From a virus: a stretch of 35,857 nt of DNA. The notes under the pieces were generated by a model. The model did no database searches. It was not told where the DNA came from and saw only the letters and a program-made list of their open reading frames with translations. The position numbers were made by a program, and so were the translations under genes. Location of the stretch: IMG/VR virus record IMGVR_UViG_3300010151_000053, positions 1-35,857 of that record; one strand, written 5' to 3'. Position 1 is the stretch's first letter. Every line of letters starts with the position of its first letter. Positions 1 to 35,857 of this stretch are shown piece by piece.

Positions 1-434
1 AAAGCCCTAACATAGATCGTTTTCACACCATCAGGAGTTGGATAAAAAGTAACTGTATCGTCCCAGAAACTCCACTCCCAAGGACGACCAGACGAAGCAA
101 CATCCAGCGGATAATTAAAATCAGCGTCATCGTTTCCGATGAACTGCATCACATGATCGTCGTCTTTCAAAGAAACTATTTCCCGAAGCCCTTGCGAAAC
201 GGCATCAGGAGCCGCAGCAATCTGTGCCAGCGTATATGTTTTATCGCTCGCAATGGTATTGAAAGTTGTTGACACATCATAGAAAGGCCAACGTTTTTCG
301 CTGTAAACAATAGTGTCAAAACCTTGACCGATCATAATGTCAAGTGTTTGGTCACTTATGTCGCTGCTATCAATATCTACAACATTCCGAACCTGATCGC
401 GAATTTGTTGCAACGTCATATTGGTAAAAGTCAC
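1..434 (-). CDS. Head-tail adaptor-like protein (3' part cut by window edge)
   Basis: The visible N-terminal 144 residues run on the minus strand off the left edge. The protein begins with a helical stretch (LQQIRDQVRNVVDID) and continues through SEKRWPFYDV and SFWDDTVTFYPTPDG. This style is typical of phage head-tail connector/adaptor proteins that sit under the portal, and its place just after the capsid gene fits that role. I chose the GTG at 434: it overlaps the upstream stop (GTGA) and has GAGGG about 8 bases before it. The ATG at 419 has no ribosome site. The function is inferred from position and sequence style; there is no diagnostic catalytic motif. Confidence 0.6.
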   Translation of the reverse strand, partial: MTFTNMTLQQIRDQVRNVVDIDSSDISDQTLDIMIGQGFDTIVYSEKRWPFYDVSTTFNTIASDKTYTLAQIAAAPDAVSQGLREIVSLKDDDHVMQFIGNDDADFNYPLDVASSGRPWEWSFWDDTVTFYPTPDGVKTIYVRA

Positions 435-685
435 GATTCAGCCCTCGCCTGATTTGTGTGACCGATACAAAGATCCGACCCGCCGACAGGACGCGCTTTG
501 CAGGGGTTTCCTGCGCGGGTCGTTGCAGAGCAAGATGCAACGGAAGTTTCTTCGATAAATTCAGTGACTCCTGGCATAGGGCGTGATCCCTTAACCTGCC
601 CTGGGGCGTAATGCCCTGGGCGTGTGTCACTTGAACCTGCGGGTCTTGCGTCCCGACTGTAAACCAAAGCTACTTCACGTTGCAT
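431..685 (-). CDS. Small Cys/His protein between capsid and adaptor genes
   Basis: An 84-aa protein with GGAG six bases before its ATG. Residues around 52-76 carry the pattern C-x9-C-x10-C-x2-H (CSATTRAGNPCK then LCIGH). This pattern recurs in small phage proteins and looks like a single zinc-binding knuckle. The N-terminal half is polar and without a recognisable fold. It lies downstream of the capsid gene across a strong hairpin and overlaps the adaptor start by four bases, so the two are probably translationally coupled. I do not recognise a function; a minor virion component or a host-interaction factor are both possible. Confidence 0.6.
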   Translation of the reverse strand: MQREVALVYSRDARPAGSSDTRPGHYAPGQVKGSRPMPGVTEFIEETSVASCSATTRAGNPCKARPVGGSDLCIGHTNQARAES

Positions 686-702
686 TCTTACTCCACTGTT
701 CT

Positions 703-734
703 GAGGTGGGGGGAAATCAATCCCCCCCCACCTC
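703..734. terminator. GC-rich hairpin after the major capsid gene
   Basis: An 11-bp perfect inverted repeat (GAGGTGGGGGG, then CCCCCCACCTC after a short loop) fills the gap between the capsid stop and the next gene on the minus strand. No U-tract follows on the minus strand; on the plus strand it is followed by TAGTTTATTAAT. It is better read as an attenuator or mRNA-stabilising 3' hairpin that keeps capsid expression above downstream genes than as a full terminator. Confidence 0.6.
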
Positions 735-741
735 TAGTTTA

Positions 742-1704
742 TTAATCGGTAAGGCCGTACAACATGCCTTGCCGTGACCTATTGGAAGTGGTCAACTCGC
801 CGTAGCACAAGATTTGCGCATAACGAGCATCTTGGTTCGTGGGCCGCACGAATGGTGTCGGCTGGAACCAAGTTTCAGTATGTGCCACAAGCCTGAGGTA
901 CTTCGTGTTCAAGAAGAACATTTTTCCGTTCAAGTCTGTGTGGCTGTCGAAGGTGCACGGTGCTCCTTTGAAAAGGAGGTTTTGGAACCCTGCATCTGCA
1001 ACTTCGGCACTTGTGTACCGAAGGTTTGGCTGAAGCAAAGACTCATACTTTTCGTATTCGTCTTGGTCACTGATGATGATTGTCGGCTGGTCATTACCAA
1101 CTGAAACCGTGTTGTACATCGTTGACATGGCTACCAAAGTAAGGGCACCGCCTTGGTTGGTCAGTGTTGACCTCCACCAAGCATTGTCAGAATCAGTAGC
1201 GTCGATACCTGCAAGTGTACTTCCAGGGCCGTCGTTACCAGTTCCGACAAGACCGTTCAGACCCATAAAGTCTTTTCCGCCGTTGCCTGCACCATTGCTC
1301 CAGAACATAGTGTTCATGTTCTCGATAATGGTTTCCTCGGTTTGCATGATCTTGCCTTCGAGAAGGTCAATGATCGCTGCTTCGCCATTGTTTTTTGCTT
1401 CCTCAATGCCAGTAATAGTTACGGTCGCTGCATACTGTTTCCAGTCGAACTCAGCGGCTGTAATGCCTGCCTGAGCAGTCGTGTCAATCGTGTCAGCGCC
1501 GCTATATGAGCCAGCGGTTGAGTTTGTACCGTAAATGATGGGGACAACGATTTTGGCTCCACCGTTAATGCGCCGAATGGTCTGACCATTGGTAAGCGCA
1601 TAAAACAGAGGACGAGCCGTAAAAACGTTATCAGCCAACTTAGGTACGTAGTTTTTGAGCGTTGTGCTCAGAATTGCATCAAAATCTGCGTTTCCAGCAG
1701 CCAT
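742..1704 (-). CDS. Major capsid protein
   Basis: A 320-aa protein directly after the scaffold gene and two genes after the portal, with AGGAG five to six bases before its ATG. The sequence is that of an HK97-fold coat subunit: an N-terminal helical arm, then a run of beta/loop segments (AKIVVPIIYGTNST), an E-loop-like Gly/Ser/Thr-rich part near residues 60-85, and a spine-helix candidate with EEAKNNGEAAIIDLLEGK around 100-118. The C-terminal half has the small and aromatic residues usual in A-domain loops. It forms the icosahedral shell. I make the family call from sequence style and position, not from a single signature motif. The strong ribosome site and the downstream hairpin fit very high expression. 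Confidence 0.85.
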   Translation of the reverse strand: MAAGNADFDAILSTTLKNYVPKLADNVFTARPLFYALTNGQTIRRINGGAKIVVPIIYGTNSTAGSYSGADTIDTTAQAGITAAEFDWKQYAATVTITGIEEAKNNGEAAIIDLLEGKIMQTEETIIENMNTMFWSNGAGNGGKDFMGLNGLVGTGNDGPGSTLAGIDATDSDNAWWRSTLTNQGGALTLVAMSTMYNTVSVGNDQPTIIISDQDEYEKYESLLQPNLRYTSAEVADAGFQNLLFKGAPCTFDSHTDLNGKMFFLNTKYLRLVAHTETWFQPTPFVRPTNQDARYAQILCYGELTTSNRSRQGMLYGLTD

Positions 1705-1718
1705 TTGATTCTCCTAGT

Positions 1719-2435
1719 TTACTGTTGGGCTAATTCTTGTCTCGCAAGGTCAAATGCGTCGTGAATAGAATTAACCGCAGACACAGCACGATCAACATTA
1801 GAAGGAGCAGAACCAGGAGTCGCATCGACTACCGCAGCATTACGCTTGTCTTGCACAATTTGTGCTTCTTGTTTAGAAGCTTGGGTTTGACCTAAAGCAT
1901 TCTCGTAATTGAGATGTGCATATGCAGCGTCAAGGTTTCCAATATTATGTTTCAAAGCGTGAGCATATAGTTCTTGTTCACTAATGTCTGTACCGTACTT
2001 ATCGCGGATAACGTCCATTTCTTTACGCAAATTGTCTTGTCTTTGCACTCGATTTTGTTCTTCAATGGCAGATTCAACTTTGCGCAAGCGAACTTCATCT
2101 GGGTCCAAATCTTCATAATCAAAGTCATCATCGTAACTTGTATGAGTGTTTTGGGTGCCCACGCCTACTCCAAACGCATCTCCTAGAGCGGAAATAGCTG
2201 CTTCGGGGTCTGCTTCTAATGCTTGTACTATTGCTTCTGCTTGAGTCAATCTCTCGCGTTCTCGGGCCAACTCTTGCGTTTTACGTGTGTAATCTGCTTG
2301 TCGTTGGTACCCACTTTGAAGTTCGTCCAAACTTACACGCTGTTCAACACCGTCAACTTTGACGGCATATCCTTCGGGGTTTGAATTTCCTTCTGAAACG
2401 TTTGGAGTGCTGGTATCCAGTTCCATAGCTTCCAT
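1719..2435 (-). CDS. Capsid scaffolding protein
   Basis: A 238-aa, strongly charged, mostly helical protein between portal and capsid genes, the standard position for a scaffold. The N-terminus carries a short beta unit (YAVKVDGVEQRVSLDELQSGY) seen in many phage scaffolds, followed by a coiled-coil stretch from about 45 to 75 (QELARERERLTQAEAIVQALE). An acidic patch (DDDFDYEDLDPDEVR) comes next, then a basic/acidic helical C-terminal half. It would organise capsid subunits into the prohead and leave before or during packaging. No protease motif is visible, so it does not look like a fused maturation protease. AAAGGA lies seven bases before the ATG. Confidence 0.75.
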   Translation of the reverse strand: MEAMELDTSTPNVSEGNSNPEGYAVKVDGVEQRVSLDELQSGYQRQADYTRKTQELARERERLTQAEAIVQALEADPEAAISALGDAFGVGVGTQNTHTSYDDDFDYEDLDPDEVRLRKVESAIEEQNRVQRQDNLRKEMDVIRDKYGTDISEQELYAHALKHNIGNLDAAYAHLNYENALGQTQASKQEAQIVQDKRNAAVVDATPGSAPSNVDRAVSAVNSIHDAFDLARQELAQQ

Positions 2436-2477
2436 GTTGGAATCCTTTCGGGTGTTCCTTAAATATTAAGGATGTTG

Positions 2478-2484
2478 TGTCCCA
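2478..2484 (-). promoter_or_regulatory. TGGGACA motif upstream of scaffold gene
   Basis: On the minus strand GTGGGACA lies 42 bases before the scaffold ATG, in the only gap between portal and scaffold. It is followed 16 bases later by TAAGGA, itself part of the near-palindrome CCTTAATATTTAAGG. The same arrangement occurs before the gene at 4897. It may be the -35/-10 pair of a phage-specific promoter; this is inference from recurrence. Confidence 0.35.
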
Positions 2485-4371
2485 CTATAGGTTAGGTAAC
2501 TCCATCCCCATTTGATTCTGTAACTGTGAAAGCAATTCGGGAGGTACCCCGCCTGTTGCTTCAAACACTTGATCTGGTATAGGCCCAGGCTCCATACCGC
2601 CAGTCATAGAGGGAGGCGGAGGTTGCTCCGCCCCCCCAGCAGCAGCTTGTTCGGGAGCCGCAGGCTGCTGCATCATAAACTTTTCAGGATTTTTGACCCC
2701 AAAACCAAACTGCAACACGTATCTGGCTAACTCGTTGGGATCGATAACGGTCCCAATCAAAGGACCAACTGCGTTCATTAATGAAATTGCCTGCTGTCTG
2801 CGGGCTGTTTCATTTAAGGGTTGCGTCGAACCGCCCTCCACTGAGAAATCGTATTCCCCTAAAATGTCATCACGGGTGTAAGCAACATAAAACTTTTCGT
2901 CATTTTTGCCAGTAATCCGAACCATCTGAGGTTGAGTCATGTATTGCTGCATCAACTGCAAAATGCGGCGGGCCACTTCCCCAATAGAAATTTCGACTAT
3001 TGCAAGCTTGTCCGAAGAACGAGCATTGCCAGCATCAGCAATAATGCTGGCTTCCGTAGCCGTTCGCCGTATCTCGGGCATTTGCCCGCGCGCGTACTCA
3101 GAAACTCCACTGACAGTATTAATGTCCTGTTCGATAATTGCAGACTGTTGGTAAATCTCTGGAGCTAAAGGAACTTGAGGAAGTGGAGCAACCACTTCCG
3201 AAAGGGGCTTGTTCTCATCGACAACAGGGACAAACCGTCCATCTTCTTCAGATTCTAAAGCTTCTCGACCTTCTGGACCGAAAGAACGCTCATGGTAAAG
3301 ATACTTACGGGCGTAACGCTTCCGATGGTTCACCATCTGAGTACGTGTTTTATTTAATTCTTCTTGTAACGATTCGATTTGCTCCAAATCACCCATTGGG
3401 TAAAAAATGTCTGGAACATCGTAGTTTCGCATCATCACAAATGGGTGACCGAATGCGTAGGGTATTTGAGTCGGATCAAGCAAGTAATCTTCGGCTTCGT
3501 AAGCGCAGACAGATAGGGTTCGCGCTTCAAGGTCGTAATATTCGAAAAGAGTTACACGATCAACTTGGTCAGCGTAATCGTCACGTTCAGTATCGTTATT
3601 CCAACGAATCTTTAGCCCAGAATCGGCTTTGAGGTTTCTGCGTACACCTTGCTTGAAGCGTTTATCACTTTTGACCTCAGACAATGGTCGCACAATTCTT
3701 TGCGCAATCCACTTCGCATCGTCCAAACACGTAGCCTCAGGGTCCACAAACATGTCGAAGGGTGAGATGCGTTCCACAAACGGCTGATCTTCAAGAACAA
3801 CCATTTTTGTATTGGGAAGAGAGGCCATGATGTCCTCATCGGAGGGTAACTCGCCAGCCATAGCAGGATTCGCCACAGCATATGCGTCCACCTCCCTTTG
3901 AGATTGTCGCATCTCTGCATCAATTTCGTATTCATTTAACGCTTGCTCTTCTTCAACAAATTTCCAGCCAACCTTAAGCCAAGCGTGCCCCACAATGAGG
4001 AAATCTTTTACGCTACGTCTAAAAGGGTTACGATAATCGTGGTGTCTCCAAAGGTAGTTCATTACCTGTTCTACAAATATGGCGCGGTCAGCATCGCCTT
4101 CCTGATTAGCGGCAATCGTGATTTTAGGATGATTTATCGCAACAGCGGGACCGATAACATTGACAGTGGAAAAAGCCAAATTAACAGAAATACGATCACT
4201 TTTAACTGTGCTAAGCCAACCATCCCTATCCCCCCAATAGGTTTTACCTCGATATATGTCAATCAACCGTCGCCACTTGTCGTCGTACCCTTCATCGGTA
4301 CGCCAACGTTGAGCTAAACGAAGGCGGGTATGCACCTTTGCGTAACGTTCCGACTTCGTTTCTCTTGCCAT
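2485..4371 (-). CDS. Portal protein
   Basis: A 628-aa protein between packaging genes and scaffold, the canonical portal position. N-terminal residues include RWRTDEGYDDKWRRLIDIYRG and SVNLAFSTVNVIGPAVAINHP, then VEQVMNYLWRHHDYRNPFRRS and FLIVGHAWLKVGW, a conserved pattern of large phage portals. The middle has a long helical segment (EQIESLQEELNKTRTQMVNHRKRYARK, about 305-335). The C-terminal about 40 residues are a Pro/Gln/Gly-rich tail. It forms the dodecameric ring for DNA entry and head-tail joining. The length is between T7-type and P22-type portals. The ribosome site is weak (TTAGGTA before ATG), so it may be coupled to the preceding gene 15 bases upstream. Confidence 0.9.
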   Translation of the reverse strand: MARETKSERYAKVHTRLRLAQRWRTDEGYDDKWRRLIDIYRGKTYWGDRDGWLSTVKSDRISVNLAFSTVNVIGPAVAINHPKITIAANQEGDADRAIFVEQVMNYLWRHHDYRNPFRRSVKDFLIVGHAWLKVGWKFVEEEQALNEYEIDAEMRQSQREVDAYAVANPAMAGELPSDEDIMASLPNTKMVVLEDQPFVERISPFDMFVDPEATCLDDAKWIAQRIVRPLSEVKSDKRFKQGVRRNLKADSGLKIRWNNDTERDDYADQVDRVTLFEYYDLEARTLSVCAYEAEDYLLDPTQIPYAFGHPFVMMRNYDVPDIFYPMGDLEQIESLQEELNKTRTQMVNHRKRYARKYLYHERSFGPEGREALESEEDGRFVPVVDENKPLSEVVAPLPQVPLAPEIYQQSAIIEQDINTVSGVSEYARGQMPEIRRTATEASIIADAGNARSSDKLAIVEISIGEVARRILQLMQQYMTQPQMVRITGKNDEKFYVAYTRDDILGEYDFSVEGGSTQPLNETARRQQAISLMNAVGPLIGTVIDPNELARYVLQFGFGVKNPEKFMMQQPAAPEQAAAGGAEQPPPPSMTGGMEPGPIPDQVFEATGGVPPELLSQLQNQMGMELPNL

Positions 4372-4385
4372 TACCTAACCCAACT

Positions 4386-4640
4386 TTAAGCTCGTTCGGG
4401 GGTGTGCCCAGCAGCACGAGCTTCTGCAAGCACCTTGTTCTCTCGCTCCCTCATCGTAAGATGCTGCTCATCTTTGGGCAGCATCGCACGCATGGTTTCC
4501 CCCCTAGCGATTGACACTGACTTCAATCTAAGGCGACGATCATACAATTCTTCAAGTTCCGTCATCGGAACGTCCCCCCTACGTTCCTTGACATACTCCA
4601 CAAATTCTTTGAAAGTTGCCCCGTTAGGGAGAACTGCCAC
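4386..4640 (-). CDS. Small helical hypothetical protein in packaging operon
   Basis: An 84-aa charged protein starting with GTG two bases after the stop of the preceding gene, so translation is probably re-initiated. It has no cysteine or membrane segment. The sequence (FKEFVEYVKERRGDVPMTELEELYDRRLRLKS) predicts two or three amphipathic helices. It is co-directional with portal and terminase. I do not recognise the family. A portal-assembly or packaging accessory is possible from position only. Confidence 0.65.
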   Translation of the reverse strand: MAVLPNGATFKEFVEYVKERRGDVPMTELEELYDRRLRLKSVSIARGETMRAMLPKDEQHLTMRERENKVLAEARAAGHTPERA

Positions 4641-4642
4641 TA

Positions 4643-4897
4643 TCAGCTATTCCGAACAGAACCGTTAGGCTGTTTGGCGGAAGGTTCTACCCGACCATCA
4701 GTACCATGCTGATTCCGAGGGGTTTCCCTAATCTTCATCGCAGAAGCCTTAACGCCAGGATGTGCGTTATTGGTACCTTCAGAGATTCGGGCAGGCTGTG
4801 AACCGCCAGGACGGGCAGGGCCGTTGTAAAGCTGATTTGTATTCAACTTTGGTTGGGCACCCATTCCTGAGGCATTGTACTTATTTGGTTTGGACAT
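4643..4897 (-). CDS. Small disordered hypothetical protein
   Basis: An 84-aa protein rich in Asn, Gly, Pro, Ser and Lys (SKPNKYNASGMGAQPKLNTNQLYNGPARPGG), predicted to be largely unstructured and basic. A clear ribosome site (AGGAG, seven to eight bases) precedes the ATG, and TGGGACA lies 41 bases upstream. It sits between the terminase nuclease gene and a second small gene before the portal. The function is unknown; low-complexity basic proteins in this position are sometimes minor head components, but nothing in the sequence proves it. Confidence 0.65.
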   Translation of the reverse strand: MSKPNKYNASGMGAQPKLNTNQLYNGPARPGGSQPARISEGTNNAHPGVKASAMKIRETPRNQHGTDGRVEPSAKQPNGSVRNS

Positions 4898-4932
4898 TAA
4901 ACGCTCCTAGCTAAAAGTCCTTACGTAAGAGT

Positions 4933-5598
4933 TCATACTGTCCCACGTGACGTGTGTACGCCAATACTATCCGTGGAAATATTATTCTTCGGTATTTGCC
5001 GATGCCACCAATCTAACGTAAACGTATCATCCACATTTTGAACATATTCGGGAATAAACGCATGTTTACGCATCTGATTAGCCAACGCCAACGACATAAC
5101 ACGATCATCATGTGGTGAACCTGACATCTGTCCGCGATCATTACGAGTAAAAGTACGCAATTCAGCGAACGTGTACTCATCATGCAAAATAAGCTCTTCA
5201 TTTTTTAAAGCTTGAGCCAACTCATCAATCATCAAAGGCTTAGAAGTACGAGTAGTCAACCAACCAAACTCCTGTGACATTCTCTGAGTGGACTGATTCA
5301 AACTCCGCCGACGATACAAATTAGGGTAACCCAACTGACGAAGCTGCGTAATGGTTGTCAACCCGTGGTTGTTTGCCTCAACGCAACACAAAGCATTCCC
5401 ATACCACAACCCAACACGATAAACCTCAGTCGCCAACTCGTCAGGAGGAATGCGACCATGCCAGATAGCTGCCTGCTCACCATTCTTGGCATCTATAACC
5501 TGAATACAAGAATAATCACCATGACCTAAACCCTCAGCGGTGTCCACCCCAAGGACATACCCACTCCATCGTTCTGGCTCGCTCCAAACGGTCAACAC
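4933..5598 (-). CDS. Large terminase, nuclease domain (separate gene)
   Basis: A 221-aa protein corresponding to the C-terminal RNase H-like nuclease of TerL. The acidic triad is visible: D19 in YVLGVDTAEG, E74 in CCVEANNHG, and D164/D165 in SPHDDRVMSLALA. This domain cuts concatemeric DNA at the start and end of packaging. It begins with GTG at 5598, overlaps the end of the ATPase gene by seven bases (GTGTTGA), and has GGAG five bases upstream, so it looks like a genuine separate start. The two reading frames differ by -1. No canonical X-XXY-YYZ slippery heptamer lies in register, so I do not favour frameshifting. A sequencing error in an otherwise single TerL gene remains possible. Confidence 0.85.
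   Translation of the reverse strand: MLTVWSEPERWSGYVLGVDTAEGLGHGDYSCIQVIDAKNGEQAAIWHGRIPPDELATEVYRVGLWYGNALCCVEANNHGLTTITQLRQLGYPNLYRRRSLNQSTQRMSQEFGWLTTRTSKPLMIDELAQALKNEELILHDEYTFAELRTFTRNDRGQMSGSPHDDRVMSLALANQMRKHAFIPEYVQNVDDTFTLDWWHRQIPKNNISTDSIGVHTSRGTV
4939..4945 (-). promoter_or_regulatory. TGGGACA motif upstream of 4897 gene
   Basis: GTGGGACA on the minus strand overlaps the last codons of the terminase nuclease gene and stands 41 bases before the next ATG. TAAGGA follows after 15 bases, within the palindrome CTTACGTAAG. The spacing and the TAAGGA match the copy before the scaffold gene almost exactly. Confidence 0.35.
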
Positions 5599-6479
5599 CT
5601 GAACTCCAAAACATCTTTTTGAATCTCGTGCATATACCCCGTTTTCCCAGCACTAATGAAATGACGCAAGTTATCGAGAACATCCAAATCGAACACAGGA
5701 TTTCCCGACCTAACAAACGCCTCCTCAGGGGTAGTCGGATACTCCTGTGCAAGCTGCCAAGGAAGCATTGAAGAAATTTTGCCCTCATACCATGACTCAT
5801 CGCGATCCTCCGAGGCAGACCAAGGGAAAAACATCGGAGAAAAATTGTTATTCCCTGTTGCCGCACCTGTCCAAAGGTTATGAAAAAAATTACCAGAGCC
5901 ATTAGCTGTACTTAGGCCAATGATCCGCCCTCCCACGTCAGCTACAGGCTCAATAGATGCCCACGCCTCCTCAGGGTTCGGGAGGAACGCCCACTCATCA
6001 ACCACAATAAGTGTCGCTGATTCACCACGGGCAGGATCCGAAGCAGAAGGCATCGACGTAATCTGGCTTCCGTTGTCAAACCCCATTCGTTGCTGATGCT
6101 CAACCAAAGACTTAGGTCCACGTTCGACCATCCATTCAGGCATGTGCTTATACCCGTACTTCGTTTTACGCAAAAGCAGCACCGACTCCCGCTCTGTCCG
6201 CGACAAATCAATAATATTTTGATCGTCCCTAAAAAACGCTAACCAAAATTGGTGTGCAGCAACCAAAGTCGTCCACCCAATCTGACGAGCCTTCAGGGTA
6301 AGCGAATACCTATTTGCGGACCATTCTTTAAGAGCTTTCGACTGAGCCTCACGTAAGACAAAAAGAACACGCCCATAACCAGGGTGAGCGATATGCCAAT
6401 AATTCTCAAGAAAATACTTTTCACTTTTCTGACACTTTCGCCACTCTGCCTCTTGCCGAAGCTCACTCAAACGACCCAC
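5592..6479 (-). CDS. Large terminase, ATPase domain (separate gene)
   Basis: A protein of about 295 aa with the packaging-motor ATPase motifs: a Walker A-like loop KARQIGWTT near 63-71, Walker B with catalytic glutamate TLIVVDEW near 156-163, and coupling motif GLSTANG near 188-194. A classical GKT is replaced by GWT, as in some other phage terminases. It ends (YPTTPEEAFVRSGNPVFD, then LEFRC) just where the nuclease domain would start in a normal TerL. I chose GTG 6479, which overlaps the upstream stop (TAGTG). A TTG at 6485 would add two residues and is about as likely. The product needs the nuclease protein encoded next to it for full terminase activity. Confidence 0.85.
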   Translation of the reverse strand: MGRLSELRQEAEWRKCQKSEKYFLENYWHIAHPGYGRVLFVLREAQSKALKEWSANRYSLTLKARQIGWTTLVAAHQFWLAFFRDDQNIIDLSRTERESVLLLRKTKYGYKHMPEWMVERGPKSLVEHQQRMGFDNGSQITSMPSASDPARGESATLIVVDEWAFLPNPEEAWASIEPVADVGGRIIGLSTANGSGNFFHNLWTGAATGNNNFSPMFFPWSASEDRDESWYEGKISSMLPWQLAQEYPTTPEEAFVRSGNPVFDLDVLDNLRHFISAGKTGYMHEIQKDVLEFRC

Positions 6480-6757
6480 TAGCAACCCATATCTTTCCTA
6501 AGACGCTCCCAAACAACCCACTGACCCTCGGTCCACGTATGATCAATCGTATTGTAAAGCTGGGAACACTGAGGGCCATACCCCATATTCGCAAGCAACG
6601 GAGGAGCCTCCTCCACCTCACTCCCACTAGACCACAGCACCATCACACCGCTGACAGCGGCAATCAGAGCCACCACAGCAGCACCAATCGCTGCAACAAT
6701 CTTTTTGATCGCCTTCGACCAAACATCCGCCGTTTCCGCAACATCCTCTATCGACAT
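6479..6757 (-). CDS. Small single-span membrane protein
   Basis: A 92-aa protein with one strong hydrophobic helix at about residues 18-44 (IVAAIGAAVVALIAAVSGVMVLW). A short N-terminal segment with acid and Lys residues precedes it, and a soluble C-terminal half with two Cys and many Trp follows (HTWTEGQWVVWERLRKDMGC). AGGGGG five bases before the ATG gives a good ribosome site. It lies between the small and large terminase genes and touches the ATPase start. It could be an inner-membrane packaging or lysis accessory, such as a second holin. It is not the obvious holin, which is at 20196. Function unknown. Confidence 0.6.
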   Translation of the reverse strand: MSIEDVAETADVWSKAIKKIVAAIGAAVVALIAAVSGVMVLWSSGSEVEEAPPLLANMGYGPQCSQLYNTIDHTWTEGQWVVWERLRKDMGC

Positions 6758-6766
6758 AACAACCCC

Positions 6767-6928
6767 CTACTGGCATGAATCACACACCTCAATATCTTCC
6801 AAACCGCAATATCCCAACGGCTCATCATCCAAAAACGGATCAGTCAGGAACCCAGGCCGCTCACCCATCAACTCAGGAAAATCCTCAAGAACCTCAACCA
6901 ACGTCCTCCCATCCTGCAACTCCGTCAT
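6767..6928 (-). CDS. 53-aa acidic protein coupled to TerS
   Basis: A short reading frame whose ATG overlaps the small-terminase stop as ATGA, a typical coupled junction. It fills the gap to the next gene exactly, with the stop about 10 bases before the ATG of the membrane protein. The protein is acidic (roughly 14 Asp/Glu against two Arg) and ends with CGLEDIEVCDSCQ, giving C-x7-C-x2-C near the C-terminus. I do not recognise it. The position, codon-perfect packing and coupling make it a credible gene despite its length. Confidence 0.6.
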   Translation of the reverse strand: MTELQDGRTLVEVLEDFPELMGERPGFLTDPFLDDEPLGYCGLEDIEVCDSCQ

Positions 6929-7380
6929 CCCTCAACCATCCTTAAAGTAATCGCCTCAGCTTCCAACGCAGAAGCAAGTTCCTCATCACTAAAGAGCGAA
7001 ACGTCCCGCTCATCCTCAACAGCAACCTTCCGCTTCGGAGTGAACTTATCTATATATTGCAAATACAACGAAGCCGCCTTCACATCGCCAGCAGCAGCCT
7101 GCTGCCAGAGCGCATCTATGACGCTCTGAACCCTTTCAGGGTTGATGTTCAGTTCCGCTGCACGTCGATCCCATTCTTTAATGAACCGTTGGTCACGTTT
7201 AATGCGTCTTACGGAATCTTCGTGGATCTCGTTTTCTCGCGCCCAGTCGCGTTGTGTGGCTGGGGAGCGCTCTGGGCCGCGGAGCAGCCACTCTAATAGT
7301 TCTTTCCAAAGTTCTGGCATATGTTTTTCGCCCGTGTCTGGGTCTGCTACCCATCCACGGCCTCCACCGTTCTGTGCCAT
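6925..7380 (-). CDS. Small terminase subunit-like DNA-binding protein
   Basis: A protein of about 151 aa heading the packaging operon. An N-terminal helix-turn-helix (SPATQRDWARENEIHEDSVRRIKRDQRF) is followed by a helical segment (NPERVQSVIDALWQQAAAGDVKAASLYLQYIDKFTPKRK). This layout is typical of TerS proteins of the phBC6A51-like HTH group. It would bind the packaging site and regulate the TerL ATPase. I chose ATG 7380, because GAGGTG lies seven bases upstream. The GTG at 7389 sits on top of that ribosome site. Confidence 0.8.
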   Translation of the reverse strand: MAQNGGGRGWVADPDTGEKHMPELWKELLEWLLRGPERSPATQRDWARENEIHEDSVRRIKRDQRFIKEWDRRAAELNINPERVQSVIDALWQQAAAGDVKAASLYLQYIDKFTPKRKVAVEDERDVSLFSDEELASALEAEAITLRMVEG

Positions 7381-7408
7381 TGTTATCACCTCTACCTGTA
7401 TGCGTTAA

Positions 7409-7415
7409 TGTCCCA
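7409..7415 (-). promoter_or_regulatory. TGGGACA motif upstream of TerS
   Basis: Minus-strand AATGGGACATTAACGC lies 28 bases before the TerS ATG, with TAGAGG after a 14-base spacer, though that hexamer overlaps the ribosome site. It is the third minus-strand copy of the motif seen before the scaffold gene and the 4897 gene. It is a candidate start signal for the late operon. Confidence 0.3.
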
Positions 7416-7464
7416 TTCGGACAATAACATATTTGGGACGAGGGGTTCTACTAGTAAACTACCT

Positions 7465-7514
7465 GGTACCTAGAACTCATCCCCCGCCCCCCAGGCGGGG
7501 GATGGTACTAGAAC
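7465..7514 (+). promoter_or_regulatory. Conserved hairpin element, copy 1
   Basis: GGTACCTAGAAC is followed by an 11-bp perfect stem (CATCCCCCGCC with GGCGGGGGATG, loop CCCCA) and then GGTACTAGAAC. The left and right flanks are near-identical direct repeats. A second copy at 13980-14025 has the same flanks but a stem of different sequence and equal shape. This copy stands at the head of the plus-strand gene block. Candidate structured leader RNA or protein-binding site. Confidence 0.5.
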
Positions 7515-7617
7515 CTTATCGCAGACAGAGCCGAGAAGCAAAAAGAAGCTCCCAAGGCCCCCGTAGCCCCGATTTTAAATCATAAGACGATTTGGCTATG
7601 CATATCTATACATGTAC

Positions 7618-7779
7618 ATGGGCGAAGGGGGTACCCCCCGAGGGGGGTCGGGTCGCGGGTGTCCATGCGGGCGTTGCTTCGCGCAGGGGATGGACCTCGA
7701 ACTGGCCTCCAGCGGTGCGCACACCTGCGAAGAATGCCCGTCAGACGGACCGCTGGAAGAGTTGCCAACCGACCGCTGA
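7618..7779 (+). CDS. Possible 53-aa zinc-ribbon-like protein
   Basis: An open frame from ATG 7618 to TGA 7779, inside the divergent control region. The predicted protein contains GCPCGRC near residues 14-20 and CEEC near 37-40, i.e. C-x-C-x2-C and C-x2-C, a plausible zinc-binding layout. Against it, no ribosome site precedes the ATG, the 5' half is G/C homopolymer (the two palindromes), and the frame is short. An internal ATG at 7690, preceded by CAGGGG, would give 29 residues and lose the first cysteines. Treat as a candidate only. Confidence 0.25.
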   Translation: MGEGGTPRGGSGRGCPCGRCFAQGMDLELASSGAHTCEECPSDGPLEELPTDR

Positions 7780-7782
7780 AAG

Positions 7783-7834
7783 TTGGGGGGCTTAATTACC
7801 CCTTTCTTCGAAAGGGGATAATTAAGTCCCCCAA
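7783..7834 (+). promoter_or_regulatory. Long leader hairpin before the 7849 gene
   Basis: A 23-bp stem in three blocks separated by single bulged bases: TTGGGGG/CCCCCAA, CTTAATTA/TAATTAAG and CCCCTTTC/GAAAGGGG around a TTC loop. The ribosome site (AAAGGAAA) begins within a few bases of its 3' end. No U-tract follows on either strand. It could block read-through between the divergent blocks, act as an RNase III site, or control translation of the next gene. Confidence 0.6.
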
Positions 7835-7848
7835 AGAAAGGAAATCCG

Positions 7849-8169
7849 ATGGCGAAAACCACGGTGGCTGCCCTTGCAGCTGAAGTTGCTACACTCACCC
7901 ACGTACTTGCTGAGCTTGCTCAGCATGTGCAGGCGATCGAGCAGGCGTTGGAGACCCCAACTCCCGAGCCGAAGCCGAAGCCCTCGCGTAAGCCGAAGGC
8001 TGCGAGCGTGAAGGACTCGAAAGCGGCCAAGAAAGAGGCCAACAAGTTGGCCCACCGCCAGTTCAACGCCTTCTACGGGCGTGGCGAAGCTGCGAAGGCG
8101 AAAGCTGCCATCCCAGCAAGCTGGCGCGAGAAGGAGTACTACGCCACTCGCTTGGCGGAAATCAGCTAA
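7849..8169 (+). CDS. Coiled-coil protein with basic linker
   Basis: A 106-aa protein, first gene of the plus-strand block, with AAGGAAA before its ATG. Residues 1-38 form a heptad-like helix (LAAEVATLTHVLAELAQHVQAIEQALE). Residues 39-70 are a Pro/Lys-rich basic linker (PEPKPKPSRKPKAA). The last 40 residues form a small domain with aromatic and basic residues (HRQFNAFYGRG, SWREKEYYATRLAEIS). The overall design, an oligomerising helix plus a basic arm, would suit a nucleic-acid-binding or histone-like factor, but I do not recognise the family. Its position just after the long hairpin suggests early, regulated expression. Confidence 0.65.
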   Translation: MAKTTVAALAAEVATLTHVLAELAQHVQAIEQALETPTPEPKPKPSRKPKAASVKDSKAAKKEANKLAHRQFNAFYGRGEAAKAKAAIPASWREKEYYATRLAEIS

Positions 8170-8183
8170 CGCAGGCATGTGTG

Positions 8184-8205
8184 GGCGGGCGTGAAAGCGC
8201 CCGCC
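8184..8205 (+). terminator. GC hairpin after the 7849 gene
   Basis: GGCGGGCG pairs with CGCCCGCC around a six-base loop, starting 14 bases after the stop. It is followed by TCACGCTTGTGTTTATC, T-rich but not a clean U-tract. A weak or Rho-assisted terminator is likely. Confidence 0.5.
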
Positions 8206-8206
8206 T

Positions 8207-8278
8207 CACGCTTGTGTTTATCCCTTGCGGGTAGGCACAAGCGTGGGGCTAGTTCCCTACTGCACACACGTGGTGTGC
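8207..8278 (+). repeat. Two further inverted repeats in the 8170-8299 leader
   Basis: CACGCTTGTG at 8207-8216 has its perfect partner CACAAGCGTG at 8236-8245. GCACAC at 8262-8267 pairs with GTGTGC at 8273-8278 around ACGTG. Together with the hairpin at 8184 they make a three-stem leader for the 8300 gene, whose GTG start overlaps another CACGTG. Confidence 0.5.
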
Positions 8279-8299
8279 TGGTGAGAGAGAGGAAAACAC

Positions 8300-8557
8300 G
8301 TGGAAAATTTACGATCCACAGGTACACAGGTGATGGCTCATCTGCTCGGTACACGTGCTGTTGCATGTTTGACCGTTGTGGTTGAGTTTGACACAAACCT
8401 GAATGCGAGTGACCACATACCGTCACTCGTTAGGGAGGCCGTCATGCATGAGCTTGGCGGTGACATTAAGGCTGTCGCGTGGTATGAGTCAGGCGAGGAA
8501 GCAGCCGTTGAGGGTACACGTATGTATGAGGATGCTCAGTGCATCTTCTACATCTGA
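8300..8557 (+). CDS. Small hypothetical protein
   Basis: An 85-aa protein beginning with GTG, chosen because AGAGAGAGG lies about eight bases upstream. An ATG at 8333 would drop 11 residues and has a closer, poorer ribosome site. The sequence reads as a small alpha/beta domain: a beta strand (VACLTVVVEF), a helix (ASDHIPSLVREAVMHELGG), a strand (IKAVAWYE) and a final strand (AQCIFYI). No motif points to a function. It is followed by a tightly linked gene 20 bases on. Confidence 0.6.
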   Translation: MENLRSTGTQVMAHLLGTRAVACLTVVVEFDTNLNASDHIPSLVREAVMHELGGDIKAVAWYESGEEAAVEGTRMYEDAQCIFYI

Positions 8558-8577
8558 GCGTGTAGGGAGGAATATAC

Positions 8578-8964
8578 ATGTATGAGTTACTTGGTAAGTC
8601 ATGCGCGGACGAGGCTGAGTACGACCTGCGCTTGGAGCGATTCCAAGCGTGGGCACGTGCCCATCCGTTTGCGTATCGGACTCCGAACCTGTCGGTTCCA
8701 GCGTGCATAACGTATGTGTTCGCTGACCGTTACGAGCCAGGCGAGTGGGAGTTGTTGAAGCTCTTGGGCTATGACAACCCTCAGCGTAGGCTTGGGCGTG
8801 TTGAGGAGTTCAGCGAGGATCTCGCGAATGAGATTCCGCAGATCAGGGATCACCGAGCGCGTTCACGTTGGCATGAGGAGGATTACCCAACGTATGCGCT
8901 TAGTCGTCAGGCATACTTGAAGGATCCTGCGGGTGTGAACCGTGGGCTGAGATTGGAGGTGTGA
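8578..8964 (+). CDS. Hypothetical protein, early block
   Basis: A 128-aa soluble protein, start set by GGGAGGA seven bases before the ATG. Aromatic-rich N-terminal half (YELLGKSCADEAEYDLRLERFQAWARAHPFAYRTP), then an acidic helix (RVEEFSEDLANEIPQI) and a Tyr/Arg-rich end. I do not recognise a family. The next gene starts two bases after its stop, so the two are probably co-translated. Confidence 0.65.
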   Translation: MYELLGKSCADEAEYDLRLERFQAWARAHPFAYRTPNLSVPACITYVFADRYEPGEWELLKLLGYDNPQRRLGRVEEFSEDLANEIPQIRDHRARSRWHEEDYPTYALSRQAYLKDPAGVNRGLRLEV

Positions 8965-8965
8965 G

Positions 8966-9304
8966 ATGGAGGTCTCATACGAGGATATTAAGCGTGATTA
9001 CGAGCCTAAGAGTGCGGGCTTTTGTGGTCATAAGAGTCATCAGGGCGGAAGTGTGCGTGCTTTCCCGTTGGAGTATTTCTGGCGTGAGGACAATGCCACG
9101 ATTGTCTGCGATTGGTGTCTCCACGACGCGCAAGCGTGTGGAGACAGCCCTGAGATTGAGGCGTACTCGTTCGAGGAGGAGGAGACACGCTTCTTCATCG
9201 GAGGGACACGCTTACATGGGCAGACTTGGTTTGGCAACAATCCTGTACCTGGGTGCACGATGCACCCTGAACCGCCCCACCCGTTTGACGGTGGGCCTAA
9301 CTAG
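8966..9304 (+). CDS. Cys/His-containing hypothetical protein
   Basis: A 112-aa protein with GGAGGTG before the ATG. Cys and His cluster in pairs: CGHKSH near residues 20-25, CDWCLHD near 48-54, an isolated Cys near 58, and CTMHPEPPH near the end. This spacing is consistent with one or two zinc sites. The middle is acidic (EIEAYSFEEEET). Its function is unknown; it is one of several candidate metal-binding proteins in this block. Confidence 0.65.
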   Translation: MEVSYEDIKRDYEPKSAGFCGHKSHQGGSVRAFPLEYFWREDNATIVCDWCLHDAQACGDSPEIEAYSFEEEETRFFIGGTRLHGQTWFGNNPVPGCTMHPEPPHPFDGGPN

Positions 9305-9319
9305 CGCTGGGAGGCGACT

Positions 9320-9727
9320 ATGAACCTAGAGCAAGAGGAAGTACATACGAGTGTGTTTGGGGTTGAGATATTTGAAGCCCCACTCTCACGTAGGCAGGGG
9401 CCTGTGCTTCAGCTAGATGCTGATAAGTGCAAGGACTTTATGCGTGAGCAGACCACTCTGGTTTATGCGTGGATGCATGCTAAACGCGTGGAGACATTCT
9501 TCGACGCAGACAAGCCTGAGCATGAGGACCGTTGGTGGAACACACCTATGCCGAGTGGGGAGATGTCGATGGCTACGCTTATGCGTGGGTCAGCGGCTAG
9601 GGACATGTTCTGGCATGTTCACCCTGACACGTATGTGGCGTTTACTGGGGATGTTGATCCTCCGCACTCGTTCTACGTGTATGACGGGCTTAATGGCACT
9701 CTTACACCGAGAAGAAACTGGAGGTAG
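9320..9727 (+). CDS. Hypothetical protein, early block
   Basis: A 135-aa soluble protein with GGGAGG six bases before its ATG. It is rich in Trp, His, Met and Asp (AWMHAKRVETFFDADKPEHEDRWWNTPMP; MFWHVHPDTYVAF). HVHPDTY recalls a metal-binding turn, but nothing allows a family call. The stop lies four bases before the next start. Confidence 0.65.
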   Translation: MNLEQEEVHTSVFGVEIFEAPLSRRQGPVLQLDADKCKDFMREQTTLVYAWMHAKRVETFFDADKPEHEDRWWNTPMPSGEMSMATLMRGSAARDMFWHVHPDTYVAFTGDVDPPHSFYVYDGLNGTLTPRRNWR

Positions 9728-9731
9728 GTAC

Positions 9732-9884
9732 ATGTTTGGATCACCCGTAGACGATTACATCGACTGGGATGACGTGGATGACCGTGGACGCTTGACGGAA
9801 GAAAACTTCTGGCAGGCTGTCGCGGACATGCACGATGGTGAGGTCAACGAGTTTAGCGACCGTGACCCGATGGAGTTTATCTAG
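9732..9884 (+). CDS. 50-aa strongly acidic protein
   Basis: A short frame with an ideal ribosome site (GGAGG, seven bases) four bases after the preceding stop. The protein has about 16 Asp/Glu against three Arg (DDYIDWDDVDDRGRLTEE; EFSDRDPMEFI), a net charge near -13 in 50 residues. Small, extremely acidic phage proteins can act as DNA mimics that block restriction or repressor proteins; that role is only a hypothesis here. A strong UUCG hairpin follows at once, so this gene closes a transcription unit. Confidence 0.65.
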   Translation: MFGSPVDDYIDWDDVDDRGRLTEENFWQAVADMHDGEVNEFSDRDPMEFI

Positions 9885-9890
9885 GCTAGG

Positions 9891-9924
9891 CGTGTGGGGG
9901 CGAGCTTCGGCTCGCCCTTACACG
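9891..9924 (+). terminator. UUCG hairpin terminator
   Basis: GGGCGAGC-TTCG-GCTCGCCC, with an outer CGTGT/ACACG pair, begins seven bases after the stop of the acidic protein. The cUUCGg tetraloop is exceptionally stable. It is followed by TGAGTTCATGC, without a long U-tract. Probable terminator or 3' mRNA end. Confidence 0.65.
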
Positions 9925-10004
9925 TGAGTTCATGCTGTAGGCGTGGATTCACGTGTGAGGTTACCCACCGCCTCACTGGTGACTCATCACAGGTGGCTGT
10001 GATG
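9920..10004 (+). repeat. Inverted repeats in the 9885-10043 gap
   Basis: After the terminator, ACACGTGA (9920-9927) has the perfect partner TCACGTGT (9949-9956), and CATCACAG-GTGG-CTGTGATG forms an 8-bp hairpin at 9985-10004. The following 40 bases carry TTACTTTGTATAGG and then the GGGAGG ribosome site of the next gene. A promoter or operator for the 10044 operon would fit here. Confidence 0.45.
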
Positions 10005-10043
10005 GGTTAGTTACTTTGTATAGGTGGCATAGGGGAGGATGTT

Positions 10044-10235
10044 ATGTCTGGTTTAGCCATGTTTTGTTTTGGTGTGGCTGCTGCGTATGGGTCGATGCTG
10101 TTGATGGTGCATTTGCCTATGTGGTTGCAGGACCGTAAGCGACGTAGGCATGTTGTTAGGGGGCGTTCTTATTGGGATGCCATTTTGTTGGAGGATAGGC
10201 GTAAGCGAGAGACAGGAGAAAGTTATGAGTTATAA
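10044..10235 (+). CDS. Small membrane protein
   Basis: A 63-aa protein with GGGAGG six bases before its ATG. The N-terminal 27 residues are hydrophobic (GLAMFCFGVAAAYGSMLLMVHLPMW), followed by a strongly basic stretch (QDRKRRRHVVRGR) that would stay in the cytoplasm, giving an N-out single-span topology. The C-terminus is charged. It overlaps the next gene by 11 bases. Function unknown; a small inner-membrane effector is a reasonable guess. Confidence 0.6.
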   Translation: MSGLAMFCFGVAAAYGSMLLMVHLPMWLQDRKRRRHVVRGRSYWDAILLEDRRKRETGESYEL

Positions 10236-10593
10236 CGGTTGGACGAACAGGGCCACGTGGGCGTGGCAGTTGCATATGACTAATGATCAGGGGCTACATG
10301 ATGAAACGCGTATGCAGGTGCTTGCTGCTCTCATAGATGAAGGTGAACACTATCAGGAATACGGATGGTGTAGGCCTGCGTCTGAGGTTGTGGTTAAAGC
10401 CTTGAAGAACGGGTTTTGGTACTGGTCGGATATGCATGGGGATGGTCAGTTTCCGTGGATGGCTAGCATCCTCAAGGATGTGGGCGACCCGTTTGACATC
10501 GATTGGGATGACATAGCGCCACATTGGTATGGCCCTGACTGGGACCATGACTCGCAGTATCTGTTTGATGCGTATGGGTGGTGGGTTGCATGA
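10225..10593 (+). CDS. DUF7249-like phage protein (GWTN motif)
   Basis: A 122-aa protein starting at ATG 10225, preceded by AGGAGAAAG. The N-terminus reads SYNGWTNRATWAWQLHM, matching the YNGWTNYETW signature of a small phage family (DUF7249-like) of unknown role. The rest is rich in Trp, Asp and Tyr (FWYWSDMHGDGQFPW; DPFDIDWDDIAPHWYGPDW). The frame is open further upstream to 10150, but that would overlap the membrane-protein gene by 86 bases and has no ribosome site. It ends with ATGA coupling to the next gene. Confidence 0.7.
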   Translation: MSYNGWTNRATWAWQLHMTNDQGLHDETRMQVLAALIDEGEHYQEYGWCRPASEVVVKALKNGFWYWSDMHGDGQFPWMASILKDVGDPFDIDWDDIAPHWYGPDWDHDSQYLFDAYGWWVA

Positions 10594-10748
10594 GGGAAGC
10601 TCACCCGAATGCTGCTGAAGTTCTCATGTACACGGGCGTTAAGTATTGCCCTAATGAGGGTGTGAATGATAAATGTTATTTTATTCACACGTGTGTGGAG
10701 TACACGATTGACCAAGAGGGGTATTATGTACCTGTGGAGGAAAATTAA
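10590..10748 (+). CDS. 52-aa hypothetical protein
   Basis: A short frame starting inside the previous stop (ATGA) and ending exactly at the next ATG (TAAATG). It carries three cysteines (Cys20, Cys29 and Cys35, as KYC, DKCYF and HTCVEY) and an acidic tail. Junctions on both sides are typical of genuine coupled phage genes. No family recognised. Confidence 0.6.
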   Translation: MREAHPNAAEVLMYTGVKYCPNEGVNDKCYFIHTCVEYTIDQEGYYVPVEEN

Positions 10749-11024
10749 ATGCTAGAGAAGGAAATACGTTTAGTTGAGTGGGGCGAGGGCCATTTGCGTC
10801 GTGTCCCTGACTTGTGGACGAAAAAGGACATTGAGGATGTGTCTCTTGCCCGCGATTTAGACGTGGATACTTGGATTCACAAGTTTGAAAGCTTCCCTGA
10901 GCGTGTGTTGGTGGGGTTCAATGAGGAATCTCGCTGGCTTTCGTGGGAAGTGTGTGATTGGTTGATGGAACATGATCTCTGGGACTTTACTCGGGGAGGG
11001 AGGTATCAGGAATATGCAGATTGA
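10749..11024 (+). CDS. Small acidic hypothetical protein
   Basis: A 91-aa soluble protein, ATG directly after the previous stop and with GGAGGA eight to nine bases upstream. It is rich in Glu, Asp and Trp (LVEWGEGHLRRVPDLWTKKDIEDVSLARDLDVDTW; WLSWEVCDWLMEHDLWDF). It has no membrane segment or catalytic motif that I can name. The end overlaps the next gene by 11 bases. Confidence 0.65.
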   Translation: MLEKEIRLVEWGEGHLRRVPDLWTKKDIEDVSLARDLDVDTWIHKFESFPERVLVGFNEESRWLSWEVCDWLMEHDLWDFTRGGRYQEYAD

Positions 11025-11262
11025 TATGAATACGTTTGAGCAGACGCTGACACGTCGAGCCAGGTGTTTGATATGCAAGAAAGTTGAGTACGTGACAGTC
11101 AAGGTTAAGGACTGGGACCGTTACGTGAATCAGGGGCTAGCAGTTCAGGATGTTTGGCCTGACTTGTCGGCGGATGAGAGGGAGTTGATAATTTCTTCTC
11201 AGATCCCTACCCCGTGTTCGGTTTGTTGGGATAAATACATGCGAAGCGAGGAGGATGAATAG
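11014..11262 (+). CDS. Zinc-ribbon-like small protein
   Basis: An 82-aa protein with two CxxC pairs, CLICKK near residues 18-23 and CSVC near 67-70, about 45 residues apart: a zinc-ribbon layout. A helical segment with a Trp/Asp-rich turn lies between (KDWDRYVNQGLAVQDVWPDLSADERELI). I chose ATG 11014, with AGGA just upstream and GGAGG further back. An ATG at 11026 is also possible. Likely a nucleic-acid or protein adaptor. Confidence 0.6.
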   Translation: MQIDMNTFEQTLTRRARCLICKKVEYVTVKVKDWDRYVNQGLAVQDVWPDLSADERELIISSQIPTPCSVCWDKYMRSEEDE

Positions 11263-11282
11263 GATTCACACGTTTGAGGTAT

Positions 11283-11335
11283 TTCTTCTTTTTAATATTT
11301 TCTGAACGAAGTGAAGAAAATATAAAAAAGAAGAA
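11283..11335 (+). promoter_or_regulatory. Long A/T-only hairpin
   Basis: An inverted repeat of 20 bp with one A/A mismatch: TTCTTCTTTTT and ATATTTTCT pair with AGAAAATAT and AAAAAGAAGAA around GAACGAAGTGA. Each arm is pure pyrimidine or purine over 11 bases. It lies alone between two gene groups. An RNase III processing site, a bidirectional terminator or an unwinding element could look like this. Confidence 0.6.
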
Positions 11336-11383
11336 GAAAGAAAATTTTCTGATTCTTTAAGAGCGCAGGGAGGCGCTAAGCAA

Positions 11384-11992
11384 ATGCAAAACATAGAAAC
11401 AAACGTAACAATTGAGGGCTACCAGATAGAGGCTTGCATCGAGGATTATGTGCAGGACGCAGGTCTGGTTCGCAAGGGCGAGGAACTCGCTGATTACATG
11501 CGTGACAGCCTGTCCGACCACGGTGTGTTGACAACAGACGATCAAGATGCCATTTGGAACATGATCGACTACTACGTGGATGACGCTATAGGTAATGCTC
11601 TGGGTGATTACTTTTCATACGGTAATGGTTCAGACGACATTTCACGGGCAATCGAGAGTGATGTTCCCGCTTGGTTGCAGGCGCAGTTGACGGACATACC
11701 CACTAACACAGATAACCGTTGCGAGTTGGGTAGGGCGTTTACTGATGCGGTAAACACTGTAGTCACGACTACGGACACCAATGTAGAGTGGGCGACCAAA
11801 GTTGAGGCTTTGGAGGCTCGTGTGTATGCGTTGGAGGAAGTGATCTATGCCATGCACAACACATGGAACGACCTGAACCCACACAACGATGAACCCCATC
11901 CTGCACGGAATGGTCGTTCGGAACGTGAGAAGTACGCTTCTGCTCTAAAGACCAACAGGGCTTCTGAGCAAATCATTGAGGCGTTGAGCTAA
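11384..11992 (+). CDS. Acidic hypothetical protein
   Basis: A 202-aa acidic protein with GGGAGG about ten bases before its ATG, placed after the long A/T hairpin. The N-terminal 90 residues are Asp/Glu/Tyr rich (IEACIEDYVQDAGLV; DQDAIWNMIDYYVDDAIGNALGDY). A short coiled coil at about 140-160 (WATKVEALEARVYALEEVIYAMH) and a polar tail follow. No recognised domain. Its stop overlaps an ATG, but the next gene probably starts 27 bases later. Confidence 0.65.
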   Translation: MQNIETNVTIEGYQIEACIEDYVQDAGLVRKGEELADYMRDSLSDHGVLTTDDQDAIWNMIDYYVDDAIGNALGDYFSYGNGSDDISRAIESDVPAWLQAQLTDIPTNTDNRCELGRAFTDAVNTVVTTTDTNVEWATKVEALEARVYALEEVIYAMHNTWNDLNPHNDEPHPARNGRSEREKYASALKTNRASEQIIEALS

Positions 11993-12018
11993 TGACCGTA
12001 AACAGAAAGGAGCGAGGC

Positions 12019-12231
12019 ATGATATGCCCTCGTTGTAAGCGAAATGTGTTGCAGCGAGAACAAGCGTTTAACGCTTTATCTCGCAAAGACAACCAAACAT
12101 ATGTGTGTTCCCCATGCGGTGAGGACGAAGCTGTCCTTGACTGGCTTGGGCAAGCACGCGACTTCTGCCACTCGATCCCGTGGCCTGTCACTCACAGGCT
12201 TAGAAGTTTCATGGATTTGGTGAGCGAATGA
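12019..12231 (+). CDS. Zinc-finger-like small protein
   Basis: A 70-aa protein starting MICPRCKRNV, with CPRC at residues 3-6 and CSPCGEDEA near 30-38: two CxxC pairs separated by about 24 residues, a compact zinc ribbon. I chose ATG 12019 because AAGGAG lies six bases upstream. The in-frame ATG at 11992, which overlaps the previous stop, lacks such a site. It ends with ATGA coupling to the next gene. Probably binds DNA, RNA or a host protein; no family named. Confidence 0.6.
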   Translation: MICPRCKRNVLQREQAFNALSRKDNQTYVCSPCGEDEAVLDWLGQARDFCHSIPWPVTHRLRSFMDLVSE

Positions 12232-12404
12232 AAGCATACACCGAATACGACAAACACGTGATGGCAACAACCATCACTGGTCGCATGATGAAATGCATGG
12301 AGGAGCTTGTGCAGTACCAAGTTGACCTCCTTATCAGCGAGGAAAACGAGTGGTTCATGGAGCTACTTGATGCACGTATAGATGAACGCCTACAAGCTAG
12401 GTGA
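12228..12404 (+). CDS. 58-aa helical hypothetical protein
   Basis: A short frame coupled by ATGA to the zinc-finger gene and closed by a hairpin eight bases after its stop. The protein is almost entirely helical and amphipathic (MMKCMEELVQYQVDLLISEENEWFMELLDARIDERLQAR), suggesting a coiled-coil dimer. No function is recognised. Confidence 0.6.
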   Translation: MKAYTEYDKHVMATTITGRMMKCMEELVQYQVDLLISEENEWFMELLDARIDERLQAR

Positions 12405-12412
12405 GTGATCGG

Positions 12413-12440
12413 GGCCAACCCCTTCCCTCGGGGGTTGGTC
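12413..12440 (+). terminator. Hairpin after the 12228 gene
   Basis: CCAACCCC (12415-12422) pairs with GGGGTTGG (12431-12438) around TTCCCTCG, extended by GG/CC with one bulge. Weakly pyrimidine-rich sequence follows (TCCTAACC). A likely end or attenuation point before the DUF932 gene. Confidence 0.5.
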
Positions 12441-12496
12441 CTAACCACTTACTTGCAAGTCGCAGGTAACTGGCACCGACACAGGAGGTATGTGTA

Positions 12497-13651
12497 ATGG
12501 TGACAATTGATAACACAAATGGGGAGCACAATTGGCTCTCATCTCTGGGGGCCAAACTCAAAGAGATGGGTTACGAGCTTGATGATGCTTCCATAGCGGA
12601 TGCATTGAAGGAGAAGGGATATGAGTATCCGATCCCTGAGCTACGTGAGGTTCCCGAGCGCGAAGAGGTTGCGCCAGGTAAGGAGCTAGCCAAAACCACG
12701 TGCATGAATGCCGCCAGAATTATGGGTGGCGACTTCAATGTGGATTATGCGCCAGCAGGATTCACGGTTAGGGGCACGGACAGGCTTGTTGTTCCTCGTT
12801 ACACGAGGGGCGAAAAATCAGGTAAGCCGACGTTCCAATTCATTTACCGAACGGACACCGAAGATACGTTAGGTGTTGTTTCGGGGGCTTATCCTGCACG
12901 TGATGGTTACAACCACATCTATCAGACGATGGAGCTTATGTTCCCTGAAACTTGTACTGGTATCAGTCTGTTCGGGGCAGGTGAGCGTGCGGTTATAGCT
13001 CAAGAGTTGGATGATCCCATCGATTTGGGTGGGGGCGATCTTATTCAGCCTTACTTGTACACTCGTATGTCTTTGAATAGGCAATGGGCGACCCAATGTA
13101 TACCTAAGCTTTCTCGTCTTTCGTGCGAAAATGCTTTAGGTAGCTCTGGTGCGATCATCAGCGTTAAGGCAACCAAGAATCACGACACACGCTTAACTCT
13201 GCAAGCAGAGATTATGCGTGAGAGTATGAACCAAGCGCAAGCTATGCAGCGCATGGCTTTCGTGATGAAGGACCAATCGTTCACTGAATTTGCATTTAAC
13301 GAAATGGTAAACGAGTTGATCCCTGTGCCCGAATCCGACCATCAAGCTTCGCATACTCGCAGAGCAAATAAGATTGCGGCTTGCAAGCAAGCATGGCATC
13401 AAGAGATGGAACGCTCTACGGATTCATCCAATATGTGGATCGCGTACAATGCGGTTCAAGGTGCAGAGCAACACGTGATTAACTCGCCCAATACCCTGAT
13501 AGATGAGAACGGTCAAAAGTACCGTGACCAGTCTGAGGGGTTATCCAAAGCTCTTGCTGGCAAAACGCCTCTTGCGGATGAATGCGAGAATCACTTAATC
13601 AAACTACTCGGCGGTCCTGATCGCTATACTGAACTCGCAGCAGCGGTTTAG
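12497..13651 (+). CDS. DUF932 / phage-plasmid-like protein (TIGR03299 type)
   Basis: A 384-aa protein with GGAGG nine bases before its ATG. The central part (RLVVPRYTRGEKSGKPTFQF; TLGVVSGAYPARDGYNHIYQTME; GAGERAVIAQELDDPIDLGG) matches the layout of the DUF932 family, widespread in phages and plasmids and of unproven function, possibly linked to DNA metabolism or recombination. The C-terminal third is helical with a conserved-looking HTRRANKIAACKQAW segment. It has its own leader hairpin and downstream hairpin, so it is probably a separate, well expressed unit. Confidence 0.75.
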   Translation: MVTIDNTNGEHNWLSSLGAKLKEMGYELDDASIADALKEKGYEYPIPELREVPEREEVAPGKELAKTTCMNAARIMGGDFNVDYAPAGFTVRGTDRLVVPRYTRGEKSGKPTFQFIYRTDTEDTLGVVSGAYPARDGYNHIYQTMELMFPETCTGISLFGAGERAVIAQELDDPIDLGGGDLIQPYLYTRMSLNRQWATQCIPKLSRLSCENALGSSGAIISVKATKNHDTRLTLQAEIMRESMNQAQAMQRMAFVMKDQSFTEFAFNEMVNELIPVPESDHQASHTRRANKIAACKQAWHQEMERSTDSSNMWIAYNAVQGAEQHVINSPNTLIDENGQKYRDQSEGLSKALAGKTPLADECENHLIKLLGGPDRYTELAAAV

Positions 13652-13701
13652 TAGGTCGTGTACCGCCTGAGTGTACCTCCCACGTTTGGGCGGTATGCAA
13701 T

Positions 13702-13739
13702 GGGGGTGGGGAGGTTTTCCTTTCTCCCTCCTCACCCCC
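13702..13739 (+). terminator. Hairpin after the DUF932 gene
   Basis: GGGGGTGGGGAGG pairs with CCTCCTCACCCCC (13 bp including one G/T wobble), loop of 12 pyrimidines. It starts about 50 bases after the stop and ends 20 bases before the next small gene. The loop, not the 3' side, is T-rich. Confidence 0.55.
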
Positions 13740-13758
13740 TCCCCCATAGGGAGGGTTT

Positions 13759-13935
13759 ATGAAGAAAGATTCATACGGTATTCAGTGGGGGGCCGAGGAC
13801 TTCGAAAGACACGGCTTCATCGCTACTTATGCTCTGGGAGGTTGCAGGTGCGACAAATGCATCGAACGTTGGGAACGTTGGAATCCCTCAAGGCCAGAGA
13901 TTTACCAAGTTAGACGTAAAGTAATGAAAATGTAA
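13759..13935 (+). CDS. 58-aa GCRC-x2-C mini-protein
   Basis: A short frame with GGGAGG six bases before its ATG. The centre reads HGFIATYALGGCRCDKCIERWERW, carrying G-C-x-C-x2-C preceded by a His. This is the pattern of a mini-protein family common in actinophages (usually HG...GCRC..C). The gene at 19252 carries the same motif, so the two are probably distant paralogues. One structural zinc is likely. The function is unknown; the basic C-terminus (VRRKVMKM) suggests nucleic-acid contact. Confidence 0.65.
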   Translation: MKKDSYGIQWGAEDFERHGFIATYALGGCRCDKCIERWERWNPSRPEIYQVRRKVMKM

Positions 13936-13960
13936 CATTTAGCAGGAGGAATCTTGTTGA

Positions 13961-13967
13961 TGGGACA
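13961..13967 (+). promoter_or_regulatory. TGGGACA motif upstream of replication cassette
   Basis: TGGGACACTAAACTC on the plus strand, just before the second copy of the conserved hairpin element, 71 bases before the ATG of the first replication gene. With three minus-strand copies it makes four exact copies in leader regions. Candidate promoter element. Confidence 0.35.
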
Positions 13968-13979
13968 CTAAACTCAAAT

Positions 13980-14025
13980 GGTACCTAGAACACAACGACC
14001 ACAGAAAGTGGTCGTTGGTACTAAG
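13980..14025 (+). promoter_or_regulatory. Conserved hairpin element, copy 2
   Basis: GGTACCTAGAAC, then a 10-bp perfect stem (CAACGACCAC with GTGGTCGTTG, loop AGAAA), then GGTACTAAG. The flanks match copy 1 at 7465, but the stem sequence is wholly different while pairing is kept, which is what covariation looks like. The element ends only a few bases before the AGGGGG ribosome site of the RecB-like gene, so control of its translation or transcription is likely. Confidence 0.55.
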
Positions 14026-14038
14026 TACAGGGGGCTAT

Positions 14039-14827
14039 ATGAAATACTCACTCCATAGAACAGGGGATGGACGCTGGGCACACACTTGGGTGCGTCAATC
14101 CGCTATCAAAACAGCAGACATGTGCCTAGAACGTCTGCGTACAGACATATACAACTTGACGGATCGACAGGAAACGGATGCGACAGCATTCGGTACAGCT
14201 TGTCACGCAGTTGCCGAAGATGCCTTAAACGCGAAGATGAACGGGGCCGATGAACCCCTGTCTGCGCTACAAGGGGCATTCGAATACTATTGGGAACAGG
14301 CCGAACCAACCGTAGACCAGTGGCACAAATATTCGCCATCGGACATGGTGCCTATGGGTCACGAACGCCTCGCTATGTGGCACGAAGAGGTTTACCCAAA
14401 CGTGAACCCCATAGCGGTTGAAGAAGATTACAACAAGGTGCTTTTCGAGGATCACGAACGCATCGTTCACATGAGAGGGACGATAGATCTAGTTGAAAAT
14501 GATTGCCTGTGGGATTGGAAGTTTCCCTCACGGGATTACTCAAGAAACAAATGGGAATACGAACGTTGGGATGTGCAATCAATCGCATATTGCTGGGCGA
14601 GAGGTATACCGAATTTCCGATTCGGGATTGTCCACCCTAAAGGTGTTTCTTATATCGATTTAGAACGCGACGAAAGCCACACACAATGGCTTCGCGAAAA
14701 GGTCTTGGCACTCTGCCAATTCGTTGAGAAATCACAAGCGGGAGGCCCGTGGCCTCTCGGTGACAACGGTTGGTGGTGTTCTGAGAAATGGTGCCCAAAT
14801 TGGGCACGGTGCAAAGGAGCTACATAG
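14039..14827 (+). CDS. RecB/Cas4-like PD-(D/E)XK nuclease with Fe-S-type cysteines
   Basis: A 262-aa protein; ATG 14039 is fixed by AGGGGG just upstream. Motifs of the RecB/Cas4 nuclease group are all present: an N-terminal helix with FGTACHAVAEDAL, D150 in GTIDLVEN, D159 and K161 in LWDWKF, and a QSIAYCW helix. C29 together with C247, C252 and C258 gives the one-plus-three cysteine arrangement that holds a 4Fe-4S cluster in AddB and Cas4. It likely acts as an exonuclease producing single strands for recombination-dependent replication, as the first gene of the replication cassette. Confidence 0.85.
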   Translation: MKYSLHRTGDGRWAHTWVRQSAIKTADMCLERLRTDIYNLTDRQETDATAFGTACHAVAEDALNAKMNGADEPLSALQGAFEYYWEQAEPTVDQWHKYSPSDMVPMGHERLAMWHEEVYPNVNPIAVEEDYNKVLFEDHERIVHMRGTIDLVENDCLWDWKFPSRDYSRNKWEYERWDVQSIAYCWARGIPNFRFGIVHPKGVSYIDLERDESHTQWLREKVLALCQFVEKSQAGGPWPLGDNGWWCSEKWCPNWARCKGAT

Positions 14828-14837
14828 GAGGTAGCCA

Positions 14838-15539
14838 ATGGCTTTTAAGCCAGAAGAACGAGCTTCAATAGAGGCTCAAGTTATATTGAAAGGCGCTGTT
14901 GAAATAACGTCAGCGCAAATATCATCGGGTAGCGTTGATCCGAACGAGGATATTTACGACACTCTTGACCTTACGGCCAAGGTGCTTGTGAACATCCTTA
15001 CGGACACGAAGAAAGGCTTGGGAGTTGCCGTTGAAACGGTAGCGGCGGAAACAATTGCCGCAGTATTCCCTGGCGCGACTACTGAACCCGTTGCGAACAC
15101 TCAAGCCGCTTCGTTTAAAGGCGGCAAGAGCAGCTACATAGACGACAGCGAATATGCGCTCGTGCACAAGCTTTGGCTTGCTGAACGAGCAACTGGTGTT
15201 GACTATGGGTCCAAGGACTCCATGTTCATGGACAACCAAGCTATACGCAAACTCTTCCAAGGCGGTAAACGAGAGTTTCCCGAAGATTACTGGGCAGAGA
15301 AAATGCGTGGACAGACAATCCCCATAACCAAGAATGGGAAATGCGCCCTTGGTGACTTCAAAATCAAGAAGGGTGTAAGCGTTGACGCTGACGGCAATGC
15401 GTTCCTGGCTCAAGGAGAGGGAAACCATCCCCTTGCAGGCATGAGCGGCTATTTTGGCGGACTCGTCAACAACTCCCCGTTTAACTGGGGCGAGCGACCC
15501 GATCCTTTGGATCCCCAGAACTGGTTAGCGGGGGTTTAA
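14838..15539 (+). CDS. Unrecognised replication-cassette protein
   Basis: A 233-aa protein between the RecB-like nuclease and the helicase. AGGAGG lies seven bases before its ATG, and its stop (TAA) abuts the helicase ATG. The N-terminal 85 residues are helical and Ala/Val/Thr rich. The middle has an aromatic/basic part (YALVHKLWLAERATGVDYGSKDSMF; REFPEDYWAEKMRG), and the C-terminus is a Gly/Asn/Pro-rich tail ending in DPLDPQNWLAGV. Context suggests a single-strand-binding protein, recombination mediator or helicase loader, but I see no OB-fold signature and do not assign one. Confidence 0.65.
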   Translation: MAFKPEERASIEAQVILKGAVEITSAQISSGSVDPNEDIYDTLDLTAKVLVNILTDTKKGLGVAVETVAAETIAAVFPGATTEPVANTQAASFKGGKSSYIDDSEYALVHKLWLAERATGVDYGSKDSMFMDNQAIRKLFQGGKREFPEDYWAEKMRGQTIPITKNGKCALGDFKIKKGVSVDADGNAFLAQGEGNHPLAGMSGYFGGLVNNSPFNWGERPDPLDPQNWLAGV

Positions 15540-16523
15540 ATGGTTGAGCGCATCAGTGTTGAAGATGCGCTTCGATTGGTGGGTCAGAAGGCGGAAGTTT
15601 CCGCCTCTGACCCCAAGGTCGAAGTGGAGGGAGTTTCTACCAACGACATCAAGCGACTGTTTACACCAAAAACAGAGCAGATGCAGAGGATGCGAAGCGA
15701 CCTGAAAGCTGGAGGCGAATGGCAATTTGGTATTCGCGCTTTTGATGATGTGACACTTGGAGGTGCCAGACCAGGCAATTTGCTGACGCTCATAGGTAAA
15801 ACCCACACAGGGAAATCCCTGTTAGCGATGAACATGGTTGCGAGGAATCGCAAACATCGGACGCTATGGGTATCACCTGACGAAACAGAATCCATGTTTT
15901 GGGGGCGTTACGCAGCTATACGCTTGGAAGTAGGGCAGAAAGAATGGATCAGTCGCCTGATCCGTGAAGATCCCGTAGCATGGGAACGTACAAGTGAAAT
16001 CATTGCAGAAGAAAGCAATTTACATTTTGAATCCACTGGTATGTCCGTGGATGATCTGGATAAGGCTTTACGCATAGCCACGACACAACTTTGGGATGGG
16101 CAGCGTCCAGAAGTACTTATCTACGATTATCTTGAACTCATTCGAGGAGGAGGCGCTGGCGATGCAGCTAGCGTCCAATCCAAGATTGAATCCTTTAAAC
16201 AGCTTGTGTCTGACTGGCGCATAATAGGCATAGTCATTCACCAATCTGGCAGAGGAGCAGGTAGCCGCGGACAAGCAGGAGGCATCGATTCAGGCAGATT
16301 TGCCTCCACAAGTGAAAGCCACTTCGTTATAGAAACGTGGAGGCGATGGGATGACACCAGTCTTGACGAGGACACCCGTCGCTACTACGAGAACGAAGTT
16401 AGCGTAGGCTTGTGGAAGAACAAGGCAGGCGAAGGAGAGAAAGCTGAAGTAAATCTCACGATTGACGGAAGCGGACGCCTCTTAGAACCTGGCGTGACAT
16501 GGGAGCAGATGAGCCTTGAGTGA
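15540..16523 (+). CDS. DnaB/RecA-like replicative helicase
   Basis: A 327-aa RecA-fold ATPase. Walker A is GKTHTGKS at 86-93, preceded by GGARPGNLLTLI. Walker B is VLIYDY at 192-197, with D196. An IVIHQSGRG sensor stretch follows at 231-239. A basic finger/loop region follows with Gly and Ser (GSRGQAGGIDSGR). The N-terminal 60 residues are short and charged, with no room for a full DnaB N-domain, as in many phage helicases. It would unwind the fork together with the primase encoded next, whose start overlaps its last codons. A RAD51-like recombinase is the alternative. Confidence 0.8.
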   Translation: MVERISVEDALRLVGQKAEVSASDPKVEVEGVSTNDIKRLFTPKTEQMQRMRSDLKAGGEWQFGIRAFDDVTLGGARPGNLLTLIGKTHTGKSLLAMNMVARNRKHRTLWVSPDETESMFWGRYAAIRLEVGQKEWISRLIREDPVAWERTSEIIAEESNLHFESTGMSVDDLDKALRIATTQLWDGQRPEVLIYDYLELIRGGGAGDAASVQSKIESFKQLVSDWRIIGIVIHQSGRGAGSRGQAGGIDSGRFASTSESHFVIETWRRWDDTSLDEDTRRYYENEVSVGLWKNKAGEGEKAEVNLTIDGSGRLLEPGVTWEQMSLE

Positions 16524-17529
16524 AGCATTTTTACACTTATTTGAAGGTTTCCCTTATGCCTATGGTACGGATGCTGGCGGATGCGCTTGGGTGTCGGTTA
16601 ATTCAGACACCATTGAAGCTCACATAAACGGGAAAGCCATGATCGGCATTTACCCAATGGTTTATGATCCCGATAAAGAAAATCATGGACCCGCTGGGTT
16701 TGTGACGGGCAGCGACAACCGTCCTGTTTATCCAGACATGAAGCCATCCCTATGGAAATGCAAATGGGGCGCAATCGACATAGACGAAGGAGATAATTCT
16801 CGGATCTATGCCGAAAACGTTGTGACCGTATTGCAGGCTCTGGATATTGTTGGCTGGATAGAAATGTCCAGAAGTAAAGGATGCCACGTGTGGGTATTCG
16901 CCCAAGAATGGACCGAAGCACCCACAATGCGAAGAGCGTTGTTGGCAGCTTTGCAACTTTCCGAAGCCGAATATGACGCCGTGTACCCTAAGCAAGACCA
17001 ACTGGAAGGCCCACCTGGGAACTACATGCGAGTTCCGTATGGTGGAAAACGTCCAGAGGGTCGGCAGGAAGTGCTCGATCCCAACGGGTATCCAATGGAA
17101 TTGTACGATTTTCTGCTGGAAGCATCGCAATCCAGGGTTCCACTGTCAGCGCTAGAAGTAGCAGCAGGTTTATGGAAGCCACCTGTAGAGAATTTGCCTC
17201 CCGAAAGAACTTATAGCCGAACGCCACTCATGCAAATGGACGGTACTCGGTTGCGAGGGATTGCTCGGAGAATGTGGGAAGATGGACCCCATCCTTTCTA
17301 CAGTCAATCGGGTGCAGGTAAGGGCAGGCATGGTTTTCTCAATAGGTTCGCTCGTGCCATGTGGGAAGCAGGGTATGCTCAGTCTGACATTGTGGCATGG
17401 ACGACTAAACTAGATTCCCAGTTGGGAAGCTGGTGGTCAGAAGGGCCGAAGTTCCAAGGAAGGCCAGATGCCCAAAGGCAAATCGAAAACGTTGTGTCCA
17501 AAGCCCGTGAAACCGCATCCATTAGATGA
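16516..17529 (+). CDS. Archaeo-eukaryotic-type (AEP) primase
   Basis: A 337-aa protein overlapping the helicase end by eight bases; the first codon appears to be TTG, since no ATG or GTG fits nearby. It has the AEP hallmarks: the metal-binding D88-x-D90 in WGAIDIDEGD, the SRSKGCHVW motif with H124, and a downstream PKQDQLEGPPGNYMRVPYG block as in TOTE-type primase domains. The C-terminal third is helical, with GKGRHGFLNRFARAMWEAGY resembling primase C-terminal domains. It makes primers at the fork. No DNA polymerase is present in the window, so polymerisation relies on a gene outside it or on the host. Confidence 0.85.
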   Translation: MSEAFLHLFEGFPYAYGTDAGGCAWVSVNSDTIEAHINGKAMIGIYPMVYDPDKENHGPAGFVTGSDNRPVYPDMKPSLWKCKWGAIDIDEGDNSRIYAENVVTVLQALDIVGWIEMSRSKGCHVWVFAQEWTEAPTMRRALLAALQLSEAEYDAVYPKQDQLEGPPGNYMRVPYGGKRPEGRQEVLDPNGYPMELYDFLLEASQSRVPLSALEVAAGLWKPPVENLPPERTYSRTPLMQMDGTRLRGIARRMWEDGPHPFYSQSGAGKGRHGFLNRFARAMWEAGYAQSDIVAWTTKLDSQLGSWWSEGPKFQGRPDAQRQIENVVSKARETASIR

Positions 17530-17536
17530 GCCATTG

Positions 17537-17896
17537 ATGGATGACTTTACGTTTGTTGTGCATGGTCGCCCCGTACCTAAGGGGCGGCCACGCATGACGC
17601 GTAGGGGTCGCGTTTACACGCCTAAAGAAAGCATTGAGGCAGAAGAACACATAGCCGAAACTATTAACGACATACTCGCAGTAGAGGATGTTTCCGCTTT
17701 TGATGGTCCCGTTAGTGTGACCATGATCTTTGGGAAAGAATCCACAACTGTGACTATCAAGGATTTAGGGGAAATCTCTAGTCCACTTAGGGGCGATATA
17801 GATAACTATATTAAATTGCTTTTAGATGGCATACAGCGTTCACCCTTGATCCATAACGATAGGCAGGTCCACCACGTAGATGCGGTGAAAGTATGA
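17537..17896 (+). CDS. RusA-like Holliday junction resolvase
   Basis: A 119-aa protein from ATG 17537. It opens VVHGRPVPKGRPRMTRRGRVYTP, the typical RusA N-terminus, and ends GDIDNYIKLLLDGI with LIHNDRQVHHVDA. The acidic residues D87, D89 and D108 with K93 match the RusA active-site pattern. It would resolve four-way junctions formed in replication and recombination before packaging. The frame is open back to ATG 17468, but that would overlap the primase by 62 bases and add a non-conserved basic tail. Both starts have weak ribosome sites, so the start is uncertain. The next gene begins inside its stop (ATGA). Confidence 0.85.
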   Translation: MDDFTFVVHGRPVPKGRPRMTRRGRVYTPKESIEAEEHIAETINDILAVEDVSAFDGPVSVTMIFGKESTTVTIKDLGEISSPLRGDIDNYIKLLLDGIQRSPLIHNDRQVHHVDAVKV

Positions 17897-18339
17897 GCTT
17901 TGCAGATAAACCATTTGGTGTGCGCATACAGACAATGGGCGATATCGCTGAACGACGATTCGAGGAAGAATCTCCTGTGAAGTGGGTCCGATACGGTCTG
18001 TGTCGTCCGCCCATCAATATGTCAGCCTTGCCTGCGCAACTTCGCTACACACCTGACTACCTAACAGCGCAGGGATTAGTGGAAGTGCAAGGGTTAGGCA
18101 GAGATCAAATATTAAAAGTTAAACACGAAAAACTTGAAGCGCTCAAATGGTGGGAAAAAGTACACCCCGTTTACTTATTTGTGTACGATTCCCACAAAGA
18201 CCGCTCATCCATGCTTACCCTTTCGGAAGTCCGAAAGAAATGTAAATTATCTGAAACGGACGAGTTTCCCGAAGGAAAAGCATATTACGCAATAAAATCC
18301 TCCCTATTATGGGAAGATGTCGAAGAGAGTATTTCCTAA
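17893..18339 (+). CDS. PD-(D/E)XK nuclease-like protein
   Basis: A 148-aa protein coupled to the RusA gene by ATGA. GDIAERRFEEES (16-27) gives an N-terminal acidic helix, YTPDYL places D55 on a hairpin, and VEVQG places E64 and Q66, with lysines at 75 and 77. This D...E-x-Q layout resembles the PD-(D/E)XK nuclease fold with a Gln replacing the usual Lys, a variant known in the superfamily. A VRR-NUC-like or resolvase-like role in DNA repair is plausible. Confidence in activity is moderate because of the substituted residue. Confidence 0.6.
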   Translation: MSFADKPFGVRIQTMGDIAERRFEEESPVKWVRYGLCRPPINMSALPAQLRYTPDYLTAQGLVEVQGLGRDQILKVKHEKLEALKWWEKVHPVYLFVYDSHKDRSSMLTLSEVRKKCKLSETDEFPEGKAYYAIKSSLLWEDVEESIS

Positions 18340-18715
18340 AGACACGCAAGAATCTGGGTGGCTGTTCGACTTAGCGAACAGGAGACACCCTAAAGTGCCT
18401 TCAACGGAAATACAGGCAGTAATGGAAGCCTTACCACACACGGAACCGCTAAGACCTTTCCGATATACTGCCAAATTCGAAGCCCCAATCAAAGAAGCGC
18501 TTGCAGCGCTCGAAGATTGGGAACTCGAAATAGTTATGTTGCTAGCTTTCGAACAACTGAGCTTAAGAGTTGCTGGGCGCATATTGGGAATACCCAAGAC
18601 AACTCTTGCTCGGAAACGAGACACAATATACAAAAAGCTAAGAAAAGAATTAAACACAAACGAGGAAATACGGGAGCATTTACTCAATGGAACTAGACGG
18701 AATAATTCAACCTGA
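18317..18715 (+). CDS. Sigma-factor region-4-like HTH protein
   Basis: A 132-aa protein overlapping the previous gene by 23 bases. Residues 64-112 (ALEDWELEIVMLLAFEQLSLRVAGRILGIPKTTLARKRDTIYKKLRKEL) read as a region-4 helix-turn-helix: the L-x(2)-hydrophobic entry, the LSLRVAGRILGIPKTTL turn-helix pair, and a basic recognition helix. The N-terminal half has no clear region 2, so it is either a minimal sigma-like activator or a general HTH regulator. It could direct transcription from phage-specific promoters such as the TGGGACA sites. The start at ATG 18317 has only a weak GGGAAG site. Confidence 0.7.
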   Translation: MSKRVFPKDTQESGWLFDLANRRHPKVPSTEIQAVMEALPHTEPLRPFRYTAKFEAPIKEALAALEDWELEIVMLLAFEQLSLRVAGRILGIPKTTLARKRDTIYKKLRKELNTNEEIREHLLNGTRRNNST

Positions 18716-19268
18716 CACATGGGACGAAGCAATAGAACTTTGCGGGAGCCGTGTGATTCAGTACATAAAAGACGGGGTTCAGCACCCTTCCAATAAAGGA
18801 GGTGCGGCCCTAAGTTTGATTCGGGGGGAGTTCGATGACTGTATGTCAAATGCATACGGAAACGAGATCTCCTACCCAAGTACAGAAATGTTTGATTGGT
18901 GGACTGGATTCACCATCATGTGCGTTCAGGCAGCAGACTGGCTACTCAAAGGCTACGAAGAATTTGATATTCAGAGATCCGTAGACGTTGTGGGCCAATA
19001 CAAATACGTTACTGGGGCAAGTCACGTTTCGAGGCTTGGTCACGATGGCGTACTAGTGCACGTTGACTATCAAATAGAAAGCCTTGAAGGAGTGGCACTT
19101 GCTTCCAGTGAATTTTCTGGAGGACAAGACTTAACTCCTGGGCAGATATACGCGTGGACCCAAAATGAATCCATAGAGCTTGTAAGATGGGCGCTGACGG
19201 GGATGATGGTTAGTTGGGGATGCTGGGACTTACCTTTAAGGGAGGTAGACGATGAAGAAATCGTGTAA
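18687..19268 (+). CDS. Hypothetical protein
   Basis: A 193-aa soluble protein overlapping the end of the sigma-like gene by 29 bases and the start of the next gene by 17 bases; GGGAG lies about ten bases before its ATG. It is rich in Trp, Gly, Asp and Glu, with helical stretches (DTWDEAIELCGSRVIQYIKDG; EMFDWWTGFTIMCVQAADWLLKGYEEF) and a beta-rich middle (HDGVLVHVDYQIESLEGVALAS). No catalytic motif recognised. It is embedded between DNA-metabolism genes, so a role in that pathway is likely but not shown. Confidence 0.65.
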   Translation: MELDGIIQPDTWDEAIELCGSRVIQYIKDGVQHPSNKGGAALSLIRGEFDDCMSNAYGNEISYPSTEMFDWWTGFTIMCVQAADWLLKGYEEFDIQRSVDVVGQYKYVTGASHVSRLGHDGVLVHVDYQIESLEGVALASSEFSGGQDLTPGQIYAWTQNESIELVRWALTGMMVSWGCWDLPLREVDDEEIV

Positions 19269-19449
19269 CGGAAAACCGTCTGCGAGTAATTACGGAAACG
19301 GATGTAGATGCGCCGACTGCCGAGAGGCGTGGCGCATCCACTCTGAAGAAGATCGGGTTTCTAAACGGAAATCCACTGGCAGCAGGGATAAGCCTTTAGT
19401 TTTCAGTGACGCATTCACACGCGAGGAGATCCTGAGGGCAAGGGGATGA
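19252..19449 (+). CDS. 65-aa GCRC-x2-C mini-protein
   Basis: A small basic protein with AAGGGAGG before its ATG. It reads NYGNGCRCADCREAWRIH, the G-C-x-C-x2-C-R motif of common actinophage mini-proteins, followed by a basic linker and an end (DAFTREEILRARG) that looks like an amphipathic helix. It shares its Cys motif with the 13759 gene. The stop overlaps the endonuclease VII start (ATGA). Probable one-zinc nucleic-acid-binding protein; role unknown. Confidence 0.7.
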   Translation: MKKSCNGKPSASNYGNGCRCADCREAWRIHSEEDRVSKRKSTGSRDKPLVFSDAFTREEILRARG

Positions 19450-19952
19450 AAACTAAAACGTGTTATAACCCTGAATGTACTGAAGAAAACCCTCAACCAC
19501 TAGAAAATTTCCACAAACAGAAAACAGGAAAATTTGGGCGACGTTCGCGTTGTCGCGTATGTCATAACAGATATGCACGAGAATACGAAGCTTCCCGAGG
19601 TTACGAATGGCGGAGAGCTAAAGCTTTGCGCCTAGCGTATGGGCTAAGCCTTGAAGAATATGACACGTTGTTTAAAGCCCAAGAGGGCAAGTGTGCAATA
19701 TGTAAAGGCACAGACAGCAAGCACCCCATAAGCGAATTTCTTGTAGTGGACCATTGTCACGAAACAGGCAAAGTTAGAGGCTTGCTCTGCAATATGTGCA
19801 ACAGGGGTATCGGTTTCTACCTAGATGACGCTGAACGTTTACTTCATGCAGCCGTTTACCTAATGGAACACAAATTTGGTTGGCGTAGATATCAGTCATC
19901 CATTAGCGAACAGGCACGCAAAATCAATTCAGTAACTGTTGCAAATACGTAA
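19446..19952 (+). CDS. Recombination endonuclease VII
   Basis: A 168-aa protein of the T4 endonuclease VII family. The core has C83-x2-C86, the VDHCH motif with D102, H103 and H105, and C115-x2-C118-N119, corresponding to the zinc site and catalytic residues of T4 gp49. It is preceded by YGLSLEEYDTLFKAQEGKC, a stretch strongly conserved in phage members. An extra N-terminal Cys cluster (C6, C11, C36, C39) may bind a second zinc. It resolves branched DNA before packaging. It is the last plus-strand gene, and its 3' end overlaps the convergent minus-strand gene by 61 bases. Confidence 0.9.
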   Translation: MKTKTCYNPECTEENPQPLENFHKQKTGKFGRRSRCRVCHNRYAREYEASRGYEWRRAKALRLAYGLSLEEYDTLFKAQEGKCAICKGTDSKHPISEFLVVDHCHETGKVRGLLCNMCNRGIGFYLDDAERLLHAAVYLMEHKFGWRRYQSSISEQARKINSVTVANT

Positions 19953-20194
19953 CTGTGGATAGGGCTATTGTCATAGTCCCCATTCTCGGATTCATGCCCG
20001 AAAGCCATTGCGTGCTCGAACGGTAAAACAATTAATATACCTAAATCGTTTTCCGCCCAAGACGCATGGGAACCATCGTTAATGTCGAATCGGCCCGCTC
20101 GTAATTTAAGCTGATTGTAAATCTCTTCAGCTATTTCGTCACCTTCGGACTCAAGCCATTGATCGAAAGCTTCCTCAAAGGCTTCCTCGTCCAT
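19892..20194 (-). CDS. Small acidic protein after the holin
   Basis: A 100-aa protein starting with ATG 20194, one base after the holin stop (TAACATG), so it is likely translated by re-initiation. The N-terminal 35 residues are very acidic (DEEAFEEAFDQWLESEGDEIAEEIYNQ). A mixed C-terminal part follows, with HASWAENDLGILIVLPFEHAMAFGHE. The frame is open upstream to 20344, but that would overlap the holin entirely. Its last 61 bases overlap endonuclease VII tail to tail. It is probably the last gene of the late operon. Function unknown; an antiholin or lysis timer is possible by position. Confidence 0.6.
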   Translation of the reverse strand: MDEEAFEEAFDQWLESEGDEIAEEIYNQLKLRAGRFDINDGSHASWAENDLGILIVLPFEHAMAFGHESENGDYDNSPIHSYVFATVTELILRACSLMDD

Positions 20195-20195
20195 G

Positions 20196-20366
20196 TTATG
20201 AGGCGACTTTCCCCTTAACGAAGGTCTTAGCAACGGAAATCGCGGCAGCCATGCCTGCGACAGCGGCAGCTTTAACGCTTGCCAAATCCGAAACAACGAA
20301 TACGCCAAGAAACGACTGCGCGAATGTCCAAGCAGCGCGTTCAAGTGTGTCTTTTATACCGTCCAC
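20196..20366 (-). CDS. Holin, r1t-like
   Basis: A 56-aa protein immediately after the endolysin gene. An N-terminal amphipathic helix (GIKDTLERAAWTFAQSFLGVFVV) and a second hydrophobic helix (VKAAAVAGMAAAISVAKTFVKGKV) with a basic end match the r1t-type holins typical of Gram-positive phages. It would form membrane lesions that start lysis. I chose GTG 20366, since GGAG lies six bases upstream. A TTG at 20378 would add four residues. It overlaps the endolysin gene by 13 bases. Confidence 0.75.
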   Translation of the reverse strand: MDGIKDTLERAAWTFAQSFLGVFVVSDLASVKAAAVAGMAAAISVAKTFVKGKVAS

Positions 20367-21100
20367 AAATATCTCCAAGTGACAGGGCCGACAACGCCAT
20401 CGACCTTAATAGGGTACATAGACTGGAACTCTTTCACGGCAGCCTTAGTGCCATTACCGAATATCCCGTCTACTGCTAGCTCTGCGTTGATGCGTTGGTT
20501 CAAACGTTTCTGTAAAGTAGATACATTTGTTCCCCGCGCACCCTTTTTTAAGGCTTTGCGGCGAAATTCCAACCCAATTGATTCCATTTCGTCCAACCTG
20601 AACTGCCAAGTATGGGCAGTAGGCTCATCCTCTTGTACAGGCATACCCGCTTTAATCCAAGTAGCCAGTTGATCGCCAGGGCAATATGTTGTGCCGAAAT
20701 CTCTATGACATTTGACCCACAGGTGGTCGCCATACTTTTCGCGCATTTCCCCTATGACGTTAAGGATTGCCTCCTTCCCGACTTCTGTCAGATCATCTCC
20801 AGAACCGATATAGGAAACAGAAACAGTATTGTGATTGTGGCTTTTCGTGGCAGCACCACGGTGCCAGCCACGGCCTTCAAACACTTCCCCTGTTTCTCCT
20901 GAAACAAGCCAATTGTACGCGATAGAGCGCCAGCCACGTGTTACCACGTGATATCTGTCGTGCTGTCTAACGCGGTCCCAAGGGGACTGAGAAGAACCTG
21001 TGGTGTGGTGAATAACCACGCCGACAGGGATGCGACGAAACTCACTCAAACCTTGGCCTGAGTTGAGAGCACCCCATTCTCCTCTACTGACGTATTCCAT
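20354..21100 (-). CDS. N-acetylmuramoyl-L-alanine amidase endolysin
   Basis: A 248-aa two-domain lysin. Residues 1-150 form an amidase_2/PGRP fold: zinc ligands in VIHHTTG (H31/H32) and CHRDFGTTYCPGD (H132, C140), plus the YNWLVSGETGEVFEGRGW segment. After a linker, residues 188-246 form a peptidoglycan-binding domain (LKKGARGTNVSTLQKRL; VDGIFGNGTKAAVKEFQ; VDGVVGPVTW). It cleaves the amide bond between MurNAc and the stem peptide. No signal peptide, so it depends on the adjacent holin. It starts 20 bases after the giant gene's stop, with a weak ribosome site. Confidence 0.95.
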   Translation of the reverse strand: MEYVSRGEWGALNSGQGLSEFRRIPVGVVIHHTTGSSQSPWDRVRQHDRYHVVTRGWRSIAYNWLVSGETGEVFEGRGWHRGAATKSHNHNTVSVSYIGSGDDLTEVGKEAILNVIGEMREKYGDHLWVKCHRDFGTTYCPGDQLATWIKAGMPVQEDEPTAHTWQFRLDEMESIGLEFRRKALKKGARGTNVSTLQKRLNQRINAELAVDGIFGNGTKAAVKEFQSMYPIKVDGVVGPVTWRYLWTV

Positions 21101-21120
21101 ACCTATAGGTTACTCTGTCC

Positions 21121-24100
21121 CTACCGTTTGCCAGCGTCGATACGCTCAAGCTCTCTAATGGCCTTAATTTCGTCACGCTTACGATACGTTCTGCCACGCA
21201 TTTCCATTTGCTGTTCATATTCAGTATTAGTTCTTACACCTAAACCAAAGACGAAACTTGCCCAAGTGGAAAGCCAACGTTCCTGATAGCGTTTTTCGTC
21301 AGGAAATAAGCGCCTTGCCTGACTAAACGGAGGCATCGACTGCGCCATAGCGTGTAAATGGGCATCCTGCATCGCCCACTCCCCATCGGGAGTGCGGCGA
21401 GCAAACCCCATACCTTCAAGCATTTTCATCCACCCTGGGATAGCTGTAAAAGCAGATGGAACATACTCGTAACGGCCATCAAAATTATATCCCTTCCAAA
21501 TATTTCTCTTGAAACCTGCTTCAAGGGGGGCTTTTATGAGAGGGGTAACCATCGAAAAAGCTGCACTCAAACCTTCTCCTACACGTTGCTCAGGAGTCAT
21601 ATCGCCCTTAAACATGGGATTAACCACGTCGTAGAACGTCCTCATTGGCAAATCAGGGGCAAAAAACAAGCTAGACCCTGCGCCACCCTGCCCAAATGCC
21701 TCAATATCGGTAGGCACACCACCCTGCCTGAGCAACCATTCAGGCAAAACCTGGCTTTCACGAGTACCAGGTTCCGCTTCCATCGCCTGCATACCCTGCA
21801 TGTAACGGTGGAAAGGCACAGGGTTAACCCCATATTGTTCTATTACGAGAGGTATAGCCCTACGCGTCCATGTGTAAAACGGAATAATTCGTTTTATTCC
21901 TTCGCGTTCAAACTTGGAGAGATCATCGTAATCAAAATGGAATTTATATATGTCATCGAACGCTTCAGTTAAAGTCGCACCATTCGCAAGACGATCAAAA
22001 CCAATCGTTCCACGCAAGATAGTTTCAGCCTTAACGTTTACTTTCCTCATCCCTATCAGAGCGAAGTTAGAGGAATTGAAGGGATTTAACTTTTTGAAAG
22101 CAACTTCACGACCCGCTACATTAATGGGCTGTCTCGTATCCCTAAACTCCATACCCGCCTGACCAGGACCAAACGCCCCAGCCTCATTCAACTCGCGCAC
22201 GTAAACTAAATGTTCCTGCGGAACATTACCCTGAGTTCTTATTAATTTATCTAAATCCCTTTGCGAAGCGCGCCCCACTTGAACTTCACGCTCCATGATC
22301 ACACGTTTATACGCTTTCATAAATTGCGAATAACGCACAGGGGAAACCCCAGCAAGCCAATTCATAAACATGCCACCGTACATGTTCCGCATTATGAAAC
22401 CAGGAGACATAATCATGTATCCCTTGAGCACGTTATGAGCCTTATCGTAATATTTCAAAAACCCACGAGAACCGCCTTTGCCCCTGTAGGTGTCAGCGGC
22501 AAGCATGGCTTCAACAACGTCTGGATGACCTTGGGAACGAACGCCGACAGGTCGCCAGCCAGCGCGGAAATTCTGATCCAAAACATCTGCCGTAGCAAAA
22601 TCCCTAATCATTGGATCTCCGAAACGATTTGTAAACATCAAATCGTTTGCGGTACCTAGAATTTCTTTGGCAGTAGAATATTCTTCAGAACCAAGTAAAT
22701 CAATTATTAAATTGATTTCCTTGGTATCTTGAATAGCTAATTCCCTGACTGACTTATCCAAACTATCAACCCATTCAATATAAGTTTTTAGTTCCGCAAG
22801 TTCACTATCCTGTAAAGCAGCAAGATCATTAACGCTTCTAATCGGTTGCCCCTGAGGGGTCTCACCAGCAATCCTTGTTCGTAAGCGCTGAACAATGTCA
22901 CGAGCCTCACGGAATTTAGTTATTCGTTCCCGTGCTTGCTCCAAAACAGTCGCAGCCGCATCGCGCCGCTCCTTGCTCGAACTCAACCACCCAGACTCAA
23001 GCATCTCTGGAAACAATTCAGGTTCCGTAATCCCTTGACTAATCAAATACTCATCAGGATGCTTAACAAATTGCGGGAACTTGTCATCGCGCCCCAAAGC
23101 AAGCAAACGCTCAATAGATTGCTCCATCTGCTGTTCAATCAAAAACATGCTTCCAGCGATTTCCCGTTCCTTATCTATCGCCGTTTCCAACAAACTAGGA
23201 ATCTGAACTGAATCCTTGACACTTGTCGGCGCATTCTCAAGCGCATGGCGCGCTTGTTTGTTGAAAAACGCCATATAACGTTCAGCATCAACCATGTTGC
23301 CCATAGTGACTTGATCCCACTCACCCGTAGGGGAAGCCCTCAACAAATCTCCGACTTGAGCATTTGCATGTATAGCCAACGGATTCGTGGGAACAACATT
23401 TACAAAATAACTTTCTAAAGGAGCTTCCACACGTCGTGGAGCGTTAAAGTTTCCAATTTGTTCGGGATTTGGATCACCTTCCCACCCGCGGAAACCCTGC
23501 GCTTCCCCTAAATTGAAATCGTCAACAAATGGCGTGAGAGCATAATTGTCAGTTTTATTTGCCCACGCAAAACCCGAATACCCATCCGCTGCCAACGACA
23601 AATGAAATTGCTCAAAAGCTTTAGAAATTAACGAATCCTCAGGGAAACCAGCCAAATCGCTCCTAATCAAAGCTTTTGACATTGTTTCCATAGAAGAAAA
23701 AGCTTCACGCATTTCCTCAGGCGAAGCACCTCGGGCCATCAACTGCCCTAAGAACTGTTTCGGCAGACCACGACCAGCTTTTTGCTGACGACGCGCTTGC
23801 GTAATAAAGTAATTATTGTAAATACCCCGCCAAACATTTAAAACATTTTCCGCAGCGCCCTCATGTGCAGTCATAACTGCTTCAGCCCAATTCTTATTGG
23901 TGGTCGCACTCGTGGCATTTAAGTATTTAGAAATTAAAGAATCTATGTCATCCATCTGAGTAGGCGTTACTTGCACCAAAGATCCCAAACCACCTGGCCG
24001 TTGGAAATGTTTCCCTCTCCACAAATAGTGATCTCGCCAACCTATGAACAACATTATCTCTTCAAAAACAGATCTAGTCATCCCAGGACGCTTAAACTTA

Positions 24101-27100
24101 TTTGCAATCTCGGGAGTGCGTTCCCAAACTTTTGCTAAACGCACAGAATTAACAGATGCACGCACAGGATCAAACCCCGATCCGAGAGCACCCACACGAC
24201 TATCAGCCGAAGCAAGAGTCCAAGGTTCACCATAGGTGCCAAATTTATGGCCGACACCCCATTCCTGTGCCCATTGATTACCAACAGCAGGATCCGCCCA
24301 AAGCTCCTTATGGATTTCCTTTAAAGTTAAATCGCGGACATCGCCAGTACCATCAACGGCAACCCAAGAATACTTTTCCCCACCAGCGGGAGGAACCTTA
24401 CTTCTGTCTACAAAACCACGCCTAAACAAAGCTTCATAAGCATCAACATTCACCGTATAGGCAGAATGATTACGACCCAAACCCCTTGTTGCTACCGTGT
24501 ATTTTCTTCCTGTCAGCGCAGGATCTGCGAAATTCAAAAGATCGTCAAATGTATTTCCATCAACACGATTAAGCATGTCTGTTGCTATTTCGCCCAGCGT
24601 TGTGATCCCTCGCAAATAAGGAGGAATCATTTTTGCTACTTCACCTTTGGCTTCTTGAGCTAAAACAGCTTGGTACTGAGTCCCTTCGGGGCGAACCATA
24701 GGGTCGCCCCTTCTGGACCCAGACAAAACTTCACCCGCCGCCCGTGTCTGCGTGTCAGGAGACATGCCGCGAACCCTTTGGTTTGCGGCAGCTTCCATCC
24801 ACGGATAAACGCCGTAAATACGCAAAGGGGTTTCCCCGCCCACATTCATCACATATCGGCCAAATTCGTCTGGATCAAGAGTCATAGGCCCAGGCGTAGA
24901 GGTTAAGGGGTAGCCAAGGGGGGCGTAACCGTCAACAGCAACCGTGTAATTAGCAGCAGAACCATCAACCCAAGGCACATCAGCGACACCGCCGACACCA
25001 CCCACGCGACCAAAAAACATTCCTGGTTGTTGGATATGTGGCGACTGAGCCGTCGCGCGCGTTTCAACACCATGTCCTCCCGTTTCTGTTCTGAGTAAAT
25101 CAAGCAAATTCTTTCGATCCATACCCTCAGTTATTTCTCCTGCGTTGGGACCGAGTAAACGAACAGCTTGAGCTTTTAGAAGCTCATCGCTGTTCGCTGC
25201 ATGGAATGGTAAACCAACAAGTTCCGCCATCGATTGTGTGCGATCCTCAAGCATCGAAGCCAAAGGAATACCATCACTGGAACGGAGAAAATCTGCTTGC
25301 CCTATGCCAGTGTGGTGAGCGATAAAGTTTTGCCAACTCCCATACTTTCCACGTATACCCAAAAGCCTGTCGATTTGGGCAATTATTTTTTCTTCAAGGT
25401 CGATATCGTTCAACTTAAGAGAACGACCGTAAGAATCCAATATGTCTTGCATTTGACGTGAGGGCACATAGCCCAAAGCGTCAAACAAAGACTTAAACCG
25501 TCCAGTGGAATCCAGATTCTCAGCAGCCGCCACAGCATCTTCTGTCGCGGCCTCAGCAACTTTTCGTGCTTGTGCAGCTTTAATGTTTTCAGCAGCAGCT
25601 TCAGCTTGTGTTGCAGCCGCTTTAGAAACAGCCGCAGGTGGCTTAAGAGGTTCACCCTCCCTAAATTCCCTGCGGACTATGTAGGAAATCCATTCAGGTT
25701 TCTTTCTGCCCTTGGGTTTCGGTTCCCCCCAACGAGCAGCAAGCTCTTCTCCCATTTCCCTTAATTCGTTTCTAGGAAGCTGTTCGAGTTCCTTGCGTCT
25801 AGCTTTTCTTGTAATTTGAGGTGCAGGAGCCGCTTCAGGGGTTTCTCTGCCAATGTTGGCGAGCCATTCCGTTGCATCTTGCCCTTGCCTCTGTATGTCA
25901 AATAGAGAAGTCTCATCTGCTTCAGGGGCTTTTGGTAAATCTTTTCGAACTTCTTCTATCGCCTCTAAGAAATCATCCGCAGTACGTTGATCACGTGTCG
26001 GTGTTTTCGATGGAACTGTTTCGCCTGCCTCGCCTCGGGCAAAAGCTGCGTCGATTTCTTCTCTTTCTAAAGCAGCCTTCTCAGTCTCAAGCCTCTTCCC
26101 CCCACCTTCGACATATTTCTTACTGGAAGCCCCCAGTTGCTTAGAACCAATAACCTCATCACTAAGCCCCAACATGGTTTCATCTTTAGCCTTGTACCCA
26201 CCTTTCGTGTATTGGGTATCAAAACCAGCGTTATATCTTGGCTGTCGTTGACCATGATGAACAGTTACGTTGGTGAAACCATGTTCTTTCAAGAAATCTT
26301 GGAACGCTCTGTCAGCGCCAGTTGGCTCATCACCGACATGTATCGGAGTATCTCTGTCCAAAGCAAGAATTTTTTGTTCAGCCTCTTCACCCAATTCTTT
26401 AAAGCCATGCTTGCCTGTAGCACCAGTCAACATGCGGGGTTTAAGACCGCCCTTGTAATGTACTCCTTCCTCAAGTTTGTCAACAATGCCAGTTGGGCCA
26501 GTTAATGTCTCCGCATCTAGGTCACCAACCGTCCCTTCTTCAATGTAAACTATAGGCTCGGGCCTTCCGTCGGGAGTTAAACCAAAATTATCGGGATCTT
26601 TGGCTTGTCGCGGTTCTACGATGCCTTTCCATTTTATGTAACCCTTTTCAATAGGGTCTCCATAAAAATCGGTCGAATGTACAGGCTTCATCGGTTCTTG
26701 AGGGGCTTTAGGTTTTCTTTGCGTGGGAGCTAGCTCTAAACTATCTACCTCATCCCAAATGTTTTCCATTAAGCGTTCCAAACGCCCAAAAGTATTGTCC
26801 AGGAGGTCATCAAGTTCGGCTTTAAGTTCCTCGCCAATGTCATCAAATTGCTGGAGCAAAGGCTCAAGAATGTCGTCAACAGCGTCATCCAAACTAGAAG
26901 TTTCGCCTTTTAAGCGTCCTGAGAACGAGCTTCTTCCATAAACAACAGTGATTTGGCCAGGAGGTCGTTGGTCAGGACCAAACCTGAAATCTTTCTTTAA
27001 AAACTCTTTCAAACCTCGAACTTGCACACCAGCTTCAATAACATGCTCCAAAGCTTTTTGTGTTTTTCCCTGTTGGTACACTCTGCGAGCTTCAGTAACT

Positions 27101-30100
27101 TCCAACCATACACTTCCCCGAGTTTTGTTCTTCGGATCCCGTTTACCTACAGGTCGCAACACTTCAAAGTGTGCCTCTAAAGCTTTCGTTTCACGTTTTA
27201 CTGCTGCAACTTCTTTAGAAGTTGGACCTTCTGGACCTCGGGCAGCAGGTTTACGTACAGGAACTTCTATGTCATCCGCATACGTCATAGGTTCAAGGGT
27301 GCGGTCTACAATCTTCGGCTCTGGAGCATCGAAAATAACCCCACCAATAGGGGCATCCGAAACAGCTTGCGGCGAAGGCGCATTGTTGAAACCGTTACCT
27401 TTAACAAAATTACGTACATTTTCGGCAGCTTCCCATAAAGCTGGAAACATCGGATTTTCTTGGGGTCCGAATGTGCCAAGTTGTTGTAATGGATCAATAG
27501 TTTCGCCAGCGGTACCACTCCAACCTTTCTGGGGGAGAAGAGGGGTACCACTCTCAGCGCCAGCAAAAGCATCAGCGTTACGCAACGCAGCATCCCTGAT
27601 GCCCTGCCAAATACCAAAAGCATCTCCCATATCTTCCGCAAAATCCTGAAAAACTTGGTCATATTCAGTGATCCAACTGCGGAAAACATTTATATCGTCA
27701 ATACCAGGATAATCAGGAGAACCAGGTTCAGGAAATAAAGCAGGAAGCTCTTCTTGGCGGTTCCTAATCGCTTCACTTATGTCAACATCCCTAGCACCCT
27801 GCGTAGCCTCAGAAGCCTTTCGCTGCTGTCGTTCAGCCCTCTGAGCAGCAATCTCTGCACGATTAGCTGGAGCCTCCGCAGCAGGAGGTGGCGGACGCTT
27901 CGAAGTAGTCTCCCCACCCTTACCCTTCAAGGATTCCCTATAATCTGCTGCTGCCTGCTCTTGAGCCGAAAGGGATTTTCTAGGAACTTTCTCAACAGGC
28001 TCAGGACTCAAAGCCGCCGTTGCCTCTGGAACTTCTTCCCTAAATTCCCTACGAATTATGTAAGAAATTAGCTGTGTTTTGTTTTTCTTTGCGCTGACAG
28101 GTCTTGCACCTTCAGCGTAAGCAAGTTTGTTAGCAATTGCCCTTAACTGTTTATTCGTTTTTTCTTCCAGTTGGGTGCGTCGTGCCTTCCTCGACAAAGA
28201 AGGTGTTTTTGCAATAGCTTCTTCGACTAATCCTTTAGCTTCAGCAGCCACGTCAGAGGGACGAACGCCTTCCGACGCAAGAACCTTAACTATCAATTGT
28301 CCTTTTTTAGTTTTCTGAGTACCCCAGTTGATTCCACGTTCTTCAAGAATTTTTCGCAACTGCTTCATCGTCATTGCCTCAAGAGCGTCTAAACGCTGTT
28401 GAGTGGCCTCAGGAAGCGCCAAGTCTTTTGGTGGAGGCTTTTCAGCATCTCGCGCCCGAGGTGTCGCATCAGGATCTTTCTTTAAACGCTCAAGATAATC
28501 GTTAGTGAATTTACGTAAACGTTTCCAAGCATCCTCAGCACTAAGGACTACTTCCTTACCCTTTTTATCGACATAAATAGTTTGCCTAAAAACAACTGTG
28601 ATTCTTTCGCTACGACCGCGACCTCGTTTAATAACACCTTTGCTCCTAGAGGTATCTACGCCAGCTTGCCCCGCCAATTCAGGATGAGCTTCCGCCACAG
28701 CGTTAGCCCACCTAACAAACCCTGGACCCTTTCGTTGAATCCTGTCTCCAGCTTTATAGCCTCCTGGCCTATTTTCCAATTTGTCCATAGACGCATTAAG
28801 CGATTCAATATCTTTGATAAAGGATCTTTGTTGCTTCGTGGGCTTTTTGGGTTTTAACTCTTCCTTTATGTCAAGCTTGCTGACATCCAACTCTGAAACT
28901 TCTTCTGTTGTCAGCGGTCTATCAGGAATCTCAGGAGCAGCCGCAGGCGGCGGAGTCGGATCTACGACTTCCGCAGGCGGCGGCGTTATGTCATCGAAAG
29001 AACCACCAAAACCAGAACGCGAATATGTACCATACCGAGTCAAACGGTAATTATCCATATTCCTTCCATAAGGATTAGGGTTTCCCGTAAGTAAATCAAA
29101 TACTAAAGATTCCATTAACTCGACATCGGAATTAACAGCGCGGACAATGCGAGCACTCGGTAAAAGTTCACCCGTAGCTGTATCGACCATAGCGTTAGGC
29201 TCCGCGCGCAAAGTTTGACGAGCACGCCATCTATCAGCAGACAACGCTCGCACATCGCCGTTGACATCCAATGTCAAAGTTCTGCCAGCCACACCACCTT
29301 CAGCTACTCCCTGATAAAAAACGTCAGACCAAGGTTCGATAAGTTCCAGTTCTCGCATAAGAATAGGAACACCTGTGTCGGCAAACTCTAAAGCAATGTT
29401 GTCAGTAGACAAACCCAACTCTCGGTGTATCGAACTACTAATAGCTGTATGAAACGCATTTCGATGCCCTTTCGGGTTTACTGGTGTCTGAACCGCATAG
29501 ATACGTCCTGTCGATAAAACATCAGAATATTGGTAAAACGTAGTTTTTAAACCGTCACGAGCAACGGATTGATTCATCCCAGCAACGTTTATCGGATCTC
29601 CCGCCCCATCAACCCGTATGCCGTATGCAGCTAAATCTTCTCGACTTAGTAACGTTCCAGCAGATTCTATTTCTTCTAAAGAAACACCCAATCGCATTCG
29701 TAGTCCAGAACCATTTTGGACAGAATCAATCATCCGATCACGGAACTGGAGTAAAGAAGCATATGTACCCAAGTCCATTTTTTCCGCTTGGGAAACCATT
29801 GGATTAGGAACAGACATTTCCAACTGTGCAATTGGTGATTCTTGTATTACGTCGTTAAGCCAGCCAGCACGTTGTTTCAACGCTTGACCATATTGCCCTG
29901 CTAGGACATCAATGTCGTCAACGTTTTTAATGCTAATTAGATTGTCTCCACCATAAACGGCAAAATGTAAGCGCAAAGCTTCTTTCAGGTCCATTTGGAG
30001 TTGGTTGGAAGCTGAAAGTTCAGCCCCAAATATATTGGGATTGCGGCGAAGAGCTAAACCAATACGCTCCTCAGGAGTCGCGTTATTGTAAGAAATAATT

Positions 30101-33100
30101 AAATCAGTAGCCTGATTCAACTGTTCCTGTGTAGGGGCCTTGTAACGCTGAATAGGAGGAGGCAAATCGCGAGTACCTACAAGCGAAGTATATTTAGCAA
30201 CCATTTGATCCAACTGGCCTATGTAGTCCGAGGCCAAACCATCTATCATTTCTAACCCAGAGAAAATCGCAGACGAAGCCCCGTTGTAAACACCTTCGTT
30301 TTTGGGCAAAAACTGATCTACGTCTTGTAGCATCATCCATTCACCCATGTGATGTTCATCTACCGCCGTAGCAACCTGATTCATCCAAGCCCTGCCCTGA
30401 ACAGCAGTAATAGCTTTTCCTTCTGGATCAAAAATGAGTTCAGGATCATCCATCAAACCCTTGGGTACATTCCCCTCAGCGGTTCCCCACGGATCACCAG
30501 CAGGAGGAGCCTCAATGTCAGGATTAGCCAGTTTCCACTCATCCAGTTTTCTTTGGAATTGATCCGCATACCAATCAGCAAATCTTTTAGCGGTGTCAAC
30601 GTCACCAAATCCACGAGACAAAGCTTTTTCAATAAAAAGCTTTGTACCAATCGCTGCGGTAGCACGTTCCCAAAGACCATAAAAAATACCATCTTGGTAT
30701 CCAGTGGCCTGAGACTGCCCTAATTCGAGAGCAGTAATTTCTTGTTCTAAAAATTGTCGTTCTTGTTGTAACTGAGCTAAACGCCGAGTCTCATCATCGG
30801 CCAAAGCTTGTCTTAACGCTTGATCTTCTAGGTCTTGGATTTGGCGAGCAACACCAAAAATGCGTTCTTCGATTTCCAATCTTTGAGCAACCGCACCATC
30901 GTACAGAGCCACACGTTCCATGTATAACGCCTGTAACTCTTCGAAAATTTCTAGCTCTGCCTCATACTCATCGATAGCGTGGTGCCAAACCTCTTCCGCA
31001 TACTTGAATCGTTCAACATTCATTTTGTCTGAAGCGATATGGCCTGTATTGGCCTCCATGAATGCGCGACCCACATTTCGTTTAGCGTGCGCAACTTTGC
31101 GGCTGTAAGACCGCATTGTTGCTGCCGCAGTCGCCATTTGGACAGTTGGAATATCGACAGAAGTTGTCCAACTAGCCAACAACGTTCCTTCGTTAATCAA
31201 AAGTTTTTCAGTATGAACATCCCCAATACGTTTAGCTAAAGCAGTCACGTATTGGGGCAGAACAGTAAAAGCGTTTTGGTTAAACAATTCGTGCGTGAGA
31301 TTGTTGCGACGCATAATCTCAGCAATCTGCTCCGCTACGCCAGGTACAACTTCCCCAGTCGTTTCATCAATCGATCCTGGCTTGAGAAGCTTTTCGTACA
31401 TGAACTCATCTGTGGGAGCATTGTCACTATTTCTGAAAGCTTTCGTTATCGCACGTTTTTTAGAATCAGCGAGTGCATCCCAGCCACCCTCACCGAACTC
31501 GTCAGCGAAATTCTTTCTAGCCCAATCCATTAGAGCTATTTGGTATTCTTCTTCGTCTATGTAGCCGCGGCCTCGCTCAAAACCCGCCTTGGTGAAAGAA
31601 CCACCAGAATAGGCACTATCAGGATTATCGAAATTTCTTCCAATAATTTCCATTGCCTCATCGGTGGGTTGGTGCGGAACGTAATTGGGACGTTCCACAA
31701 TAAATTCCATGCCTGCCAGTTCGTGAGCACGTTCACGCATGTATCTCCAAAAGTTACGTGCTTGCTTCAAAAGGTCATGGCTACCACCCAAGATTTCTAA
31801 AGCTTTAGCGTTACCACGAGCCGTAGCAGGATATTCCAAAGCTTCGAAAATCAGATCCCCTAATTGTTCTCTCGAAAGGCCTGCCAAATCATCAGGAACT
31901 AGCGATACTGACGTATCAACGAACTTGGCAGCTTCAGCCGTCAACTCTGCTTGAGCTTTACGGGTCATTGCGTTACCACGAGCCATAGAACGAACAACGG
32001 CTTTAGCACTCATAACAGTCGAAGGATTATTCGAAGTCCGAATAAGATCTCTTACCTTTGACCCTTCAGAACCAAACAACTGACCTGTTTTGCGGAATGG
32101 GGTACCCATAACGCCAAACACAAGTTTTCTCATGCTTTGAGGCAAAAATCTAATTGCATCATCAACTAACTTGTTACTGCCACTAATCAAAGCAATCCCA
32201 ATAGGCTTAGTCATCTCATCCCAGCCACGAGGATCACGAATACGCCTAGTCAGCTTATTTACAACGGGTCTAGCAATAGGGCCAGTACCAGGAATTTTTA
32301 AACCAATCTGGTTTTTGACCATTCCCCTCGGAGTTCGCATTCTACGTGCCGCATCATCACCCACATCGAACAAAGGTTTAAACACCTTTTCAGGTAATCC
32401 ACGAGCAGCACGATCAGCGGCATACTGGCCTGCGTCTAAAATATTTTGATTAACCCCCAACCGTTGCATGGCTTTAGCAACAGTATTCAACTCCTCACTC
32501 GTGATGGACGTACGGCCTGATTTGATATGTTTCGCAGACGCACGCGCTATGTCTTGAATTTCGCGGACAGCGGTATCACCAATTTGGACACTCAAAGGGC
32601 GACCACCCATATTGAAGAAACGGCCTCCTTCCACCAGTGATGACGGTGGTTGCCAGCGACCCAGATTCGCTGGCAATCCACCAACAGCTTCGTCGGCCAA
32701 CTGTGCTGCTGGCGTATTCAGCATTCTGTTAATTAAACTTCGAGTATCGGCAACTGTGTTCCCGATGGCTGCTTTTGAAACTTGGTCACCGAGTATGTCG
32801 GCGGTTTCTTTAAAGGCGGCACGTGTGGCATCGTCAATGGAGTGACCAGCAGCCCGAGCAGCAGCTTCTGCTGCGTCGGCTGCTTCTCTGCTAACGATTT
32901 TGGCAATCAGATTTCTTGTGGCCCCAGTGTTTTTCAAAACATTCGCAACTTGAGCAGTTTTACCTAAACCAAACGTGATCCAAGCAAGAGGATCCAAAGC
33001 GATGTCAAATGGGGCAGCAGCCAAGAAGGAAGCATTAACATCCCATTTCCATCCGACCCCAGGAATTGTTAATTGCGTTAAATGAGAATCTTGGAGCCAA

Positions 33101-33549
33101 TCCTCATCGTGTAAGAGTTTGCCGAAGGTGTAATAGTCATCCCAGCCACCGATTTGATTAGCCCATTGCTTAAGTGAAACGTCAGACCAATCACCAACCC
33201 CAGCAAGCGCTTGCGTAAAATCGATAACTTCTTTTGCCGTTGAAGAAACGATAGAAAGCGGTTTCCCCAACAATCCCAAAGCGGGGCCAGCTAAACCACC
33301 CAGAGAGCTAAGGAAACCACCACCATCGTCTTGAAGTCCAGTTGTTCTCTGAGAATGGGGGACAAAGAACTGACCGTAATTTTGGGAAAGCGTTCTTGGC
33401 TTCATCGTGGGAGGTGTGTACCTCTTGGATGGGGCAGGCTTCCCAGTCAAAATCTGGTGCAAGGTGTTTAGTTTTGCTTGATTGCCTTCTGTTGGTTTGA
33501 TTCCAGAAAGAGCAGTTGCCGCTTCCGCCCGATCAAACTGAACAGCCAT
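21121..33549 (-). CDS. Giant 4,142-aa polyvalent/internal virion-type protein
   Basis: One uninterrupted frame filling a third of the window. I see: an N-terminal part with hydrophobic helices (about 85-190); a helical coiled-coil stretch (about 845-945); a Pro-rich linker near 1520-1550; SAP/HeH-like helical segments near 1720-1745, 1787-1842 and 2577-2637, the last two sharing ISYI-x-RREFRE; a SLOG-like Rossmann segment at about 2370-2490 (RMLTGATGKHG, IHVGDEPTGADRAF, PRYNAG, ETMLGLSDEVIG); and a C-terminal region (FHFDYDDLSKFERE, IIPFYTWTRRAIPL, about 3700-3900) resembling LPD38 of polyvalent phage proteins. Such proteins are packed in the head or ejected with DNA to protect or condition infection. 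No methylase or helicase motif found. A GGAG-containing site precedes the ATG. Confidence 0.8.
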   Translation of the reverse strand: MAVQFDRAEAATALSGIKPTEGNQAKLNTLHQILTGKPAPSKRYTPPTMKPRTLSQNYGQFFVPHSQRTTGLQDDGGGFLSSLGGLAGPALGLLGKPLSIVSSTAKEVIDFTQALAGVGDWSDVSLKQWANQIGGWDDYYTFGKLLHDEDWLQDSHLTQLTIPGVGWKWDVNASFLAAAPFDIALDPLAWITFGLGKTAQVANVLKNTGATRNLIAKIVSREAADAAEAAARAAGHSIDDATRAAFKETADILGDQVSKAAIGNTVADTRSLINRMLNTPAAQLADEAVGGLPANLGRWQPPSSLVEGGRFFNMGGRPLSVQIGDTAVREIQDIARASAKHIKSGRTSITSEELNTVAKAMQRLGVNQNILDAGQYAADRAARGLPEKVFKPLFDVGDDAARRMRTPRGMVKNQIGLKIPGTGPIARPVVNKLTRRIRDPRGWDEMTKPIGIALISGSNKLVDDAIRFLPQSMRKLVFGVMGTPFRKTGQLFGSEGSKVRDLIRTSNNPSTVMSAKAVVRSMARGNAMTRKAQAELTAEAAKFVDTSVSLVPDDLAGLSREQLGDLIFEALEYPATARGNAKALEILGGSHDLLKQARNFWRYMRERAHELAGMEFIVERPNYVPHQPTDEAMEIIGRNFDNPDSAYSGGSFTKAGFERGRGYIDEEEYQIALMDWARKNFADEFGEGGWDALADSKKRAITKAFRNSDNAPTDEFMYEKLLKPGSIDETTGEVVPGVAEQIAEIMRRNNLTHELFNQNAFTVLPQYVTALAKRIGDVHTEKLLINEGTLLASWTTSVDIPTVQMATAAATMRSYSRKVAHAKRNVGRAFMEANTGHIASDKMNVERFKYAEEVWHHAIDEYEAELEIFEELQALYMERVALYDGAVAQRLEIEERIFGVARQIQDLEDQALRQALADDETRRLAQLQQERQFLEQEITALELGQSQATGYQDGIFYGLWERATAAIGTKLFIEKALSRGFGDVDTAKRFADWYADQFQRKLDEWKLANPDIEAPPAGDPWGTAEGNVPKGLMDDPELIFDPEGKAITAVQGRAWMNQVATAVDEHHMGEWMMLQDVDQFLPKNEGVYNGASSAIFSGLEMIDGLASDYIGQLDQMVAKYTSLVGTRDLPPPIQRYKAPTQEQLNQATDLIISYNNATPEERIGLALRRNPNIFGAELSASNQLQMDLKEALRLHFAVYGGDNLISIKNVDDIDVLAGQYGQALKQRAGWLNDVIQESPIAQLEMSVPNPMVSQAEKMDLGTYASLLQFRDRMIDSVQNGSGLRMRLGVSLEEIESAGTLLSREDLAAYGIRVDGAGDPINVAGMNQSVARDGLKTTFYQYSDVLSTGRIYAVQTPVNPKGHRNAFHTAISSSIHRELGLSTDNIALEFADTGVPILMRELELIEPWSDVFYQGVAEGGVAGRTLTLDVNGDVRALSADRWRARQTLRAEPNAMVDTATGELLPSARIVRAVNSDVELMESLVFDLLTGNPNPYGRNMDNYRLTRYGTYSRSGFGGSFDDITPPPAEVVDPTPPPAAAPEIPDRPLTTEEVSELDVSKLDIKEELKPKKPTKQQRSFIKDIESLNASMDKLENRPGGYKAGDRIQRKGPGFVRWANAVAEAHPELAGQAGVDTSRSKGVIKRGRGRSERITVVFRQTIYVDKKGKEVVLSAEDAWKRLRKFTNDYLERLKKDPDATPRARDAEKPPPKDLALPEATQQRLDALEAMTMKQLRKILEERGINWGTQKTKKGQLIVKVLASEGVRPSDVAAEAKGLVEEAIAKTPSLSRKARRTQLEEKTNKQLRAIANKLAYAEGARPVSAKKNKTQLISYIIRREFREEVPEATAALSPEPVEKVPRKSLSAQEQAAADYRESLKGKGGETTSKRPPPPAAEAPANRAEIAAQRAERQQRKASEATQGARDVDISEAIRNRQEELPALFPEPGSPDYPGIDDINVFRSWITEYDQVFQDFAEDMGDAFGIWQGIRDAALRNADAFAGAESGTPLLPQKGWSGTAGETIDPLQQLGTFGPQENPMFPALWEAAENVRNFVKGNGFNNAPSPQAVSDAPIGGVIFDAPEPKIVDRTLEPMTYADDIEVPVRKPAARGPEGPTSKEVAAVKRETKALEAHFEVLRPVGKRDPKNKTRGSVWLEVTEARRVYQQGKTQKALEHVIEAGVQVRGLKEFLKKDFRFGPDQRPPGQITVVYGRSSFSGRLKGETSSLDDAVDDILEPLLQQFDDIGEELKAELDDLLDNTFGRLERLMENIWDEVDSLELAPTQRKPKAPQEPMKPVHSTDFYGDPIEKGYIKWKGIVEPRQAKDPDNFGLTPDGRPEPIVYIEEGTVGDLDAETLTGPTGIVDKLEEGVHYKGGLKPRMLTGATGKHGFKELGEEAEQKILALDRDTPIHVGDEPTGADRAFQDFLKEHGFTNVTVHHGQRQPRYNAGFDTQYTKGGYKAKDETMLGLSDEVIGSKQLGASSKKYVEGGGKRLETEKAALEREEIDAAFARGEAGETVPSKTPTRDQRTADDFLEAIEEVRKDLPKAPEADETSLFDIQRQGQDATEWLANIGRETPEAAPAPQITRKARRKELEQLPRNELREMGEELAARWGEPKPKGRKKPEWISYIVRREFREGEPLKPPAAVSKAAATQAEAAAENIKAAQARKVAEAATEDAVAAAENLDSTGRFKSLFDALGYVPSRQMQDILDSYGRSLKLNDIDLEEKIIAQIDRLLGIRGKYGSWQNFIAHHTGIGQADFLRSSDGIPLASMLEDRTQSMAELVGLPFHAANSDELLKAQAVRLLGPNAGEITEGMDRKNLLDLLRTETGGHGVETRATAQSPHIQQPGMFFGRVGGVGGVADVPWVDGSAANYTVAVDGYAPLGYPLTSTPGPMTLDPDEFGRYVMNVGGETPLRIYGVYPWMEAAANQRVRGMSPDTQTRAAGEVLSGSRRGDPMVRPEGTQYQAVLAQEAKGEVAKMIPPYLRGITTLGEIATDMLNRVDGNTFDDLLNFADPALTGRKYTVATRGLGRNHSAYTVNVDAYEALFRRGFVDRSKVPPAGGEKYSWVAVDGTGDVRDLTLKEIHKELWADPAVGNQWAQEWGVGHKFGTYGEPWTLASADSRVGALGSGFDPVRASVNSVRLAKVWERTPEIANKFKRPGMTRSVFEEIMLFIGWRDHYLWRGKHFQRPGGLGSLVQVTPTQMDDIDSLISKYLNATSATTNKNWAEAVMTAHEGAAENVLNVWRGIYNNYFITQARRQQKAGRGLPKQFLGQLMARGASPEEMREAFSSMETMSKALIRSDLAGFPEDSLISKAFEQFHLSLAADGYSGFAWANKTDNYALTPFVDDFNLGEAQGFRGWEGDPNPEQIGNFNAPRRVEAPLESYFVNVVPTNPLAIHANAQVGDLLRASPTGEWDQVTMGNMVDAERYMAFFNKQARHALENAPTSVKDSVQIPSLLETAIDKEREIAGSMFLIEQQMEQSIERLLALGRDDKFPQFVKHPDEYLISQGITEPELFPEMLESGWLSSSKERRDAAATVLEQARERITKFREARDIVQRLRTRIAGETPQGQPIRSVNDLAALQDSELAELKTYIEWVDSLDKSVRELAIQDTKEINLIIDLLGSEEYSTAKEILGTANDLMFTNRFGDPMIRDFATADVLDQNFRAGWRPVGVRSQGHPDVVEAMLAADTYRGKGGSRGFLKYYDKAHNVLKGYMIMSPGFIMRNMYGGMFMNWLAGVSPVRYSQFMKAYKRVIMEREVQVGRASQRDLDKLIRTQGNVPQEHLVYVRELNEAGAFGPGQAGMEFRDTRQPINVAGREVAFKKLNPFNSSNFALIGMRKVNVKAETILRGTIGFDRLANGATLTEAFDDIYKFHFDYDDLSKFEREGIKRIIPFYTWTRRAIPLVIEQYGVNPVPFHRYMQGMQAMEAEPGTRESQVLPEWLLRQGGVPTDIEAFGQGGAGSSLFFAPDLPMRTFYDVVNPMFKGDMTPEQRVGEGLSAAFSMVTPLIKAPLEAGFKRNIWKGYNFDGRYEYVPSAFTAIPGWMKMLEGMGFARRTPDGEWAMQDAHLHAMAQSMPPFSQARRLFPDEKRYQERWLSTWASFVFGLGVRTNTEYEQQMEMRGRTYRKRDEIKAIRELERIDAGKR

Positions 33550-33551
33550 TA

Positions 33552-35765
33552 CTACCCAACTCCAGCAGGTGGTCCATTACTGATAAAAGACGTTAAACCT
33601 CTAGTGGAATTCGAAATTCCCCAAAGACCAAATGGATGTTCTGCGAAATCTTCATAGTTCGCTTCACCATCCAAACGCGGCAACGCAGTAAACGCAGTAT
33701 TAGCCAGCGACTTTATTTCACGCATGTCAGCCGTTTCATATCTCTGCATCGTAGAATCCAAGCCCCAATACGGTTCCAGCATCGCATCCATCGTATCTTG
33801 AGCAGATTGTGCAGCAGCAGCATCCCCAGCTTCATTAGCCGTATCCATCAAACGCATTTGCTCTGCGATGGCAACAGCCATGCCAGCTATCGCGGGATCA
33901 GTACCCAAGTCATCAACAAGCCAACGGAAAGTGCCAGGGCGGACGCTAGCTGCACGCTTAATATCATCAAGATTGTTTTGAACATTCGAGAAAAGAGTGT
34001 TCCTTTGAGTGTCGGTCATCGCAGCAACTTGCTCGGGAGTATAGGCAGTCATAGAAGAAAGCAACTGATTTTGTGCAGCAATCTGTTTGGCTTTCTCCCC
34101 CGCTGTCAACTTCGTTGTCTCTCGGGAAGCTTCCGCTTCCTCTTTCGTGAAATCGAATGTCTTGTTCCATTGAGACACCGATGTTTTAAGCGTATCTTCC
34201 TTCTGTTGAAAATCTGCTTCCCAGCGACGCTTTGACTCAGCAGCCGCAGTAGCCGCAGTTTTCTCGGCAGCCAAACGAATATCCAAACGCTCAGCCTTAT
34301 CTTCGGCACGCTGAACCGTATCAATAGAATTTTGCAACTTAGCCATACCAAGACTCACCAAAGCAGAAGCCTCAGCGAAATCTCGGTTATTGTTAAATGC
34401 TTCTATACGTTGAGCTTCTTGCAGCACCAACGCATTTTCTTGCTCTGTCAGCGAAGCCAACGTTTGTAGCAATGATGCTTGAGCTTCATTTTCAAGACGG
34501 AATTGTTCGTCCCCCAAAGCACTCTGCGCATCAGCCATCAATAATGCGGGCGCAGCCAAACGCTGCGCCGCAGCAATATTAGCTATAGCTTCTATGCGAC
34601 TCATCGAACCTTCATGCCCAGCAGCAATCGAATCCGTAAGCCCAGTCACCATCGCTGCGACTTCTTCAAACTCGGATGTCAATTGAGGACCAAGAGTTAG
34701 CCGACCAGCAGCGATCTGCGCTTCTGTGTCGGCCTGCATGGTAGCCATACGCTGTTTAGCGGTCGCAGACAGTTGAGTTTGAATGGCTTTACGATTGGTG
34801 TTTTGTTTCTCTAACGCTGCCTCGGAAGTCTCTTTAATAGATTTGATTTGTGTTTTGCGACGGTCAGCAGAATCTTTGATTTGCTGTACTAGATCAGCGG
34901 TCATTAAGCGAGCGTTGACTTTTCCGTCAGCTACAAGTTGATTGATTTTGTCAGTTAAATCTTGTGTAGTTATATTGAATGCAGAGTTGATGTCGGCAGC
35001 GGCATCCCCGAAAGGATCAGGGGGCGCAGGCATATCGCAACTAGTACCGTTCCAAGTACCACCTGCATCCGCACATATTTGTTCTGGTGTTTTTGTCGGG
35101 TCACCTGTCGGCATGTCGCAACTAGTGCCATTCCAAGTACCACCTGCATCTGCACACTGTTGTTCTGGTGTTTTTACGGGGTCTGTAGGTGTGTTGTATT
35201 TCTTTAAAGCGTCAGCAGCTTCTTTACTTATCGCATCCAAATCAATGTTTAATGCATTAAAACCTTGACCTGTTTCAAAAGGATTATTCGCTCCCACAGT
35301 TCGAGTGTTTGGCATTATCCCAGTGTCTAAACCACTGATATCAGACAGAAAATTCTGTGTAGTGTTTTCCTTGATCGCCTGAAGAGTAGGTGACGTAGAC
35401 GGCGGACCAGGTGCAGAACCTGGACCAGTTTGCTGGATGTATGGTAGCCCTGAGTCACGCCCAGCCTTACGTCGCAAAGCCTCAGCATTTTCTCTAGCAA
35501 TAGCTGCGGGACTTCCAACAATGCTTGTTGAAATAGGACCAGGACCAGCAGGAGGTTTAGGGGGTATAACACCAATAGGACGGGGATGTAAATAAGGGTT
35601 ATAGGAAGTAGCAGCTTCTGAAATGCCAGGATCAACAGCGTAACGCATAGGACCATATGCTTCGGCACTAGCACTTATAGGCCCCATGTAATTAGGAGAA
35701 TTTTGATTACCAAGCATGTCTTTTGTTAAGGCATCAACTAAAGCTTCTTTTTCTTCTGGTGTCAT
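33552..35765 (-). CDS. 737-aa coiled-coil internal virion/tail-type protein
   Basis: This protein ends three bases before the giant gene. Residues 1-190 are Pro/Gly/Ser rich and disordered. Two 27-residue repeats at 195-248 each carry a CADAGGTWNGTSC disulfide-type motif. Residues about 270-560 are long, Ala/Glu/Gln-rich helices (SLLQTLASLTEQENALVLQEAQRIEA; TAATAAAESKRRWEADFQQKEDTLK). The last 180 residues form a mixed domain (GTFRWLVDDLGTDPAIAGMAVAIAEQM). The design suits an internal core or ejection protein paired with the giant protein. The start overlaps the preceding gene as ATGA. I do not recognise a named family. Confidence 0.65.
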   Translation of the reverse strand: MTPEEKEALVDALTKDMLGNQNSPNYMGPISASAEAYGPMRYAVDPGISEAATSYNPYLHPRPIGVIPPKPPAGPGPISTSIVGSPAAIARENAEALRRKAGRDSGLPYIQQTGPGSAPGPPSTSPTLQAIKENTTQNFLSDISGLDTGIMPNTRTVGANNPFETGQGFNALNIDLDAISKEAADALKKYNTPTDPVKTPEQQCADAGGTWNGTSCDMPTGDPTKTPEQICADAGGTWNGTSCDMPAPPDPFGDAAADINSAFNITTQDLTDKINQLVADGKVNARLMTADLVQQIKDSADRRKTQIKSIKETSEAALEKQNTNRKAIQTQLSATAKQRMATMQADTEAQIAAGRLTLGPQLTSEFEEVAAMVTGLTDSIAAGHEGSMSRIEAIANIAAAQRLAAPALLMADAQSALGDEQFRLENEAQASLLQTLASLTEQENALVLQEAQRIEAFNNNRDFAEASALVSLGMAKLQNSIDTVQRAEDKAERLDIRLAAEKTAATAAAESKRRWEADFQQKEDTLKTSVSQWNKTFDFTKEEAEASRETTKLTAGEKAKQIAAQNQLLSSMTAYTPEQVAAMTDTQRNTLFSNVQNNLDDIKRAASVRPGTFRWLVDDLGTDPAIAGMAVAIAEQMRLMDTANEAGDAAAAQSAQDTMDAMLEPYWGLDSTMQRYETADMREIKSLANTAFTALPRLDGEANYEDFAEHPFGLWGISNSTRGLTSFISNGPPAGVG
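35022..35183 (-). repeat. Two tandem 81-base repeats in the 737-aa gene
   Basis: Copies at 35103-35183 and 35022-35102 each encode 27 residues with K-T-P-E-Q-x-C-A-D-A-G-G-T-W-N-G-T-S-C-D-M-P. DNA identity is high along most of the unit and the protein is nearly identical, so the duplication is recent or is kept alike by recombination. The paired Cys residues in each unit suggest one small disulfide loop per repeat. Confidence 0.8.
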
Positions 35766-35857
35766 CCGACTAATCCCTGAATTGTTTGAGCAATTCCGAA
35801 CCGACGCAAAGCGTCAGCAACAGTGTCATCCATTAAACCGCCACCAAACTGCTCCTC
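35762..35857 (-). CDS. C-terminal end of an upstream late gene (partial)
   Basis: The last 31 codons of a minus-strand gene enter from the right edge (LMDDTVADALRRFGIAQTI, then QGLVG and a stop). The stop overlaps the ATG of the 737-aa gene as ATGA. The C-terminus is helical. Too little is visible to assign a product; it belongs to the same late operon, probably a tail or internal virion protein. Confidence 0.65.
   Translation of the reverse strand, partial: EEQFGGGLMDDTVADALRRFGIAQTIQGLVG

Follow-up and report, generated by a model that had tools for sequence, protein, structure and literature searches.

Can a nucleotide-binding domain of the SLOG type be carried into a host cell inside a very large phage protein, and what would it do there? 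The question is raised by a viral record of 35,857 nucleotides (IMG/VR IMGVR_UViG_3300010151_000053), analyzed over its whole length and hereafter called the window, in which a preliminary description made from sequence alone had proposed a SLOG-like domain within a 4,142-aa protein. The gene for this giant protein and its surroundings are laid out as follows:

21121..33549, minus strand: giant ORF of 4,142 aa, a putative podovirus ejection or polyvalent-type virion protein, judged by its position in a virion gene block just 5' of the endolysin, where podovirus proteins of the ejection type also lie
33552..35765, minus strand: 737-aa protein, the upstream neighbor of the giant ORF across a 2 bp gap
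20354..21100, minus strand: endolysin (Amidase_2 and PG_binding_1), the gene after the giant ORF
742..6485, minus strand: head module with terminase (in two ORFs), portal, scaffold and the major head protein, from PHROG matches; profile-identified head genes reach from 7389 to 742
29626..33255, minus strand: conserved N-terminal block of the giant, residues 99-1308
25483..29625, minus strand: variable insertion zone of the giant, residues 1309-2689, delimited by alignment of the flanking blocks
21124..22761, minus strand: conserved C-terminal block of the giant, residues 3597-4142, with FDYxDLSxFER...IIPFYTWT

The 737-aa protein, the giant and the endolysin (35765-20354) share the strand of the profile-identified head genes, and if the record is circularly permuted, the head genes and the giant region form one late block; a search for end repeats of the record found none. 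Judged by head protein, the closest relative with a name is podovirus MW202803 (37.9%); its gene order is the same, and immediately ahead of its cell-wall enzyme it encodes a 1,312-aa homologue of the C-terminal block of the giant. This gene order, and the homology of that block to a podovirus protein at the equivalent site, make the giant a likely virion protein, as the preliminary description had supposed: a multi-module podovirus protein, probably packaged and delivered into the cell along with the DNA. A Pfam scan detected no catalogued polyvalent domain in it. Elsewhere in the window, the terminase large subunit is split into two overlapping ORFs (4933-6485, minus strand), both with terminase profile matches, which points to a frameshift, either programmed or due to sequencing error.

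Scanned alone, the proposed SLOG segment matched nothing in Pfam, PHROGs, NCBIfam or PDB sequences, and a PF10686 search of its own genome returned no match for it; since the segment is invisible to stock libraries, purpose-built profiles were needed. A tblastn search of plasmids uncovered a single clear relative, encoded by a Cyanobacterium aponinum plasmid gene of 122 aa (35.5% identity over 92 residues, E 1e-6). A further plasmid search, with the consensus of a SLOG-like family, served only as a lead, the members then being retrieved and read. A profile of ten plasmid and phage relatives, two of which (the cyanobacterial gene and a Lak phage gene) were found via the window segment and the other eight independently, returned the giant at 30.6 bits (E 6e-9) among the 426 ORFs of the window, with the next ORF at E 0.27; of 200 shuffled versions of the giant, none scored above 2.3 bits, as against 25-31 bits for the real protein. 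The giant was also recovered by a profile of 80 bacterial genes from a separate genome collection (E 3e-7) and by one built from 29 phage proteins, in many cases fusions (E 1e-8). One alignment, A1, was too diverse for scanning collections. Two candidate matches were rejected: that to locus L001 is short, falls in a high-GC phage contig without relation to the window and is put down to chance, and that to Phage Phass-1 (E 2e-3) involves a frame resembling a DnaQ-type exonuclease. The annotated Phass-1 gene in question (L002, 2746-3690) lies opposite this open DnaQ-like frame and may have been annotated on the wrong strand.

Profile-profile comparison connects the segment to an unmodelled SLOG subfamily for which we coin the label KD. 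With hhalign, 24 bacterial KD members matched the segment at 97.6% (E 4e-12, 35% identity over 84 columns), whereas the neighboring segment just upstream, used as a control, gave 0.2%. The KD profile in turn matched five YAcAr-type phage proteins at 98.9% (E 4e-17), and the three of these that were scanned have Pfam YAcAr matches at E about 1e-13 to 1e-15. The window segment compared directly with a small YAcAr profile gave a weak 7.9%, so it appears to be a remote SLOG reached via the intermediate KD subfamily; in a tree it sits on a very long branch (2.96) with no supported sister. We conclude with high confidence that a divergent Rossmannoid domain of the SLOG (YspA-like) type spans residues about 2370-2470. 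The fold first proposed for this stretch is borne out by sequence profiles, profile-profile comparison and a structure model, and the profile searches that had been suggested as a check were negative with stock libraries and positive with purpose-built SLOG-subfamily profiles (E 3e-7 to 6e-9).

Bacterial KD genes have a characteristic neighborhood. In 59 of 79 testable loci a profile search placed the SLOG gene directly downstream of a ComF-type PRTase gene, often overlapping it; this count replaces the 9 of 79 given by a strict motif count. The two-gene unit is widespread on chromosomes and plasmids (bacterial loci L102-L181; plasmid loci L016 and L019-L022). Within the window no PRTase match was found at E 1. 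The KD members that were scanned fall below Pfam gathering thresholds, and standard annotation therefore misses the subfamily both in giant phage proteins and in the PRTase-SLOG gene pair.

Translation of 21121-33549 on the minus strand confirmed the location first given for the segment and the five peptides read there, which lie in frame and in order over residues 2372-2468: RMLTGATGKHG (from 2372), IHVGDEPTGADRAF, NVTVHHG, PRYNAG and ETMLGLSDEVIG (ending at 2468). The elements of the segment are:

26146..26442, minus strand: SLOG core, residues 2370-2468, running b1-a1-b2-a2-b3-b4-a3 to the start of b5 (profiles, hhalign, model confidence mostly 84-97)
26311..26334, minus strand: GDEPTGAD loop, residues 2406-2413, with the invariant G, D, G and D kept
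26224..26238, minus strand: RYNAG, residues 2438-2442, counterpart of the RNNxG motif of the KD subfamily
26173..26187, minus strand: KDETM, residues 2455-2459, counterpart of the YspA RN..M element
26050..26145, minus strand: residues 2469-2500, the site of IWDGxSxGT..N in relatives, where the motif is lost and both models are mostly disordered

The glycine-rich first loop and the GxxxGxD loop are present (G2379, G2406-D2407, G2411, D2413). The earlier assignment of PRYNAG to the R-N element of YspA did not hold, as this peptide matches the subfamily RNNxG and the YspA R-N..M corresponds to K2455-D2456..M2459. Up to Gly2468, 13 of 14 near-invariant subfamily positions are kept (G2379, L2386, G2406, D2407, G2411, D2413, Q2417, R2438, G2442, D2456, M2459, D2464 and G2468), in an alignment that contains the window row and so favors the window segment somewhat; the single change is A2463 to Ser. 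The first loop reads GKH in place of GSR, the SR being replaced by KH. Beyond Gly2468 the motif IWDGxSxGT..N is unrecognizable, the aligned positions 2471-2482 being different; W-D-G-x-S-x-G-T..N is a conserved feature of the YAcAr and KD sets analyzed and does not define the SLOG superfamily as a whole. Its loss argues against a fully canonical active site. From its sequence, GASSKKYV in the window may be a remnant of this segment, which takes the form GAxATRxN in much of the phage fusion group. A frameshift was rejected as the origin of the missing motif, the other two frames just downstream being without WDGKSxGT by eye, and a recent foreign origin of the stretch was rejected on composition, its GC and GC3 being the same as those of the gene.

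AlphaFold models of the segment, built from alignments of 54 and 65 sequences, have a confident core of alternating strands and helices, with block means of 84-97 over most of residues 2382-2461; residues after about 2471 are mostly of very low confidence. Foldseek matches among viral models (BFVD) were a marseillevirus protein of 105 aa, at E 1.1e-5 with a target TM of 0.79, and, at E 7e-4, a portion of a viral protein 851 aa long. Against the PDB, the shorter model had no match at E 0.001 or better, so that the proposed Foldseek check was positive for viral models and without a match at this threshold for experimental ones. Among the most probable PDB matches, all above E 0.001, were a molybdenum-cofactor carrier, TM1055 and TRPM8, which we take to be SLOG-fold proteins, and also serine racemase; an earlier PDB list, obtained with a 176-aa model, includes DprA.

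The FDYxDLSxFER..IIPFYTWT block, or an adjoining part of the C-terminal block, occurs in 84 IMG/VR loci, 31 of which also show the N-terminal block. Where both blocks flanking the middle align well, the distance between them is 1,382-1,653 aa in the window giant and 379-786 aa in homologues, making its variable zone about 600-1,200 aa longer. The same insert had been expected to be sought in homologous giants; SLOG was found in none of the 84 loci, many of them partial, and, in a search run without a positive control, in none of 26 whole records. On these sequences its absence from homologues appears moderately secure, and no second copy of the insert is known. The variable internal domains of the giant are seen as length variation of the zone and a SLOG domain in one lineage only. 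Three further motifs lie in the same zone:

28279..28383, minus strand: Rho_N/SAP-like motif 1, residues 1723-1757, Pfam Rho_N at 26.9 bits (cut-off 24.9) in a 1,267-aa piece and at 20.3 bits, under the cut-off, in the whole-protein scan
28012..28203, minus strand: SAP-like motif 2, residues 1783-1846, by alignment with motifs 1 and 3
25630..25815, minus strand: SAP-like motif 3, residues 2579-2640, by alignment

The middle zones of three homologues (L006, L008 and L014) contain, by eye, kinase-like motifs such as LLGNHDVMG...VRLDNGASFF, for which two scanned pieces gave no Pfam match.

SLOG domains of the same subfamily are fused to other domains elsewhere among viruses. The KD-type subfamily occupies at least 79 loci in IMG/VR, a number of which encode larger proteins. 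Seven of these larger proteins were scanned: a DUF7211 tag occurs in four, and GNAT (L246, L241, L225) or Gln_amidase (L222) in four. The following members of the L220-L259 group carry DUF7211, GNAT or glutamine-deamidase domains:

L246, 2536-4857: SLOG fusion protein
L241, 5794-6942: SLOG fusion protein
L225, 944-1972: SLOG fusion protein
L222, 3801-6533: SLOG fusion protein

The fusion genes sampled have terminase and portal (L241), terminase (L244), or tail and minor-head genes (L248) nearby. With many SLOG fusions in viral contigs, the arrangement is recurrent and not unique; we know of no report of these fusions. A further viral contig encodes a SLOG-DUF4326 fusion (L182:5980-6705), a combination described in a jumbo-phage survey. 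Viral SLOG domains have been called 'typically standalone' in a 2022 survey of NAD/ADPr systems in viruses (PMC9503650), which makes SLOG in virion-type fusion proteins a testable addition, and the word SLOG is missing from the text of the 2017 polyvalent-protein paper (PMC5512222). The initial statement that no phage polyvalent protein with this module had been described agrees with both papers, but has to be set against the recurrence of SLOG fusions in viral contigs.

What might the domain do? We tentatively favor a virion-borne nucleotide-ligand binding module, an explanation that as a whole we rate somewhat short of even. The SLOG domain, seated in the variable insertion zone, would be packaged in the virion as part of the giant and injected with the DNA; it would still bind a nucleotide-type ligand via its glycine-rich loop, GDxxTGAD and the R..N..G..KD residues, and might act early in infection on a signal or metabolite derived from a nucleotide, as its binder or sponge or else as a hydrolase of reduced activity. 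Granted SLOG identity and a virion protein, a ligand-binding role is a reasonable proposal, if not quite an even prospect, and the loss of the last motif makes binding likelier than catalysis. Counted against this explanation are the missing IWDGxSxGT..N segment, the presence of serine racemase among the more probable PDB matches, the KH of the first loop, the low model confidence after about residue 2471, the very long branch, the weak direct YAcAr comparison, the lack of a PDB match at E 0.001 and the lack of a known second copy. Several of the same observations would suit a decayed SLOG relic, captured with other cargo and now a folded spacer in a giant structural protein after losing its C-terminal ligand-binding segment: IWDGxSxGT..N and the SR of the first loop are gone, the C-terminal part is disordered in the model, the branch is very long, and the domain is absent from 84 of 84 sampled homologous loci. 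Retention of 13 of 14 near-invariant residues to Gly2468 is more than expected of a freely drifting domain, even though the alignment with the window row favors the window, and we regard a relic as the main and a serious rival, though on the unlikely side.

The three SAP/Rho_N-like motifs allow another role, in which a DprA-like use of the SLOG domain would help to grip entering DNA during ejection. The Rho_N match, the pair of similar motifs that share its insertion zone, the weak matches of relatives to DprA and the presence of DprA in the first Foldseek list are consistent with this; that the DprA match is weak, and that PRTase genes are the commonest neighbors of the bacterial relatives, leaves such a helper quite improbable. 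A Gly/Asp-rich linker mimicking SLOG motifs by chance would account for the empty single-sequence scans of Pfam, PHROGs, NCBIfam and PDB, but three profiles (E 3e-7 to 6e-9), the controls by shuffling and by neighboring segment, and a confidently modelled folded core speak for a real domain; chance is largely refuted by these controls and is very improbable.

If the nucleotide-ligand binding module is the correct reading, its timing would matter. To our knowledge, the known anti-CBASS and anti-Thoeris proteins are all made after the onset of infection, and a particle-borne nucleotide-ligand domain could act before the signal accumulates. A broader scenario, which we consider unlikely, is that KD-type SLOG is a recurrent uncatalogued cargo of phage virion effectors, independently acquired by podoviruses (in the present giant) and DUF7211 phages and delivered with the genome to neutralize a nucleotide-type defense signal before phage gene expression. 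That the window SLOG has a role against immune signals is a hypothesis. Virion-packaged multidomain effectors and viral SLOG domains have been proposed to counter nucleotide signals (PMC5512222, PMC9503650, PMC7824862), and the binding or destruction of a defense nucleotide suggested for this segment at the outset had already been put forward for viral SLOG domains as a whole (PMC9503650).

Among known systems, ThsA SLOG (Thoeris) and LOG enzymes would share the superfamily-level fold with the window segment but have no direct sequence match to it, and the LOG motif PGGxGTxxE is absent from residues 2340-2515 by inspection. Phage SLOG proteins of Pfam YAcAr and PHROG 289 belong to the same superfamily and have the GxxxGAD loop and RN..M element, but unlike KD proteins they are remote from the window segment (hhalign 7.9%). 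The label 'GTP-binding domain' given to PHROG 289 is misleading, as its members L024, L025 and L027 match SLOG YAcAr at E about 1e-14. One of these genes, Cellulophaga phage phi17:2 gp037 (L027:1899-2258), is flanked on both sides by structural-protein genes, of which two are very large. Other annotations also pass over a SLOG domain: it starts a Pseudoalteromonas phage PY6 protein annotated as DNA polymerase (L028:2001-4336), and on Xanthomonas plasmid pXAM48 (L016:2992-3837) it is fused to an HI1420-type addiction-module antidote (PF21716) annotated as antidote only.

Bacterial KD SLOG proteins, such as Cyanobacterium aponinum WP_015221294.1, have G in the first loop, GDxxGxD..Q, RxNxG, KD..M and (A/S)D in the same order as the window; they are mostly stand-alone and PRTase-linked and keep IWDGxSxGT..N, whereas the window SLOG is an insert without PRTase that has lost the motif. 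Phage polyvalent effectors (PMC5512222) have catalogued polyvalent domains, none of which was detected in the giant, and resemble it in being very large, in having a variable zone between conserved ends and in their predicted injection. The DUF7211-SLOG proteins, with or without GNAT or Gln_amidase, differ in having a short DUF7211 tag and a length of about 200-900 aa, in coming from other virus groups and in retaining a C-terminal motif, often GAxATRxN; like the window giant, they are multi-domain phage proteins with the same SLOG subfamily, many of them with an RYxA-type R motif.
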